Source: Vallitalea pronyensis | GTDB lineage: Bacteria; Bacillota; Clostridia; Lachnospirales; Vallitaleaceae | Direction: 5' to 3' | Length of the DNA stretch: 64,000 nucleotides | NCBI RefSeq assembly: GCF_018141445.1 | Contig: NZ_CP058649.1 | Location: 6,095,001 to 6,159,000 of the forward strand | Shown here: one piece after another, positions 1-64,000 of the stretch | Layout of the letters: each line of letters opens with the position of its first letter | How positions within the stretch are numbered: position 1 is the stretch's first letter | Translations under genes and position numbers: made by a program | The notes under the pieces: model-generated | What the model saw: only the letters and a program-made list of their open reading frames with translations | Database searches by the model: none | What the model was told of the DNA's origin: nothing

Positions 1-1224
1 TGGCTCCATAGCTATAATCGTATCCAACAACTCTTTATCGCACCCCTTTCTAGGAGGATCCACTACGATAACATCTGCTTTCACACCATCTTGGAATTGC
101 TCCGTAATCACTCGTTCAGCTTTTCCCACATGGAATTCTGCATTGGTGATACCACTAAGTCTGGCATTCTCCTTAGCATCTTGGATGGCTTCTGGCACGA
201 TCTCCACTCCTAGAACCTTTTTGCAATGCTTTGCTAAGAATAAGGATATGGTACCAATACCACAATAAGCATCCCACACAACTTCTTCGCCAGTTAAATC
301 GGCATACGCTAAAACCATGTTATAGAGTTTCTCCGTTTGTATCGGATTTACTTGATAGAAGGATAATGGTGATATCCGAAAAGCAATAGCACCGATATAA
401 TCCGTTATGGTTTCTTGGCCCCATAACATCCTAATGGTTTTGCCCATAATCACATTAGTTTTCTCTTTATTCATACTCACATAGATACCTGATACCTGCT
501 CAATCTGTTGTAAGCTGGTAACAAGCTCTTCTTCATGAGGCAACTTATGACCATTTATAACGATACCTACCATGATTTCATTGGTATGATGGCTTATTCT
601 TGTAACAATATGTCGAACAAGCCCTTGATGACGATGTTCACTATAAGGTGGAATGCCATAAGTCAACATATGGGCTTTTATGGTTTCTATAATGGTCCCA
701 TTAACAGGCTGTTGAATATAACATGTATCCGTTGTGACAATCTGATGGCTGCGCATGGCATAAAAACCAATATCTATACCCCCATCCATTGCCTCACCAA
801 CGGGAAATTGCACTTTATTGCGATAATAGTAAGGGTCGTCCATACCTATGGTCTCGTTGACAACCACATCTTTCATACCACCGATACGCTCTAACAGGTC
901 TACAATCTTTTTTCGCTTATATGCCAATTGAGCCTTGTAAGAGAGATGTTGTATCTGACACCCGCCGCAACGCTTTGCAATGGGACATACTGGGTCCCTT
1001 CGATGTTCTGAAGGTTTTACAATTTCTATAAGTTTACCATAACCATAATTTTTTTTGGTTTTAATGACTTTTACTTTAACCTTTTCTCCTGGTAAGGCAC
1101 CATCAACAAATAGGGTATAGCCGTTTATTTTACCAATACCTTCACCATGAATACCCAAATCATCAATGGTCATGTGGTAATATTCATTTTTTACAACAGG
1201 TAATGCTTGATTATTTTTTTTCAT
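1..1224 (-). CDS. rlmD: 23S rRNA (uracil-5-)-methyltransferase RumA/RlmD family, 3' part cut off
   Basis: The frame is open from an ATG at 1224 to the window edge, giving 408 codons; the C-terminus lies outside. The product is a SAM-dependent RNA m5U methyltransferase. An N-terminal TRAM-like OB fold (about residues 12-70) is followed by the iron-sulfur cluster motif CPIAKRCGGC (C-x5-C-x2-C) and a later Cys in VTTDTCYIQQ, as in RumA. The SAM-binding part contains VVWDAYCGIGTISLFLA, and the VVDPPRKGCD motif is near the cut end; the catalytic Cys expected further on is outside the window. In Firmicutes this family includes enzymes modifying both U747 and U1939 (RlmCD), so the exact target site cannot be fixed from here. 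Confidence 0.93.
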   Translation of the reverse strand, partial: MKKNNQALPVVKNEYYHMTIDDLGIHGEGIGKINGYTLFVDGALPGEKVKVKVIKTKKNYGYGKLIEIVKPSEHRRDPVCPIAKRCGGCQIQHLSYKAQLAYKRKKIVDLLERIGGMKDVVVNETIGMDDPYYYRNKVQFPVGEAMDGGIDIGFYAMRSHQIVTTDTCYIQQPVNGTIIETIKAHMLTYGIPPYSEHRHQGLVRHIVTRISHHTNEIMVGIVINGHKLPHEEELVTSLQQIEQVSGIYVSMNKEKTNVIMGKTIRMLWGQETITDYIGAIAFRISPLSFYQVNPIQTEKLYNMVLAYADLTGEEVVWDAYCGIGTISLFLAKHCKKVLGVEIVPEAIQDAKENARLSGITNAEFHVGKAERVITEQFQDGVKADVIVVDPPRKGCDKELLDTIIAMEP

Positions 1225-1321
1225 GATTGTCATCCTTAACTCTTTTATTTAGCTTGATGGCTTACTTCATTCGCCATAACATATTCCGTTATCCATAAAA
1301 CAGGCTAAGTAAATATCTTTT

Positions 1322-1879
1322 CTACTTATGCACTGTGCATGAAAATACGGGCCATTCTTCTTGTAAAATGGCATATTGATATTCATCCCACCATATAGGT
1401 TGTCCCTTCTCATCTTTTATAAAACAAACACGTTTCATACTACAACCTTCTCGTTCCATGGATAAACGCTCTAATAATTTCCATGAGGGTGTATTATCAG
1501 GGTTGCATTTTGCAAATACCCGATGGACGCCAAGTTCATCAAAACCATACTGCATGACTGCTTTGGCGGCTTCTGTGGCATACCCATTACCATAGAACTT
1601 TGGATTGAAGATATAACCGATGGTCCATTCCATAAAATCCTTGGGCTGTACTTGACCAAAATACACGTGCCCAATCATCTTACCTATATCTTTTAATTCA
1701 ACGGCCCACATGGTATCACCCTCGGAAAAATACTTAACTTTCTCCTGACAAGATGCATCTGAAGTGTCCCAATCCCTCTCATAAGTCATCACCGATTTTT
1801 GGGATACATATTCTTGAAGATCCTGCCAATCTTCTAGCTTAAATGTTCTCACCTTTAATCTTTTTGTTTCAATCAGCAT
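1322..1879 (-). CDS. GNAT family N-acetyltransferase (RimJ/RimL type)
   Basis: A 185-residue single-domain acetyltransferase. It opens with the typical IETKRLKVRTFKLEDW strand-helix of the RimJ/RimL group, has the central IGHVYFGQV strand and the acetyl-CoA binding region YGNGYATEAAKAVMQYGF near residues 95-115, then CNPDNTPSWKLLERL, the usual late helix. These enzymes transfer acetyl from acetyl-CoA to the N-terminus of ribosomal proteins or to small amines; the substrate cannot be told from sequence. A GGAG motif precedes the ATG. It lies downstream of yhaM, separated by a terminator-like hairpin, so it is probably transcribed separately. Confidence 0.85.
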   Translation of the reverse strand: MLIETKRLKVRTFKLEDWQDLQEYVSQKSVMTYERDWDTSDASCQEKVKYFSEGDTMWAVELKDIGKMIGHVYFGQVQPKDFMEWTIGYIFNPKFYGNGYATEAAKAVMQYGFDELGVHRVFAKCNPDNTPSWKLLERLSMEREGCSMKRVCFIKDEKGQPIWWDEYQYAILQEEWPVFSCTVHK

Positions 1880-1911
1880 GTTTACCTATCTCCTCATCTT
1901 CATGTATTTTA

Positions 1912-1945
1912 AAACCCCTAACTGCATGCATTTGGCTAGGGGTTT
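1912..1945 (-). terminator. Rho-independent terminator after yhaM
   Basis: Inverted repeat AAACCCCTA (1912-1920) / TAGGGGTTT (1937-1945) with a 16-base loop. On the minus strand the stem is followed by TTTTAAAAT. It lies about 60 bases after the yhaM stop and before the GNAT start. Confidence 0.6.
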
Positions 1946-2007
1946 ATTCATCACATCTATTGGTATCTGACACTTCTTATGTTATGATTCTCTCGTATAC
2001 ATTAATC

Positions 2008-2949
2008 TTAGAATTTTGTTCTTCTCACATTTGAATCAAAGATTCGCTGAAAACCTAGCCAGTTACCTTCTACCTCGCTGCCTTCAAGTAAATCTGTAAA
2101 TGTACGCAGCTTTGCATCACAATTATCTGCAAAATGAAGGGCCAATGCTTCTATGGTCTGGGGTTTCTTAGGAGATCCGTATTCCAGTTCCCCATGATGA
2201 GCCAATATACAATGCTTCACCATGTTGCCTAATGCATCAGGAAATCCTACAATCTGTCTTATTTCATCGCTAATCCACTCAATGGTAATCACAATATGCC
2301 CAAGAAGCTGTCCCGGGTCTGTGTATTCAATAATTGGAAAAGCTGATAACTCGTTCATCTTACCAACATCATGGAAGAGTGCTGCTGTATAGAGAATGTC
2401 TTTGTTAATCATCGTGTATTGATTAGCCAAAAACTCACACATATTCAGTACACATAAGGTATGTTCCAGTAGGCCACCTAGATAACTGTGGTGCATGGTC
2501 TTAGCAGCCGTATGGCTTTTAAAAATACTAATAAAGTCTCTGTCTTCTATGAAAAATTTCTTCACTAAGGTGCTCAAATATTTATTTTCAATGGCATGTA
2601 CATAAACCAGTAATTCTTCATACATCTCACCGATATCACGATTGGATACAGGTATGTATTCTCTTGGGTCATATTCACCCTCGCTGCTTTTACGTAATCG
2701 TCGAATATTCAACTGTATTGAATTTTGAAATGTAATAACTAGGGCATCAATCTTAATATACTCATGTTCATTAAAATCATTGATACCGTCATTAAGATCC
2801 CATATCTTAGCATCTACAACACCAGTTTTATCTTGTAATTTTAATGAATAATATGTTTTTCCTGCCCTTGTTTTTAAAACTTGCTTATTCACACACAGGT
2901 AATGTTCCTGTACCTGTTCGCCTTCTCTCAGGTCTGCTATGTAACGCAT
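2008..2949 (-). CDS. yhaM: 3'-5' exoribonuclease YhaM family (OB fold plus HD domain)
   Basis: A 313-residue protein matching YhaM in length and architecture. An N-terminal OB-fold nucleic-acid binding domain (about residues 1-90, with the AKIWDLND strand) precedes a metal-dependent HD phosphohydrolase domain. The metal ligands are visible as LEHT (H163) and LFHDVGKMNE (H193-D194), with a downstream HCILAHHGELEYGSPK segment typical of the family. YhaM degrades RNA, and DNA in vitro, from the 3' end in Firmicutes. The start has a good AAAGGAG site six bases before the ATG. The gene appears monocistronic. Confidence in the family is high. Confidence 0.92.
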   Translation of the reverse strand: MRYIADLREGEQVQEHYLCVNKQVLKTRAGKTYYSLKLQDKTGVVDAKIWDLNDGINDFNEHEYIKIDALVITFQNSIQLNIRRLRKSSEGEYDPREYIPVSNRDIGEMYEELLVYVHAIENKYLSTLVKKFFIEDRDFISIFKSHTAAKTMHHSYLGGLLEHTLCVLNMCEFLANQYTMINKDILYTAALFHDVGKMNELSAFPIIEYTDPGQLLGHIVITIEWISDEIRQIVGFPDALGNMVKHCILAHHGELEYGSPKKPQTIEALALHFADNCDAKLRTFTDLLEGSEVEGNWLGFQRIFDSNVRRTKF

Positions 2950-3181
2950 ATAAAACTCCTTTCAATACCAAACAACTATACCAAGTATAGTATTTCACCT
3001 ATATATCGATTGAAATAACCCTTTTTTCTGTATTTCCTTTACATTATACCCTATTTTGCTTGAAAAAAAAAGAAAAGCTTATCAATGTTTTTAAGTTGAA
3101 AAATCCAATAATCTTACTGTATCAAAAAAAACATCAAGCCAACGCTTATTCCTTCCTTTCGAATTTATAAAACAAAAAATA

Positions 3182-3260
3182 GGGCTGTTTCATCAAAGCA
3201 AAATACGTCAATAATTGTAAAAAACTTCTAGCCAACGAAATTGCTTCAATGAGACAGCCC
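3182..3260. repeat. Interspersed palindromic repeat, family B, copy 1
   Basis: A 79-base element bounded by near-perfect inverted arms GGGCTGTTTCATCAAAGCAA (3182-3201) and TTGCTTCAATGAGACAGCCC (3241-3260). The interior contains ACGTCAATA and AAAACTTCTAGCC, which are also present in the copy at 33622. Related arms occur at 9821-9897. No coding capacity. It sits in the 517-base gap between the membrane protein gene and yhaM; apart from this element and a possible 33-codon frame the gap shows nothing clear. Confidence 0.8.
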
Positions 3261-3348
3261 CATCTTTTAACTTCCAATATTTATTTTTATACAACTATTC
3301 ATTTCATTAAAGTCTTCAGGCTATATTTTGTTTATTTCATATAGCATA

Positions 3349-3450
3349 TTATCTCATTGAGTACTCTTCATCAATGACATATGTATCCCTATGGGAACAA
3401 CCATCAAAGTAATAATCGAAGTTGTTTAAATCTACTGCTATGATCTCCAT
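3349..3450 (-). CDS. Possible 33-residue ORF of unknown function
   Basis: A short frame MEIIAVDLNNFDYYFDGCSH... begins just past the stop of the upstream membrane protein gene. Its acidic, aromatic-rich composition looks more protein-like than random AT-rich DNA, but the ribosome site is weak (GAAAG) and no homologue is recognised. It could be a small protein or a remnant of a longer gene. The frame has a stop a few codons upstream, so it is not a simple one-base frameshift extension of its neighbour. Confidence 0.2.
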   Translation of the reverse strand: MEIIAVDLNNFDYYFDGCSHRDTYVIDEEYSMR

Positions 3451-3466
3451 ATTACTTTCTTCATTG

Positions 3467-3889
3467 CTAATTGAATATAATATATGTCAATGTAAGCAAC
3501 GTAATACAAGCTATGGCATTTGTTGTTATACTCATATAAAAGTACTTCAAACTTATTATACCATCTCTTTTTAACAGCATTGTGACCATTAACTCGCCAA
3601 TGGATATAAGCGGTGCTAGTATATAAAAATATATTGTAAATAATGTAAACAAAACTGTAGCAAAATTCCAGACTATATTTTCTTCATTTATAAACAAAGT
3701 CGAGTCATATAAATATAGTAGAAAAAAACTGATAGCCATTATTGAGTTAATGATGCCAAATACAAGCGGTAGCTTGATGAATAAGCTGCTAGACAATTTA
3801 TCTTGCTTTCTTTTTTTCCCATAGATCATGTAAAAAATACCACAAGACATACCGCCACCAATGACCAAAAATAATATCATAATTCCCAT
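3467..3889 (-). CDS. Small integral membrane protein, unknown function
   Basis: A 140-residue protein with about four hydrophobic segments: residues 1-22, 42-62, 73-98 and 115-139, with short charged loops such as GKKRKQDK. No family is recognised and no catalytic motif is seen. The start has an AGGAG site ten bases upstream. A short frame (3877-3927) with its own strong ribosome site overlaps the start, which suggests translational coupling. A promoter-like TATAAT (complement of 3958-3963) and a palindrome at 3972-3995 precede it. The AT content is higher than in the neighbouring housekeeping genes, so it may be accessory. Confidence 0.6.
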   Translation of the reverse strand: MGIMILFLVIGGGMSCGIFYMIYGKKRKQDKLSSSLFIKLPLVFGIINSIMAISFFLLYLYDSTLFINEENIVWNFATVLFTLFTIYFYILAPLISIGELMVTMLLKRDGIISLKYFYMSITTNAIACITLLTLTYIIFN

Positions 3890-3927
3890 AATAACAATTC
3901 TCCTAGTTTATTGATTTCATAATCCAT
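3877..3927 (-). CDS. Possible 16-codon upstream ORF coupled to the membrane protein
   Basis: MDYEINKLGELLLWEL starts nine bases after AAAAAAGGAG and its stop codon lies inside the first codons of the following membrane protein. Strong ribosome site plus overlap suggests a leader that couples translation. It may equally be a remnant of a lost gene. Confidence 0.3.
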   Translation of the reverse strand: MDYEINKLGELLLWEL

Positions 3928-3971
3928 TAACCTCATCTCCTTTTTTAGTGTATCTTCATTATAGGAGATGC

Positions 3972-3995
3972 AATATGACAATAGCATGTCATATT
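3972..3995. promoter_or_regulatory. Palindrome upstream of the small membrane protein gene
   Basis: Perfect nine-base arms AATATGACA / TGTCATATT separated by six bases. It lies just upstream (in the minus direction) of a TATAAT at 3958-3963, so it would cover the -35 region: an operator-like position. The rest of the gap 3890-4252 contains only the mutY promoter region, with a TATAAT at 4178-4183 lacking a clear -35. Confidence 0.4.
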
Positions 3996-4252
3996 AAATT
4001 TATAAGTTAATTATTTTCTAGTTTTATCTTTAAGTTCCTCTAGTTCTTATATGAATAAGATCGTTTACGAATCATGCTTTTGTATACTCAAAATCTTGTT
4101 CTTGAATAGACGACATATGGGCGTTTTTTAGCAGATTTTGGATAAGTTTAGTGAATGAGTTTATACCTATTTCATGATATAATATATTGCATATGACGGT
4201 TATCGATAATAATTAACGTGATACATATAATCATAGAAAGCGAGACTAACTG

Positions 4253-5332
4253 ATGAAAAACATAGACCATTTACCCTACATAGAAGAACATGGAAAAGCT
4301 CTTGCAGGAGCTCTACTTACTTGGTATCAACAAAATAAACGTGATTTGCCCTGGCGTAAAAACCATGACCCCTATCGTATATGGATATCTGAAGTCATGT
4401 TACAGCAAACACAAGTGGATACAGTCATTGACTATTTCAATCGATTCATGGTCACCTTTCCTACCATTGAAGCTCTTGCAGGAGCAGATGAGGAGCAGGT
4501 GTTAAAAGCTTGGGAAGGTTTAGGTTACTATTCTCGTGCTAAACGCCTCAAACAAGCCGCTCAGGTAATGATGCTGGATTATGATGGTGCCTTTCCAACC
4601 ACTTATGCTGAAACATTAAAACTGCCTGGTATAGGTCCTTATACCGCTGGTGCTGTAATGAGCATCGCTTATAATCTACCTGTACCTGCTGTTGATGGCA
4701 ATGTACTTCGGGTATTTTCTCGGGTATTTAATGACGATCGTGATATTGGGGATATGAAAACCAGAAAAGCTTTTGAACATATGGCAAAAGCACTGCTGCC
4801 AGAAGATAGCCGTCACTTTAACCAAGCCCTTATGGAACTTGGTGCTACGATATGCACCCCTAAAAATCCTCGGTGTGAAGCTTGTCCCATTCATGCATTA
4901 TGTCGAGCTAAGGCATCACTAAGGCAAAAAGATTTACCCGTTAAAAAGAAGCGACAGAAGAATATTCCTCTTGAAATGGAAGTGGCTTTGGTCCGACATG
5001 ATCATCATACACTTATTGTAAAACGTTCAAGTGAAGGCCTCCTAGCTGACTTATGGGGATTTCCTATTGTGAAAAGAGACGAAGCACTTCAAGATGGTAT
5101 GAGTATTCATGATGAACTGGAAGAGTTTCTTGGTGTTAAGGTTAAACCCACTGGGGAAATAAAAAAAGCCAAGCATGTATTTTCCCATCGTACTTGGCAT
5201 ATGACACTCTATGCTTTTGACATTGACCATAAAGTTAGACCCCACTTTCCTCAAGTTGAGTGGATCGACCTCACCAAAGAATCGGATTTTCCTTTACCCA
5301 CTGCATTTAAAAAATTAATCGTACATATGTAA
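4253..5332 (+). CDS. mutY: A/G-specific adenine DNA glycosylase MutY
   Basis: A 359-residue base-excision repair enzyme that removes adenine mispaired with 8-oxoguanine. The catalytic Glu47 lies in ISEVMLQQTQ, the helix-hairpin-helix is LPGIGPYTAGAV (residues 124-135), and the conserved Asp148 is in VPAVDGNVLR. The iron-sulfur cluster ligands Cys201, Cys208, Cys211 and Cys217 form the standard C-x6-C-x2-C-x5-C pattern. The C-terminal 120 residues form the NUDIX-like domain that recognises 8-oxoG (FSHRTWHMTLYAF). All key residues are present. The ribosome site is weak (AAAGCGAG). It ends 17 bases from the convergent gene that follows. Confidence 0.96.
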   Translation: MKNIDHLPYIEEHGKALAGALLTWYQQNKRDLPWRKNHDPYRIWISEVMLQQTQVDTVIDYFNRFMVTFPTIEALAGADEEQVLKAWEGLGYYSRAKRLKQAAQVMMLDYDGAFPTTYAETLKLPGIGPYTAGAVMSIAYNLPVPAVDGNVLRVFSRVFNDDRDIGDMKTRKAFEHMAKALLPEDSRHFNQALMELGATICTPKNPRCEACPIHALCRAKASLRQKDLPVKKKRQKNIPLEMEVALVRHDHHTLIVKRSSEGLLADLWGFPIVKRDEALQDGMSIHDELEEFLGVKVKPTGEIKKAKHVFSHRTWHMTLYAFDIDHKVRPHFPQVEWIDLTKESDFPLPTAFKKLIVHM

Positions 5333-5349
5333 TATGAAAAGACCCATGA

Positions 5350-5853
5350 CTATAGCTTTCTACTGTCGTAAGCCCAGTGGAGTAAAGCTTGACGTTGTTT
5401 TTTCCGGCAGGTAAGGTCATAAGGCATGCAATTCTTTTTAATAGCCCCTATATGTCTTTTCATGGCTTTCCAACGCTTTATTTGTCGCTGGTCTTCCTCA
5501 GGAAGCCTACGTCCATGATAATAACGGCAATACCATTGGAACCAGCCTCTCGGGTCAGCAGGGTGAATCCAGCCTTTTCGTTGCCAATGGCTTAAGGGCA
5601 GTGAGGCATCAACTTGAAAGTAATTGAGCTGAACGTTTTTATGGGATGGTGATAATTTGGCATGATCAAACCATTCAGAAGGAAATTCCTCCGTACAATC
5701 CGTTAAGTATTTGCCTCCAAAAACACCCAATTCCAGCATTTTCTTTGGGGAAAGATCTGGTGTAAAAATAGGATCAAAATTCTCCCCAATGGGTTCTGTT
5801 AAATGGTAATATCCTTTTTGCATTTTGTCATTAATGATTACTTTTTTATACAT
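5350..5853 (-). CDS. Conserved protein of unknown function, 167 aa
   Basis: A soluble, Trp- and Tyr-rich protein. Visible features include LSPKKMLELGVFGGKYLTDC, EFPSEWF, a basic PADPRGWFQWYCRYYHGRRLP block and a C-terminal CMPYDLTCRKKQRQALLHWA segment. I believe similar proteins are widespread but cannot name a function. The chosen start at 5853 (MYKKVIINDK) has GAGGAG four bases upstream; a TTG twelve bases earlier overlaps that ribosome site and is less likely. It is convergent with mutY. Confidence 0.65.
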   Translation of the reverse strand: MYKKVIINDKMQKGYYHLTEPIGENFDPIFTPDLSPKKMLELGVFGGKYLTDCTEEFPSEWFDHAKLSPSHKNVQLNYFQVDASLPLSHWQRKGWIHPADPRGWFQWYCRYYHGRRLPEEDQRQIKRWKAMKRHIGAIKKNCMPYDLTCRKKQRQALLHWAYDSRKL

Positions 5854-5935
5854 AAAGCTCCTCAATATATTAAAAACATGTTAATAGCTACAAAGACATC
5901 AGTATCATTATACTACAGGACAAATAAAAAACAAC

Positions 5936-6050
5936 GAGCAAAAGAGGCTACGCCTCGTTCCGCAAAGGGGATTTGTCCGTTAGGAAAGTTTCATTAGCAC
6001 AAATGAAAATGATTCTATCTCATTTGTTAAATTGAGAACTTTCCTATAGA
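5936..6050. repeat. Interspersed structured repeat, family A, copy 1
   Basis: 115 bases nearly identical (about 105 of 115 by eye) to 52363-52477, with a diverged, shorter copy near 46373. It contains a GAGGCTACGCCTC palindrome, GTTCCGCAAAG, and a long hairpin whose arms are AGGAAAGTT and AACTTTCCT around inner arms ending ATCTCATTTG. No reading frame is conserved. It fills most of the 314-base gap between the unknown protein gene and the htrA stop. Confidence 0.85.
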
Positions 6051-6059
6051 TAAACAAAG

Positions 6060-6081
6060 GGGACTGTTATGCAACAGTCCC
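6060..6081. terminator. Terminator-like hairpin after htrA
   Basis: Perfect stem GGGACTGTT (6060-6068) / AACAGTCCC (6073-6081) with a four-base loop. On the minus strand the stem is followed by CCTTTGTTTATC, so it probably ends the htrA transcript. Confidence 0.5.
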
Positions 6082-6167
6082 TCATTTATCTTATAACATT
6101 TATTCTATCTCATTTTTCATAAATAAACTTTGCCATCATGTGATATGTCTTATATCACACAATTTCC

Positions 6168-7703
6168 TTATGGCTGCAAAGTAATACTTCTTCTATCGGA
6201 TAATTTAACCTTTAATGGAATCTGTACAAACTTATTACCTTGTTTACGGTTAACTTTTACACTGACTGTATCACCAACTTCATATTTCTCCAATTCAGCG
6301 GATAACTCATCAAAGTTGAAGATGGTGACGCCATTAAATTCAAAAATAATATCTTCAGGTTGAATACCACCTTTATCAGCCCCACTATTAGGCTCTACTT
6401 GTTTAACAAGTACACCAATTGGAATGTTATAAGCTTCTGCCATACTTTCATTGATATTTATACCACTGATACCCAGTACAGGACGTTTGACTTGGTTCAT
6501 AATATCTTCAATAACATCCTTAGCTTCTGTAATAGGTATAGCAAATCCCATACCTTCTACTTCGGTAGATGCTAACTTAATGCTGTTAATACCGATAACT
6601 TCACTTTTTGAATTGACTAAAGCACCACCGCTGTTACCAGGGTTTATGGCTGCATCTGTTTGGATATATTGAACATTTTTATCAACAGAGCCCAGTGAAC
6701 GGTTAAGAGCGCTAATATAACCCACTGTAACGGTATCACCTTTACCTAATGGATTACCAATAGCAACGGCTAATTCACCCACTTTTAGTTTACTTGAGTC
6801 GCCAAGAGTGGCAATACGAATATTATCTAATATGTCTTTTTTCATGTCTTTTTTAGCAACAGATAGTACGGCCAAATCATAATCTGGTTCATACCCTACT
6901 AAACTAGCAGAGACACTTTCAGATTCATTAAAGGAAATATCCACCTTCTTAGCATTGTCAATGACATGAAAGTTGGTCACGATTAAAATGTCTTCATCCG
7001 TCTCCTTGAAAATAATGCCTGACCCTGCTGCGCCTGGTTGATCAAATTGATTATTAAACCAATCTCTTGATGACACCGTTGTGATAATGGTCACGATGGA
7101 TGGCCTTACATTTTCAGCAATCTCAATGACAGGTGATACATAATAGTTTTTGGATGTATCCGTTAATCTACTATCTAATTCTTGTAAGTTATTGTCACCA
7201 TTTGCATCGGTAGTGGTTCTTGTTAGGTTTGTATCGTCTTCAAAAGAAAAATTGGAATCATTGGATTTGTCATTGGTATCTGACCCAAGATATTTCTCTA
7301 CAATTGGTTTGGTAAAAACCGATCCCACTTGAAAAGCCCCGCCGCATAACACAGCAATGAGTAAGAATGCTACAACTTTTCTAAATACATAAGGCTTTCG
7401 CGTCTTTCGGTCATTTTTAACTGTCTCTTTAAAGCAATGACTTTGATAGGTTTGTTGTCTGCTTTGTACAGGCACGTAATCATGCTCTACGCCATGTGCT
7501 TTGTTATCATGCCTATATGCTTCTTGTTCCTGTCTATGATAAGTAGGTTGTGTTCTTGATATGTTGTCATCTTCTCTATCATCTGTAAAGTTATTTGTTT
7601 GTGTACCTGTATGATTAACTGTTTCATTAATTGGTCTGTCATCTGGCTCTGGTTTGGGATTAGAATGTAAATTGTTGTCATGATAATCTTTGAATTCACT
7701 CAT
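6168..7703 (-). CDS. HtrA/DegP-like membrane-anchored serine protease
   Basis: A 511-residue trypsin-like protease with one PDZ domain. A polar, disordered cytoplasmic N-terminus (residues 1-105) is followed by one membrane segment (about 109-128) and an exported protease domain. The catalytic triad is visible: His246 in VTNFHVIDN, Asp276 in EPDYDLAVL and Ser358 in INPGNSGGAL. The PDZ domain spans about residues 410-505 (VEPNSGADKGGIQPEDIIFEFNG region). These proteases degrade or refold damaged secreted proteins at the membrane surface. The long N-terminal tail is typical of Firmicute HtrA paralogues. It is preceded by TATAAT-like boxes around 7785-7800 on the minus strand. Confidence 0.94.
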   Translation of the reverse strand: MSEFKDYHDNNLHSNPKPEPDDRPINETVNHTGTQTNNFTDDREDDNISRTQPTYHRQEQEAYRHDNKAHGVEHDYVPVQSRQQTYQSHCFKETVKNDRKTRKPYVFRKVVAFLLIAVLCGGAFQVGSVFTKPIVEKYLGSDTNDKSNDSNFSFEDDTNLTRTTTDANGDNNLQELDSRLTDTSKNYYVSPVIEIAENVRPSIVTIITTVSSRDWFNNQFDQPGAAGSGIIFKETDEDILIVTNFHVIDNAKKVDISFNESESVSASLVGYEPDYDLAVLSVAKKDMKKDILDNIRIATLGDSSKLKVGELAVAIGNPLGKGDTVTVGYISALNRSLGSVDKNVQYIQTDAAINPGNSGGALVNSKSEVIGINSIKLASTEVEGMGFAIPITEAKDVIEDIMNQVKRPVLGISGININESMAEAYNIPIGVLVKQVEPNSGADKGGIQPEDIIFEFNGVTIFNFDELSAELEKYEVGDTVSVKVNRKQGNKFVQIPLKVKLSDRRSITLQP

Positions 7704-7901
7704 ACGCTTTATCCTCCAAATTCATTTTTCTCTTAGTCATAAAAGTGGCCTGCTTTTATACTTATTTTCGCTTTCTATATTATAGATTATACGCATTATG
7801 TTTGAATAAAATATGAACACACTGTTAATAATTTTGAATGATTTAACAACAATTAAAAACCATCTACACTTAATGGCTATATAGATGGCAATAGGGCATC
7901 T

Positions 7902-8300
7902 TTATTTATTTTTTTTCTCCAACATGTCGTTCTCTGGCTGAGGTAAAGACTGGCGATGCTTCATGTGACAATTACCATCAATTAAAGCACCTTCGTCAAT
8001 GATGATACTACTTGTATGTATATCGCCGGAAACACGACTTGTCTTTGTGAGATGCAATTGACCTGTGATGTTAAGGTTTCCTTGAATCTGTCCAGCTACC
8101 AATAAGAAATCTGACACAACATTTCCCTCAATATAACCACTTTCCCCAACAACTAAACTGGCTTCGATCTCCATGTCTCCATAAAACTTCCCATTAACTT
8201 GTACTGAACTCTTAGATTTTAATGTCGCTGATTCTAATATGGTTTCTTTACCGATAATGGTTGCTGGCTTGTCATAGCTAGCTTTTTTCTTTTGTTTCAT
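7902..8300 (-). CDS. Bactofilin (polymer-forming cytoskeletal protein)
   Basis: A 132-residue protein built on a right-handed beta-helix, seen as regularly spaced short strands with Gly and hydrophobic residues (VQVNGKFYGDMEIEASLVVG, YIEGNVVSDFLLVAGQIQGN, GDIHTSSIIIDEGALIDGN). Charged, flexible tails flank the core. Bactofilins self-assemble into filaments that scaffold cell-wall or envelope enzymes. The start at 8300 is chosen because AAGGAGA lies eight bases upstream; a frame-compatible ATG eleven codons earlier has no ribosome site. It lies downstream of ilvA on the same strand. Confidence 0.85.
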   Translation of the reverse strand: MKQKKKASYDKPATIIGKETILESATLKSKSSVQVNGKFYGDMEIEASLVVGESGYIEGNVVSDFLLVAGQIQGNLNITGQLHLTKTSRVSGDIHTSSIIIDEGALIDGNCHMKHRQSLPQPENDMLEKKNK

Positions 8301-8502
8301 GTGTATAGTCTCCTTATTCCAAATATTTATCAAGTATTTCTATAACAAAATTCGATCAAGTACATTTTTCCTTCTTTATATCATACCATAATTCCATGAA
8401 AATATCATCTTCTTTTTAGTACTTCTACACTAATTACACATGGCTTTCCCATGATACCTATGACGGAGTTTATAGTCCATTGTTCACAGATAACAACACC
8501 TC

Positions 8503-9723
8503 TTATTTTACTTTTACATCATAACCTTTATCTTTTAAAACACTTAAAATGGCTTCGATATGCTCATGACCATTGGTCTCAACGGTAATTTCAAGCTCAA
8601 CCTCCATAAAACGATCCACTTCTTTTAATTGATTATGGTCAAGCTTAATCACATTGGCATGAATGCCCGCTAATATCTCAGATATTTTTAATAGCTCTCC
8701 TGGCTTATCCGTCAAATCTACTGAGAAACACAGAATGCGACCTCGATAGCAGAGACCTTTATTTATCATGGCAGACATGGTTAGTACATCAATATTACCA
8801 CCACTGACCACACTGACTACATGCTTATCTTTTATCTTTAATTTTTTTAGGGCAGCAAGGGATAATACCCCTGCATTTTCACCGACTAATTTATGTTTTT
8901 CCAATAATAATAAACAGGCTTCCATAATCTCAAAATCCGATACCGTGATGATGTCGTCTACATATTCTTGAATCATGGCAAAGGTCATATCGCCAGGTTT
9001 TTTAACAGCTACACCATCTGCTATGGTATGGACATCATCCAGACATATAATGGTATTTTTATCCAGGGATTTTTTCATGGCCATAGCACCTTCTGGCTCT
9101 ACACCAATGATTTTGACTTCTGGTTTTCTCTCTTTAATGGCTTTCGCTATACCACTAATGAGTCCACCACCACCAATAGGTACAAGGACATAATCCACAG
9201 CATCTAACTCATCCATAATCTCCAGACCAATGGTGCCTTGTCCTTCTATCACATCAGCATCATTAAATGGATGGACAAAAATATAGCCATTTTCTTTTTT
9301 AAGTGCCATGGCTTTTTGATAAGCTTCATCATAACAATCACCATGAAGAATCACCTTGGCACCATACTTTTTAGTGGCTTCTATTTTGATAAGGGGTGTG
9401 GACTTTGGCATAACAATGGTAGCGTGAACACCTAACTTATGAGCAGCTAAGGCTACTCCCTGGGCGTGATTCCCTGCCGATGATGCAATAAGCCCTTTGT
9501 TTCTTTCCTCAAGGGATAACTTACTGATTTTATTGTAAGCACCTCTTATTTTAAAAGCGCCAGTTGCTTGTAGATTCTCTGGTTTTATGTAAACATTATT
9601 ACCGCATTCCTTACTAAAAATCTTACTGCCTATTAAGGTTGTTTCATAAATAATACCTTTTAATCTTTCTTTTGCAGCATCAAAATCCATGGTGTGTTGT
9701 GCTGTGCTATTAAAGTCCGTCAT
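8503..9723 (-). CDS. ilvA: Threonine ammonia-lyase with C-terminal ACT domain
   Basis: A 406-residue PLP enzyme that deaminates threonine to 2-oxobutanoate. The PLP lysine is Lys58 in ATGAFKIRGAYN, the phosphate-binding loop is SAGNHAQGVA and the glycine-rich loop is PIGGGGLISG. A single ACT domain occupies about residues 325-406, starting near CFSVDLTDKPGELLKI, as in TdcB-like catabolic or short biosynthetic enzymes. No other branched-chain amino-acid genes are nearby, so the role could be catabolic (TdcB) or feeding isoleucine synthesis (IlvA). AGGAGG precedes the ATG by eight bases. Confidence 0.93.
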   Translation of the reverse strand: MTDFNSTAQHTMDFDAAKERLKGIIYETTLIGSKIFSKECGNNVYIKPENLQATGAFKIRGAYNKISKLSLEERNKGLIASSAGNHAQGVALAAHKLGVHATIVMPKSTPLIKIEATKKYGAKVILHGDCYDEAYQKAMALKKENGYIFVHPFNDADVIEGQGTIGLEIMDELDAVDYVLVPIGGGGLISGIAKAIKERKPEVKIIGVEPEGAMAMKKSLDKNTIICLDDVHTIADGVAVKKPGDMTFAMIQEYVDDIITVSDFEIMEACLLLLEKHKLVGENAGVLSLAALKKLKIKDKHVVSVVSGGNIDVLTMSAMINKGLCYRGRILCFSVDLTDKPGELLKISEILAGIHANVIKLDHNQLKEVDRFMEVELEITVETNGHEHIEAILSVLKDKGYDVKVK

Positions 9724-9820
9724 GTTGTTATCCTCCTAGTCATCATGTGCTCAACAAGAGAATCCTATGCATGGCATAAGATTCTAATATGTAAGCATGG
9801 TCATTTTAGACCTGATATTA

Positions 9821-9897
9821 GGACTGTCTCATCAAAGCAAATCATATCCATATTAATATGAAGATAAAAGAGATTATTGCTTTCATAAGATGGCCCC
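9821..9897. repeat. Interspersed palindromic repeat, family B, copy 2 (diverged)
   Basis: Arms GGACTGTCTCATCAAAGCAA (9821-9840) and TTGCTTTCATAAGATGGCCCC (9877-9897), related to 3182-3260 and 33622-33789. The interior is not alike. The 627-base gap 9724-10350 holds this element and the terminator at 10181; otherwise I see nothing in it. Confidence 0.65.
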
Positions 9898-10180
9898 AAC
9901 TGTATTCAATCTTAATATCTCTATCTCAACCTTATGTTCCATTGGTATTGTATGCTTCTTATTGCTTCATACATTATAGCATATTTTTTTAGGATTATCC
10001 TAATTATTTAGTTTTAGTCCTTTATCCTTAAGCAATTATACCTAAGATAGGATATTAATAGAACAATACCATGACATAGCGTCTTGCCAAGTTGTTTTCG
10101 TTAAGAAGTACCTTAACTCATATAAAAATACTTGTAGTTTATATCCTTATTTCAACGATATTCATATAAGATACAGAAAA

Positions 10181-10223
10181 GCACCCCTTATATATTGCTT
10201 ATTCACCAATATATAAGGGGTGC
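10181..10223 (-). terminator. Terminator of the kduD operon
   Basis: Perfect 17-base arms beginning GCACCCCTTATATATTG and ending CAATATATAAGGGGTGC with a nine-base loop. On the minus strand the stem is followed by TTTTCTGTATC. It lies about 130 bases after the kduD stop. Confidence 0.75.
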
Positions 10224-10350
10224 ATCTATAACTATCACTATTCCTTTTATCGTGACTGTTTATCATAGCATAATGAAGTACAATCACCATCATCAAGCTT
10301 AATCATTTCCTAAGATTACTTAGGATGAAGCACGATGTTCTTCCTATCAA

Positions 10351-11112
10351 CTACCTTGCTAACCAACCACCATCAACAGCCATTGTATAACCTTGTACGT
10401 ATCGTGAAGCATCTGATGCTAAAAATACCACTGCACCTTGTAAGTCTTCAATGTTACCCCAACGACCTGATGGAATTCGTTCTAGAATCGCCTTATTTCT
10501 TGCCTGATCTGCCCGAAGGGCAGCTGTATTATTTGTAGCCATGTAACCGGGTGCAATGGCGTTAACGTTAATATCATGTTTTGCCCATTCATTTGCCATC
10601 GCACGTGTAATACCCATAACACCTGATTTACTTGCGGTGTAGGAAGGTACACGAATACCACCTTGGAACGACAACATGGAAGCAACACTAATGATGTTAC
10701 CTGGTGTACCTTGTTTAATAAATTGCTTAGCCGCTGCCTGTGCAAAGAAGAAGACCGTTTTTAAGTTCAGATTTAACACATCATCCCAATCTGTTTCCTT
10801 GAAATTAATGGCATCTTCTCGACGAATAATACCTGCGTTGTTAACCAATATGTTTAATTGACCAAATTTACTAACTGTCTCCGCTATAATGCCTTCTATT
10901 GGGTCTGTTGTCATTAAGTTGGCAACGATACCGTGGAAAACAGCCCCTCTTTCTTCTGCTAACTTGGCTGTATCTGTCATTTCCACATAATCAACACCTA
11001 CAACTGTGGCTCCTGCTTCCAATAAACCTAATGTCATACCTTGACCAAGTCCTGTACTTGCACCTGTTACAATGGCAACTTTACCATCTAAATTAAATTG
11101 ATCTAATATCAT
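10351..11112 (-). CDS. kduD: KduD-like SDR (2-dehydro-3-deoxy-D-gluconate 5-dehydrogenase)
   Basis: A 253-residue classical short-chain dehydrogenase. The NAD-binding motif is VTGASTGLGQGMTLGL (residues 15-30), NNAGI follows, the catalytic Ser is in SVASMLSFQGG and the Tyr-Lys pair in SYTASKSGV. The C-terminal RWGNIEDLQGAVVFLAS and QGYTMAVDGGWLAR are typical of KduD, which interconverts 2,5-diketo-3-deoxygluconate and 2-keto-3-deoxygluconate. The gene follows the zinc dehydrogenase by 27 bases and is the last gene of an operon with an operator-bearing promoter at 12277-12320. Close SDRs act on other sugar acids, including 3-deoxy-galactonates derived from agar, so the true substrate is open. 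Confidence 0.85.
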   Translation of the reverse strand: MILDQFNLDGKVAIVTGASTGLGQGMTLGLLEAGATVVGVDYVEMTDTAKLAEERGAVFHGIVANLMTTDPIEGIIAETVSKFGQLNILVNNAGIIRREDAINFKETDWDDVLNLNLKTVFFFAQAAAKQFIKQGTPGNIISVASMLSFQGGIRVPSYTASKSGVMGITRAMANEWAKHDINVNAIAPGYMATNNTAALRADQARNKAILERIPSGRWGNIEDLQGAVVFLASDASRYVQGYTMAVDGGWLAR

Positions 11113-11139
11113 GTTTTTCCTCCACCACTTATATTTTTT

Positions 11140-12153
11140 CTAACACTTAACGAGCACTTTCATGCCTTGCTGATCCGTATCCATGCCATCAAGTATGTCT
11201 TGTAGTTCTTCCAAAGGTGCTACTTTTGTAATGAGCTTATCAAAAGAATAGTCATTCTTAGCCACTAAATCAATGGCCAAGTCATAATCAATATCTTCAT
11301 ATACTCTTGCCCCAATTAATTCCACTTCTCTTAACCACATTTGTTTTAAGTTAACTTCTGCAGGTTGGCCGTAGATGCCCACAAGCACCACTTTACCTCT
11401 TGTTTTAACGACTTCTGTCATGACCATAGCACCTGGTTTTGAACCGGATACTTCAAAGCATACGTCGGCACCAACACCATCCGTCCATGTATTGACATAA
11501 GTTACCAAGTCTTTCTCAGTTGGGTTCACCGTATCAATACCTAAATCCTTAGCAAATCCTAATCGGAATGGGTTAATCTCGGAAATAACCACATCCGCAC
11601 CAAAGCTTTTAGCAACTAATGCTACCAAAATCCCAATAGGACCACCACCGATGACAACAGCTTTATCACCTGCTTTTAATCCAGAACGGTTCACATCGTG
11701 AACAGCTACAGCTACAGGCTCTACTAATGCTGCATTTTTTAAATCCATATCTTGTGGGATTTTATGAATGGTTGAGGCAGGTACAGTCCAGTAAGACTGC
11801 ATGGAACCATCTGTATCAACACCCATGAAGTTTAAGTTGTAACAAATATGGCTCATACCATGTTGACATGCATAGCACGCACCACATGGATCAAGAGGTC
11901 TAACAACAACTTTATCACCAATACTTAAACCGGATACATCACTTCCTACAGCCTCAATGACCCCAGAACACTCATGTCCCATAATATGTGGTTTTCCAAC
12001 TCTTTCATCCATGACACCATGGAAAATATGTAAGTCCGTACCGCATATACCTGAATAAGCAATTTCTACGGTTACTTCATTGGCTTTTGGTGCCTTTTTA
12101 CAACCTTCTACAACCGAAATCTTTTTGTTTCCTTCATATCGTGTTGCTGTCAT
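11140..12153 (-). CDS. Zinc-dependent medium-chain alcohol/polyol dehydrogenase
   Basis: A 337-residue MDR enzyme. The catalytic zinc ligands are in GICGTDLHIFHG and MGHECSGVIE, the structural zinc loop is CGACYACQHGMSHIC (four Cys), and the NAD(P) motif is VIGGGPIGILVALVAK. This resembles sorbitol, L-threonine and galactitol-phosphate dehydrogenases; the substrate is most likely a sugar, sugar acid or polyol because kduD follows. The missing TRANSPORT gene in this operon may be supplied by the RbsABC system at 17.8-22.3 kb, which shares an operator motif. AAAGGA lies eight bases upstream of the ATG. Confidence 0.85.
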   Translation of the reverse strand: MTATRYEGNKKISVVEGCKKAPKANEVTVEIAYSGICGTDLHIFHGVMDERVGKPHIMGHECSGVIEAVGSDVSGLSIGDKVVVRPLDPCGACYACQHGMSHICYNLNFMGVDTDGSMQSYWTVPASTIHKIPQDMDLKNAALVEPVAVAVHDVNRSGLKAGDKAVVIGGGPIGILVALVAKSFGADVVISEINPFRLGFAKDLGIDTVNPTEKDLVTYVNTWTDGVGADVCFEVSGSKPGAMVMTEVVKTRGKVVLVGIYGQPAEVNLKQMWLREVELIGARVYEDIDYDLAIDLVAKNDYSFDKLITKVAPLEELQDILDGMDTDQQGMKVLVKC

Positions 12154-12276
12154 ATATCTTTTCCTTTCTTTATCCTATCTTTGTCATCCTTAAATATCAT
12201 CCATCACATGACTTATTCATTCATTACTTAAAAAAGTTATTCTATACGATGTATCGTTAATCATTAACATATCCTT

Positions 12277-12305
12277 ATCATATAATATTAATTGTATATT
12301 GTCAA
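12277..12305 (-). promoter_or_regulatory. Sigma-A promoter of the ADH-kduD operon
   Basis: On the minus strand, TTGACA (complement of 12300-12305) and TATGAT (complement of 12277-12282) are 17 bases apart. The -35 box is inside the palindrome 12287-12320. Confidence 0.7.
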
Positions 12306-12320
12306 CAATATACAATTAAT
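12287..12320. promoter_or_regulatory. 34-bp perfect palindrome, operator of the ADH-kduD operon
   Basis: Fifteen-base arms ATTAATTGTATATTG and CAATATACAATTAAT are separated by TCAA. It covers the -35 box and part of the spacer, so a bound repressor would block polymerase. Its centre ATTGTCAACAAT recurs exactly in the palindrome before the RbsABC operon (22346-22365). The arm sequence TTGTATA..TATACAA resembles sites of GntR/FadR-type regulators, but no such gene is in this window. The remainder of the gap 12154-12571 has only the terminator at 12541. Confidence 0.7.
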
Positions 12321-12540
12321 TGTTTTTCTTTTATGCTTAACTTTTTTTCTATGCTTCATGGTAAAATTAGGCATGACAAATTATCTCCATACATATGCTG
12401 CTGTTTCTATTGAATATGGTTCAACAGAAAAACATCCTATGGAAAGTTTTTTTCGTTAATAAAACATCCTTACCCCAATAAAAATACTTCTGTTTTATAT
12501 GCTTAATTCAGAGACCTTACTTAATTTTGGATAAAAAAAA

Positions 12541-12565
12541 TCATCTCATGGTAGCCATAAGATGA
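12541..12565 (-). terminator. Rho-independent terminator after the leaderless binding-like gene
   Basis: Stem of eleven pairs (TCATCTCATGG / CCATAAGATGA, one G-T pair) with a three-base loop, followed on the minus strand by eight T residues (complement of 12533-12540). Confidence 0.8.
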
Positions 12566-12571
12566 ATAGAA

Positions 12572-13732
12572 TCAATGCCATATAATCTGTTTTTCATATG
12601 CGTTCATCAGTTGAGTTAATGCTGTTACCAATTGGGGACGGTTTGCTTTTCTTGATTTCAGATAATGCCAAATAACCGTACCTATTTCCAGCCTTTTTTC
12701 ATCATCCCCTTTTATGACGGAAGGATTAACGGCATGATTGACCGATTCATAGGTGTTGATAAAGTATCGATTTGTTTGTTGATTATTTTCTTTATTAAAC
12801 CATCGTTCTTTATAGAGGGGATGTCCATCAAAATCAACAATCATGTGATCTTGCACCTCTTTTGACGTAATCATCCTCAGAAAATCTGCTGCCATGTCTT
12901 TGTGTTTGGATTCTATGGTAATACCTAAGCCACTGCTATAGAAAATGCCATTGGTTACCTGTTCATGATGAGCCGGTATATCACAAAAATCAATCAAGTT
13001 TTTTCGGTAGCCATCCTTACTATAATTAGCATTCCCTATAATCATAGGTGTATAAACAATATCGTCTACAGAGCTCATACGACTATACAGTTCAAGCATG
13101 GACATATGAAAACCGCTTGGGTCAATATAGTGAATCAGTTCTTCAAAAAAAGCTAATGCCTCACTGACTTCTGTTTCGCCAATTATAAATGCCTCGGCAT
13201 GTCCTCTATGAAAACCACCTATATAACAGCGAAATGCATCATATAGATTCCAAGGTTTTAAGGACATCATTACCCGCATTTTATTGGGCAGTGCTTTACA
13301 AAAATGGAGTACTTCCATCCATGTTTTGGGTACATCCATTCCCAGATTCTCCATTAAATCTGCCCGATAGGCACCAACGAGAGATGTTACGGTAAAAGGC
13401 AGTCCATACTGATGCCCGCCTTGTGCGTATGCTTTAAAACTATTGCCCACGGCATGTTTCTTTAAGTTATTAATGGTACTTTCATGAATAATATCTTCAA
13501 GAGGCATCAATATACCTGTTGATATAATGGATGCCATGTGCAGGTTTTTAAACAACACAATATCATAATGATTCACATTAGCGCTAAATAACTCGCTATG
13601 ATAGGCATCCAATGAGCGATAGCACCATTCAATTCGACTATCTGGATTGTTAACTTCGAATAAATTGGATAATGCTGCTATGGTATCTGTATGCCAATGA
13701 TTATTCCAAGTTAAACCTTTTAATATGGTCAT
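12572..13732 (-). CDS. Solute-binding-protein-like protein without signal peptide (paralogue 1)
   Basis: A 386-residue protein with the fold pattern of family 1 extracellular solute-binding proteins: YDIVLFKN, GLPFTVTSLVGAYRADLMENL, PKTWMEVLHFC and SGLGITIESKHKDMAADFLRMI are the usual landmarks. Yet it starts directly with MTILKGLTWNNHWHTDTI: there is no hydrophobic leader and no lipobox Cys, and AAGGAGG four bases before this ATG supports the start. It should therefore be cytoplasmic unless exported otherwise. It shares the opening LKGxTW and a later RSLxxF/Y pattern with the protein at 24757-25908, which sits in a CoA-transferase operon. Role unknown; a cytoplasmic ligand sensor or carrier are possibilities. 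It ends in a strong terminator and seems monocistronic. Confidence 0.7.
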   Translation of the reverse strand: MTILKGLTWNNHWHTDTIAALSNLFEVNNPDSRIEWCYRSLDAYHSELFSANVNHYDIVLFKNLHMASIISTGILMPLEDIIHESTINNLKKHAVGNSFKAYAQGGHQYGLPFTVTSLVGAYRADLMENLGMDVPKTWMEVLHFCKALPNKMRVMMSLKPWNLYDAFRCYIGGFHRGHAEAFIIGETEVSEALAFFEELIHYIDPSGFHMSMLELYSRMSSVDDIVYTPMIIGNANYSKDGYRKNLIDFCDIPAHHEQVTNGIFYSSGLGITIESKHKDMAADFLRMITSKEVQDHMIVDFDGHPLYKERWFNKENNQQTNRYFINTYESVNHAVNPSVIKGDDEKRLEIGTVIWHYLKSRKANRPQLVTALTQLMNAYEKQIIWH

Positions 13733-13754
13733 TGCTCCTCCTTATCCCATGCTG

Positions 13755-13859
13755 TTAAAACAACATATCAAGTCCTTTAATAGTATTATACAGAACAATG
13801 GCCACAATCACCATTAAAATTATTTTGATGGTTTCAATTTTTTTTGTTTTCTTATGCAT
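13755..13859 (-). CDS. Possible 34-residue single-span membrane peptide
   Basis: MHKKTKKIETIKIILMVIVA... has a basic N-terminus and one hydrophobic helix (about residues 13-26). It is just upstream of the leaderless binding-like gene. The ribosome site is weak, and the region also carries the promoter of the divergent kinase gene, so it may not be translated. Confidence 0.25.
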   Translation of the reverse strand: MHKKTKKIETIKIILMVIVAIVLYNTIKGLDMLF

Positions 13860-13863
13860 TGTA

Positions 13864-13892
13864 TTTAAAAAACTTTCTAAATGGCGTATAAT
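13864..13892 (+). promoter_or_regulatory. Probable promoter of the YesM/YesN pair
   Basis: TTTAAA (13864-13869) and TATAAT (13887-13892) separated by 17 bases, about 60 bases before the kinase start. Confidence 0.45.
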
Positions 13893-13953
13893 AGAACAAA
13901 TATATGGACAAACATATAGGAGCAAATAGCGTACTCCATAAAGGTTGGTTAAC

Positions 13954-15750
13954 ATGATGAAAAAAAAGCTGAAGACATGTAAAAGAAACCTATCCATTCA
14001 AAAGAGAATAACCATCTCCTGCCTCATGGCTGGCATTATCCCTTTGCTTATTATTGGTAGTGTATGGATAGTTAACACCTTACGCGCATCAAAGGAAAGT
14101 TATTTAACATTAAGTGAATCTGCCTTGCATCATATAGACATAAGATTGCAATCCCTTGTTGAAATGGCTGAATCAACTGCTTTGGAAATAGCCAATGACC
14201 CCATCATTCATCATGCATTAACCCATGAAGCTGTTGATGACGCTATAAGCAACGTCTATGACATAGATACTTATCTTCATCACAAGCAGACTTACAATGA
14301 TCATCTATCGGGTATCTATATCCTAAGTCAGAACCTAACTGCTTATGGAAGTCACCATGAAGAAAGGACTCATGATGATGTTACACAGGCCTGGTGGTAT
14401 CAACGTATTAAAAAGACCACTGAGCCTACTTGGTTCTCCACACCTACCCATGCCTTAGCTATAGAAACTAATGATAACATAGCTATATCCCTCGGTGTTC
14501 CTATTGTTCATAAAGAAAACAGTGAACTTCTAGGTATCGTATACATGGACATGGACATGAAGGTCATGGATGACATCTTACAATACCCAATGGATAACAT
14601 GGAACAGATTATTGTTCTAGATGATCACCATACTATGATGATGGGTTCTAATGGTATCCATGATAGGGATGCACGAACCATCAAGAATGCTTTGGATCTG
14701 GCAAAGGATTATGAGCCTATAACCCTTACAATAAATGATCAAAAAAAACAACTCCTAAGAAAACCCCTGCCCATCCACCATTGGAGCATCATTGGCATTG
14801 TATCTCCTAACCCTATGGATACAAACAACACGTTGGCTATTATCTTTCTGATATGCCTTGTTGTTCTTATCATCGTACTGACTTACTATGTTTCAAAACG
14901 AATAGCAGGAACCATAACAACGCCCATCCACCATATGCTCCACCAAATGAAAGCAGTGGAATCAGGTCATCTGGATGTACATGCAAAGGTCTATTATAAC
15001 GATGAAATGGGAGCGTTAACCAAAGGGTTCAACACCATGACCAAACATCTCACCAAGTCCATGAAAACCGTTGTTCAGGAACAGCAGCAACTTAGAAAAT
15101 ATGAATTTAAAGCCCTTCAATCCCAGATTAATCCCCACTTTTTGTACAACACACTGGATTCGGTGGTCTGGCTTGCCAGAATGCAGCAATACAAAGATAT
15201 TATTGATGTGGTAACCTCCATGACAAGGTTATTTCGAATCAGTTTAAGCCGGGGCAAACATATCATTACCATTGAAGAAGAAATTGACCATGTGACCAGT
15301 TACTTAATGATTCAAAAATATCGCTATCGGACACATTTTGATTATGATATTCGTGTATCGGAAGATATCTACCAATACAAAACCTTAAAGCTGTTGTTAC
15401 AGCCTCTTGTAGAAAATGCCATTTACCATGGTATCAAATTAAAAAGAGATGGAGGACATATAGCCATAGAAGGTTACGCATCACAGGATAAGATCATCTT
15501 CAAAGTGTCTGATACAGGACTTGGCATGACTAAAGAAACCCTTCATGCTATTCATCAATCTTTTGAAACCAATACAGACAGTGGTGTCACCATGTACGGT
15601 ATTAAAAACGTTCATGACCGAATCAAACTATACTTCGGCAACAACTATAGTCTGACATACGAAAGTGAACTGGGAAAAGGAACCACTGCCATTGTGACCC
15701 TGCCAAAATATATGGGAGATGAAAAAGATGCTAAAAACAGTTATCATTGA
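13954..15750 (+). CDS. YesM-type sensor histidine kinase
   Basis: A 598-residue membrane sensor. One membrane helix (about residues 22-42) and a second (about 297-318) bracket an extracellular sensing domain; a HAMP domain follows (ITTPIHHMLHQMKAVESGHL). The phosphoacceptor is His395 in QSQINPHFLYNTLDSVVW, the LytS/YesM H-box, and the ATPase domain has LLQPLVENAIYHGIKLK and DTGLGM. Such kinases pair with AraC-type receivers to control sugar transport genes. The start at 13954 has AAGG nine bases upstream; a TTG at 13945 overlaps that site. Its 3' end overlaps the regulator gene by 23 bases, so the two are translationally coupled. Confidence 0.92.
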   Translation: MMKKKLKTCKRNLSIQKRITISCLMAGIIPLLIIGSVWIVNTLRASKESYLTLSESALHHIDIRLQSLVEMAESTALEIANDPIIHHALTHEAVDDAISNVYDIDTYLHHKQTYNDHLSGIYILSQNLTAYGSHHEERTHDDVTQAWWYQRIKKTTEPTWFSTPTHALAIETNDNIAISLGVPIVHKENSELLGIVYMDMDMKVMDDILQYPMDNMEQIIVLDDHHTMMMGSNGIHDRDARTIKNALDLAKDYEPITLTINDQKKQLLRKPLPIHHWSIIGIVSPNPMDTNNTLAIIFLICLVVLIIVLTYYVSKRIAGTITTPIHHMLHQMKAVESGHLDVHAKVYYNDEMGALTKGFNTMTKHLTKSMKTVVQEQQQLRKYEFKALQSQINPHFLYNTLDSVVWLARMQQYKDIIDVVTSMTRLFRISLSRGKHIITIEEEIDHVTSYLMIQKYRYRTHFDYDIRVSEDIYQYKTLKLLLQPLVENAIYHGIKLKRDGGHIAIEGYASQDKIIFKVSDTGLGMTKETLHAIHQSFETNTDSGVTMYGIKNVHDRIKLYFGNNYSLTYESELGKGTTAIVTLPKYMGDEKDAKNSYH

Positions 15751-17362
15751 TGATGAGGACTTAATACGAGAAGGCTTAGAATCCATGATTCCATGGAAAG
15801 ACATGGGTTTTGAACTGGTTGGGTCTGCAAAAGATGGTGAAGAAGCCATTGGCCTATTGCAACGGACACATCCTGATGTGATTATAACGGATATTCGTAT
15901 GCCTTTTATGACGGGTCTTGAATTAATTGAATATGTGAAGCCTATGCTTCCTCATGCTTTTATTATCATCATCAGTGGCCATGATGAATTTCATTATGCG
16001 CAAAAAGCCTTGCAGTTAGGTGTCTATGATTTTATTCTTAAGCCCTTTGATTTGGAATATTTTCAAAAGATTCTTTCAAAAATAAAGTATGACTACACCT
16101 TAAACAAAGTAAACACCAAGTCCATACCTGCAGAAGACCTTTTTCATTTACAGACACGGGTCATTGAATCCATTATGCTGCATAAACTGGCTATGGTTGA
16201 TGCAGCCAGTAAATTATCCTCTTATGCCTTAACGGATATTCTAGATCACCATTATGCTGTCATCTACCTTCAAATTGACAATTATCATCTTACCATTGCC
16301 GATTATACCTTTGACCAAATCAACGAACTGCATCGTCATTTTTATGGTTTAATCAAGGACGTCACACCACCATCCAAAAAACAATTTATCTTTGAGGGCA
16401 ATGGAGGCGATGCCATACTGGTTATTAACGGTATAACCTCTAACGAAGTCGTCATGCGAAAGGACAAGATTATCCATCAATTAAGGCAGAAATTGGATAC
16501 ACAATTTAAGCACACCATTACTATTGCCTATAGTCGCATATTAAAGCATCTTGAAAGTCTGCCAACTGCCTATCAGCAAGCTTCCCAAGCTGCTAATCAA
16601 CGTTTTGTTAAAGGCTATAATCGTACCATTTCCTATGAGGAGACGCCACGTATATCCCAAAACAGCAGCCAAGAAATGCGTTATGCCACCATTGGATTCC
16701 AACAGGATGAATTTGTTCACTACATGAAAAATGAAGAGGCGCAAGCCATAACTACCTATATGGACAACATTATAGACAACATTGTGGATAGCGGTTATAA
16801 CTTATCCATCTATATCACCATGTTTGCTACAACCATATTTACTGAGATTATCAGTCTCCTTAACACCTATAATTTATCCATCAGCGATATATATGATGAC
16901 CCGTTATTACTCTATAAAAAGCTTGCTCTATCACAAAATATTTTTGACATCCAGCCTACCATATATGACCTGCTTATGCAATCCGCTGACTATCTCCAAA
17001 ATCAAAACGCAACGTCTTATGACACCCGCATTAAAGAAGCCATTGTCTATATTGAGAAGCACTATAATGCTTATGATATAACCTTGCACCAAGTAGCTGA
17101 AAAAGTAAACATGGGAGTATGCTATTTCAGTACCATGTTCAAAAAAGAAACAGGTAAATCCTTTATTAATTACTTAACAGATATACGGATCCACCATGCT
17201 AAGAAGCTCTTTGAAACAACGGATTATATGACTTATGAAATCTCCTACATGGTAGGGTATAATACGCCTACCTACTTTAGTACCTTGTTTAAAAAGAAAA
17301 CAGGCATTTCACCTTCCAACTACCGGAACAGCCTGAATAAAAAGAACAACAAAACTACCTAA
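15728..17362 (+). CDS. YesN-type response regulator with AraC DNA-binding domain
   Basis: A 544-residue regulator. The receiver domain is intact: acidic pair in VIIDDED, phosphoacceptor Asp55 in VIITDIRMP and Lys in FILKPFD. A middle region of about 300 residues has no recognised motif, and the C-terminal about 105 residues hold two helix-turn-helix units of AraC type (ITLHQVAEKVNMGVCYFSTM and YEISYMVGYNTPTYFSTLFK). The start at 15728 is preferred because GGGAG lies nine bases before it; the ATG at 15719 is only two bases from that site. It probably activates the neighbouring convergent RbsABC operon or the leaderless binding-like gene. The last codons form one arm of a terminator. Confidence 0.93.
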   Translation: MLKTVIIDDEDLIREGLESMIPWKDMGFELVGSAKDGEEAIGLLQRTHPDVIITDIRMPFMTGLELIEYVKPMLPHAFIIIISGHDEFHYAQKALQLGVYDFILKPFDLEYFQKILSKIKYDYTLNKVNTKSIPAEDLFHLQTRVIESIMLHKLAMVDAASKLSSYALTDILDHHYAVIYLQIDNYHLTIADYTFDQINELHRHFYGLIKDVTPPSKKQFIFEGNGGDAILVINGITSNEVVMRKDKIIHQLRQKLDTQFKHTITIAYSRILKHLESLPTAYQQASQAANQRFVKGYNRTISYEETPRISQNSSQEMRYATIGFQQDEFVHYMKNEEAQAITTYMDNIIDNIVDSGYNLSIYITMFATTIFTEIISLLNTYNLSISDIYDDPLLLYKKLALSQNIFDIQPTIYDLLMQSADYLQNQNATSYDTRIKEAIVYIEKHYNAYDITLHQVAEKVNMGVCYFSTMFKKETGKSFINYLTDIRIHHAKKLFETTDYMTYEISYMVGYNTPTYFSTLFKKKTGISPSNYRNSLNKKNNKTT

Positions 17363-17392
17363 TGGACATGGGAATGACCAAAAGGTAGTTTT
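17351..17392. terminator. Bidirectional terminator between the regulator and the Dabb gene
   Basis: Stem AAAACTACC (17351-17359) / GGTAGTTTT (17384-17392), followed by T residues on both strands. The left arm includes the last three sense codons of the response regulator. Confidence 0.65.
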
Positions 17393-17415
17393 TATTATGA
17401 ATCACATCACTTAGA

Positions 17416-17748
17416 TTATTTTCTGATGACTACTGTATCTTTTTCGAGAAAATCCTTTACTTCTTTGACCCAGACTTCTTCCACAAAACCTTTTTTATTG
17501 ACTTGATCCCAATGGTTTGGATGGGCTTTATACGCTTCTAATTGTTCTTCGTTATCAAATCTCATTTCCAATTCATAGTCGTAGGGATTGCTGTCATTTA
17601 TAATTTCTAGAATTCTAAAATCCTTCACCCCAGGAATACAGGCCAGCATATCCCAAGCTTTAACCATAAAGGCTGCTTCTTCGTCTGATCCCTTGTCATG
17701 TTTTAATATAAATGCAGCACTATGGATAATCGGTTTATTTACTTTCAC
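17416..17748 (-). CDS. Dabb (stress-responsive alpha/beta barrel) domain protein
   Basis: A 110-residue dimeric ferredoxin-like fold protein. Landmarks are IIHSAAFILKHDKGSDEEAAF at the N-terminus, IPGVKDFRILEIIN in the middle, and DYELEMRFDNEEQLEAYKAHPNHWDQV, the classic Dabb ending. The start is GTG at 17748 with a GGTGGTG site upstream; an ATG nearby is out of frame and short. It is the last gene of the RbsABC operon, 39 bases after a permease gene, which suggests a role in the metabolism of the imported compound. Some Dabb proteins act on cyclic or sugar-like substrates, but no activity can be assigned. Confidence 0.75.
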   Translation of the reverse strand: MKVNKPIIHSAAFILKHDKGSDEEAAFMVKAWDMLACIPGVKDFRILEIINDSNPYDYELEMRFDNEEQLEAYKAHPNHWDQVNKKGFVEEVWVKEVKDFLEKDTVVIRK

Positions 17749-17786
17749 TCATTTCACCACCATTCTTTATTATTTTACATCTAATG

Positions 17787-18782
17787 TTATAGGGCTAAAT
17801 CAGATTTACTGCTGAATTTCATGGCTAAACCATTACCAACAAAGATTAGAATACCTTGTATGATGAGCTGGTCATAAAATGGAATGCCCAGCATGTTTAA
17901 TCCATTTGTCATGATAGCCAATAACCCAACGCCCAGAATTGTCCGTGATATGGAACCTTCTCCACCATTCATATTGGTTCCTCCAAGAACAACACCGCCG
18001 ATAATCATTAATAAAATGGTATCGCCAACTCCTGGAAGAGCATTACCAAGATTAGCTATGCTAATCATACCAGCTATGCCGGCAAATACCCCCGATAGAA
18101 CATATACACTCATTTCAATTTTCTTCGTGTTTAGTCCAGCATACTTTGCTGATATCCTGTTACTGCCAAATAAGATAACCTTTCTTCCCCATGTGGTCTG
18201 TGTTACCATAATAGAACTAACCACAAGTAATATAAGGCTTACCATGGTCACATAAGGAATACCCAGTAATTCACCAAACCCAAAATCAATCATCCCTCTT
18301 GGCGTTCCTTTAATAGCAATTCCCCGAGATAATACAAAAGCCATACCCCGAGCTACTAATTGTGTTCCCATTGTTGTTATGAATGGTGTTAAGCCACAAT
18401 AGCCTACCAGCATGCCATTAATCAACCCAAAGGTTAATCCAACCCCAATGGCTGTCAGCAATCCTAGAATGATTTGACCAGTAGCTGCCATGACAATACC
18501 TGACAGGATAGCGCTGGCACTGATAACCGTTGAAATGGATAAATCAATGCCGCCTGTGAGTAATACCATGGTTTGACCAATGGCTGCAATCATAATGACG
18601 GCATTGGTTGCCATGATGGTTTTCATATTGCTACCTGTCAAAAAATAAGGAGCTAATAGTGAAAACGTAACAAGCAAGCTTAATATAATAGGGATGGTGG
18701 GATAACGTCTGAATGCAGATACTATATAACGAATGATTTTAGATTGCGGTTTGTTGGTCATGCTATACCTATCCATGTTCAT
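17787..18782 (-). CDS. ABC sugar transporter permease (RbsC family), second permease
   Basis: A 331-residue inner-membrane permease of the ribose/autoinducer-2 type with about eight to ten helices. Family landmarks: GGIDLSISTVISASAILSG, NGMLVGYCGLTPFITTMGT and GVVLGGTNMNGGEGSI. It lies directly downstream of the binding-protein gene (18 bases). Two different permeases in one operon imply a heterodimeric channel, as in YtfT/YjfF or LsrC/LsrD. An in-frame ATG at 18776 is spaced better from AGGTG and may be the true start. Confidence 0.92.
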   Translation of the reverse strand: MNMDRYSMTNKPQSKIIRYIVSAFRRYPTIPIILSLLVTFSLLAPYFLTGSNMKTIMATNAVIMIAAIGQTMVLLTGGIDLSISTVISASAILSGIVMAATGQIILGLLTAIGVGLTFGLINGMLVGYCGLTPFITTMGTQLVARGMAFVLSRGIAIKGTPRGMIDFGFGELLGIPYVTMVSLILLVVSSIMVTQTTWGRKVILFGSNRISAKYAGLNTKKIEMSVYVLSGVFAGIAGMISIANLGNALPGVGDTILLMIIGGVVLGGTNMNGGEGSISRTILGVGLLAIMTNGLNMLGIPFYDQLIIQGILIFVGNGLAMKFSSKSDLAL

Positions 18783-18800
18783 TACACCTAATTTCCTTTA

Positions 18801-19763
18801 CTATTTTGCACCCCAGATGGTATCTTTATTGGCTTCAATGTTTTCTGTTGTATAGAAGATACCTGGAATGACAACTTTTTCCTCTATTTCTTCACCTTTT
18901 ATTAAGGCGATTGCATGTTGAGCCGCTGTTTCACCCGTTGTTTTTAGGTCCATCACAACAATACCGTCTGCAATACCATTCGCTGTTGCCTCATAACCAT
19001 CGTTACTGCCATTAATCCCACATACAATAACATGACCTTCTTCACCAACCTTGTTCATTTTTCCTAAATCGGTGAGTACCGTCTCAATACTGGGTATTTG
19101 TGTATCTGTTGCGGCAAAGATAGCTTTAATATCAGGATTGGCTTGGAATGCATTTTGCGTTGCTGACAATGCTTTGGCTGAATCCCAATCCGTCGGCATG
19201 GCCACGATTTCAACATGAGCTAATGCCGCCATGGCTTCGTTAAAACCTTTGCTTCGATCAATACCATTCTGGTCATTTAAGGCACCCAATAATTCCAGAA
19301 CAACCACTTTACCATTTTCATCTTTCAGTTGTTCTGCCATGTATGTACCTGCTTCAACACCATCAGCAATGGAGTCTGGACCAACAAAACTATCAATGGC
19401 TTCGCTTTCTGGTAAATCCCGATCATAAGCTACAACGGGTATCTTTGCTTTTTTAGCTGCAAGGAGAGCAGTCTCTATGGTATTTTGATCTACAGCACAT
19501 ACTAAAATAGCGTCTACTTTCTGGTTAATCAGTGATTGAATCTGTGCATTTTGTGTTTGTGGGTCACCATCGGCTACGACTTCAATGTACGAATAACCAT
19601 TTTTATCAAGTTCAGCTTTTGCAGCGTCAATAACACCGACCCTGCTTTCAAATAGCTGGTCAACGGAAATACCAATGGTTTTCTTGGTTTCTTTCTTACT
19701 ACACCCACCCATAACTGCTACGAACAACATGACAACAAGTATTGTCGCTACTACTTTCTTCAA
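18801..19763 (-). CDS. Sugar-binding lipoprotein (RbsB family)
   Basis: A 320-residue periplasmic-binding-protein I family lipoprotein. The signal peptide MKKVVATILVVMLFVAVMGGC ends in a lipobox Cys, so it is anchored to the outer face of the membrane. Family landmarks are IGISVDQLFESR, NQKVDAILVCAVDQNTIE, VVAYDRDLPESE and AIFAATDTQIPSIE. It would deliver a monosaccharide or similar ligand to the two permeases. Translation starts at TTG (19763) with AAGGAGG eight bases upstream; the ATG five bases earlier is out of frame. Confidence 0.93.
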   Translation of the reverse strand: MKKVVATILVVMLFVAVMGGCSKKETKKTIGISVDQLFESRVGVIDAAKAELDKNGYSYIEVVADGDPQTQNAQIQSLINQKVDAILVCAVDQNTIETALLAAKKAKIPVVAYDRDLPESEAIDSFVGPDSIADGVEAGTYMAEQLKDENGKVVVLELLGALNDQNGIDRSKGFNEAMAALAHVEIVAMPTDWDSAKALSATQNAFQANPDIKAIFAATDTQIPSIETVLTDLGKMNKVGEEGHVIVCGINGSNDGYEATANGIADGIVVMDLKTTGETAAQHAIALIKGEEIEEKVVIPGIFYTTENIEANKDTIWGAK

Positions 19764-19814
19764 ACATATCTCCTCCTTTTATATAGACATATCTCTATGT
19801 CTTAATTGATACCA

Positions 19815-20813
19815 TTAAACCTCTAAACCAACACCCTGAATCCTTAGTGCCTTTTGCAGATGTAACTGTTTCTTTTGTCGTTCTATGGAGACTTTATCAA
19901 CGATAACCGCCGTTAACAGTACCGTTCCTTTAACAATGTCATAGATATAAGGGGAAGCTTGGATGAGATTTAGGCCGTTATCAATGAGTACTAAAAAAAT
20001 CGCGCCTACAGCACTACCAATAATCGTACCTGAACCCCCTGACAGCTTGGTACCTCCCAGAACAACTGCTGCAATGACTGTGAACTCAATGCCAATACCC
20101 ATACCAGACTGTAACCCTCCAACACGAGCTAGCAGAATAAGAGCGGAGATACTGGTTGTAATACCCCCTAGAAAATAAGCCCCCATGGTTATCTTTTTAA
20201 CGGGCAGATTGGATTCCCTGGCAGCCTCTACCGAATTCCCAAGAGCCATCACATAGATGCCAAATCTTGTTTTTCCAAGTAGATATAACCCTATGAAAAA
20301 GATAAGGGCAAATAGTAAGATGGGTACAGGAATCCCGTATATTTTTCCATTGCCTAGAAAGCCAAATGCTCTCGGTACAGGGATGTTTTGGGCTGATGTA
20401 AGGTGAATGGCCATTCCCCTGTACATGGTGTAGGTGGCCAAGGTTGTTATCAATGGACTCATACTGAATGTTACCACTAAAAAGCCATTCAACGTACCTA
20501 ACAGGGAAGCACACAAAATTGCCGCCCCAAAAGCCAAGGGAATAGGGGTACTGATTTCAACGAGCTTAGCAAATAATGCTGCTGTAAAATATAAGATTGC
20601 CCCTACAGATATATCAATACCACTTGTGAGTATAATAAACGTCATGCCCATTGCCATAATACCTGTAACACTGGCTTGAATTAAGACCCCTTGAATATTG
20701 GACACACTAAGGAAAACAGGGGATAAAACAGCCAGCAGAAGTGCTAATAAAATGGTTGCTGCTGTAATAGCAACCCACTTACCTCTAAACAACAGATTCT
20801 TCATGATCGCCAT
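19815..20813 (-). CDS. ABC sugar transporter permease (RbsC family), first permease
   Basis: A 332-residue permease with GMTFIILTSGIDISVGAILYF, NGFLVVTFSMSPLITTLATY and AAVVLGGTKLSGGSGTI, all typical of RbsC. The first 29 bases overlap the end of the ATPase gene, so translation is coupled. The start at 20813 has AAGGAG seven bases upstream; a frame-compatible ATG two codons earlier sits on top of the ribosome site. It forms the transport channel with the second permease at 17787-18782. Confidence 0.92.
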   Translation of the reverse strand: MAIMKNLLFRGKWVAITAATILLALLLAVLSPVFLSVSNIQGVLIQASVTGIMAMGMTFIILTSGIDISVGAILYFTAALFAKLVEISTPIPLAFGAAILCASLLGTLNGFLVVTFSMSPLITTLATYTMYRGMAIHLTSAQNIPVPRAFGFLGNGKIYGIPVPILLFALIFFIGLYLLGKTRFGIYVMALGNSVEAARESNLPVKKITMGAYFLGGITTSISALILLARVGGLQSGMGIGIEFTVIAAVVLGGTKLSGGSGTIIGSAVGAIFLVLIDNGLNLIQASPYIYDIVKGTVLLTAVIVDKVSIERQKKQLHLQKALRIQGVGLEV

Positions 20814-22329
20814 ATGCATTCTCCTTCGTTTTCTTTTCGTAGGCAGAACTTGCTGCTAGAGATATTATGTTGACTGCATCATAATCTTTTCGATGAAAAC
20901 TGCCCACTAAATGTCCTGTTCGCATGACCAAAAGCCGATGGGTTAAGTCAAGGAGTTCCGGCAAATCAGACGATACAAGCAAAACAGCTGCACCCCTCTT
21001 AGCCAAATCCACAATCATGTTATGGATATCAAATTTTGCCCCAATATCAACACCTTTTGTGGGCTCATCAAAAATAATGACCTCTGGTTCTGTAGCCAGC
21101 CACCTACCGAGAAGTACTTTCTGTTGATTACCGCCGCTTAAATTACTTATTCTGGATTCCATGTGAGGCAGTGCTACCTTCATGCTGTCAATGACTGTTT
21201 GGGACATCTCTGTTTCTTTATTAAAACCCAATCCTTTTATCTTTCGCCTAACAAAACCACCTATATTGGCCGCTGTGATATTTTCCCGAACTGAGCGATT
21301 GGAAAAGATACCTCTGGTCTTCCTATCTTCTGTCACGTAACACACATGGTGATGCATCATATTGGCAATGGTCACAGGTGAGATCTGCTCACCTTTTATG
21401 TACACACATCCCTTGGCTTTTCTAATACCAAAGATGGCTTCTGCCACTTCTGTTCTGCCAGCTCCCATTAAGCCTGCTATGCCAAGGATTTCTCCTTTTC
21501 TAACAGTAAAATTAATATCATGAAAATCATAAGATGATAAGTGTTCAACCCTTAAAGCCTCTTCATCTTCTGGTTCATGCAGTTCAATTTTTGATTCTGC
21601 AAGGGTCCGACCAACCATTAAGGCTTCTAATTGGTTTCTAGGCATCTTATCGATATCTCCTTGCCCCACTTGTTTCCCATCTCTTAAAACAATGTACCGA
21701 TCACTAACTTTGTAAATCTCATCCATAAAGTGGGATATAAAAATCATGGATACACCTTTTGCTTTTAAATTATCCATAATATGAAATAGTTTAGCTCTCT
21801 CTGGCGCAGTCAAGGACGTGGTTGGCTCATCTAATATTAAGAGTTTATCTGCTCTTAATAAGGCTTTTGCAATTTCCACCACCTGTTGCTTCCCTGCTCC
21901 CAATGATTCTACTGTGGCTTTTGTATCAATATCAATGCCTAAATAAGCCAGTTGTTCTTGGGCTATGTCATCAGCTTCTTTCCAGTTCACACGGGCAGCC
22001 GACCCAGGCAGCTGTGTCATGCATATATTGGCTGCAACCGTTAAGCTCTGAAACAAGCTTAGCTCCTGATGAACAGCTGATATACCATGGTCATAACCTA
22101 CAATATGCTCCACCTTTTCACCTTGAATGAACACCTCACCAGCATCTGGTTTGAGCAATCCGCATAACATATTCTTTGTTGTTGATTTCCCCGCCCCATT
22201 TTCACCAACCAAAGCAATAATCTCTCCAGGATAGATATCAAAAGAAACCCCATCAACGACTGTTTTTCCTGAAAATGATTTTTTTAGGTTCCTCACCGAT
22301 AGAATCGGAGGATCTACACCATTTGACAT
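20785..22329 (-). CDS. ABC sugar transporter ATPase (RbsA/MglA family, duplicated)
   Basis: A 514-residue ATPase with two fused nucleotide-binding domains. The N-terminal half has Walker A GENGAGKST, a signature region LGAGKQQVVEIAKALL and Walker B LLILDEPTTSL. The C-terminal half has the usual degenerate Walker A (GLMGAGRTE) but a good signature LSGGNQQKVLLGRWL and Walker B VIIFDEPTKGVD. It powers uptake through the RbsC-type permeases encoded next. It is the first gene of the operon, preceded by a consensus promoter and a palindromic operator. Confidence 0.95.
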   Translation of the reverse strand: MSNGVDPPILSVRNLKKSFSGKTVVDGVSFDIYPGEIIALVGENGAGKSTTKNMLCGLLKPDAGEVFIQGEKVEHIVGYDHGISAVHQELSLFQSLTVAANICMTQLPGSAARVNWKEADDIAQEQLAYLGIDIDTKATVESLGAGKQQVVEIAKALLRADKLLILDEPTTSLTAPERAKLFHIMDNLKAKGVSMIFISHFMDEIYKVSDRYIVLRDGKQVGQGDIDKMPRNQLEALMVGRTLAESKIELHEPEDEEALRVEHLSSYDFHDINFTVRKGEILGIAGLMGAGRTEVAEAIFGIRKAKGCVYIKGEQISPVTIANMMHHHVCYVTEDRKTRGIFSNRSVRENITAANIGGFVRRKIKGLGFNKETEMSQTVIDSMKVALPHMESRISNLSGGNQQKVLLGRWLATEPEVIIFDEPTKGVDIGAKFDIHNMIVDLAKRGAAVLLVSSDLPELLDLTHRLLVMRTGHLVGSFHRKDYDAVNIISLAASSAYEKKTKENAYGDHEESVV

Positions 22330-22345
22330 TTCTCACACTCCTTTC

Positions 22346-22365
22346 GTTAATTGTCAACAATTAAC
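22346..22365. promoter_or_regulatory. Palindromic operator before the RbsABC operon
   Basis: Perfect arms GTTAATTG and CAATTAAC separated by TCAA. It lies about 12-30 bases downstream of the expected transcription start, a roadblock position. The 12-base centre ATTGTCAACAAT is identical to that of the palindrome 12287-12320. Confidence 0.65.
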
Positions 22366-22383
22366 AATGTTTCCAATAAGTAC

Positions 22384-22412
22384 ATTATAGACCCCAATGT
22401 ATTCATTGTCAA
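22384..22412 (-). promoter_or_regulatory. Consensus sigma-A promoter of the RbsABC operon
   Basis: On the minus strand TTGACA (complement of 22407-22412) and TATAAT (complement of 22384-22389), both perfect, separated by 17 bases. Such a strong promoter implies control by repression. Confidence 0.8.
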
Positions 22413-22532
22413 TATGCACAAAAAAGAATGAAGATATCTCAAAAGAAAGTTAATAATTCACAATACTTTCATAAGATAACCCTATCAATAGGTAGGATAG
22501 GGTCGCCTCCATTTTAGCATGAAAGCGACAAA

Positions 22533-22585
22533 AGCAACGAGAGTTGATTAACACCCTATATGGTATACACTCAACTTCCGTTGCT
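22533..22585 (-). terminator. Terminator-like hairpin after the CoA-transferase operon
   Basis: Arms AGCAACGAGAGTTGA and TCAACTTCCGTTGCT pair at 13 of 15 positions; the minus strand continues TTTTGTCG. The 347-base gap 22330-22676 holds this hairpin and the promoter and operator of the next operon. Confidence 0.6.
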
Positions 22586-22676
22586 GGTTTTTATATTTCT
22601 ATTCTTTATCCAACGATTATAATATGGGCGTAGACGGACAATGGGCGCTACATGGGATGATACGAATTAGCGGTTC

Positions 22677-23894
22677 TTAACATCTACTTGTATATACCAC
22701 AGACCGGTCAATCATGGACTGAATCACATGCTCATCAACCCCATACCTCTTAAGTATTGCAACACTATGCTCACCAACCATGGGTGGCGGCTGTGTAATA
22801 TCAGCTGGTGTTTCACTCATGGTCACAGCAGGACCTACCACCTTAATTTCACCTGCTTCTTCATGGTGATAGGTGGTCATCATCTCCATATGTTTCACTT
22901 GTGGATCATGTTCAACATCCCGAATATCCTTAACCTCAGAAACCCACAAATCTTCATCAAGCATCACTTTCAGCCAATGGGCTTTTGATTTTTTTGATGT
23001 TATGGCTTCAATTGCATGAAAGATGGTATCTCTGTTGTTGTATAATGCCTCTTGGGTTTGATACTTAAGGAGTTCATCGTTGCCTAATACTTTCACAAGC
23101 TTTGTAAAATCATTCATGGCAATGGTGATGTAGCCATCTCTACATGCATAAACACCATAAGGCGCTTCTAAAAAAGGTAACCCAATACCTGAATTCGGCT
23201 TATTCACTTGGATATCTGTATTCATGATGGTCAGCATCTCTTGGTTCATAAATGCTAACATGGAAGCAAATAGATTCACCTGCACTTTCTGGCCTAATCC
23301 TGTTTTTTCACGATAATACAAGGCCGTTAAAATACCATAGACCATATGATAGGCTGCTAGATGATCCGCAATACCTGTTCCTAATGGTGTTGGCGGCGAA
23401 CCTTTTCGGCCAATTAAACTCATAATACCTGATAAGCCTTGAGCCAATAAATCTTGACCTGGCCGCTCCGCATAAGGTCCTGTTTCACCAAAACCCGAAT
23501 TACTGGCATAGATAATACCCTTGTTCAACTGCCGACAAACATCATACCCGTAACCCAGTTTTTCCATGACACCTGGTCTGAAATTATGAATTATGACATC
23601 TGATTGTTTTACCATGTCATAGATGACCTCTTTTACTTGAGGATCTTTCAAATCCATGGATAGGGATTGTTTATTTCGATTCCATGCAAGAAACGTTGGC
23701 GAAACCTGACCATGGATGTATTGGTTGCCAAAAGTCATACCTCGATAGAGATCACCGGTTTCTATACGTTCAATTTTTATCACTTCTGCTCCCATATCCC
23801 CTAACATCATGGCCCCATAGGGACCAGCTAAGAGTTGACTAAAATCAAGGATTTTTATGCCTTTTAAGGCACCGTTAACATGTGTCTCATTCAT
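22677..23894 (-). CDS. Class III (CaiB/BaiF family) CoA-transferase, downstream gene
   Basis: A 405-residue cytoplasmic CoA-transferase. The N-terminal ILDFSQLLAGPYGAMMLGDMG and VIKIER are diagnostic, and the catalytic Asp148 is in RPGQDLLAQGLSG. The family moves CoA between carboxylic acids through an aspartyl-CoA intermediate; known members act on formyl/oxalate, carnitine, succinyl and bile-acid CoA esters. It is the last gene of a four-gene operon, 11 bases after the crotonase gene. The partner acid cannot be predicted. A second, clearly different member starts the operon. Confidence 0.92.
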   Translation of the reverse strand: MNETHVNGALKGIKILDFSQLLAGPYGAMMLGDMGAEVIKIERIETGDLYRGMTFGNQYIHGQVSPTFLAWNRNKQSLSMDLKDPQVKEVIYDMVKQSDVIIHNFRPGVMEKLGYGYDVCRQLNKGIIYASNSGFGETGPYAERPGQDLLAQGLSGIMSLIGRKGSPPTPLGTGIADHLAAYHMVYGILTALYYREKTGLGQKVQVNLFASMLAFMNQEMLTIMNTDIQVNKPNSGIGLPFLEAPYGVYACRDGYITIAMNDFTKLVKVLGNDELLKYQTQEALYNNRDTIFHAIEAITSKKSKAHWLKVMLDEDLWVSEVKDIRDVEHDPQVKHMEMMTTYHHEEAGEIKVVGPAVTMSETPADITQPPPMVGEHSVAILKRYGVDEHVIQSMIDRSVVYTSRC

Positions 23895-23905
23895 CTGCTA
23901 TCCCT

Positions 23906-24670
23906 CTACTTAAAATTTGGTTGTCGTTTTTCTTGAAAAGCTTGTAAACCTTCTCTACTGTCCTCTGTTGTGAAACTGAAAGCAAATAAATCATTTTCAT
24001 ACTGTAAGCCCATGTCTAAGGGTGTATTTTGCGAATTGATTAAATCCTGCTTTGCAAGCTGAAGTGCCATGGGGGATAATGCAGTCATGGCTTTTGCCAT
24101 ATCCTCTACAAAGGCATCAATGTTTACCAAACTGACCACATCGTTAATAAAACCTAATCGCTGACCCTCAACAGCATCAACCATTGCACCTGTCAACACA
24201 AGTTTTGCCGCTTTATTATAGCCTATATTGCGGGCTAAAATCTGAATGAGGCCACTGCCTGAAATCCAGCCGTGCTTCACTTCTGACGCTGCAAATTTTG
24301 CTTCCTCCACCGCAACACGAATGTCTGATGCCAATACAAGCTCGAATCCTCCACCAAGGGCATAGCCCTTTATCTTTGCAATAACAGGTTTCCTGATGGA
24401 ACGAATAGCTTTACAATAATCTTGACGGTTCCTCAGTTCCCAAGGATTCCCGTATTGGTGAAGCAACTTGATATCACTGCCTGTTGAAAAACTCTTTTCA
24501 CCATCACCGGATAAGACCACAACCCTGACGTTGGCATCCTTGTTAACCTTGTCTGCTACCTCTTGCAGCTTCTCAGCCATAGCTTTTGTGATGGCATTCA
24601 TTTTATGAACACGGCTTATGGTGATATACCCTACATGCTCCATTACCTGATATACAATATCGCCTTCCAT
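23906..24670 (-). CDS. Enoyl-CoA hydratase/isomerase (crotonase) family enzyme
   Basis: A 254-residue crotonase. The oxyanion-hole region reads FSTGSDIKLLHQYG and the second one KGYALGGGFELVLASDIRVA. One conserved acid is present in FAASEVKHGW, but the position of the second hydratase Glu (in the AMEMVLTG region of rat crotonase) is Lys in AAKLVLTG, so plain enoyl-CoA hydration may not be its reaction; isomerase, hydrolase or lyase activity is possible. The start at 24670 has GAGGAAGG upstream; a GTG nine bases earlier overlaps that site. It lies between the leaderless binding-like gene and a CoA-transferase in one operon. Confidence 0.88.
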   Translation of the reverse strand: MEGDIVYQVMEHVGYITISRVHKMNAITKAMAEKLQEVADKVNKDANVRVVVLSGDGEKSFSTGSDIKLLHQYGNPWELRNRQDYCKAIRSIRKPVIAKIKGYALGGGFELVLASDIRVAVEEAKFAASEVKHGWISGSGLIQILARNIGYNKAAKLVLTGAMVDAVEGQRLGFINDVVSLVNIDAFVEDMAKAMTALSPMALQLAKQDLINSQNTPLDMGLQYENDLFAFSFTTEDSREGLQAFQEKRQPNFK

Positions 24671-24756
24671 ATGATACACCTTCCTCTACTCTCATATTTT
24701 ATATTACGTCGTCTATATTATAGATAGAAAACAATGCAATAGACATGATCATCCAA

Positions 24757-25908
24757 TTAATGGGTATACACGTCTAAAAATAACCCATTCAATGTATGGA
24801 TAAACGCCTCATCATCTTTTCTTTCATCCATAAAGAACCCTCGAATCATGTTTCCTGCTTTTTCCTGAAAGCCTATGTACCCGTCAAATCGAGGACGCAT
24901 GGAACCAAGATCCATGGTGGTTAGCGTATCATGATAAAAATTCATGGCTTGTTCATTCACATGTTCATCTAACCACGCGCTTCTGTAACCAGGCTGTCCA
25001 AAATGATCCACATAACCATGGCATTGGAATTCCCCACTTAGCGTGAACCCAAGGAATTGTGCAGCTATTTCAGGATGTTTGCATTGGGATGAAATGGCAA
25101 GGCCTACACCGCCAATCATGCTCCCATTAGGTCTACCTGTATCCGAAGGCATGGCATTAAACTTAATACGCCTCTTGGCAAAGCCTTCTAGGGAATAGGT
25201 ACTGTATCCATAGACCAAGGGACAATAAACCAATTTGTCGTCATGTGCCATTTTATCCAGTAATTGAATGGGATCCATATCATAAGAATCTTGGTCCACA
25301 ACACCCATCAATTTTCTTAGAAGTTGAAGTACACGGACACCGACATCAATGCTGAGGGGTTGACCATTACTCCAGAATGGCTCTGGTGATAATTGAGCGC
25401 ATAGCGAAAAAAAGCTTGAATAGGCATGAATGGGTACAAATGGTATCCCCATTACGTATCCATCAGGCAGGTATTCCCCTAACCTCAATACATCTTGCCA
25501 TGTAACAGGTGGCAGGATATCCCATGTATCCAGTAAGTCTTGGCGATAGGCGCTAAACTGAGCCGCAGCATCTGCTGCCAAAGCCCATTGGTGGCCTTTC
25601 CAATAATAGCTCTTATGACTCAGCCCTACACTGTTTTTTTCTTGGTCGGCGATGAATGATGTTGGAAGCAGTTCATCTAATGGCAGCAATAGCTTCTGTG
25701 CATAAGCCGTACCAATATGTGGATGGTCAATCATCATAAAGTCATAGGCTGCTGCCAGCTTGTTAAGCGGGTACAATTCAAAATCTGCTAAAGACCGGGC
25801 ATCCCATGTTATGTCAACCTTTGAATGCAGCTTTTGAAATGCGCTAGCTGCTTTTATAAGCGGCTTCAAGCCTCGGTCATGAGACCAAGTCATGCCTTTT
25901 AATTTCAT
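24757..25908 (-). CDS. Solute-binding-protein-like protein without signal peptide (paralogue 2)
   Basis: A 383-residue protein resembling family 1 extracellular solute-binding proteins (AAYDFMMIDHPHIG, AAQFSAYRQDLLD, PPVTWQDVLRLGEYLP, GGVGLAISSQCKHPEIAAQFLGF). It begins MKLKGMTWSHDRGLKPLI, with GGGAGG seven bases before the ATG at 25908, so there is no export signal or lipobox. It sits inside an operon of CoA-transferases and a crotonase, with no permease or ATPase gene. I recall similar leaderless proteins next to CaiB-like genes in other bacteria, but know no proven function. Cytoplasmic binding of a CoA-acid substrate or product is a reasonable hypothesis. Confidence 0.7.
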   Translation of the reverse strand: MKLKGMTWSHDRGLKPLIKAASAFQKLHSKVDITWDARSLADFELYPLNKLAAAYDFMMIDHPHIGTAYAQKLLLPLDELLPTSFIADQEKNSVGLSHKSYYWKGHQWALAADAAAQFSAYRQDLLDTWDILPPVTWQDVLRLGEYLPDGYVMGIPFVPIHAYSSFFSLCAQLSPEPFWSNGQPLSIDVGVRVLQLLRKLMGVVDQDSYDMDPIQLLDKMAHDDKLVYCPLVYGYSTYSLEGFAKRRIKFNAMPSDTGRPNGSMIGGVGLAISSQCKHPEIAAQFLGFTLSGEFQCHGYVDHFGQPGYRSAWLDEHVNEQAMNFYHDTLTTMDLGSMRPRFDGYIGFQEKAGNMIRGFFMDERKDDEAFIHTLNGLFLDVYTH

Positions 25909-25920
25909 GGTCAATCCTCC

Positions 25921-27069
25921 CTATATTAAGCTAAACTCTTGGTTAATGGCATCGGTATCAGCACCTAAACGTGGCGCAGCTTTTTCTGCAAATAATTTTT
26001 TGCCATTCATGCGAATAGGACATCGTGTGGTTCTAAGACATGTGCCATTATCTCGTTTTACTTCTTGAATCATATCCACATGGGTCATGGCTTCATGATG
26101 CAATATTTCTTCCATGTTATAAACGGCAGAACACCAATAATCAGCAGGTTCCAACACACTAAGCCACTCCTTCGTGGTCCTTGTCATCAAATGGGACACT
26201 AAGATTTCTTTTATCTCATCCCGTTGCGTGTGCCATGACTTAGGGTCTGTGTAGGCTGTCAATGCTTCACATTCAAGGAGTTCACCCAGCTGTACAATGG
26301 AACCCATAGAAAGGGCAAGATAACGATCCTTTGTCTGATAGATACCATAAGGTGCCGCCACATAAGGGTGAGCATTATTAACCGATGATCTGACCGGTAG
26401 TTCACCACCATCATTAAGATAGGTGGTGACCACCTCAAACTGATAATCAAGAGCCGCCTCAATCATACTCATTTCAAGGAAAGCACCTTTTCCTGTTTGA
26501 TAGCGGTGAATCACAGCAGCGAGTATGGCCTGGACCGTGTTAGCACTTGTAAACATATCAACAACAGCCAGCCCTACAGGAACTGGCATATCTTGCTGAT
26601 TACCATTCAAGTAAGGAATGCCTGTAACAGACTGTAATAATAAGTCCTGACCAGGCTTATCAGTCCATGGTCCTTCACTGCCATAACCGGTAATAGCAGC
26701 ATAGATCATCTTAGGGTTAAGCTGCTTCACCTGTTCATAACCCAGATGCAGTTTTTCCATGATGCCTGGTCGAAAGTTACAAATCATGATATCCGCCTTT
26801 TCAATAAGCTTTTTTACCTTATTCAAATCGGTTTCGTCTTTCAGATTAGCTATGTAACTTTCTTTATTTCGATTCATGGAGTGAAACACACTGCTGTCTC
26901 CATCAATAAGGATATTTTTAAGGGTTAGCCGCCTGCTGCCATCGCCTCCTTTAGGACTTTCAATTTTAATAACCCGTGCGCCAAGGTCTGCTAATCGCAT
27001 GGCTGCCCATGGGCCAGATAAATATTGACTAAAATCAAGGACCAAGAGTCCATCTAACATTTTCATCAT
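25921..27069 (-). CDS. Class III (CaiB/BaiF family) CoA-transferase, first gene of operon
   Basis: A 382-residue CoA-transferase with VLDFSQYLSGPWAAMRLADLG, VIKIESP and catalytic Asp142 in KPGQDLLLQSVTG. It is only moderately similar to the enzyme at 22677-23894, so the two are probably not a recent duplication and may form a heteromer or act on different acids. It ends 12 bases before the leaderless binding-like gene. The start has AAAGGTG five bases upstream, with a second ATG as the next codon. The divergent gene at 27293 is the likely regulator. Confidence 0.92.
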   Translation of the reverse strand: MMKMLDGLLVLDFSQYLSGPWAAMRLADLGARVIKIESPKGGDGSRRLTLKNILIDGDSSVFHSMNRNKESYIANLKDETDLNKVKKLIEKADIMICNFRPGIMEKLHLGYEQVKQLNPKMIYAAITGYGSEGPWTDKPGQDLLLQSVTGIPYLNGNQQDMPVPVGLAVVDMFTSANTVQAILAAVIHRYQTGKGAFLEMSMIEAALDYQFEVVTTYLNDGGELPVRSSVNNAHPYVAAPYGIYQTKDRYLALSMGSIVQLGELLECEALTAYTDPKSWHTQRDEIKEILVSHLMTRTTKEWLSVLEPADYWCSAVYNMEEILHHEAMTHVDMIQEVKRDNGTCLRTTRCPIRMNGKKLFAEKAAPRLGADTDAINQEFSLI

Positions 27070-27212
27070 GCATTCACCTTTCTTTATAACCTTTTATACC
27101 TGATGCTAGCATACCCGTTGTTATATTGGAATGAACATTCTTTCATAAAACCTCAACTTTTTTTCTTTATCTGTAAACTATCTTCATATCCTTTCAATGA
27201 AGACAATTTTCA

Positions 27213-27241
27213 TTGACTTATAAAGTAAAATATTGTACACT
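27213..27241 (+). promoter_or_regulatory. Probable promoter of the degenerate-receiver regulator
   Basis: TTGACT (27213-27218) and TACACT (27236-27241) separated by 17 bases, about 50 bases before the start codon. Confidence 0.45.
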
Positions 27242-27292
27242 CAAAAATAATACGTTATAGATAGTAACGGTTAGATAACAGGATGTGATAAC

Positions 27293-28510
27293 ATGATTCA
27301 CGTGTTGATTGTTTCTGAAAAAACCTTAACCCGAGTGGGTATCAGCTACTCTATTTTTTGGGAAAAGTTTGGCTATACCATTATTGATCAAGCGGCTTCT
27401 CTTTCCGAAGCTTTGGTTAAGATCGAAGCTTCTAAACCCAAATTAGTGTTTGTTGAACTACCTTTTAAAACCGAGGATAATACCTCTGTTATAGAACACT
27501 TAAAATCTTACCCTTGTCAGTTGGTTATTTTAAGTGCTGATATCCATGCTTTTAATCATGCTTTCCTCCATAACCTAGGGGTATTGGATGTGATGTCAAC
27601 GGAAAACTTTCAAACCGATGATCTCATCGACCGCTTGAATCACTACAGTCAGACCCTATTTACCCTTCCTGAAGAAAACGCCAACCTTAAACTCGACATT
27701 CAAAAAGACATCCTTAACGCAGCTAAACAGCAGTTCTTAAGAAAACTGTTATGCGGCTGGAATAAAAAAAATGTTTTATCTCCTGCTACCTTACAGCACT
27801 ATGGGATTCAATTTCCCTATAATCAATTCATTATACTGATGGTTAAATTAGAAGGGATGTCCCAAACGGAGGATATACAAACATTAGCTCATTTTTTTAA
27901 ACACAAATTTATCAATAAAAATGTCTATCTCTGTGAAAATGGATTAGATGAGTTGGTCTGTATCTATAATGTGGACTTTTCACGTCATATGAACCCACAT
28001 GATATCATTCATCATTTCAAAAGCCATGTGACCCACTTAATGGAGGTTAACTTTCAAGTACCTTTTTCTGTCTACGCAAGTAATGCCTACATTGGTGTTG
28101 CTAATATTGCAACGGCTTATAAAGAATGTTTCCAAAACTATCAACAAGCCATGAAGCCCATGAAGAACAACGATTCTACGGAAAATATTTATATTAAAAC
28201 CATTAAAGCATACATTGAAAAGCATTATGCTGACGATATAAAAGCTGATGATTTAGCTGTTGAAGTGAATCTAACCCCTTCTTATTTCAGTACATTTTTC
28301 AAATCAGAAACGGGACAAACCTATAAGAATTACCTCATTGATTACCGTTTAACCAAAGCCAGAGAATTACTGACAACCACCACACTGCATGTTGTGGAAA
28401 TAGCACAGCTTGTTGGTTATCCAAATGAAAATTATTTTTCTAAATTATTCAAGCAGAAAATGGGCATGTCCCCAACCCAATACAGAAAATCCCCTCCTAC
28501 TAATGGGTAG
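27293..28510 (+). CDS. AraC-type regulator with a degenerate receiver domain
   Basis: A 405-residue protein with the order of a YesN-type response regulator, but the receiver has lost its chemistry. The acidic pair is replaced in VLIVSEKTLTRVG, the phosphoacceptor Asp by Glu in LVFVELPFK, and the conserved Lys by Thr in LDVMSTENF. The C-terminal about 105 residues hold two intact AraC helix-turn-helix units (IKADDLAVEVNLTPSYFSTF and VVEIAQLVGYPNENYFSKLF). No kinase gene accompanies it. It is divergent from the CoA-transferase operon and also precedes the GH2 genes, so it may control either. The Glu substitution may mimic phosphorylation, or the domain may bind a ligand. Confidence 0.88.
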   Translation: MIHVLIVSEKTLTRVGISYSIFWEKFGYTIIDQAASLSEALVKIEASKPKLVFVELPFKTEDNTSVIEHLKSYPCQLVILSADIHAFNHAFLHNLGVLDVMSTENFQTDDLIDRLNHYSQTLFTLPEENANLKLDIQKDILNAAKQQFLRKLLCGWNKKNVLSPATLQHYGIQFPYNQFIILMVKLEGMSQTEDIQTLAHFFKHKFINKNVYLCENGLDELVCIYNVDFSRHMNPHDIIHHFKSHVTHLMEVNFQVPFSVYASNAYIGVANIATAYKECFQNYQQAMKPMKNNDSTENIYIKTIKAYIEKHYADDIKADDLAVEVNLTPSYFSTFFKSETGQTYKNYLIDYRLTKARELLTTTTLHVVEIAQLVGYPNENYFSKLFKQKMGMSPTQYRKSPPTNG

Positions 28511-28643
28511 TCTATCCAATAAAAAGAAAGATTTTATATAAAAACTTTATTTTTTTGAAGGTTATCTTATTTTTTCCTTACTGGAAATAACAAAAAGAAA
28601 GATATTCAACATTCCCTTCATGTTTATCTTCCCTATTACTTGT

Positions 28644-28649
28644 TATGAT
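28644..28649 (+). promoter_or_regulatory. Extended -10 box before the GH2 genes
   Basis: TGTTATGAT, a TGn-extended -10 element, lies 29 bases before the first GH2 start. The -35 region is poor, which would fit activator-dependent expression. Confidence 0.35.
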
Positions 28650-28677
28650 TGTTTTATCACAAGTTAAGGAGGATAAT

Positions 28678-31041
28678 ATGGCAAGAATACAGTTAGATTT
28701 ATCAAAGGAAAAATGGCAATGTGAACATATACGACCTGGCCAAGGCATAAAAGAGGAATTCCATAAAATTCCTTGTGAACGTCAAGGTGCCGCTTTTAAC
28801 TGGAACTATGTATCCATTCCCGGAGACCCTTATACGGACTTACAACGTGTAGGGGAAATTGATGACCCCTTCTATGGTCAGAACATGCACAAATTAAAGT
28901 GGGTACAGGAACAGGAATACTGGTATATGTGTAAGTTTAATATACCAAAAGAAATGGAAGGTCAATGGATCGATATTCTATTTGAAGGCGTGGACCATAG
29001 CTGTACTGTCTGGTTTAATGGTTATGAACTTGGCAGTCATGAGGGTATGTTTTCCCCCTTCTCCTTCCAAATTAACCGCTATGTAAACTTTGAACAATGG
29101 CATGGTGGTTCCAACATCTTATTAATCAAATTGGATCCCCCACCACGTAATTTTGAACGGGTATCCGGCATGAAATTTAACTATAATGGGGATTACCATA
29201 CAGGTAACGTACCTTTTGGTATCTGGCGTCCTATTCATGTGATCGCCCATGATGCTGTCACCCTTCAAGACCTAAGGATTGAATCCCAAGTGAATGGCAC
29301 GGACGCTATGGTAACCGTTGACGCCATTATCGACAATTTAGTCGCTGAATCATCCCTAAAAACCGTCCAACTCATCATAGAAGGCAAGAATTGTAACACA
29401 CAACCCATCGTCCTATCATCCGAAAAGTTAATCTGTTCTGGTGAAAACAAAATTGCATTTCAAGTGCCTATAGAAGATGCTAACCTCTGGTGGCCATGGG
29501 ACATGGGTGAACAGCATCTCCATACCCTCACCTTACAAGTATATGAGCAAGATTATCTGGTGGACGAAATAAAAGAAACCTTTGGTATAAGGCAGGTAGA
29601 GATGGCCATGAACCCTGGTTATTCAGAAGATGAGGCAGAAAATCCATGGACCTTTGTTATCAATGGTAAAAAGACTTATTTACGTGCTGCATGCTGGGGT
29701 GGTCAACCTTCCCTTCTCTATGGTAAAAACAGTGATGAAAAATACGAAAAATTGCTCCATATGGTCAAAGAAGCCAACATCAACCACTTAAGAATATTTG
29801 GCTGGCATCCACCAGAAACCCCTGTATTCTATACATTATGTGATGAGCTGGGTATCACCGTATGGACCAACTTTACTTTCTCTACTAATGTGATTCGAAA
29901 AGAATTACCTTTTGCTCATGAAATGGTTGATGCTTGTATGGACATTGTCAAGGAACGCCGTAATCACCCTTCAGCTATCTTTTGGATGGGCGGTGAAGAA
30001 GTATCCTTTACAGATGCCCATGCTGTAAGCGGTAATAAAAAATTAATGGCCATGCTGGGTGAAGCAATTAAAAAATACACCAATACACCTTACGGCTTAG
30101 CATCACCTCTTAGTAATGGAACAGGTATTAAAATGGGCTATAAATCAAAAGAATCACAGCATGCCAATGAACACTATTATGGGGCAGGGCATGTATTCAT
30201 GGAAGAATTTTACCCATCCCTTGACTGCTGTATCGTTCCAGAATTAACAGCAGCCTCAGCCCCCAATGTTGAAAGTCTTAAGAAATTCATACCCGAAGAT
30301 GAATTATGGCCAATAGGTATGAGCTGGGCTTACCACTGGGCAGATATTGATTATCTCAAAATATTAAATGTGGAAGTCTTTGATGATGAGAAAATGGATT
30401 CCCTGGAAACATTTGTTGAAGCAACCCAACAAGCACATGGTATTATTCTACAGTATGCCCTTGAACATTACCGCAGAAGAAAACCTTATAACAGCGGTGT
30501 GGCTTTGTGTCACTTTATAACACATTGGCCAGATATTAAATGGGGTATTGTGGATTACTATGGTCAAAAGAAAAGCTGCTTTGAGGATGTAAAGCGAACC
30601 TATAATCCTCTCTTAGTCAGTTTAGCCTTTGAGAAACGCAGATGGCAGAACGAAACATTCAAAGCCTCATTATGGGTTGTTAATGATTTATATCATGCTT
30701 ATGATAACACGACGCTACATTATGCTATATATGATGAGCAACAGCAAAAGCTAAAAGAAGATGCCATAGCACTTTCAGTCATTGATGGCATGAGTTCTAA
30801 AAAGTTCGTGGATATCACATGTGAAACACCTCAAGGAAGTACCTTTGACGTTCATGTATGGTTAACCGATCAACAGGGACGCAAACTATCAGAAAACGCT
30901 TATACATTATTAATCGGCGATCAGGCAGAAGCCAAAGCCCGCTGTAAAGCCATGCGTGTTGAAGCGGATGAACGTGCGGCAAAATACCCTGGGTTCTACC
31001 GCTATTTCCCTGAAAAATGGGACAATGATTTTAACTATTAG
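28678..31041 (+). CDS. Glycoside hydrolase family 2 protein (beta-mannosidase-like branch)
   Basis: A 787-residue GH2 enzyme with the usual jelly-roll (about 1-200), Ig-like (about 200-310) and TIM-barrel (about 320-620) domains. The barrel has RIFGWHPPETPVFYTLCDELG. The acid/base is probably Glu441 in FWMGGEEVSF, where mannosidases have GNNE, and the nucleophile Glu522 in CIVPELTAASAP. There is no signal peptide, so it acts in the cytoplasm on imported oligosaccharides. The start at 28678 has AAGGAGG five bases upstream. A second GH2 gene follows after 55 bases. The unusual acid/base motif leaves the sugar specificity open (mannoside, glucosaminide, galactoside). Confidence 0.85.
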   Translation: MARIQLDLSKEKWQCEHIRPGQGIKEEFHKIPCERQGAAFNWNYVSIPGDPYTDLQRVGEIDDPFYGQNMHKLKWVQEQEYWYMCKFNIPKEMEGQWIDILFEGVDHSCTVWFNGYELGSHEGMFSPFSFQINRYVNFEQWHGGSNILLIKLDPPPRNFERVSGMKFNYNGDYHTGNVPFGIWRPIHVIAHDAVTLQDLRIESQVNGTDAMVTVDAIIDNLVAESSLKTVQLIIEGKNCNTQPIVLSSEKLICSGENKIAFQVPIEDANLWWPWDMGEQHLHTLTLQVYEQDYLVDEIKETFGIRQVEMAMNPGYSEDEAENPWTFVINGKKTYLRAACWGGQPSLLYGKNSDEKYEKLLHMVKEANINHLRIFGWHPPETPVFYTLCDELGITVWTNFTFSTNVIRKELPFAHEMVDACMDIVKERRNHPSAIFWMGGEEVSFTDAHAVSGNKKLMAMLGEAIKKYTNTPYGLASPLSNGTGIKMGYKSKESQHANEHYYGAGHVFMEEFYPSLDCCIVPELTAASAPNVESLKKFIPEDELWPIGMSWAYHWADIDYLKILNVEVFDDEKMDSLETFVEATQQAHGIILQYALEHYRRRKPYNSGVALCHFITHWPDIKWGIVDYYGQKKSCFEDVKRTYNPLLVSLAFEKRRWQNETFKASLWVVNDLYHAYDNTTLHYAIYDEQQQKLKEDAIALSVIDGMSSKKFVDITCETPQGSTFDVHVWLTDQQGRKLSENAYTLLIGDQAEAKARCKAMRVEADERAAKYPGFYRYFPEKWDNDFNY

Positions 31042-31096
31042 TCTATCAAACATGGGTGTAACCCATGTTTGAGTTATGCTGAAAGAAAGGAGTTTT

Positions 31097-33565
31097 ATGA
31101 TGAAAGGTCAAATCATGGATTTTAATGACCACTGGAAATTCTTGCTTTCTGGTGAAAGTTCGTTAGAAAAAATGTCCGTTGATGATACCCATTGGCGCAT
31201 GATGGATCTACCTCATGATTGGAGTGTTGAATTTCCATTTGATGAGGACTTAGGAGAGGGCTGTACCGGATATTTACCTGGTGGTATAGGCTGGTACAGA
31301 AAGCATTTCATGACACCTGAAGATAGTGATCCATGCTCGGTGTTATTGAATTTTGACGGTATTTATAACCATGCCACCATCTTTGTTAATGGCCAAGAAG
31401 TAACCCATAGACCTTATGGCTATGTACCTATTACCATTAATGTAACAGACTACCTAAGACCACAAGGTGAAGACAATGTGATTGCTGTTCGTGTGGACCA
31501 TAGCCGTTATGCAGACAGTCGGTGGTATACAGGTTCGGGTATCTACCGAAAAGTCAAAATGATGGTTGTGGAACCCTTATACATACCATTTGGCGGCACC
31601 TATGTGACTACACCTGTGATTGATCATGACCAAGCAACTGTCCATGTAGACGTAACTGTTGCTAATGATGCTGCCCATGACAGTACCTTTAAGATGGTAC
31701 ACGAAATCATGGACCCTCATGGTAAAAAGATTGCTGAAGTCAACGGTACTTTTCATGTTCCCCATGAATCCCAGAAAAACATTGCTATGGATATAACAGT
31801 CACTTCACCTTTATTATGGGATGTTTTAAAGCCGAATGTCTACCAGATAACCACTTCCTTATACAAGGACGCTGATAAGATTCAAAGCTACACCACCTCA
31901 TTTGGTATACGTTCCATCCGTTTTGATGTGAATGAAGGCTTCTTTATCAATGGTACCAATAGATTGATTAAAGGGGTATGTCTCCATCACGATGGTGGTA
32001 TCGTCGGTGCTGCTGTACCAATGGGCGTATGGGAACGAAGACTTAAAAAACTCATGGAAGGCGGCTGCAATGCTATACGATGTGCCCATAACCCTCCTTC
32101 CGAAGAATTCCTTGACTTATGTGACAGACTTGGTTTGTTGGTTCAAAATGAGTTTTTTGATGAGTGGGATAACCCTAAGGACAAACGGCTTAATACATAT
32201 GAGCGTCACGATGACTATATATCAAGAGGTTATGCGGAAGACTTCCAAAAGTGGGCTGAGAAAGATTTGCATGATATCATGATTCGTGATCGGAATCATC
32301 CATGTATTATACAATGGAGTATTGGAAATGAAATTGAATGGCCCTATGCCCCTGTTATTAAGGCAACTGGCTATTTTGATGCGGACGCCAGCGGCAATTA
32401 CTTCTGGACACAACCGCCTTATGGTCCTGAGAAAATTAAAGAGCGGTATCAACAACTCTCCAAAGAAACGTATACCATTGAAAAAACAGCCCAGAAACTG
32501 TCGGACTGGACTAAGGCACTTGATACCACAAGACCTGTTATCGCTAACTGTATCTTACCAAGTGGCAGTCATGCGGCAGGTGCCACAGATGCTATGGATA
32601 TGGTCGGTTACAGTTACCGTCGGATTATGTATGATTTTTTACATGAAGCTTACCCGGATAAAATCATGATGGGAACTGAAAACCTAGGCCAATGGCACGA
32701 ATGGAAAGCCGTATTGGATAGACCTTTTATCTCAGGTATTTATATATGGACGGGCATTGACTATCTTGGAGAAAGCCATAACGCATGGCCAAAAAAATCC
32801 ACCCATTCCGGTTTGCTGAACTTAGCCGGTTTTGAAAAACCTTCTTACCATATGATGAAAAGCTTATGGTTAGAGGAGCCCGTTATCGCCATCTATACCC
32901 AAAAAGCCAGTAATTCTATTTTTAAGCCTAATGCATCTGGGGTATTAGAAGATACCACCCAAGGAGGCTGGGAACAGCGTTTATGGTATTGGCATACGAC
33001 CAATCCTTATTGGAACTACACCGAAGGTGAAGAAACTGTTGTGGAAGTGTACACCAATTGTCAAGAAGTGGAATTGTTCCTTAACGATACATCATTAGGT
33101 CGAAAAGCTTTGGAGGCATTCGATGACCATATTATGAAATGGGCTGTACCCTTTTCCAGTGGTCAATTAACTGCTGTAGGCTATAATGATAAAGGGCCAT
33201 CAACAGATACATCCCTTATAACAACCGGTGACATAACAGGTATTGAACTGCTGATGGACAAAGATGTCATCCATGCGAACAAAGAAGATGTTGTCCATGT
33301 GACAGCACAATTAGTGGATGGCCAGCATCATCCCATACGATGTAGAGAAGCTGTCATTGACTTTCATGTGGAAGGTGATTGCCGCATCTTAGGGGTTGAT
33401 AATGGTTATTATGCCAGCACTCAGAACTTCCAAAGTACACAAATCAATACCCATGAAGGGCGATGCTTAATGCTCCTTCAAGCACAGGATATAAAAGGTC
33501 TTGTTCGCATAACGGCATCATCACAGGGAATTACCAGCTCGGTAGCTGATCTTCATATACAATAA
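31097..33565 (+). CDS. Glycoside hydrolase family 2 beta-galactosidase-like enzyme
   Basis: An 822-residue GH2 enzyme beginning in the usual way (FNDHWKFLLSGE, DLPHDWSVEFPF-type motif, GWYRKHF). The acid/base Glu412 lies in QWSIGNEIEWPY and the nucleophile Glu528 in MMGTENLGQWHEWK; C-terminal Ig-like domains complete about 820 residues. It lacks a signal peptide, so it is cytoplasmic. GH2 beta-galactosidases release galactose from the non-reducing end of agaro-oligosaccharides in known agar degraders, which fits the two agarase-like genes nearby. AAAGGAG precedes ATGs at 31097 and 31100; either may be used. Confidence 0.88.
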   Translation: MMKGQIMDFNDHWKFLLSGESSLEKMSVDDTHWRMMDLPHDWSVEFPFDEDLGEGCTGYLPGGIGWYRKHFMTPEDSDPCSVLLNFDGIYNHATIFVNGQEVTHRPYGYVPITINVTDYLRPQGEDNVIAVRVDHSRYADSRWYTGSGIYRKVKMMVVEPLYIPFGGTYVTTPVIDHDQATVHVDVTVANDAAHDSTFKMVHEIMDPHGKKIAEVNGTFHVPHESQKNIAMDITVTSPLLWDVLKPNVYQITTSLYKDADKIQSYTTSFGIRSIRFDVNEGFFINGTNRLIKGVCLHHDGGIVGAAVPMGVWERRLKKLMEGGCNAIRCAHNPPSEEFLDLCDRLGLLVQNEFFDEWDNPKDKRLNTYERHDDYISRGYAEDFQKWAEKDLHDIMIRDRNHPCIIQWSIGNEIEWPYAPVIKATGYFDADASGNYFWTQPPYGPEKIKERYQQLSKETYTIEKTAQKLSDWTKALDTTRPVIANCILPSGSHAAGATDAMDMVGYSYRRIMYDFLHEAYPDKIMMGTENLGQWHEWKAVLDRPFISGIYIWTGIDYLGESHNAWPKKSTHSGLLNLAGFEKPSYHMMKSLWLEEPVIAIYTQKASNSIFKPNASGVLEDTTQGGWEQRLWYWHTTNPYWNYTEGEETVVEVYTNCQEVELFLNDTSLGRKALEAFDDHIMKWAVPFSSGQLTAVGYNDKGPSTDTSLITTGDITGIELLMDKDVIHANKEDVVHVTAQLVDGQHHPIRCREAVIDFHVEGDCRILGVDNGYYASTQNFQSTQINTHEGRCLMLLQAQDIKGLVRITASSQGITSSVADLHIQ

Positions 33566-33621
33566 CTAAATATCTATAGCAACGATATCCTTATGACGTT
33601 TTAGTCAATGAGTCTTAAAAT

Positions 33622-33789
33622 GGAGCTGCCTCATTAAAGCAAAATAACGTCAATATCGTAGGAAACTATAAGAGGTTAAGCGAAAAGCGCAGGCCCTCTA
33701 AACATGGACGTTTAGGGGCCTGAAAAGCTTAACCTCTTATCGTTTGCAAAAACTTCTAGCCAGTATAATTGCTTTGATGAGACAGCTCC
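33622..33789. repeat. Interspersed palindromic repeat, family B, copy 3, with nested insertion
   Basis: Outer arms (33622-33642 and 33769-33789) begin GGAGCTGCCTCATTAAAGCA and end with its near-complement. The flanking interior matches copy 1 (3182-3260): AACGTCAATA on the left and AAAACTTCTAGCC on the right. Between these, about 90 extra bases form a second palindrome (33669-33739). It lies between two convergent genes and may also stop transcription. Confidence 0.8.
33669..33739. repeat. Palindrome nested inside the family B element
   Basis: Arms TAAGAGGTTAAGC (33669-33681) and GCTTAACCTCTTA (33727-33739) are perfect, with an inner stem CAGGCCCTCTAAAC / GTTTAGGGGCCTG around a six-base loop. 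It is absent from copy 1 of family B and looks like an insertion of another small palindromic element. Confidence 0.7.
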
Positions 33790-33801
33790 TTATGATGAGG
33801 A

Positions 33802-36800
33802 CTAATTCTTAATGGCTTGTATGTTATCAAATATAAGTGCGGCACTTGTTTCATTGATTAAACCGGGTGAATCTTCCCAAATATAGAAACTTACACCGTT
33901 CATACTGTTATAGAATATACCATTATCAAGACCCCAGTACCCATGTCTTGGGTTAGAAACATCCATGGCACAAGGACCCGCTTCTACCATATCAATGTGT
34001 CTTGTTTCACCTGGTTCAACGGTATAATAGTAAGTGGCTATGGCACCATTGCTGTGGATATTGATACGAAGCTGTACAGGTACACTGCCTGGATTGGTTA
34101 CATCATAGCTGATGCCATCTGACATATTTAGGCCAAACACGCCTGGGGAAGCTAGGATAAGGTTGGAGTAGACACCGTTGCCGCTTTTGTTTAGATTAGA
34201 TACGGTGTATTTAAGGGCTTTGGAGCCTTGTGTTACACCCGTACCTGTTACAACCTGTGCCGATGATGCTGTGGCGTTTGATAATCGATAAACAGATGTA
34301 TCATTACCTTCAAAAGTAAGTCCTGCAAATTCAGGAACAACAATCACAGGAATTGGTGGAAGTGGCTCTGGTTCTTCAGATTCCTTATCAGGAAAAACAG
34401 GATCCACCGGAGGTTTTGGGTTAATGACCACTTGACTACCTGCGAATTTGTTTTCATACATGGTGCTGTGGACTGATCTTGCGGCATTAACAAGTGATGG
34501 ATATGGCTGGTCTGTAACATCAACAAATCCTGTATCCGAGTTCTCACCATCCCATCCACGACCGAGTATGGGTTCATCGAAGTACTGGAACCAGTGAATA
34601 CCAACAAGCTTGTTGTTATCTTCGATATCGTCTAAGTAATCTGCAACCATCCGTTCTCTATCTTGGGGCCAAACGGGCACAAGACCTCTCGTAATAGCAC
34701 CTCGTTCACATGTATTCATATGAAATTCCCCAATCATGATTGGTTTATCAAAGGTATCCAGCTCCATCCAGTTTTGAATAGGGTGGGTCTTGTAGCTGTT
34801 ATAACTGACAATATCACAATACTTAGCTGCTATGGCTGCGATACCTTGTGGGCAACCCCAGTCAGCGAACCTTGAACCAAGATACATGGTATTTGGAAGG
34901 ACTCTTTCGCAGATATCATGTACGGTTTTATAATATTTCTCAGCGATATATTCAAACATTTCTGTTGTATCTTGAACACCAACCGGTCCTGTATAGCTTG
35001 GTAAGAAATCATCAAAACTGTTCAATGAGGAACCCCATGCTGTATTTAGATTATTGATATCGTTGTTGTATTTTTCTTTCAGCCAATCAATAAGTGCACG
35101 CTTGGTATAAGCAGGTGAGGTGTAAGCATCAGAATGCACAAAGGTTGACCATATCAGATATTTACCTTCTTGACTGCCCCAGTGAATCTCGTTATCAACG
35201 AATACACCAATACACCAAGGGTCTCTATCCACGCCAGCGTCTCTTAATGCCATTGCACCGTCATAAACATCATGCTCAAACTGAGGATCAAAAGGATCGG
35301 ATAGATGTCCCCATCCTGGACCATCAAGGCTAAGTTTCGCATGGGTGCCGGTTACCCAGAAGTTAGCGGCATAAGGCGTTTTAACTTGGTTCCCTTTACC
35401 AAAAGCAATGGATGGAAGAGACCAACATCCCAGTGACGTGAATCCCCAGGCTTTGGTTCGCTTGATGGCATTGCTCTTCCATTTTTCAAGCCAGTCATCA
35501 CCGTATTTTTTCTCCAGGTTGATGGTGTAGAAGTTAATACCCAGATTGGTTTCATTGGAACCATCCGGTGATACTGGACATCCACTAAGGTTAGAAAAAT
35601 GCTCTGAGAATTGGCCATTGCGGTCAGGTAAGTTTTCGAACATGGGTTCTCTACCTGCTACCCATGTGTTCTGGTCGCCATATCGGATAACATCAAGACC
35701 TGTTGAAAGGTAAGGATAACCTTCAGGGTCAATCATCATCCACTGACCTTCCACTTTCTTCACATAGAATCTACCCGTTGATGCCTGTTTAAGGGCTTCA
35801 TTTCTCCAGCCACCGAACTGGTTACGAGAAGCATTGGCTTCAAGTTCTGCTATCCATGTATCCAGCTGCATCTGTTCGTTGGCTTCTGCATCCAGAAGCT
35901 CTTGGTCATGATGTATTTTTTCGTCATAATCGATATAATTGCTCTGACCATATTTATCCAGATAGTAGTAGTTGCCAAGCTTAACCCGTGTTGCATCATC
36001 CACGGTTTTGACACTATCAAGAATGAAACGCATACCCGCAGATGCTTGATTAACCCCGAATGTTATCTTTGTGATATGATAACCCCCAATATTTCCAGGA
36101 CCACTTACAAGGGATGTGGCAGTCACACCACTGCCATTCATATCACTAAAACTCCGAATAGCCAGATCGCCCTGTGATATATTGTAGGCCGTTGTGATTT
36201 TCATCTGTTCATTAGGCACAACTGAAATCTTATTGACCTGCTGATTTGTTGTACCTGTTTCTGGATCAATAAGGCCAACGGTTACATAGAGGTCAAAAGG
36301 ACTTGACACTTGGCTTTTTGCTGAGAAAGTCAGACATGCATTGCTGCTGATTACCCAAGGCTTGTCATCAACAGGAACAAAATCGATAGAAGACGAACCT
36401 GTGTTGAATAGGACATCTAAAGCTTTTGAACCATGGGTAATCCCATTGTTCGACACCCTATTCGTCGTACTGTTGTTTTCTACCAATGTTGCTGATGTTT
36501 CTTGATCCTCAAATGAAAGTCGGTTCATATAGGGTATGATGGTTTCTGCAAAACCAATGACTGTTACGGCACATGTAGCCTTTTTAGTATGATCTTCATT
36601 GGAAGTGGCTGTAATGATAGCATGACCATTCCCTTTTGCTGTGACCTGACCGCTTTGATCAACGGTTGCAACAGAAATATTACTGGATGACCAAGTGACC
36701 GTTTTATCTGTAATAGCGTCAGGCATTACGGTTGCTGTTAACTGTAATGCTGTTCCTTGTTCCTTATCAATGGTTGCTGTTGTTTGATCTAATGTAACGA

Positions 36801-37401
36801 TTGGGGTGATTTCTGCCTGCGTCGTTATATGATCCACAATAAATGAGGTTGCCGTTAATCCGGGTCTTTCTTCCCATAGGTATATCTCAAACAAATCAAT
36901 GTTTGCCTGGTCGATACCGTTATCAGCTCCCCACCAGCCATCTGCTCCAGAAAAGTTGGGGGTTTGTGGACCTAAATTATCAATGGTAATTGATCTTGAA
37001 CTGTTAGCAGGAAGGGTAAAATAATTGATTCGTCTGTTATTGCTAGTATCTTTCACATCGATTCTAATCTGAATATCTTCATGGTTGGGATTGGTGAGAT
37101 ACGCTTTGAATACTGCATTATCTCCCCAATTAAATGGCTCATTCATATCAAACCTGATGCCTCCATAGTTTGTATCCAGCGTTCCTGTATTGACCAGTAA
37201 TGCTCTTGTACCGCCTATAACCCCTTGTGTTGTAAACTGTGTCGTTGCCCCATGATAAACACGCATGAAGTCTAGGTTTTCATTCTGTTCAAAAGAAATT
37301 GACGGCATTTGACTGCCTGTCCCTGCATGGCTCACCATAACCTTATTTGAGATCATCAATATAATGACCAACAAAAGTGCGGCTGCTTTTTTTAAACGCA
37401 T
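33802..37401 (-). CDS. Secreted multimodular GH50-like beta-agarase
   Basis: A 1199-residue exported enzyme. A signal peptide (residues 1-26) is followed by a beta-sandwich module (about 33-193), a bacterial Ig-like (Big2) domain (about 200-282), a second beta-sandwich (about 295-470), the catalytic region (about 475-1020), a Pro-rich linker and a C-terminal module that resembles the first (shared WGxDNGI and WExxPGL). The catalytic part reads DPEGYPYLSTGLDVIRYGD, with acid/base Glu738 in FVDNEIHWG and nucleophile Glu892 in MIGEFHMN; the order and 154-residue spacing match GH50 agarases of clan GH-A. It would cut agarose-type chains outside the cell. AAAGGAG lies eight bases before the ATG. 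The exact polymer (agar, porphyran or related) is inferred. Confidence 0.82.
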   Translation of the reverse strand: MRLKKAAALLLVIILMISNKVMVSHAGTGSQMPSISFEQNENLDFMRVYHGATTQFTTQGVIGGTRALLVNTGTLDTNYGGIRFDMNEPFNWGDNAVFKAYLTNPNHEDIQIRIDVKDTSNNRRINYFTLPANSSRSITIDNLGPQTPNFSGADGWWGADNGIDQANIDLFEIYLWEERPGLTATSFIVDHITTQAEITPIVTLDQTTATIDKEQGTALQLTATVMPDAITDKTVTWSSSNISVATVDQSGQVTAKGNGHAIITATSNEDHTKKATCAVTVIGFAETIIPYMNRLSFEDQETSATLVENNSTTNRVSNNGITHGSKALDVLFNTGSSSIDFVPVDDKPWVISSNACLTFSAKSQVSSPFDLYVTVGLIDPETGTTNQQVNKISVVPNEQMKITTAYNISQGDLAIRSFSDMNGSGVTATSLVSGPGNIGGYHITKITFGVNQASAGMRFILDSVKTVDDATRVKLGNYYYLDKYGQSNYIDYDEKIHHDQELLDAEANEQMQLDTWIAELEANASRNQFGGWRNEALKQASTGRFYVKKVEGQWMMIDPEGYPYLSTGLDVIRYGDQNTWVAGREPMFENLPDRNGQFSEHFSNLSGCPVSPDGSNETNLGINFYTINLEKKYGDDWLEKWKSNAIKRTKAWGFTSLGCWSLPSIAFGKGNQVKTPYAANFWVTGTHAKLSLDGPGWGHLSDPFDPQFEHDVYDGAMALRDAGVDRDPWCIGVFVDNEIHWGSQEGKYLIWSTFVHSDAYTSPAYTKRALIDWLKEKYNNDINNLNTAWGSSLNSFDDFLPSYTGPVGVQDTTEMFEYIAEKYYKTVHDICERVLPNTMYLGSRFADWGCPQGIAAIAAKYCDIVSYNSYKTHPIQNWMELDTFDKPIMIGEFHMNTCERGAITRGLVPVWPQDRERMVADYLDDIEDNNKLVGIHWFQYFDEPILGRGWDGENSDTGFVDVTDQPYPSLVNAARSVHSTMYENKFAGSQVVINPKPPVDPVFPDKESEEPEPLPPIPVIVVPEFAGLTFEGNDTSVYRLSNATASSAQVVTGTGVTQGSKALKYTVSNLNKSGNGVYSNLILASPGVFGLNMSDGISYDVTNPGSVPVQLRINIHSNGAIATYYYTVEPGETRHIDMVEAGPCAMDVSNPRHGYWGLDNGIFYNSMNGVSFYIWEDSPGLINETSAALIFDNIQAIKN

Positions 37402-37741
37402 ATTTTTTACTCCTTTATCATTGACATTAACCTCACATCTTTCAACATTTGGTTATTATTTTGTAGAACACATTCGCTTAAACTTAGCTGTTTAAGCTTT
37501 TATTGTAGGATACTTTCTTATGTATCCACCATATTTGATTCATTGTTTATGTTAATTTCTTGTTTGGATTTCTGTCAATAAGAATAAATAATGTGTTTAT
37601 GTTATTTTCAATCAAGAGTAAATATTCAGAATATTTTAATAAGAAATGGTCTGCAACCTTAGGGAAGATAACAATTGCGAATGAAGGACATTATGTAAAA
37701 TTAAGAAATCTGGTGAGTATAAAACATACCATAATGTGTAA

Positions 37742-37787
37742 AGGAAGGGATTGTGGGAAATAAGTCATTTCTTGGCAATCCCTTCCT
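37742..37787 (-). terminator. Hairpin between the two agarase genes
   Basis: Arms AGGAAGGGATTG and CAATCCCTTCCT are perfect, with an inner GAAAT/ATTTC pairing. The T-run after it is short, so it may attenuate rather than stop transcription into the second agarase gene. The remaining part of the gap 37402-37857 shows no convincing gene. Confidence 0.5.
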
Positions 37788-37857
37788 AAAAACACCTATG
37801 GATGTGATATGCACATCATTTGTACATCGTTATATATGTTCACAGATAGAACCTATG

Positions 37858-40068
37858 CTAAAACTTAAGCTGATACAATTGTTTATGAATATTTCTTACT
37901 GCATTGACTAATGGTTCATAAGGTTGGTCTGTTACATCGACAAATCCTGTATTGGAATTTTCGCCGTCCCATGCTCGACCTAGGGTAGGCTGGTCATAGT
38001 ATTGGAACCATTGAGCGCCCACACATTTTGAATCGGCAAGAACACTTCGCATATAGGTATCGTAGGATGAACCTCTAGCACTTTGAGTACCTACAGGGCA
38101 TAAACCTGGAGCAAATTGTCCGTGGTCACTGGCATTAAAATGGAATTCTCCAATGATAGTGGGTTTATCATGTGACCCTGTGGTTATGAAGCTCTGGTTA
38201 ATATCATCTTTATAACAATTATAGCTCACCACATCTGCGTAATTAGCACAAGCTTGTGCCACTTCATTACCTACGCCCCAATTAGCAAACCTTGCACCTA
38301 GATATAATTTATCGGGTAATTTTTCTTCCAATACATCATGTATGATTTTGAAATACTTATCTGCTATTTGATACAATAGATCGGCATTATCACCAATTGT
38401 ACCTGTATAGGCAGCTGTCAGCACACTCCAAGATGAAATACTGGTTCCCCATGCTGTATTTAAGGATGAGATACTGTTGTTATATTTCCATTTCAAGAAG
38501 TCCACCATGGCTCTTTTGGCATAAGCTGTTGTACTTGAACCGTTCATTTTGAAAATCTCTTTTATGAGTAAATAGCGTCCATTAGGGTCACTGCCATGTC
38601 CCCATGGTATTTCATTATCTACGTAAACACCGATGCACCAAGGGTCTTCGTTAACACCTCTATTTTTCAGATCAGTTGCCATATTCTCTGCATTGGTTTT
38701 GAACTTTGGATCGTAGGGGTCTGGTACATTACCCCAGTATGGATTACCATTAAATATTTCCGCATGGTCTGTTGCAGGGTTAAAGGTTTTTGTCCAGCCA
38801 TTGGCCGCATAAGACATCTGATTGATATTACCTTTACCAAAAAACATATCTGGATCAGACCAGCATCCCAAGGATGTAAAGCCCCAAGCTTTGAAACGTT
38901 TTAAAGCGATTTCTTTCCACTTATTCTTATAATCCTGACCATATTTACGTTCTAAATTGGCCGTATAGAAATTAAACGCATCCCCAGATGCTAAATTAAG
39001 TGGAGAACGCACACCTTTATTCACTCTGGTATAGTGGTCCCCTAAGCTGCCTGTTTTGCTTGGGATATTGGAAAACATACTTTGTCGTCCTGTTATCCAA
39101 GTACTGGCATCACCTAATCTGATAATATCAATGCCTGTTGCTATATAGGGATAGCCTTCTGGGTCGACAAATGACCATTTGTTATTGATTTTCTTTACAT
39201 AAAAATGTCCAGTGGCCGCCTGTCTTAAAGATGCATTCTTATAACCACCATATTTACTAAAATTAGTACTGGACTGCATATCATTGAGCTGATTGGTTAA
39301 TGTGGTTTGCTCACTGGCCGCGATAGCTGTTAACTGATTATTAGAGGTAATTTTGCCTGACCAATTTTGCTTGGTATACTGGCCATAAGTATCCAAAATA
39401 CCATTGAGATAGGCATAACTAATGGTTGGGTTGGTAACAGCCCGCAGATGATCAAAGATCAAGGTGGATGTCTGGGTGTTGTTCATCAAGAAAAATGTGA
39501 TTTGGGTCACGTAGCAATTATCCATATTGGCTGTTCCCCATCCATAATCCGCTATGATACCATCTCCATAAGGAGGATTGTATAACATCCCTAACTCTGG
39601 CAGTTTATTTTGTGCAGCAATAACTGTGGTTTGCTGATTAGCAGGAATAGTAGCCCTATAAATTGTTTCTTGAGCCGCACCAGTCTGCTTGTTTTTTGCA
39701 TTGAATTTGATATAAAGTACCAGATTTCTCGTCATGGGGTTCTTCACGCTAAAAGCTAACCCCTTATCATTACCAAAATCCCAAGCTGTACCCGATGCAG
39801 GCATGAATAGAATACCTGGGTAAGAGCCTGTGGCATAGTCAACCTTTAGCGCTTTTGTACCATCGGTATTGCCATTGTTTGATACAACTGATACGGTGTT
39901 CGATTGTCCATTATAATAGGGTGTATTCTCACCTGTTTCAAATGAAACCTTTGGGAAACTGACACCTGTTTCTGCTTGAACTTCTATGAGACCTGTATAG
40001 AATCCCATGATTAGAAATAATACCAAAAATAGAGTAACTCCTTTTTTCATTCCATGTTTTAATTGCAT
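37858..40068 (-). CDS. Secreted GH50-like beta-agarase, smaller paralogue
   Basis: A 736-residue exported enzyme with a signal peptide (about 1-32, ending near VQAETG), one N-terminal beta-sandwich module (about 35-215) and a GH50-like catalytic region. Acid/base Glu486 lies in YVDNEIPWG and nucleophile Glu641 in IIGEFHFN, 155 residues apart. It shares WVSFVDPEGYPYIATG-type and GRAWDGENSNTGFVDVTDQP motifs with the 1199-residue enzyme, so they are paralogues; this one lacks the Big2 and C-terminal modules. The pair may differ in endo and exo action. It directly follows the binding-protein gene of an LplABC transporter (96 bases), so it is probably in that operon. Confidence 0.82.
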   Translation of the reverse strand: MQLKHGMKKGVTLFLVLFLIMGFYTGLIEVQAETGVSFPKVSFETGENTPYYNGQSNTVSVVSNNGNTDGTKALKVDYATGSYPGILFMPASGTAWDFGNDKGLAFSVKNPMTRNLVLYIKFNAKNKQTGAAQETIYRATIPANQQTTVIAAQNKLPELGMLYNPPYGDGIIADYGWGTANMDNCYVTQITFFLMNNTQTSTLIFDHLRAVTNPTISYAYLNGILDTYGQYTKQNWSGKITSNNQLTAIAASEQTTLTNQLNDMQSSTNFSKYGGYKNASLRQAATGHFYVKKINNKWSFVDPEGYPYIATGIDIIRLGDASTWITGRQSMFSNIPSKTGSLGDHYTRVNKGVRSPLNLASGDAFNFYTANLERKYGQDYKNKWKEIALKRFKAWGFTSLGCWSDPDMFFGKGNINQMSYAANGWTKTFNPATDHAEIFNGNPYWGNVPDPYDPKFKTNAENMATDLKNRGVNEDPWCIGVYVDNEIPWGHGSDPNGRYLLIKEIFKMNGSSTTAYAKRAMVDFLKWKYNNSISSLNTAWGTSISSWSVLTAAYTGTIGDNADLLYQIADKYFKIIHDVLEEKLPDKLYLGARFANWGVGNEVAQACANYADVVSYNCYKDDINQSFITTGSHDKPTIIGEFHFNASDHGQFAPGLCPVGTQSARGSSYDTYMRSVLADSKCVGAQWFQYYDQPTLGRAWDGENSNTGFVDVTDQPYEPLVNAVRNIHKQLYQLKF

Positions 40069-40164
40069 ACCTTTACTCCTTTTATTAATTATAGTAGACG
40101 TTTTTCAAGTTCGCATCTATTCTAGTTAATAAAACGGTCTCATCTTAAGTAAACTCATGTATTT

Positions 40165-41802
40165 CTATTGATTTTGTTTTTCCCATGCTTTGTTATAGAG
40201 CTCATGTAATTCGTTTCTACCTTTGGCTTCACATTCTGCAACAAATGCGTCCCAATTATCAAAGGATTCTACACCAAAGATAAATCTTTCATTCATTTGA
40301 TTGATGTAGTCGTTTAATGTGGAACGATAGAAACCTTCTTCTTCTTTTTCCATATCCGATAGAATAATGGAAGGCTGGTTAGGTTTGAATACCCCTTTTT
40401 CATTCATTTCAGCAAATAAATCAACCACAAATTTCGTCTTATTAGAAGCGAATTGGTCATTATCTCTTCTTGGTGTTAAACAGTTTTGATTAATACCATA
40501 TTCTGCTGTGTAGTCAAAATCAAGATCCATATACTCTTTTCGACCATCTTCTAATACTTTGAAGGTTTCGCCTTCAATACCAAAAGTTAATAACTCAGCT
40601 GCTTCATCTGAATAGAACCAATCGATAAAGGCTAAGAATTCTGGGAAATCCTCACGCTTAGCAACAGCAGCATTGATGACCCAGCCTTGTTCGTATTTTG
40701 CTACTTCACCACCTGAATAATGTCCCCAGGGACCTTTCGGCGGCATCATCGGTTGAATGTTGAAATTCTCGTTACCAGATTGCGTAGGACCGTCTCTGTT
40801 ATAACGATTTTCATTACCGATCCAATCGATCATAATAAATTGTTCTCCGTTTTTAGCTCTTTCTTCATAGACCGTACTGTCTAAGGTTGTGAATTCAACA
40901 TCTAATAATTCTTCTTGATACATTTTGTTAAACCACATGAGCATTTCCTTATACGCATCGCTTGTTGGCACAAACTCAAAATTATCGTTATCTTCTTGGT
41001 ATCTAAACATGTTACCAATATTCCAGCCTGCATTGGTATTGAATGCTTGGGATATTTTAGACAGGATATTAGGCGAACCAAAACGATTGGTCATAGGGTA
41101 AGCATCTGGATTATGCTCTTTCCAAGTTTTACAAGCCTCATAAACTTCTTCCATGGTTGTAGGCATCTTAATGCCATATTCATCAAGTTGATCCATACGA
41201 ATAAGCCATCCATGACTGTTAATTCTCTGGGTGTTGCAGTTAATAGGCAGCATATAGTATTTGCCATCAATTTCACGGGCATTATCTAAGTCTGGGTGGT
41301 AATCGTACTTGTCAATAAAAGCTTTGTAGTTAGGCATACGGTCCACATAATCACTGATGGGTAGAAATAAACCACTTGATATGTAGGATGATATGTCTGA
41401 ATTAAATGTTTTGGATATAATATCTGGCATTTCGCCTGAGTTAAACACCACTGTTCGACGAGCAGCATAATCAGACCCAGGTACAGCTTCAAGCTTTAAA
41501 TCAACATTAAGCCGTTCTTTTATCTCTGTTAACACAAACCAGTCTTCTTTATACGGGTAATTGGCATTGTCTTCGTATAACATGGTAAATGTTAACGGCT
41601 TATCACCAAGTGTTGCCTCTTCTTGCTGCTCTGTATTGGTGTCGTCATTTGATGAGTCTTGGTTATCATTTGTGTCAGGTTGTGATGTCCCTGAATCTGC
41701 TTGTTCTGTGTCATTGTTTTTAGTTCCACACGCTGTTAATGCAAGCATTACCAAAACTAAAATCAATGCCCCCCCTTTTTTAAACCATTTCATTTTTTTC
41801 AT
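40165..41802 (-). CDS. LplA-type oligosaccharide-binding lipoprotein
   Basis: A 545-residue family 1 binding lipoprotein. The signal peptide ends in the lipobox LALTAC, followed by an Asp/Gln/Thr-rich flexible linker up to about residue 65. The size and PDIISKTFNSDISSYISSGLFLPI region fit the large LplA/YtcQ group, whose members bind oligosaccharides derived from plant or algal polymers. No ATPase gene accompanies it, which is normal: a shared MsmX-type ATPase elsewhere on the chromosome would drive it. GGAGG is seven bases before the ATG. Confidence 0.92.
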   Translation of the reverse strand: MKKMKWFKKGGALILVLVMLALTACGTKNNDTEQADSGTSQPDTNDNQDSSNDDTNTEQQEEATLGDKPLTFTMLYEDNANYPYKEDWFVLTEIKERLNVDLKLEAVPGSDYAARRTVVFNSGEMPDIISKTFNSDISSYISSGLFLPISDYVDRMPNYKAFIDKYDYHPDLDNAREIDGKYYMLPINCNTQRINSHGWLIRMDQLDEYGIKMPTTMEEVYEACKTWKEHNPDAYPMTNRFGSPNILSKISQAFNTNAGWNIGNMFRYQEDNDNFEFVPTSDAYKEMLMWFNKMYQEELLDVEFTTLDSTVYEERAKNGEQFIMIDWIGNENRYNRDGPTQSGNENFNIQPMMPPKGPWGHYSGGEVAKYEQGWVINAAVAKREDFPEFLAFIDWFYSDEAAELLTFGIEGETFKVLEDGRKEYMDLDFDYTAEYGINQNCLTPRRDNDQFASNKTKFVVDLFAEMNEKGVFKPNQPSIILSDMEKEEEGFYRSTLNDYINQMNERFIFGVESFDNWDAFVAECEAKGRNELHELYNKAWEKQNQ

Positions 41803-41902
41803 TGTATGTCCTCCATTCCTTTTGATATAACCGAGATGTGTAATCTCATCTATTATACAATGCTCTTAGCCTTATGGCATATAAGCAAATAATAGCAATA
41901 CA

Positions 41903-42778
41903 TTAACCCTTAACAGACCCTATGAGTATGCCCTTTGTAAAATACTTTTGAACAAAGGGATAGACACATAAAATAGGAATACTTGTCAACATAATGGTTG
42001 AAGCCTGTAATGTTTGTGGAACTGTTTTTGCAGCTGTAGAATCCACTTCTTTTCCATTTTTGATGGTATTCATGGCACCTAGTACAATGTTACGAAGGTA
42101 CATGGCAACTGGTCGTTTGGCATCCGTTTTAAAGTAGATGAGTGAAATAAACCATTCATTCCATAACCATACGGCTACGAACAGTCCAATGGTTGCAATA
42201 ATGGGCTTTGATAAAGGCAAAACAATCTTTATCAAAACGCCTATATCTGTCAGTCCATCTATCCTTGCGGCTTCTTTTAATTCTTCTGGAATTCCTTGGA
42301 AAAAGGTCTTCATAATCATCACATTGTAAGCACTGATGGCTCCTGGCAGTACCATGGCCCACATTTTATCATATAAGTTCAGATCCCTTATCAAGATAAA
42401 GTTAGGAATTAAGCCCCCTGAAAAAAACATGGTAAAAATAATCACTTTCATGATGATGCTTCCACCAATGAGGTTCTTTTTTGATAAAGGATAAGCACAC
42501 ATAATGGTCAATACAAGACTTAAACTGGTACCTACAGACGTATAAATAATGGTATTTTTATAAGCAGTCCAAAATTGGGATTGTTTGAGCATGTGTGTGT
42601 ATGCTGTGAAGTTAAAATCAACAGGAAAAAAAATAACCTCTCCTGCTAAGACAGCTCTTGAACTACTAAAAGAAACCGCTAGCATATAGATAAAAGGGAA
42701 CAACGTTATGGCTACAAGCAACAGCATGATACCACTGTTTAATTTTAAAAAGTTTTTATAATTGAATATTCTAGACAT
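41903..42778 (-). CDS. ABC oligosaccharide transporter permease, LplC/YtcP type
   Basis: A 291-residue six-helix permease. The EAA loop, which contacts the ATPase, reads EELKEAARIDGLTDIGVLIKI and is followed by LPLSKPIIATIGLFVAVWLWNEW. The C-terminal PFVQKYFTKGILIGSVKG is diagnostic of the LplC group. It follows the LplB-type gene by nine bases. Confidence 0.94.
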   Translation of the reverse strand: MSRIFNYKNFLKLNSGIMLLLVAITLFPFIYMLAVSFSSSRAVLAGEVIFFPVDFNFTAYTHMLKQSQFWTAYKNTIIYTSVGTSLSLVLTIMCAYPLSKKNLIGGSIIMKVIIFTMFFSGGLIPNFILIRDLNLYDKMWAMVLPGAISAYNVMIMKTFFQGIPEELKEAARIDGLTDIGVLIKIVLPLSKPIIATIGLFVAVWLWNEWFISLIYFKTDAKRPVAMYLRNIVLGAMNTIKNGKEVDSTAAKTVPQTLQASTIMLTSIPILCVYPFVQKYFTKGILIGSVKG

Positions 42779-42787
42779 GATTTCCTC

Positions 42788-43789
42788 CTACCATAAACTA
42801 TAATCTGAATATTTTTTGGCTAGTCGATTTGTTGTCCACAGCATGGTTAAGCAAATGACAGCTTGGAATAAGCCTGCTGCTGTTGCACTACTGAACCTTG
42901 GTATGGATGAAGCAAGACCTAAACGATAGATATAGGTTTGTAGAATATCTGCTGTATCATAGATATTCGGATTGTACATTAACAGTACTTTTTCAAAACC
43001 AATGTTTAAGGTATTACCCACTGCTAATATCAACGTAATCACAATGGTTGGCATAATACCTGGTAGGGTCACATGAATCATTTGTTTCCACTTATTAGCA
43101 CCATCAATTTTGGCAGCTTCATATAAATGTTGGTCAACACCTGATAGTGCCGCAATATAGAGAATGGCATTCCATCCCATAAACTGCCATATATCGGAAA
43201 TAATATAGATGGGTCTAAACCAAGAGGATTCATTCATAAAGTAAACGCTTTTGCCTCCAAAAAACTCAATCATTTTGTTAATAATACCTGTTGATGGTGA
43301 TAAGAGATTTGATAACATGGATACAACAACAACCGTTGACAAGAATCTTGGTAAATAAGTGATGGTTTGTATCACACGTTTTCGTCCGTTGTTTCTGACT
43401 TCATTTAATAGTAAAGCAAAAATGATGGGAATAGGAAAACCTATAATTAATGCACTGAAACTTAAAATAAAGGTGTTTTTAAAAGCAGTCCAAAAAGAAG
43501 AATCTTTTAACAACATCCTAAAGTATAACCAACCTACCCACTCACCTGATAACAAAGACCCTCCAGGCTTAAACCTTTTAAAAGCAATTGTTACACCATA
43601 CATGGGCACATATTTAAAGATAATAAAATAGATGATCGGTAAAAGAAGTAAAAGATATAATCGGTAATCCTTTTTCATCTGTCTAAACATCAATTTTCTA
43701 TCATTTCGCTTTTTTTTAACCTTTGCCTTATCCTTTGCAAGATCGATTCTCTGGGTTTTCGAATCGATAATACTGTCATTTACTGCCAA
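42788..43789 (-). CDS. ABC oligosaccharide transporter permease, LplB/YteP type
   Basis: A 333-residue permease with a long basic cytoplasmic N-terminus, then six helices. The EAA loop is LYEAAKIDGANKWKQMIHVTLPG and LLPIIYFIIFKYVPMYG marks the first helix. The best start is TTG at 43789, with AAGGAG eight bases upstream; an ATG at 43822 lies before that ribosome site. It is the first gene of an operon running through LplC, LplA and the two agarases, with a promoter and paired direct repeats upstream. Confidence 0.93.
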   Translation of the reverse strand: MAVNDSIIDSKTQRIDLAKDKAKVKKKRNDRKLMFRQMKKDYRLYLLLLLPIIYFIIFKYVPMYGVTIAFKRFKPGGSLLSGEWVGWLYFRMLLKDSSFWTAFKNTFILSFSALIIGFPIPIIFALLLNEVRNNGRKRVIQTITYLPRFLSTVVVVSMLSNLLSPSTGIINKMIEFFGGKSVYFMNESSWFRPIYIISDIWQFMGWNAILYIAALSGVDQHLYEAAKIDGANKWKQMIHVTLPGIMPTIVITLILAVGNTLNIGFEKVLLMYNPNIYDTADILQTYIYRLGLASSIPRFSSATAAGLFQAVICLTMLWTTNRLAKKYSDYSLW

Positions 43790-43834
43790 CTTTATCACTC
43801 CTTGTCGTATTAAGGTCCTCATATGTACGGCTTG

Positions 43835-43863
43835 ATAGTAGCACGATAATTTTTATGTGAAAA
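43835..43863 (-). promoter_or_regulatory. Candidate activator-dependent promoter of the LplB-agarase operon
   Basis: On the minus strand TTTTCA (complement of 43858-43863) and TACTAT (complement of 43835-43840) are 17 bases apart. The weak -35 abuts the nearer direct repeat at 43864, the usual layout for an AraC-type activator. Confidence 0.45.
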
Positions 43864-43934
43864 GTTGTAATCTTCCACCTTGATATAATAAGTGAGGTTT
43901 TCATTGTTGTAATTTTCCACCTTCTTATAAGAAA
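43864..43934. promoter_or_regulatory. Two direct repeats 42 bp apart, likely regulator binding sites
   Basis: GTTGTAATCTTCCACCTT (43864) and GTTGTAATTTTCCACCTT (43906) differ at one of 18 positions, with weaker matches continuing about ten bases. The 42-base period equals four helical turns, so both sites face the same side of the DNA. They lie between the LplB operon and the divergent AraC-type regulator. Confidence 0.6.
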
Positions 43935-43987
43935 GCGATAGTTGGTATAACAAACGACTATTATAACAAAAGGCGAATTTTATACCA

Positions 43988-44016
43988 TTGACCCATTCTA
44001 TACCCTCTCTTATAAT
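43988..44016 (+). promoter_or_regulatory. Sigma-A promoter of the membrane AraC-type regulator
   Basis: TTGACC (43988-43993) and TATAAT (44011-44016) separated by 17 bases, 33 bases before the start codon. Confidence 0.7.
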
Positions 44017-44048
44017 AGAATTAGATACATTCAAAGGAGATGGACACC

Positions 44049-46357
44049 ATGTTTAGAATAAATAGGAAGAATAACTTATTTAATACCATCTTCATCTATT
44101 TTATTTGGGCTATTATATCCGCTTTTATTTTTTTACTCTTAACCAATACCTATTATTTAAATGTATTGCAATCTAAAACCCGTGAAGCCTACAACCATAA
44201 ATTAAAAAATTTGTCAAAGACCATCGAAACCACATTAGAAGAAATCCATCACACAACTGCCATGTTTTCTATTTCTAATGACTTAGAAAATGTACTGACA
44301 ACAAATAGAGGACTCAAATACGATGATTTTACAAACATCACCCAATCCGTAGATGCCTTACAAAAATTTCATCGAACAAAATCCTACATTAACAGTGTTT
44401 TTATTATTAATAAGAAAGATAATCTTATCATTAGCAGTTCAGGAACAAGCTCCATCAATGAATATTTCAATCTTGTGTGCCATTATGACGATTATCCAAA
44501 GGATTTTTGGCTGAAACTTGAAGATCAGCAGCAGAAATATACCATTTTCTCCCCCAGTTATGTCACCAATACGGTCAATGGTAATCGAAGAGAAATCATT
44601 CCCATCGTCCAATTTTCTTCTCCTGACACCACGTACAACAACCTGTTGGTGGTGAATTTGGATAATCCATATATGGTGAATCTCTTCAATGAAAATCGGT
44701 TATCCAACAACAGTATTATTTTCCTTTACAACAGCGCAGATGAAGTTGTTATTCGTTCAGATTCATCCATTACATTGTCCTTAACAGACAAACAGATGAT
44801 TCAGATGTCGGAATCCAATCTTCAGAGAGATATTTCGACGATCCATATAGAAGGTAGACGGTATCTTGTGGTCACCAATAAAAATCATCAAACCAATAAT
44901 GCCATTTGTGCCATAACACCTTATTCCGATTTGACCCGTGAATCCTTTTCCGTATTAATGGTGCCGTTGATACTCTTTTTTATTGGTATCGTGATTGTTA
45001 TCTTGTTAAGCTTCTTATTAGTAGGAAAATATATACACCTATTCACAGTGTGGCGTTACGTCTAAGAGAAAATTATACATTAGAAAACGATACACCTATT
45101 CGCAATGATTTGGATTTTTTAAATCAAAGTGTCCAAAGGATTATTAATGATAACAAAAAATTAAAAGAAGACCTGCACCTTGCTATACCTTACGTGTGTG
45201 AACGCTATTTACTTAGTTTATTTGATGACAATGAGATATTACGAGAAGATGATGTCACCCATTTCTTATCCCATTACGATTTCACTTTTCCAAATAAATT
45301 TTTTATTGTGATTCATTCCACCCTTAATTTTCAAGAAGGTTTCTTTGAGACCCATAGTAAAGCCGAATACAATGCCATCTGCCAGGGTAGTTTCCTCATA
45401 GCCAATGAAGCCTTTTCGACCATCGAAAACCGCTATGTATTTTCTGTCGCCGTTAATCAAATTTGTGTTATTTTAAACATACCTACCCCAAGTGAAAAAT
45501 CAAAATTAGCCGCAAGTATTCTAAAATACCATAAAAGCTTAGATGTGAACGATGACATGATGATTGTTCATAGTGGTGTAGGCAACTTGTACGAAGGCCT
45601 TAATGGTCTAAAAAAATCATACAATGAAGCAAGGCAAGCCAATTCCCAGATTATATACATGACCACATCCATGGTACGCACTTACTCACCACAAGATGAA
45701 AATATCACCAGTTCCCATTATTCCATTGAAGAAGACAACCAAATGATTAATTTTCTCCTTCAAGGCAATAAGGAAAAAGTGCTGTCACATTACGATCGGA
45801 TTATAAATAAAAATATAGAGGAGCATATTGGCTGTCATGGACTGAAAGAACTATACTTACAACTCTATAACACAGCCGTCAGGGTCATTAATCGTAAGCA
45901 TTTGAATATCTACGATATTATGGGAGAGGATTATATTAACATCAGTTCTCAAGTAGGTGATTTGCCTGTAGATGAACTCTACCATTACATCAAAAAAGTA
46001 TTCTTAAAAACCATTGACTTATACGCAAAATCAAATGAAGTCCATGATATAGCCAACATTAAACAATACCTGGATACCCATTACAACCATGAAATCTATC
46101 TGGATGCCATTGCAGAGCATTTTGGTAAGAGTGCCAAATACATGTCCAAATACATCAAAAAAGTATTGGGTATTTCATTTCAAGACTATATCTCTTCATT
46201 GCGCATAGAAAAATCAAAAGAGTTGCTGCTCAATACCAAAAACAGTATTAGCTCCATTGCGGAAGAAGTAGGTTTTAACAGCCGCCATCCTTTTATACGT
46301 AAGTTCAAAATCCTTGAAGGCGTTACCCCTACAGAATATCGTAAATTACATAGATAA
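44049..46357 (+). pseudogene. Membrane-bound AraC-type regulator, split by a frameshift
   Basis: Two frames together make one known architecture: a first membrane helix (about residues 14-35), an extracellular sensing domain, a second helix ending LLSFLLVGK, then a cytoplasmic domain and a C-terminal AraC DNA-binding domain (YLDAIAEHFGKSAKYMSKYI and ISSIAEEVGFNSRHPFIRKF). The first frame stops at 45065; the second, in a different phase, continues from about 45032 as YTPIHSVALRLREN. One extra A in the AAAA run at 45026-45029 would restore GKIYTPI, matching the K-x-Y-x-P-I seen after the second helix in such regulators, and give about 769 residues. It may be a mutation, a phase-variable switch or a sequencing error. 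AAGGAG lies nine bases before the start at 44049. It would regulate the divergent LplB-agarase operon. Confidence 0.8.
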
Positions 46358-46372
46358 CCCTTGTAGAGTAAC

Positions 46373-46449
46373 GAACGGAACTATGCCTCGTTCCGCAAAG
46401 TGGATGTAATGATTAGAGTTTCCTTAGCACATATGAGAGCTCACCTATA
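46373..46449. repeat. Interspersed structured repeat, family A, diverged partial copy
   Basis: GCCTCGTTCCGCAAAG and GTTTCCTTAGCACA match the copies at 5936 and 52363, but the 3' hairpin arm is missing and the 5' part differs. It lies directly after the broken regulator gene. Confidence 0.6.
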
Positions 46450-46460
46450 AGATAAAAAAA

Positions 46461-46502
46461 GTGAACACTCCTTTGTTCGTAAGAAAAACAAAGAGCGTTC
46501 AC
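46461..46502. terminator. Bidirectional terminator
   Basis: Long stem from GTGAAC (46461) to GTTCAC (46502) including TTTGTT/AACAAA, preceded by seven A and followed by six T residues. It serves the convergent regulator and M23 peptidase genes. Confidence 0.8.
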
Positions 46503-46557
46503 TTTTTTAACATTTTATATGAATGCCTGCTGGATCCTATCTCTTTTCAATAAAACA

Positions 46558-47631
46558 TTATTTTTTAATATAATTCAATGGATTTTGTGGTTCACCATTA
46601 ATTAATACCCCATAATGCACATGAGGTCCACTGCTTCTACCTGTGCTGCCTGACTTAGCAATTTTATCGCCGCGACATACCACATCACCTTGTTTAACAA
46701 GTAAACGGGAGTTATGTCCATATTTTGTAGTGATACCATAACCATGATCCACAATAACAAGCCTTCCATATATGGAATCATAACCAGCAAAAATAACCTT
46801 ACCTCTTCCAGTGGCATACACACTTGTTCCACTCGATGCCTTTAAGTCTACACCTCGATGATATTCGGAACTTCTTCCACCAAATGGGTTTTTACGCCAT
46901 CCAAAAGGACTCGTCACACGGGTACTTTTTAGAGGCAATATGGATGGGTAAGCTTCCCAATAAGGAATCATCTCATCTATTTTTTCTTCTAATTGTGCAT
47001 ACGTCTTTGTCTCATCCTCAAGCATTTGTGTGGTGTTTTTTATCTGTTCCATAAGGGAATCGGCTTTATCATTAAAGTCCAGTTCCAATACAGGTACATT
47101 TGCCACTGTACTTAAAGATGTTACAGCAAGTATAGGACTCCTAGCAGCTGTAAATTCCTTGGTATTTATATCGATTGCATCTAATTCTATAGCCCCTATG
47201 GGCTGTGTTTCCGTGGTCTTTTCTGTATTGTTGAGTTTTGAATCAATTTCTTCTTTTTTCTGCTGTAATGTATTTAACTGATTCAAGAGCCTTCTTTGGG
47301 ATTCTGTCAATTGTTGTAATTTCGTTTCTTTGTCAATACCTTCGTTGGTTAACTGTGAAATTTTCTCGTCCTTATGGCTGTTTTCATATGTATTTTCTTG
47401 TAGTTTTCGTGTAGCAGCTACTTTTTGATTATTAGCGTCTGCAACATTGCCATTAACAGCCGTAACCCATATAACCATTGCCACTAGACTAGCCAGTAGA
47501 GGAAACCTAATCCATTTAGGAATTTTAATGGTTATTGGATTTTTCGTTGGATCAGAAATAATAACAAAGGTAATATACGATTTACAACTTAGCTTATGTT
47601 CTTTGTTTTTCTTCCTAGTCCTGAAACTCAT
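46558..47631 (-). CDS. M23 family zinc metallopeptidase (LytM-type), membrane anchored
   Basis: A 357-residue protein with one N-terminal membrane helix (about residues 39-58), a coiled coil (about 65-135, rich in Gln, Leu, Glu and Lys) and a C-terminal LytM domain. The zinc ligands are His258 and Asp262 in YHRGVDLKA and the HVH triplet at 337-339, with GYGITTKYGH between. All ligands are present, so it should be an active peptidoglycan endopeptidase involved in wall remodelling. The start at 47631 has GGTGGGG upstream; a GTG five codons earlier overlaps that site. Confidence 0.9.
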   Translation of the reverse strand: MSFRTRKKNKEHKLSCKSYITFVIISDPTKNPITIKIPKWIRFPLLASLVAMVIWVTAVNGNVADANNQKVAATRKLQENTYENSHKDEKISQLTNEGIDKETKLQQLTESQRRLLNQLNTLQQKKEEIDSKLNNTEKTTETQPIGAIELDAIDINTKEFTAARSPILAVTSLSTVANVPVLELDFNDKADSLMEQIKNTTQMLEDETKTYAQLEEKIDEMIPYWEAYPSILPLKSTRVTSPFGWRKNPFGGRSSEYHRGVDLKASSGTSVYATGRGKVIFAGYDSIYGRLVIVDHGYGITTKYGHNSRLLVKQGDVVCRGDKIAKSGSTGRSSGPHVHYGVLINGEPQNPLNYIKK

Positions 47632-47783
47632 GCGAGCTATCCCCACCTTCTATTTACGAGCCATTAACCTATTATGCTCTATCATTTTTAAACTTATAGC
47701 TTTACGCAGTAACCTTATTATAGCATAATTAGTAATACTTTTGTAATAAAAATTTAATTATTTTAATAAATTGACAAAAATAA

Positions 47784-47818
47784 AACCAACCGCCTAGAAA
47801 ACTTATAGGGGGCTGGTT
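47784..47818 (-). terminator. Terminator after the heptad-repeat protein gene
   Basis: Arms AACCAACCGCCTA / TAGGGGGCTGGTT pair at 11 of 13 positions; the minus strand continues TTTATTTTTGTC. Confidence 0.65.
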
Positions 47819-47843
47819 CCATGGAGCTAAGTCTATTCACATG

Positions 47844-49460
47844 CTACCGAAATAAATCTAAGACTCTGTCCCAAAAGGTTTTTTTCTCTTCTGCAACATG
47901 AGGTATAATTTCTTTCTTTTCCAATCGAATAGGAGGTGTCTGTATAATGAGCTGGGTGTTTGTTTCGATTGGATTACCTAAATCCACAAAAGAAGAACGT
48001 GTTCCCTCTCGGGCTGTAAGGGATTCATAAGCATTCACTTTCTCATGGATGGTTGCAATGCCACTGTGCAGTTCTTTTTGTCCATCCTGTAATTGATGCA
48101 TATGGGATGGCAGTTCCTTGGTCTGCTGGTTTAACTGACTGGCACCTTTGTGCAACGCTTTTATGCCTTTTGATAAGTCATGGGTTCCTCCATGTAAATG
48201 TTGTAATCCTGTGGTTAATTGACCTACTTGACTTGGCAATTGACTAACTTGCTGATGATAAGCTTTCATGCCTGTTTCTACTTTGTTTATACCAGCTACA
48301 TAGGTATGGAGTCCTGCATTCAATTGCTCCATGGATATAGCCATCTGGGTATAAGCTTCCATCTGTGCGATGAGTTGATGACCTAAGTTGATATTGTCTT
48401 CAACACCACTGGCGATCATGTTTTGTGCCAAAGCTAAGGTTTGCTCTTTACCTTCTAATAAGTTATCCATGTTTTCTTTAATACTGCTGTAACCACCTGT
48501 AAGCTGTTCCACACTTGCTTGTGCTGAGCCAATGCCCGTTACCAGTTCATGAACCGATGTGACCATCTGGGTAGACTGATCTTGAAAGCTGGTGATACCT
48601 TCTGTTGCCTCTTGCAATCCTTCCTCCACTTGCTCTGCACCTGTCATTAGTCCTTTTGCACCCTTAGACAAATCATAAACAGCATCTGTAACAGACTGGA
48701 TACCTTCCTGTAAGTCTGTCGTTTTTTCTACTAATTCATTGGACCCATCTGCCATATCACCTATACCATCAATGCCTTCTTGTATATCCCCTGGAACAGT
48801 CATGTCAAAAGGAACCAGGGTCATGATGATGGGGCTAAGCTCCAGATTTTGAACCACAGCCTCTAAGATGAACTCTCCTGTTTGGTCTGGTAACAGCATG
48901 TAATTAACGGTTAATGTCTTACCTACGGTGACCACATTACCGCTATTCATGCGTACATCTGAGAATTTATCCAAATCCAATGCCACTTGTATTTGGGTAC
49001 TGAAATCCATATCAGCTTGATACCCTTTATTCTTATCAACACTTATTTTTAACATAAACTGGCCGCTTTTACCGGCTAATTGACTTGCTTGTATAGGTTC
49101 ATCATTCAGATAGTAGGTAATGTGATAGCCATGAGGCAGTTGAATATCCTCTAACTCACCTTCGTAGTAAAAATCCTTTGTCAGTACATCTGCTGGCCAA
49201 GTGATTCTGTTGCCTTCAATTAGACCAACCGTATCATCCATAAGACTCTTAACAGATTTATAAGAACCGTAATCCACAATGACCGCTTCATCTGTACTGC
49301 CATGTAAACGATTCACCACCGTTGTATGGTCCATGGTTCCATCATGGTTTAACTTGATGTAGATACTTTCATGTTTACTAACTTGTGCGTACACTGGACG
49401 TATCATGGTTAATGATAGTAGACTGATTAATAAAAAAGCTATTTTTTTCACTTCATTCAC
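47844..49460 (-). CDS. Exported heptad-repeat protein (YhgE/Pip-like), partner of MMPL exporter
   Basis: A 538-residue protein with a signal peptide (about 1-25), a beta-rich region (about 26-240) and a long helical region (about 240-500) made of Leu/Gly heptads such as LSKGAKGLMTGAEQVEEGL and LTTGLQHLHGGTHDLSKGIK. The end is basic, without a clear second membrane helix. Similar repeats occur in extracellular parts of YhgE and MmpL-associated proteins and probably form a coiled tube. It overlaps the exporter gene by four bases and starts at GTG, so the two are made together. Confidence 0.75.
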   Translation of the reverse strand: MNEVKKIAFLLISLLSLTMIRPVYAQVSKHESIYIKLNHDGTMDHTTVVNRLHGSTDEAVIVDYGSYKSVKSLMDDTVGLIEGNRITWPADVLTKDFYYEGELEDIQLPHGYHITYYLNDEPIQASQLAGKSGQFMLKISVDKNKGYQADMDFSTQIQVALDLDKFSDVRMNSGNVVTVGKTLTVNYMLLPDQTGEFILEAVVQNLELSPIIMTLVPFDMTVPGDIQEGIDGIGDMADGSNELVEKTTDLQEGIQSVTDAVYDLSKGAKGLMTGAEQVEEGLQEATEGITSFQDQSTQMVTSVHELVTGIGSAQASVEQLTGGYSSIKENMDNLLEGKEQTLALAQNMIASGVEDNINLGHQLIAQMEAYTQMAISMEQLNAGLHTYVAGINKVETGMKAYHQQVSQLPSQVGQLTTGLQHLHGGTHDLSKGIKALHKGASQLNQQTKELPSHMHQLQDGQKELHSGIATIHEKVNAYESLTAREGTRSSFVDLGNPIETNTQLIIQTPPIRLEKKEIIPHVAEEKKTFWDRVLDLFR

Positions 49461-51484
49461 CCTCTCTTATGGCTATGTTTCTTTTTCTTGGTGATCACAA
49501 ATAGTGCGGGTAATAACAGAATAACTAAGATGGTACTAATAACGGCACCTCTCCCGATGAGTAAGGTGACTTCGCCTACTGCTACATTAGAAGTCATGTA
49601 GTGAACACATAAACAGGCTGATAATATAATCATGGCACTGACCAGTATGGATTGCCCAGATTTATGAACCGCTTGTTTTACAGCATCTATGTTCGGCATT
49701 TTTTTACTGAAATGACGGTATTTATCTGTCAGTAAAATAGCATAATCAATAGTGGCCCCTAACTGTATGGCACTAATGATAATGTAGGAGATAAAATTAA
49801 TGCTGGTGCCCATAAAATAAGTGATGGATAAATTAATCCATATACCTAATTGAATAACCAATACTAAAAGGATGGGAAACTTAATGGACTTAAAGGTAAG
49901 CATTAAAATAATAAAAATAATGATAACCGATGCAATGGATACTTTCACAAAATCATCAGGTGTTACGTCACTCAGGTCTTTAACAGCCTGGGTATCACCT
50001 GTGATGTAATAATCATCGAAATATTTTTGGGATATTTGATCCAGTTCATCAATGGTCTGAAGGGTTATCTGGTCTTCTCGACCACCAATGAGCTCCACCA
50101 TGTAATAGGCATACTGATCGGTGGTATACTGATGGATTACTTCTTCAGGTATAAAGGCTTGGGGTATGGTATGATCCACCAATGTATATAAACCGGTCAT
50201 ATCCCTTACATATTCCAATTGTTGTATGTCTTGAATATAGTGTTCATGGGTTACCTTATTGTCATGAGGTACTATAAGAATGGCCTGTGTCCCCAGATTA
50301 TCCACCACTTCTTTTAAAGGATTCTCCTCTTGATGATTGGTGGATACCAGGTAATTGTAGGTGACTTTTCTCTGAGCTTTGAATGTAGGTATCATGAGGA
50401 TTAATGCTATGATCATGATGATATGCCTGTATTTGACAGCCATTCCAGCTACTTTTTTAAAGGAAGGCAAATACACCTTATGGGTATATTTTTCAATTAA
50501 CTTATCAAACAAGATGATTAAACAAGGCTGTAACGTTAACACAGCAATTAAACTAAAGAACACACCTTTTCCTAACACAATCCCTAAATCTGCCCCCATA
50601 CCATAGCGCATTAGTAATAGAGCAGAAAAACCGCCAACAGTTGTCAAGGCACTAGCGGATACCGATGAAAAAGTTTTAGCGATGGCGTTAATCATGGATG
50701 CTTTTAGAGCATGCCCTTTTGAACGTTCATCATGGAACGTATGTAATAGGAAGATAGAGTAATCCATGGATAGAGCTAATTGGAGTATTGCCGTTGCAGA
50801 GAAAGTAATGGACGATACATCATCTAAGAAAATATTGGTTCCCATGTTGATGACAACGGATATCCCGATGGTAATTAAGAAAAAAATGGGTTCAAAATAG
50901 GAGGATGTGGATGCCATAAGGATGAAAAAGATAATGATCACACCGAGGACAAGGTATTTAGGCAATTCCTTCAAAGCACTCTCCATGCCTTCCTTGGACT
51001 GCATAGCCGGTCCGCCAAGATAATAGTCACCCTCTACAACGTGGTTAATTTCATCCATAATGGCAAAGGACCGAGAGGAATTATTGGAGTGTTCTAGGAA
51101 TATGTATAGAATATAAGCATCCTCTTTGATGAATTTATCCACACTTTTTTCATTCATAAACCCTATTGGTTTTTTGATATCTTCGTAATCACCTAACCAA
51201 GTCACTTTATGGACACCTTCAATGGATTTTATTTTTTCCACTGTATCTGCCACTTCATACAGTTCTTTATTTTGTATAGCTAATATGCCTTGACCAAGCA
51301 TATCGAATTCTTCCCTTAATATCTTTTCACCTTTTTTAGTCATGGTGTTATCTGGCAGGTAAGATGATAAATCGGAGTTAATGGTAACATATTGCATGGC
51401 AAATGCTGATACGAGTAACACCACCAAGTATAATCCAATAAAAATCTTATGATGATGAACAATAAATCCAGCAAATTTCTTCAT
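49457..51484 (-). CDS. MMPL/RND family exporter
   Basis: A 675-residue polytopic protein with two copies of one helix, a large external loop and five helices: helices near residues 12-33, 175-330 (several), 350-365 and 535-665. The loops contain the porter-like sequences following INSDLSSYLPDNTMTKKGEK. Repeated signatures are LQLALSMDYSIFLLHTFHDE and IQLGATIDYAILLTDKYRHF, each with the intramembrane Asp used for proton coupling. Family members export lipids, peptides or toxic compounds. It is preceded by a good promoter and divergent from a TetR regulator. Confidence 0.92.
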   Translation of the reverse strand: MKKFAGFIVHHHKIFIGLYLVVLLVSAFAMQYVTINSDLSSYLPDNTMTKKGEKILREEFDMLGQGILAIQNKELYEVADTVEKIKSIEGVHKVTWLGDYEDIKKPIGFMNEKSVDKFIKEDAYILYIFLEHSNNSSRSFAIMDEINHVVEGDYYLGGPAMQSKEGMESALKELPKYLVLGVIIIFFILMASTSSYFEPIFFLITIGISVVINMGTNIFLDDVSSITFSATAILQLALSMDYSIFLLHTFHDERSKGHALKASMINAIAKTFSSVSASALTTVGGFSALLLMRYGMGADLGIVLGKGVFFSLIAVLTLQPCLIILFDKLIEKYTHKVYLPSFKKVAGMAVKYRHIIMIIALILMIPTFKAQRKVTYNYLVSTNHQEENPLKEVVDNLGTQAILIVPHDNKVTHEHYIQDIQQLEYVRDMTGLYTLVDHTIPQAFIPEEVIHQYTTDQYAYYMVELIGGREDQITLQTIDELDQISQKYFDDYYITGDTQAVKDLSDVTPDDFVKVSIASVIIIFIILMLTFKSIKFPILLVLVIQLGIWINLSITYFMGTSINFISYIIISAIQLGATIDYAILLTDKYRHFSKKMPNIDAVKQAVHKSGQSILVSAMIILSACLCVHYMTSNVAVGEVTLLIGRGAVISTILVILLLPALFVITKKKKHSHKRG

Positions 51485-51589
51485 GTGACACCTCCTGTTC
51501 TGATTTTACGGTCAATCTAAGCTTAGGCAATCAACATTTCTCAAATATCAAACGTTAATTTCAAATACTCATTTAAAATTTATATTTTA

Positions 51590-51617
51590 ATTATATCTAA
51601 GATTTCCATCTTGTCAA
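51590..51617 (-). promoter_or_regulatory. Sigma-A promoter of the MMPL exporter operon
   Basis: On the minus strand TTGACA (complement of 51612-51617) and TATAAT (complement of 51590-51595) are 16 bases apart, about 105 bases before the start. Confidence 0.6.
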
Positions 51618-51749
51618 GAGCATCAGCTTAATATGCTAAAAAAGGACATCCTAAAAAAGGTCTGCTTATAATGGACATGGTTTGAACTAAGTGTCTCTTT
51701 ATGTTAGAATATACTATTATAAGTTGAAACACGATTGAGGCGATATTTC

Positions 51750-52352
51750 ATGAAGAAAAGTGATGAAGCAAGACAAAAAATTATGCATGCCACCATTGAA
51801 TTGTTAAGCAAACAAGGACATGCCACCATAAAAGAAATATCTGACATGTCCCATGTTAATGTGGCAGCGGTTAATTACTATTATGGTGACAAACAAAGCT
51901 TGTATAACAAAGTCATTGATTATGTGTCTGAAGAACTAAAAGGTAACATAACCAAACTCATTGATGGGTCAACCAATGATTTAGAACCTGTGGTTAAAGA
52001 GGTGATTAATATCATCTATCATTGGACCTTAAAATATAATGGTGTGTTAAAATACATGATTGGCAACAACAGTCAAGATGGTAAAGAAGCTTTCATGTTC
52101 AATCATTTATTTTACGATGAAGCATTTTCAAAAAAAATCTATGCACATTTGGAAGAATATACAGGTATTCATGACCAAGAATTATTATACATCAAGTACA
52201 TGATTATCTTTTCCAGTTTTGCATTCCCAATGATGATTGAATTTATTCGAAATGAGGGTACGCTGAATGATAGCATGCACGCTACTTCTCTTTCTCAACC
52301 ATCCTTTAAGAAAAAATATATTGATGAATTAATCAAGGTCATTATGGACTAA
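51750..52352 (+). CDS. TetR family transcriptional regulator
   Basis: A 200-residue regulator. The N-terminal DNA-binding domain reads KIMHATIELLSKQG, TIKEISDMSHVNVAAVNYYYGDKQSLY, a typical TetR helix-turn-helix (about residues 8-55). The remaining all-helical ligand domain is not recognised. It is divergent from the MMPL exporter operon, so it probably represses that operon until the exported compound binds. The start at 51750 has GAGG nine bases upstream; the preceding TTG is less likely. Confidence 0.9.
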   Translation: MKKSDEARQKIMHATIELLSKQGHATIKEISDMSHVNVAAVNYYYGDKQSLYNKVIDYVSEELKGNITKLIDGSTNDLEPVVKEVINIIYHWTLKYNGVLKYMIGNNSQDGKEAFMFNHLFYDEAFSKKIYAHLEEYTGIHDQELLYIKYMIIFSSFAFPMMIEFIRNEGTLNDSMHATSLSQPSFKKKYIDELIKVIMD

Positions 52353-52362
52353 ATAAAGTTAT

Positions 52363-52477
52363 GAACAAAAGAGGCTACGCCTCGTTCCGCAAAGCGGATT
52401 TGTCCGTTAGGAAAGTTTCCTTACCACAAATGAGAATGCTCCTATCTCATTTGTTAAATTGAGAACTTTCCTATAGA
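52363..52477. repeat. Interspersed structured repeat, family A, copy 2
   Basis: Same 115-base element as 5936-6050, same orientation. Differences at hairpin positions are partly compensating, for example CAAATGAGA here pairs fully with TCTCATTTG, and CCGC pairs with GCGG around AAA. It begins 11 bases after the TetR stop, between two plus-strand genes. Confidence 0.85.
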
Positions 52478-52537
52478 AGAACACATGTTAACCCGTGTAA
52501 AAGGTAAGTAATAGACTTACATCATAAGGTGGTATAT

Positions 52538-54922
52538 ATGAATCAGAAAACATTAAACACGTTAGAATATAATAAAATCATAGGTCAGCTGGTTGATCTT
52601 ACATCATCAAAAATGGCTAAAGAGATTTCCATGAATCTACAACCCCATTATGACCTGACCTATATTCGAAAGAAGCAGCAAGAAACCACAGAAGCCGTGA
52701 CCATGATTCTGAAAAGAGGTTCACTCCCTCTAGGTGGTTTAAAGGATATTCGTTCTTCCTTAAAACGGCTATCCATTGGCGGCAACCTTTCTATGCTGGA
52801 ATTATTACATATAGGTGAAGTTCTTCGGGTATGTTCACAAGTAAAATCCTACGCCAAAGGTGCTAAAGATGCCAACCAGTTCCTTAATTTGGAACTTCTC
52901 TATAACCTATTTGATAACATTGAAGTGCTCCATCCTCTCTACAAAGAGATTACCCGCTGTATTATCTCTGAAGAGGAAATGGCAGATGATGCAAGTCGTG
53001 AACTGCATCAAATAAGACGACAGATGAAGGTATCCAATGAAAAGATTAAAGAGCAGTTGAATCGTATCATAACGTCGTCAAGCTATAAGACCATGCTCCA
53101 AGACCCGATTATTACCATTCGTAATGATCGCTATTGTGTGCCTGTCAAACAAGAATATCGAGGTTCTTTTAAGGGTATGATTCACGATCAGTCTGCTTCT
53201 GGCTCGACCTTATTCATTGAGCCTATGTCCGTTGTGGAATTAAACAATAAAGTAAAAGAACTCTTTACAAAAGAAAAACAGGAGATTGAAAAAATCCTTG
53301 CACGGTTAAGCAGCTTCTGTTATGAACATGCATTCCAACTGGACGCTAATACCAAGCTGTTAACGGAGATCGATTTTATCTTTGCAAAAGGAGAGCTCTC
53401 CATCGCACTGAATTGTACAGAACCAACATTCAATGACCATAAGCATATCCGTATCATCAAAGGCCGTCATCCATTATTGGATCAAAAAACCGTTGTACCT
53501 ATTGATATTCATCTGGGTCAAGATTTTACAACCCTGATGATTACAGGTCCTAACACGGGAGGTAAAACAGTTACCTTAAAAACAGTAGGCTTACTCACAC
53601 TCATGGGACAGGCAGGTCTTCACATTCCTGCTTCAGCCAATTCTCAATTATCCATTTTTGACCACATATTTGCTGATATTGGTGATGAACAGAGCATTGA
53701 ACAATCGTTGAGTACCTTCTCCTCACACATGACCAATATCATTGATATACTGGCCCATGCTACAGAAGATTCTTTGGTCTTATTTGATGAATTAGGGGCC
53801 GGAACTGATCCAACAGAAGGTGCCGCTCTGGCTATGGCCATATTGGATAATCTCCATGCCAAGGATATTTTAACGGTAGCAACAACCCACTACAGTGAGC
53901 TTAAGGTCTATGCCCTCTCCACAAGTGGCGTAGAAAATGCTTGTTGTGAATTTGATGTAAAAACACTACGCCCAACCTATCGCTTACTAATTGGTATCCC
54001 AGGTAAAAGTAATGCTTTTGCCATTTCCAAGCGCTTAGGTCTATCCGATGATATCATTGATGAAGCCAAACAGTTATTAGAACAAAAAGAAGTGCGTTTT
54101 GAAGACCTCATTACAGAACTTGAAATCAGTAAAAAAACAACCCTCATGGAAAAAGAGAAAGCTGAACGGTACAGCAGAGAAGCTGAACAGCTGAAAGAGA
54201 AAGTTGAAGTTCAAAAAGAAAAAATCGCTCAGCAAAAAGAACGTATTCTAAAAGAAGCCAAGGAAGAGGCCTATAAGGTCCTTAGCCTTGCTAAAGATAA
54301 AGCCGATCATATCATTAAAGAAATGACAAAGCTGAGTAAACATACGGGTAATGCAAAAGAAATGGAGTCTCATAGAAGCAGCCTCCGTTCCTCCATCACT
54401 TCCATGGAAAAAGGTCTGTCATCCAGCATGAAACCTAAAAAGAATGTTACTAAATCGTTGAAAGATGTGAAAGCTGGGGACATGGTATTTGTCACCACCC
54501 TTAATCAAAAAGGTACGGTGTTATCACCGCCAAATGCAAAAGGTGATGTGCAATTACAAATGGGCATCATGAAAACAAAAGTAAACATAAAAGATTTGAG
54601 TTATGTAGGTGGTGGTGATATCACTTACAAAAATCAAACACCCAAAACAAAAAAATCTGTCTCATCCAAGTCCATGTCCATATCGCCAGAAGTGGATGTA
54701 AGGGGCTGTATGGTGGACGAGGCACTGGGGATATTGGATAAGTTTCTTGACGATGCTTACCTCTCCCACTTACCTCAAGTCACCATTATCCATGGTAAGG
54801 GAACAGGTGCTCTACGAACTGGTATCCATGGTTTCTTAAGACGAGTAAAATACATTAAATCCTTCCGAATTGGTTCTTTTGGTGAAGGTGAATCTGGCGT
54901 AACCATTGTGGAATTTAAATAA
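52538..54922 (+). CDS. mutS2: MutS2 DNA-/ribosome-associated ATPase with Smr domain
   Basis: A 794-residue MutS2. The ATPase domain has Walker A in MITGPNTGGKTVTLK and Walker B in LVLFDELGAGTDPTEGAAL. A charged coiled coil (about residues 520-640) and a KOW-like segment (GDMVFVTTLNQKGTV) lead to the C-terminal Smr nuclease domain with VDVRGCMVDEAL and TIIHGKGTGALRTGI. MutS2 lacks the mismatch-recognition domain; it suppresses recombination and, in Bacillus, rescues collided ribosomes. The start at 52538 has AAGGTGG five bases upstream; the GTG at 52529 overlaps it. Confidence 0.96.
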   Translation: MNQKTLNTLEYNKIIGQLVDLTSSKMAKEISMNLQPHYDLTYIRKKQQETTEAVTMILKRGSLPLGGLKDIRSSLKRLSIGGNLSMLELLHIGEVLRVCSQVKSYAKGAKDANQFLNLELLYNLFDNIEVLHPLYKEITRCIISEEEMADDASRELHQIRRQMKVSNEKIKEQLNRIITSSSYKTMLQDPIITIRNDRYCVPVKQEYRGSFKGMIHDQSASGSTLFIEPMSVVELNNKVKELFTKEKQEIEKILARLSSFCYEHAFQLDANTKLLTEIDFIFAKGELSIALNCTEPTFNDHKHIRIIKGRHPLLDQKTVVPIDIHLGQDFTTLMITGPNTGGKTVTLKTVGLLTLMGQAGLHIPASANSQLSIFDHIFADIGDEQSIEQSLSTFSSHMTNIIDILAHATEDSLVLFDELGAGTDPTEGAALAMAILDNLHAKDILTVATTHYSELKVYALSTSGVENACCEFDVKTLRPTYRLLIGIPGKSNAFAISKRLGLSDDIIDEAKQLLEQKEVRFEDLITELEISKKTTLMEKEKAERYSREAEQLKEKVEVQKEKIAQQKERILKEAKEEAYKVLSLAKDKADHIIKEMTKLSKHTGNAKEMESHRSSLRSSITSMEKGLSSSMKPKKNVTKSLKDVKAGDMVFVTTLNQKGTVLSPPNAKGDVQLQMGIMKTKVNIKDLSYVGGGDITYKNQTPKTKKSVSSKSMSISPEVDVRGCMVDEALGILDKFLDDAYLSHLPQVTIIHGKGTGALRTGIHGFLRRVKYIKSFRIGSFGEGESGVTIVEFK

Positions 54923-54996
54923 AACGATCTGAACAATCATTTAAGCACGAAACAAGGCTATATCATAAGATGCATACAAATAATGGAGGTGATTCA

Positions 54997-55680
54997 ATGG
55001 AATCCAAGCAAAAGATACTCATAGTCGACGATGACCCCAATATTACGGAACTTATTTCGTTATACTTAAATAAAGAAGGGTATTTAACCAAGTTTGTGCA
55101 TAATGGTAATAATGCTTTAAAAATCTTTCAAACCTTTGCACCTAACCTGGTCATACTTGACCTTATGTTACCTGGAATGGATGGTTATGATGTATGTAAG
55201 GAAATACGTAAGATGAGCAACATTCCCATTATCATGCTCACGGCAAAAGGTGAAACCTTTGATAAAATATTAGGTCTTGAACTGGGTGCAGATGATTATA
55301 TGGTTAAACCCTTTGACACCAAAGAGTTAACAGCTCGTGTAAAAGCGGTACTGCGTCGCTATCAACCAAGAGATGATAAAACAAAACAGGTGGTGGTACC
55401 TAATCTTACCATTAATCTGTCCAATTATACCGTTATCTATTTTGATGAAAAGATTGAAATGCCTCCAAAAGAGTTAGAACTTCTCTACTTTTTAGCATCC
55501 AATGCGAATCAGGTTTTCACACGAGAACAATTGTTGGATCGTATATGGGGTTATGAATACATTGGCGATACACGAACGGTAGATGTTCATGTCAAAAGGA
55601 TTAGGGAGAAAATCAAAAAATCTGATTATTGGGGTATTAAAACAGTATGGGGAATTGGCTATAAATTTGAGGTGAAATAA
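54997..55680 (+). CDS. OmpR/PhoB family response regulator
   Basis: A 227-residue regulator with an intact receiver: acidic residues in ILIVDDDPN, phosphoacceptor Asp55 in LVILDLMLPG, Thr in IIMLTAKGE and Lys in YMVKPFD. The C-terminal winged helix contains FTREQLLDRIWGYEYIGDTRTVDVHV and KTVWGIGYKFE. The start at 54997 has GGAGG seven bases upstream. Its stop overlaps the start of the kinase gene (TAATG), so the pair is coupled. The target genes are not evident from this window. Confidence 0.94.
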   Translation: MESKQKILIVDDDPNITELISLYLNKEGYLTKFVHNGNNALKIFQTFAPNLVILDLMLPGMDGYDVCKEIRKMSNIPIIMLTAKGETFDKILGLELGADDYMVKPFDTKELTARVKAVLRRYQPRDDKTKQVVVPNLTINLSNYTVIYFDEKIEMPPKELELLYFLASNANQVFTREQLLDRIWGYEYIGDTRTVDVHVKRIREKIKKSDYWGIKTVWGIGYKFEVK

Positions 55681-57101
55681 TGTTTAAATCCTTTGTAAGT
55701 AAATTTTTTACTTTGTATGCTGCGTTAACCCTGCTTACATTTATCTGTTTAACATCCTTTATTACCTATGTCATCAACGGTTATTTTATATCCGATAAAA
55801 GCGATAAGCTCATTGAATCGGGTAGAATCATCAATGAAATGTACCTCTTAGAGGATATTAATAGTAGTTATTTTAGGACGGCTATTAACTCTATGAGTCG
55901 TGCATATGGGTCTCGAATATGGATTGTCACCAATAATGGAACCATTTTAATGGACTCGGAATCTAATAAATTATCCGGTATCACCTTTGATACCCAGCGC
56001 CCTAACATTCAAAAAGCAATAGAAGGTCATCATGTGACCTTTACAGGTAATTTTTACGGCCTTTTTCGGGAAAGGATGATTACCGTCATCGTTCCTATCA
56101 GGTACAATAATGAAACCATGGGGCTTATCTTTTTACATGCTTATTACCCATCCATCACCAATGCTACCAATCCGTTTTTTAGGGTAACCCTTATTAGTTT
56201 ACTCTTTTCATTAGTGGTGTCCATTATGCTGATGTATCTCTTCTCTAGAAGGATCACAAAAATCTTCCAGCAGATGAATAAAACAGCAAAATCCATTGCT
56301 AATGGTAACTTTGAGAGTAGAATTATGATTCATAGTAATGATGAATTTGGTGAACTTGCTACGAACCTTAACTATATGGCTGCTGAATTGGGTAAACTTG
56401 AAGAAATGCGGCGGGGTTTTATTGCCAATATTTCGCATGACTTCCGCTCTCCACTCACATCCATCAAAGGCTTTGTACAAGCCATATTGGATGGTACCAT
56501 ACCACCAGAGAATCAGGACAAGTACCTGAATATCGTGTTAAACGAAAGCAACCGCTTAACCAGCCTAACCAATGATATTCTACTACTGGCTAAACTTGAA
56601 AACAATGGGATAACCATTAATCGAACCTCTTTCGATATCCATAATCTTATACGGGAAGTCATCATTCAATTTGAACAGAAAATCATCGATAAGAAAATGG
56701 AGATCACCATATTGATCGATGAAAAAGCTGTGTTTGTAGATGCCGATCGACAAAAAATACAGCGTGTACTCTACAACATGATTGATAATGCCGTAAAATT
56801 CTGTGGTAAAGGTGACCGCCTCACCATTGAAACAACTAAGTATAAAGAAAAAATTAATATATCCATCAAAGATACAGGACCTGGTATTAAGGAAGAAGAC
56901 ATTAAGTATATCTTTAATCGTTTCCATAAAGCTGACCGTTCTCGAGGTAAAGATAAAAAAGGGACCGGTCTTGGTTTGTCCATCGTAAAAGAAATCATCA
57001 ATGCCCATGGCGAAACCATCAATGTCAACAGTCAACTGAATAAAGGAACAGAGTTCGTGTTTACTTTGACTTTGGATAAGGGCAATAAGATGTATAGATA
57101 G
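55680..57101 (+). CDS. Sensor histidine kinase of the OmpR-type system
   Basis: A 473-residue membrane kinase. Helices at about residues 9-31 and 165-187 bracket an extracellular sensor domain of about 130 residues. A HAMP domain (RRITKIFQQMNKTAKSIANG) leads to the HisKA domain with His253 in NISHDFRSPLTSI, then the ATPase domain with N box MIDNAVKFC, DTGPGI and GTGLGLSIVKEI. All functional boxes are intact. It phosphorylates the regulator encoded immediately upstream. Confidence 0.94.
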   Translation: MFKSFVSKFFTLYAALTLLTFICLTSFITYVINGYFISDKSDKLIESGRIINEMYLLEDINSSYFRTAINSMSRAYGSRIWIVTNNGTILMDSESNKLSGITFDTQRPNIQKAIEGHHVTFTGNFYGLFRERMITVIVPIRYNNETMGLIFLHAYYPSITNATNPFFRVTLISLLFSLVVSIMLMYLFSRRITKIFQQMNKTAKSIANGNFESRIMIHSNDEFGELATNLNYMAAELGKLEEMRRGFIANISHDFRSPLTSIKGFVQAILDGTIPPENQDKYLNIVLNESNRLTSLTNDILLLAKLENNGITINRTSFDIHNLIREVIIQFEQKIIDKKMEITILIDEKAVFVDADRQKIQRVLYNMIDNAVKFCGKGDRLTIETTKYKEKINISIKDTGPGIKEEDIKYIFNRFHKADRSRGKDKKGTGLGLSIVKEIINAHGETINVNSQLNKGTEFVFTLTLDKGNKMYR

Positions 57102-57165
57102 TTTCTATAATCTATAATTGTAAGTAAAAATACAAAAAAACACGTACAACATTAAAATAACTGTT

Positions 57166-57196
57166 AAAAAACTATTGATTACATCAGTAGTTTTTT
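57166..57196 (+). terminator. Terminator after the two-component system
   Basis: Stem ACTATTGA / TCAGTAGT flanked by A and T runs, ending in seven T residues. The gap 57102-57490 otherwise holds the gdhA promoter and a short upstream ORF. Confidence 0.75.
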
Positions 57197-57397
57197 TACT
57201 TCCTAACTTGATTATTCTTAGCCGTTTCTTATACAAAATCTAATCGTTCACCACACACACCAGAAAATATTTAATGTTACGTTTGATGCAATTTCTATAT
57301 CACCATGCACCATACTGAATCCTAATAAAAATTGTGCATTTTCTATAAAATCTAATATAGTCTATATTTACACTATACATATGTAATTGGCATATGC

Positions 57398-57403
57398 TAT
57401 AAT
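57398..57403 (+). promoter_or_regulatory. Extended -10 promoter of gdhA
   Basis: TGCTATAAT, a perfect -10 with TGn extension. The predicted start of transcription, near 57410, coincides with the ribosome site of the 14-codon ORF at 57427. Confidence 0.55.
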
Positions 57404-57426
57404 CTTTAAAGAGGCGGGGTGTTAAA

Positions 57427-57471
57427 ATGAAGCGAAAGAATTTATGGCTTTCATTTTTATCGCATCATTAA
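57427..57471 (+). CDS. Possible 14-residue leader peptide upstream of gdhA
   Basis: MKRKNLWLSFLSHH follows GAGGCGGGG and ends 19 bases before the gdhA start, at the very 5' end of the expected mRNA. It could regulate gdhA translation or be chance. It has no run of a single amino acid that would identify a classical attenuator. Confidence 0.3.
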   Translation: MKRKNLWLSFLSHH

Positions 57472-57475
57472 ATAA

Positions 57476-58828
<1,353 letters not shown>

Positions 58829-58877
58829 GGACGAAGGATTCATTCTCTTTCTCACTCAACAATAATTATCAAAACCT

Positions 58878-58921
58878 AAGAATCCTAAATAATTGACTTA
58901 TATCAATTATTTAGGATTCTT
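58878..58921. terminator. Long hairpin between gdhA and the AraC regulator gene
   Basis: Perfect 19-base arms, AAGAATCCTAAATAATTGA (58878-58896) and its complement (58903-58921), with a six-base loop. The right arm contains the last five codons and stop of the regulator gene. T-runs are weak on both sides. Confidence 0.6.
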
Positions 58922-59829
58922 GTAGAAGGTTCTCCATCCATATTTTTCATACTTTTTCTTGTTGCAGTAGGTGTATTCCCAGTATATTTTAAGTACATCC
59001 GGTTAAAATAGCTCTGATTAGAAAAACCGCTCATGTCGGATATGTGACTGACAGGAATATCCGTTTCCGTTAATAAGCGTTCCGCTTGATATACGCGATG
59101 TATATTCAGCAACTGGGTAAAGGGTTTCCCTGTGAGTTTTTTAATAACCCTGCAAAAATAATGCTTATTCATATTAAGAGCCTGTGCCATGTCATCCAAT
59201 GAAATGTCATGTTGATAATTGTTTTGGATATAAGACCACATGTCGTCCATCATTTTTTTGTTAACACTTGAAAAGGTATGCTTTTCTTCTGAATCAAAAT
59301 GGTCACTGTACCTTACCATGGTAGCAAAAATCCGTTCTATCTCCGTTTTTATGTAAACCTCATAGGCTTTTCCTTTGGTACTGTATTCGTACATAATCAG
59401 GTCTAAAGACTCTGCTAACTTATGAAACAATTGACTGTTGGAGGGTACCCTAGAAAGCAATCTTTTTTCACCAGCTAGAAAGGGTTGTATATAGGTTATA
59501 TAATAGTCATTCATGTTGATACTATCCAGCATTTTTTTATCAAAAACGATGGCATAGAATTTCCCTACATGGCCATCAGCTGACTCCACATAATGAACTT
59601 GAAACATGTTGACAAAGAAAATATTCTCACCTTCTGAATAGTAAGTATCGTTTCCAATTCGAATATTAACCTTACCTTCCTTCACATAGATAATTTCAAA
59701 ATTATCATGATAATGAGGATGCAGAGGATGGCCCTCTCTAACTGCACAGTTGTATAGAGACAAGGGGAAAGCTGTCTCTCGCGCATAACTGGTTTGTAAA
59801 TATCCTTTCTGATATATGGCATTATGCAT
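58903..59829 (-). CDS. AraC family regulator with N-terminal cupin domain
   Basis: A 308-residue regulator. The N-terminal sugar-sensing cupin contains HPLHPHYHDNFEIIYVKEGKVNIRIG and FFVNMFQVHYVES; a helical linker follows; the last about 100 residues carry two helix-turn-helix units (ISLDDMAQALNMNKHYFCRV and VSHISDMSGFSNQSYFNRMY). It is divergent from the sugar isomerase/oxidoreductase operon and probably activates it in response to a sugar. The stop codon is within a hairpin arm. GGAGGAG lies nine bases before the ATG. Confidence 0.92.
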   Translation of the reverse strand: MHNAIYQKGYLQTSYARETAFPLSLYNCAVREGHPLHPHYHDNFEIIYVKEGKVNIRIGNDTYYSEGENIFFVNMFQVHYVESADGHVGKFYAIVFDKKMLDSINMNDYYITYIQPFLAGEKRLLSRVPSNSQLFHKLAESLDLIMYEYSTKGKAYEVYIKTEIERIFATMVRYSDHFDSEEKHTFSSVNKKMMDDMWSYIQNNYQHDISLDDMAQALNMNKHYFCRVIKKLTGKPFTQLLNIHRVYQAERLLTETDIPVSHISDMSGFSNQSYFNRMYLKYTGNTPTATRKSMKNMDGEPSTRILNN

Positions 59830-59909
59830 TGTTCTCTACTCCTCCCAATTACACTACTTTTTCTAGGACATGTTGGTGGTTTCATTATATGAATAACCCG
59901 ATGAATATA

Positions 59910-59940
59910 AAGTCAATATTGTATTACTATAAGTCAATAT
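59910..59940. promoter_or_regulatory. Direct repeats 21 bp apart, likely AraC-type operator
   Basis: AAGTCAATAT occurs at 59910-59919 and again at 59931-59940. The 21-base period is two helical turns, the spacing of classical AraC half-sites. They lie in the divergent promoter region, upstream of the isomerase operon -10 box. Confidence 0.6.
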
Positions 59941-59969
59941 CAATGCTAGTTGGCTCAATGGGTATGTAA

Positions 59970-59975
59970 TATAAT
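59970..59975 (+). promoter_or_regulatory. -10 box of the isomerase/oxidoreductase operon
   Basis: Perfect TATAAT with no good -35 at 17 bases (TAGTTG), starting 7 bases after the second direct repeat: consistent with activation by the AraC regulator. Confidence 0.45.
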
Positions 59976-60046
59976 ATTATCATAGTCTCACTGCTAACTC
60001 AAGGTCTAGCAGAGAACGTATTTAATAGAATAGGAGCGTGATACAT

Positions 60047-60949
60047 ATGAATCAAATTAAAATTGGTACGTTAATCAGTGCTGGTGAAGCCTTATCGGTG
60101 ATACCAGATATCGCGGATCATGGCTTTGAATCCTTTTCATTAACATTCTGGAAAACCGTTGGTGATATAGATCTTCCAGAATTGGCAAAACGATTGACGG
60201 ATTTCCTGGCACCTAAAGGTATTACCATTTCCAGCTTATCCATATTTTCAAACCCTCTTGCAGGCGGCTCTGAATATGCTGATGCTGTACCATCTTGGGA
60301 AGCCCTTATTGATCATGCATCACTTTTTGGCACCGATTTAGTGACTGGTTTCGCTGGAAGGGTCATTGACAAAAGCATTGATGAATCCATCCCAACATTC
60401 AAAAACGTCTTTGGCGAGCTTTCAAAAAGAGCTGCTTCAAAAGGTGTAAAGATTGCCTTTGAGAACTGTACCATGGGTGGTGACTGGCAAAAAGGTAACT
60501 GGAATATTGCTCATAATCCAGCTGCATGGGAGCTTATGTTTAATGCTCTGCCTGATGAGCATTTGGGTCTGCAATGGGAACCTTGTCATCAAATGGTGCA
60601 ACTGATTGACCCTATACCACAACTCAGAAAATGGGCTGGCAAGATATGGAATGTTCATGGAAAAGATGCGACCATTGACTGGGATGTTATCAAGCAATAT
60701 GGTATTGGCGGGGCTAAACAATTTGCTTGGCATAGGACACCTGGTTTTGGGGATAGTAACTGGACAGATATCATATCAATCCTGCGTATGAATGGTTACA
60801 CAGGCAATATTGATATCGAAGGCTATCACGATCCCGTTTATAAAGGCCAATTAGAGTTAACGGGACAGATTCATGCCTTAAATTACTTAAAGCATTGTCG
60901 CGGTGGAAGCTATGTAGCTAATCCAGAAGCTTGGAAAAATAGACAATAG
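60047..60949 (+). CDS. Sugar phosphate isomerase/epimerase-type TIM barrel protein
   Basis: A 300-residue AP-endonuclease-2-like TIM barrel. Metal-binding residues are visible at the usual places: Glu in VKIAFENCTMGG, a late WEPCHQ, WNVHGKD and NIDIEGYHDP. The family includes xylose-isomerase-like epimerases and inosose dehydratases, acting on sugars or inositols in the cytoplasm. The start at 60047 has AGGAG upstream; the GTG at 60038 lies too close to it. The partner oxidoreductase gene follows after 10 bases, so the two probably act in sequence on one sugar derivative. Confidence 0.85.
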   Translation: MNQIKIGTLISAGEALSVIPDIADHGFESFSLTFWKTVGDIDLPELAKRLTDFLAPKGITISSLSIFSNPLAGGSEYADAVPSWEALIDHASLFGTDLVTGFAGRVIDKSIDESIPTFKNVFGELSKRAASKGVKIAFENCTMGGDWQKGNWNIAHNPAAWELMFNALPDEHLGLQWEPCHQMVQLIDPIPQLRKWAGKIWNVHGKDATIDWDVIKQYGIGGAKQFAWHRTPGFGDSNWTDIISILRMNGYTGNIDIEGYHDPVYKGQLELTGQIHALNYLKHCRGGSYVANPEAWKNRQ

Positions 60950-60959
60950 GAGGTCAGAT

Positions 60960-61997
60960 ATGGGTAAACAATTTAGAGTTCTTCAAGTGGGATGCGGTGG
61001 CATAAGCAATAGCTGGCTTACTGCATTGACTGGAAGAGAAGATGTTATCATCGCTGGTTTGGTTGACTTACACAAAAACCATGCTCAAGATAAAAAAGAC
61101 AAATTCAACCTATCCTGTCCAATCTATACGGATTTTGAGGTAGCCATAGAAGAGATTAAGCCGGATCTTGTCATTGATAATACGATACCTGAAATACATC
61201 ATCGCGTTGTCACTACAGCCCTTAACGCTGGCTGTCATGTCTTTGGTGAGAAGCCCTTAGCTGATTCCATTGAACATGCCTTAGATATGGTTAAAACTTC
61301 GGCAACAACCAATAAGTCCTATGCTGTTATGCAAAACAGAAGATTTTTAAAAGATATTCGTTCTTTTCAGTCCATTATTGCCAATCAACAGATTGGGGCA
61401 TTAGGTTTCTTAGGTGCTTCCTTTTATATTGAAGCCCATTTTGGAGGTTTTAGAGACCTGATGGATAGCCCACTTATATTAGATATGGCTATCCACACCT
61501 TTGATCAAGCTCGGTTTATTTCCGGTTGCGACCCCGTATCCGTATACTGTCACGAGTTCAATCCTCCAGGTTCTTGGTATAAAGGTAATGCCAGTGCTGT
61601 ATGTATCTTTGAAATGACCAATGATGTTGTTTTTGAATATAACGGTTCTTGGTGTGCGAAAGGTAGTGTAACCAGCTGGGAATGTGATTGGCGAGCGATG
61701 GGAAGTACAGGTGCTGCCGGCTGGGATGGAAAAAGCCTGCCATGGTATGAAACCAATTCGGATCCCAACAACAGATTCCCTTCAGACTACGACAAGCATG
61801 TTGTGGATATAAAAAGTAATGCTGCAACAGGTCATGCAGGTTGTATTGAAGATATGATGAATGCATTGATAAAAGGTGTTCCTGCTCAAACAGACTGCAA
61901 GGACAATATTAAAAGTCTTGCCATGGTCATGGCAGCTATTAAAAGTTCGCAGGAACAACGAAAAGTATACCTTCATGAATTGATTGATCTATCCTAA
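60960..61997 (+). CDS. Gfo/Idh/MocA family oxidoreductase
   Basis: A 345-residue NAD(P)-dependent sugar dehydrogenase. The N-terminal Rossmann fold has VLQVGCGGISNSWLTAL, then the family EKP motif in HVFGEKPLADS (Lys is catalytic). The C-terminal substrate domain includes LDMAIHTFDQARFISG, where the His is the usual catalytic histidine. Members oxidise inositol, glucose and other sugars or their derivatives. It pairs with the isomerase gene upstream in an AraC-controlled operon. AGGAGG is close to the ATG. The stop codon touches a small palindromic element. Confidence 0.92.
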   Translation: MGKQFRVLQVGCGGISNSWLTALTGREDVIIAGLVDLHKNHAQDKKDKFNLSCPIYTDFEVAIEEIKPDLVIDNTIPEIHHRVVTTALNAGCHVFGEKPLADSIEHALDMVKTSATTNKSYAVMQNRRFLKDIRSFQSIIANQQIGALGFLGASFYIEAHFGGFRDLMDSPLILDMAIHTFDQARFISGCDPVSVYCHEFNPPGSWYKGNASAVCIFEMTNDVVFEYNGSWCAKGSVTSWECDWRAMGSTGAAGWDGKSLPWYETNSDPNNRFPSDYDKHVVDIKSNAATGHAGCIEDMMNALIKGVPAQTDCKDNIKSLAMVMAAIKSSQEQRKVYLHELIDLS

Positions 61998-62197
61998 TAA
62001 GAAAGGGGTTGTCGGAAAATAGTGTTTTTCGATGCTCCGAAATAAAAAAACAGCAAATCCATAAAAATCAACATCTTAAATTGATAATGATTCTTATGGG
62101 TTTTGTTTTTTATCTTTTTTTATAAAAAAGCCAGCAACTCTTAAGAGTTATACTGACTTTTGTTGGGCTGTCTATTTTCGGACTGCCCCTTTCTTAT
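61997..62197. repeat. MITE-like element with 26-base terminal inverted repeats
   Basis: Ends ATAAGAAAGGGG...GAAAATAG (61997-62022) and the near-complement CTATTTTCGGACTGCCCC...TAT (62172-62197) match at all but about three positions. The 150-base interior is AT-rich, without a gene. The left end starts at the last base of the oxidoreductase stop codon. The GGGG-rich tips resemble ends of insertion sequences, but no transposase is present. Confidence 0.6.
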
Positions 62198-62260
62198 GGT
62201 TTATAATTGTACGTTGGTTTACTCAATCTTATAATCGATATAATTTCCTATGTGTTTCTA

Positions 62261-64000
62261 TTATTTATTTGGCTCATAATGAGTATTACTTAACATTTCA
62301 TTGACAATTGCAACCAAGTCATCATCATTTATTGTACCATCTACAACTACATCTGCATCATATTTTTCAGTATTTGTATCCGCTACTAATTTATTGTAAT
62401 AAAACCCATCAATGGCTAAGTCTAATAAGGTGAATTCGCCTGTACGATTGACATCAAGATAACCTTCCACATTTATTGACGTCTCTCCACAATCAATCTC
62501 TATTAAATCCCATTCAGCTTCAATATTAGCAATCCGTGCTTTTAGTGCATCAATTTTGCCTTCTCCTACTTTTTTTGCTTTGAATTTTAATGTGACGATT
62601 GTTTCACTACCGTCAACACTCTTATCCTCGCCCTTACTAGCAATGATAAATCGAAGAGTGCCCTCATGATTAATTGACTTCACTACCTGTAGCCCTTCAA
62701 TTTCTTCATGTCCAGTATATTCAAATATTTCCTGATTATACGTGACTGTAACATCCTCTGCATATATGTTGTTGGCATTGTGCAATTTCACATCAACTGA
62801 AACATCTTCTCCAACCCTTATCTTATCGATACTATTTAATTCTAATGTTTCTTTTAAAGGATTCATGGCTGAAGCAATATTAGAGTTAGCGCTTTCTACA
62901 CCGTCTTTTACGGCTCGTACTGCATAGTAGTAAGTTACCCCAGGAATGACATCTGAGTCGCTATAAGTTGTTTCTGTTAGATCGCTTGCTATTACAGTAT
63001 CTATAACTCCAGATGTCGTTGATTTTAATATAGTATAACTATCTGCATCCGTAACAGTATCCCAGTTGAGAACGATCGTGCTAGAAGACGTTGTAGCCTT
63101 AAGACTCGTAGGTGCATTAATAACGGTTGATGATGGCATAAATACGTCTACCGTACTAATTTTACCATCAGACCAATTTTTCCCACCTATTACATATATG
63201 TTATCATTTACCCCAATTGAACGTAAATATCCTCTTTTAGTTGGCATGCTAGCTTTTGTTGTCCATGTATCTGCTTGAGGATCATATTCTTCTACTGTAT
63301 CAAGAAATACGTGACTCATGTCTTTAAAGTGTTCTCCACCTATAGCATATATTTTACCACTAGCTACTGTTACACCTAAAGCACGTCTTGCTGTTGGCAT
63401 ACTGGCCTTTGTTGTCCACATATCTGTTGTGGGATTATATTCTTCCACTGCTCCTTCCCAGACTCCATCACTATTATATCCACCAATCGCATATATTTTA
63501 CCTTCAACTTCTACAACTCCCATTGTACCTCTTGCTGTTGGCATACTAGCTTTCGTTGTCCAAGTATTCGTTTGTGGGTCATACTCTTCTACTATGTTAT
63601 TATAACTTAAACCACTAGATCCACCGATAGCATATATCTTGCCATTAACTTCTGCTACGCTTAGATAGTGTCTTGGCGTGGGCATACTTGCTTTTGTTGT
63701 CCATGTATCTGTTGCAGGATCATATTCTTCTACTGTATCAAGATACTCATTTTCAAGGTTCTGTCCACCAATAGCATATATCTTACCATTAACTTCTGCT
63801 ACGTCTAATGACCATCTCGCTGTTGGCATACTTGCCTTTGTTATCCATGTATCTGTTGCAATATCATACGCTTCTACTACATTAAGTTCAGAGTTATTAT
63901 AACCACCTATGGCATATATCTTACCATCAACTTCTGCCACTCCTAAAGCCGTTCTTGCTGTTGGCATACTAGCCTTCGTTTCCCAACTACCTAAATCCTC
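62261..64000 (-). CDS. Kelch-repeat protein with Fn3, cohesin-like and dockerin-like domains, 5' end outside
   Basis: The frame is open from 64000 to 62261 (579 residues visible; N-terminus missing). Six kelch blades (about 63120-64000) repeat a pattern like TTKASMPTAR...VNGKIYAIGG. A fibronectin type III domain follows (about 62860-63115, APTSLKATTSSSTIVLNWD), then a cohesin-like beta-sandwich (about 62480-62850) and a degenerate dockerin-like end with DVNRTGEFTLLDLAID and VDGTINDDDLVAIV. The layout suggests an exported, surface or cellulosome-like protein, although no signal peptide can be seen. Kelch propellers often bind glycans. Blades are near-identical in DNA, so copy number may vary. 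Confidence 0.8.
   Translation of the reverse strand, partial: EDLGSWETKASMPTARTALGVAEVDGKIYAIGGYNNSELNVVEAYDIATDTWITKASMPTARWSLDVAEVNGKIYAIGGQNLENEYLDTVEEYDPATDTWTTKASMPTPRHYLSVAEVNGKIYAIGGSSGLSYNNIVEEYDPQTNTWTTKASMPTARGTMGVVEVEGKIYAIGGYNSDGVWEGAVEEYNPTTDMWTTKASMPTARRALGVTVASGKIYAIGGEHFKDMSHVFLDTVEEYDPQADTWTTKASMPTKRGYLRSIGVNDNIYVIGGKNWSDGKISTVDVFMPSSTVINAPTSLKATTSSSTIVLNWDTVTDADSYTILKSTTSGVIDTVIASDLTETTYSDSDVIPGVTYYYAVRAVKDGVESANSNIASAMNPLKETLELNSIDKIRVGEDVSVDVKLHNANNIYAEDVTVTYNQEIFEYTGHEEIEGLQVVKSINHEGTLRFIIASKGEDKSVDGSETIVTLKFKAKKVGEGKIDALKARIANIEAEWDLIEIDCGETSINVEGYLDVNRTGEFTLLDLAIDGFYYNKLVADTNTEKYDADVVVDGTINDDDLVAIVNEMLSNTHYEPNK
63120..64000 (-). repeat. Tandem kelch-coding repeats, about 150 bp each
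   Basis: Six in-frame repeats, each containing a close variant of GCATACTAGCTTTTGTTGTC and ATAGCATATATCTTACCA. The array continues past the window edge. Confidence 0.75.

Follow-up and report, generated by a model that had tools for sequence, protein, structure and literature searches.

The window analyzed here, a 64,000-nucleotide stretch of the Vallitalea pronyensis genome, carries two genes, P0001 and P0002, whose products resemble the binding proteins of sugar transporters and lack an export leader (Table 1). Both open reading frames were confirmed at the coordinates given by an earlier sequence-only reading, which had also correctly placed the P0002 gene between a class III CoA-transferase and a crotonase. 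A second class III CoA-transferase belongs to the same operon, and these two are the only members of their class that we found in the 6.3-Mb genome. The window's match to PRK03525, the crotonobetaine-specific model of L-carnitine CoA-transferase, fell far below the cut-off. A hairpin lies directly after P0001, so this gene is probably its own transcription unit. The KduD-type short-chain dehydrogenase (SDR) of the window is about 43 to 44% identical to the SDR adjoining the alcohol dehydrogenase in gene clusters that encode SBPA, the family to which P0002 belongs. The sequence-only reading had further held that neither gene has a permease. No matching permease adjoins P0001 or P0002 among the window's open reading frames, and to that extent the claim stands, but a CUT2-type transporter does lie between the two genes. 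Its permeases and ATPase were labeled from their translations and their use as search seeds, and its own binding protein (positions 18801 to 19763) is lipoprotein-like and of another class, Peripla_BP_4.

Table 1. Features of the window around P0001 and P0002, in window positions.
Feature	Position	Strand	Basis
P0002 (383 aa), SBPA-family protein of solute-binding fold, no leader	24757..25908	-	Pfam SBP_bac_1/8; AlphaFold; frame too short to hold a leader
P0001 (386 aa), divergent relative in that family, also leaderless; probably monocistronic	12572..13732	-	Pfam SBP_bac_1/8; AlphaFold
Class III (CaiB-type) CoA-transferase, directly upstream of P0002	25921..27069	-	CoA_transf_3, 329 bits; PGxD Asp present
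Crotonase/enoyl-CoA hydratase family, directly downstream of P0002	23906..24679	-	Pfam ECH_1, 178 bits
Second class III CoA-transferase of the operon	22677..23894	-	CoA_transf_3, 362 bits; PGxD Asp present
Terminator-like hairpin just after P0001	12541..12565	-	11-pair stem and T-run; consensus scan only
Zinc-type alcohol dehydrogenase (ADH)	11140..12153	-	50-53% identity to ADH in SBPA clusters, e.g., L032, L044, L004
KduD-type short-chain dehydrogenase	10351..11112	-	TIGR01832 kduD above cut-off
CUT2-type sugar ABC transporter: two permeases, ATPase, own binding protein	17787..22329	-	Open reading frames; Peripla_BP_4
Sensor kinase and AraC-type response regulator, divergent from P0001	13945..17362	+	Kinase: His_kinase, HAMP, HATPase_c; regulator by translation
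AraC-type regulator, divergent from the CaiB operon	27293..28510	+	HTH_18
Two GH2-type glycosidases and two large Agarase_CBM-matching proteins (sugar context)	28645..40068	.	Pfam

Both proteins match Pfam SBP_bac_1 and SBP_bac_8 above the curated cut-offs, and they share 27% identity over 336 aligned positions. Ribosome site and start codon read AGGGAGGATTGACC-ATG for P0002 and AAGGAGGAGCA-ATG for P0001, and since the preceding in-frame stop lies only six codons before the LKG motif in each, no leader fits in frame. The best nine-residue hydropathy was 1.5 in P0001 and 1.13 in P0002, and neither has the signal peptide or lipobox that marks the extracellular SBP_bac_1/8 class; leader calls rest on hydropathy thresholds of our own rather than on a signal-peptide predictor. 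SBP_bac_1 matches occur at 87 places in the V. pronyensis genome, these two included. As a control, we chose 40 among the 85 others, drawn from the top portion of the match list and leaving out some that began far inside the profile or had an unusually long frame, and inspected their 5′ ends; all 40 had a hydrophobic leader (hydropathy of 2.43 to 3.87) and 36 had a lipobox. The sequence-only reading had described starts fixed by strong ribosome sites, an absence of signal peptide and lipobox, and a likeness to sugar-binding proteins, and it proved right on each point.

The AlphaFold model of P0002 (pLDDT 95.8, pTM 0.93) aligns over its full length with the sugar-binding protein SmoF (PDB 7yzu; Z 38.1, rmsd 2.6, 364 residues aligned), residues 2 to 381 of the model matching 4 to 387 of the chain. 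As modeled, P0002 is a complete two-lobed sugar-binding-protein fold, and the structural comparison that the sequence-only reading had proposed revealed no different fold. The model of P0001 (pLDDT 91.1, pTM 0.89) has its elements in the same order as that of P0002. An alignment of 46 diverse SBPA sequences contains 45 invariant columns, many of them polar (including H10, R12, R38, D61, H62, D113, and R338), and 23 of the 45 are changed in P0001. P0002 shares its fold over the full length with SmoF and trehalose/maltose-binding protein (SBP_bac_1/8), in which an Asp and an Arg that we take to be ligand contacts align with D61 and R338. At other positions of the alignment, the Asp of sugar-binding proteins that presumably contacts the sugar is replaced by Ala115, and the Trp of their LGGW loop is replaced by Val or Thr. 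A Pfam scan at an E value of 0.001 returned only SBP_bac_1 and SBP_bac_8 for P0001 and P0002 and no enzyme family of the periplasmic binding protein (PBP) fold.

A profile scan of one genome-contig collection placed SBPA matches on at least 590 stretches, while a single-sequence scan of the same collection gave none. Leaderless relatives of P0002 that are 37 to 61% identical and have the same neighbors occur across many phyla. Within its own phylum, P0002 matched one of 299 genomes, the source genome itself; it matched three of 59 relatives (again including its own genome) and none of five other genomes of the genus. Phage records searched with one SBPA gave no match. For P0001, a search of 10 genomes and of plasmid sequences returned best relatives of 24 to 29% identity, several of them at SBPA places, and no closer orthologues. 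By the hydropathy test, a leader was absent from all 81 SBPA copies and from all 49 members of SBPB, a second leaderless lineage that follows a second CaiB (one SBPB-class match, the leadered lipoprotein L090 at 82 bits, was set aside). Leadered homologues sitting with permeases, a possibility that the sequence-only reading had raised against its own proposal, were not found among the SBPA copies.

A constant neighbor of SBPA is CaiB, which is present in 78 of 80 loci; no CaiB lies within the stretch examined at L059 or at L049, a contig fragment. On the same strand and directly beside a class III CoA-transferase stand 71 of 81 SBPA copies, so that the survey of gene neighborhoods suggested by the sequence-only reading did recover CaiB-like partners. 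Among 151 genomes of one family, 33 encode both proteins, one SBPA only, one CaiB only, and 116 neither, and much of this co-occurrence would be expected from shared operon history alone. At 53 of 65 SBPA-to-CaiB junctions measured, the two genes lie no more than 20 bp apart, and at 33 they overlap; these counts are biased toward closeness because the starts nearest the junction were chosen. Clade A CaiB lies directly downstream of SBPA in 56 of 56 cases, and clade B CaiB lies directly upstream of SBPB in 47 of 84. A PGxD-type Asp, which by comparison with formyl-CoA transferase we take to be catalytic, is present in all 151 CaiB sequences examined (eight CaiB open reading frames of at least 1,800 bp, comprising fusions and frames open upstream, were excluded from the tree and from this count). 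Over 43 loci, mean identity is 0.657 for SBPA versus 0.650 and 0.694 for CaiB, indicating that SBPA is as conserved as CaiB. Although CaiB-CaiB fusions exist (L054, L063, L072, L079, and L084), no fusion of a binding protein to CaiB was seen when we looked for one in the loci. One SBPA (G509, 374 bits) has a mannonate-dehydratase-like gene and an SDR as neighbors and lacks any CaiB match; thus, CaiB is not strictly required. Searches of a library of open-licence papers turned up no description of the pairing of SBPA with CaiB.

A MaoC or crotonase gene accompanies SBPA in 73 of 80 loci, the window having a crotonase, and further neighbors include sugar dehydrogenases, lactonases, mutarotases, symporters, and glycosidases, suggesting that the acid is probably sugar derived. 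Neighbors at crotonase loci were classified from a chosen batch of 82 of 153 unclassified open reading frames, covering 11 of 19 such loci. The sugar context had been overlooked by the sequence-only reading. Regulators of the IclR type occur near SBPA in 40 of 80 loci. Nearby transporters comprise RhaT and MFS symporters as well as TRAP, CUT1, and CUT2 systems. CUT1 and CUT2 permeases, of varying kinds, are found in three of 80 loci each; loci with such permeases either have a separate binding protein (e.g., Roseibium L005) or are contig fragments, and, as the controls show, the binding protein belonging to a CUT1 system carries a leader. TRAP acid transporters stand beside CaiB, crotonase, and SBPA in Rhizobium sp. 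Q54 and at L022, which is consistent with an acid substrate.

The oxidative L-fucose and L-rhamnose pathways employ a mutarotase, dehydrogenase, lactonase, dehydratase, SDR, and fumarylacetoacetate (FAA) hydrolase and, to our knowledge, need no CoA. Gene types of these pathways accompany SBPA in part at L034, L068, L108, and L156 and are absent from the window, whereas SBPA loci add a CoA-transferase and a hydratase, in Martelella beside an annotated L-fuconate dehydratase. At L034 and L068 we found a lactonase, SDR, and FAA hydrolase and no MR/MLE, UxuA, or IlvD match among the neighbors examined. We considered whether CaiB, MaoC, and SBPA simply replace the aldonate dehydratase and dropped this idea, since the Martelella gene lies near the SBPA module, an MR/MLE gene shares a run of genes with the module in G404, and Roseibium-type loci also contain MR/MLE genes. 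Such genes are present somewhere in all 11 genomes searched.

In carnitine metabolism, the class III CoA-transferase CaiB works alongside the crotonase CaiD. By this likeness, the CoA-transferase and crotonase or hydratase of SBPA loci could act on CoA esters with recycling of CoA, but the SBPA system stands apart in having two types of CaiB, binding proteins without leaders, and neighbors from sugar catabolism. The joint encoding of two different CaiB polypeptides resembles BbsEF and SmtAB, which are two-subunit class III CoA-transferases (9fn0 is a BbsEF-type structure) and for which we know of no binding-protein partner. MqnA/MqnD and Thi5 are cytoplasmic enzymes of the same broad fold and so resemble SBPA in placing a binding-protein fold inside the cell; P0001 and P0002 fall outside their families by Pfam scan. 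Unlike the binding proteins of sugar-type ABC transporters, SBPA has no leader, no cognate permease encoded beside it, and a CaiB partner. Deoxyribonate catabolism via CoA esters, for which a CoA-synthetase, a dehydrogenase, and a thiolase were proposed, is a precedent for a sugar acid as a CoA ester, and the term "solute-binding" is absent from the main text of that paper (PMC6365646).

Complete in fold, leaderless, paired with CaiB, and encoded in a sugar-catabolic context, SBPA appears to be a transport protein reused inside the cell for sugar breakdown. We infer a physical or functional partnership with CaiB, as well as a ligand and a CoA step, and we tentatively favor a reading in which P0002 and the SBPA family are cytoplasmic proteins that bind the substrate for a partner class III CoA-transferase during the breakdown of sugar-derived acids. 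SBPA would have originated as the binding protein of a sugar-type ABC transporter and lost its export. A sugar would be imported and oxidized to a sugar acid by a Gfo/Idh/MocA-type or aldehyde dehydrogenase and a lactonase, and SBPA would hold the acid, or its sugar end, and present it to its own CaiB. CoA would then be attached to the acid by CaiB, water would be added to or removed from the CoA ester by MaoC or crotonase, as by CaiB plus CaiD on carnitine, and CoA would be handed to the next acid. With SBPA as the leaderless partner of one CaiB type and SBPB as that of the other, two acids or two steps may be handled.

It is also possible, if unlikely, that SBPA and SBPB are themselves enzymes, the binding fold having taken on catalysis of a reaction of a sugar or sugar acid (as an isomerase, lactonase, or dehydratase, for instance) while CaiB and MaoC or crotonase perform neighboring steps. 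The many polar residues among the invariant columns, a conservation equal to that of the operon's enzymes, and the SBPA found without CaiB beside a mannonate-dehydratase-like gene would all suit such a role. However, catalysis would not require each CaiB lineage to keep so strictly to a binding protein of its own, and both the whole-length fold match to sugar-binding proteins and the lack of Pfam matches to PBP-fold enzymes in P0001 and P0002 argue against it. We consider it improbable that SBPA instead buffers or senses a labile sugar acid independently of CaiB: the ligand-binding fold is complete, and IclR-type regulators at half of the loci and the two-component and AraC regulators of the window would fit, yet it is CaiB, not a regulator, that is conserved as the partner, and the frequently overlapping junctions suggest a fixed stoichiometry.

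The cytoplasmic placement could itself be misleading if SBPA were exported without a classical leader to serve a nearby transporter, as the sugar transporters near many loci, the window included, might hint. This seems very unlikely given that those transporters are of many kinds while CaiB is constant, and that CUT1 systems bring a leadered binding protein of their own. Hardly credible is a chance origin of P0001 and P0002 as two transporter genes whose leaders disappeared through decay or truncation. The invariant residues missing from P0001 could be read this way, but each frame is unbroken and preceded by a clear ribosome site, and for P0002 decay is already contradicted by its leaderless relatives in many phyla with the same neighbors.

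The sequence-only reading proposed a binding protein that works in the cytoplasm specifically for CoA-ester metabolism. This proposal is well supported for P0002 by its fold, its CaiB partners, and the absence of leaders, and the substrates of its system are probably sugar-derived acids. The proposal carries over less well to P0001, which has no CaiB neighbor and has lost about half of the invariant residues; it is a divergent relative, perhaps with another ligand or a regulatory task. Many SBPA genes are annotated as "extracellular solute-binding protein," a label that is probably wrong for this family. More speculatively, SBPA and SBPB, each with its own transferase, might represent cytoplasmic specificity subunits of class III CoA-transferases in a widespread, undescribed route by which sugar acids derived from the polysaccharides of algae and plants are broken down as CoA esters. 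Should the partnership prove genuine, binding proteins would gain a role inside metabolism, and a CoA-transferase family otherwise associated with small acids would acquire a carbohydrate-binding component. It would also point to an as yet uncharted path, dependent on CoA, through which many soil and marine bacteria use sugars of the L-rhamnose, L-fucose, or agar type.

The two sugar-type solute-binding proteins of the window, P0001 and P0002, have six codons each between the preceding in-frame stop and the LKG motif, and each ATG start has a clear ribosome site upstream. Among 40 proteins sampled as a control from the 85 other SBP_bac_1 proteins of the genome, all carried a hydrophobic leader, and a lipobox was recognized in 36. 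The AlphaFold model of P0002, built with 45 relatives (mean pLDDT 95.8, pTM 0.93), found sugar-binding proteins as its top matches among solved structures, including the sulfoquinovose-binding protein SmoF (Z 38.1 over 364 aligned residues, model 2-381 against chain 4-387) and a trehalose/maltose-binding protein (Z 38.0). Given the full-length match to SmoF, P0002 is, as modeled, an entire binding protein that begins where the mature transporter protein starts.

Leaderless solute-binding proteins of the window
Protein	Position	Strand	Description
P0001	12572-13732	minus	sugar-type solute-binding protein without leader; Pfam SBP_bac_1/8
P0002	24757-25908	minus	sugar-type solute-binding protein without leader; Pfam SBP_bac_1/8

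P0002 belongs to a leaderless family, SBPA, for which a profile scan covering a single genome for each species returned at least 590 confirmed stretches. The best 80 loci of these (L014-L093) came, by title, from Bacteroidota, Bacillota, Spirochaetales, Verrucomicrobia, Acidobacteria, Chloroflexi, Dormiibacterota, and Gammaproteobacteria, and plasmid records added Alphaproteobacteria and Streptomyces. No upstream start yielding a hydrophobic leader was found for any of the 81 SBPA copies, and 51 of the 81 have an in-frame stop within 17 codons before the motif. Annotated plasmid records call SBPA an extracellular or carbohydrate ABC transporter substrate-binding protein or omit it from the gene table; the transporter annotation is probably misleading. 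The closest relatives found for P0001, sought in 10 genomes and in plasmids, are SBPA proteins (24 to 29% identity), and its AlphaFold prediction (pLDDT 91.1) has the same element order as P0002. Of the 45 columns invariant among 46 aligned SBPA sequences, P0001 retains 22, with H10, R12, D61, H62, D113, and R338 among those changed. P0001 probably binds a different ligand. A terminator-like hairpin lies directly 3' of P0001, and a sensor kinase and AraC-type response regulator pair (13945-17362), possibly regulating sugar genes, is divergent and back to back with it.

Class III CoA-transferase (CaiB) genes were present in 78 of the best 80 loci, and 71 of the 81 SBPA copies have one as an adjacent gene of like orientation no more than 200 bp away. 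SBPA-to-CaiB junctions measured 20 bp or less in 53 of 65 cases and overlapped in 33, with start codons picked nearest the junction and thus biased toward closeness. A CoA transferase was annotated in all 14 annotated plasmid regions examined, directly beside SBPA in 12; one crotonase gene intervenes in Rhizobium sp. Q54 and two genes in a Streptomyces record. CaiB splits into two clades: all 56 clade A members follow SBPA, and 47 of the 84 in clade B sit directly upstream of SBPB, another binding-protein lineage without leaders. The Asp of the PGxD motif is retained in all 151 CaiB examined. Five loci (L054, L063, L072, L079, and L084) encode two fused CaiB domains in one frame of ~790 to 850 codons. 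Among 151 genomes of one Bacteroidota family, to which L081 belongs, SBPA occurred in 34, CaiB in 34, and both in 33, each of the 33 with two CaiB. There were two exceptions: in G493 a weak CaiB (158 bits) had no SBPA counterpart, and in G509 SBPA (374 bits) was present but nothing in the genome matched CaiB.

Seed searches over the best 80 loci found MaoC in 56, crotonase in 19, and at least one of them in 73, along with Gfo/Idh/MocA (54), SBPB-class matches (50, one of them, L090, off-family), IclR (40), RhaT (19), and GH106-like (24) and GH29-like (3) proteins. Representative neighbors include alpha-L-rhamnosidases, MFS transporters, and aldehyde dehydrogenases, the last in 15 of 19 crotonase-type loci. 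Among 82 neighbor ORFs chosen from 11 crotonase-type loci were 11 aldehyde dehydrogenases, 7 sulfatases, 5 Agarase_CBM, 5 GH43-type, and 2 GH16 proteins. Genes for RuBisCO-like proteins lie no more than 10 kb from SBPA in L016, L030, L039, L058, and L060. The window matches the crotonase-variant context, with a crotonase, two CaiB, GH2 enzymes, and two Agarase_CBM proteins, and its ADH and KduD-type genes resemble counterparts within Persicobacter and Flammeovirga SBPA clusters; no aldehyde dehydrogenase was identified among the window genes scanned. The two large Agarase_CBM proteins (33802-40068), one also matching Big_2, hint by their domains at agar or porphyran use.

CaiB with crotonase or MaoC is a toolkit, as in carnitine metabolism, in which an acid is activated by CoA, water is moved across the alpha-beta bond, and CoA is recycled. 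In SBPA loci, CaiB would load CoA on an acid, crotonase or MaoC would shift water over its alpha-beta bond, and CoA would be recycled. The neighboring genes suggest that this acid derives from sugar, and TRAP transporter genes directly adjoining CaiB, crotonase, and SBPA in L022 and the Rhizobium sp. Q54 locus (L155) fit an acid substrate. In Martelella and G404, ordinary dehydratases are encoded close to the module, which speaks against the module simply replacing a dehydratase step. The SBPA gene of G509 (L107, 8796-11764) adjoins a mannonate-dehydratase-like gene and an SDR; SBPA can thus persist without CaiB and might serve sugar-acid metabolism as an enzyme or as a simple binding protein. 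The best explanation is SBPA as a putative cytoplasmic substrate-binding partner of CaiB; that each CaiB type has its own binding protein suggests that specificity is conferred by the latter.

The binding-protein fold itself is known, as is cytoplasmic use of related folds. We found no account of a dedicated pairing with CaiB among the open-licence papers searched; CoA esters of sugar acids are proposed for deoxyribonate in one study (PMC6365646). The apparent novelty is that sugar-binding proteins lacking a leader occur in dedicated pairs with class III CoA-transferases.
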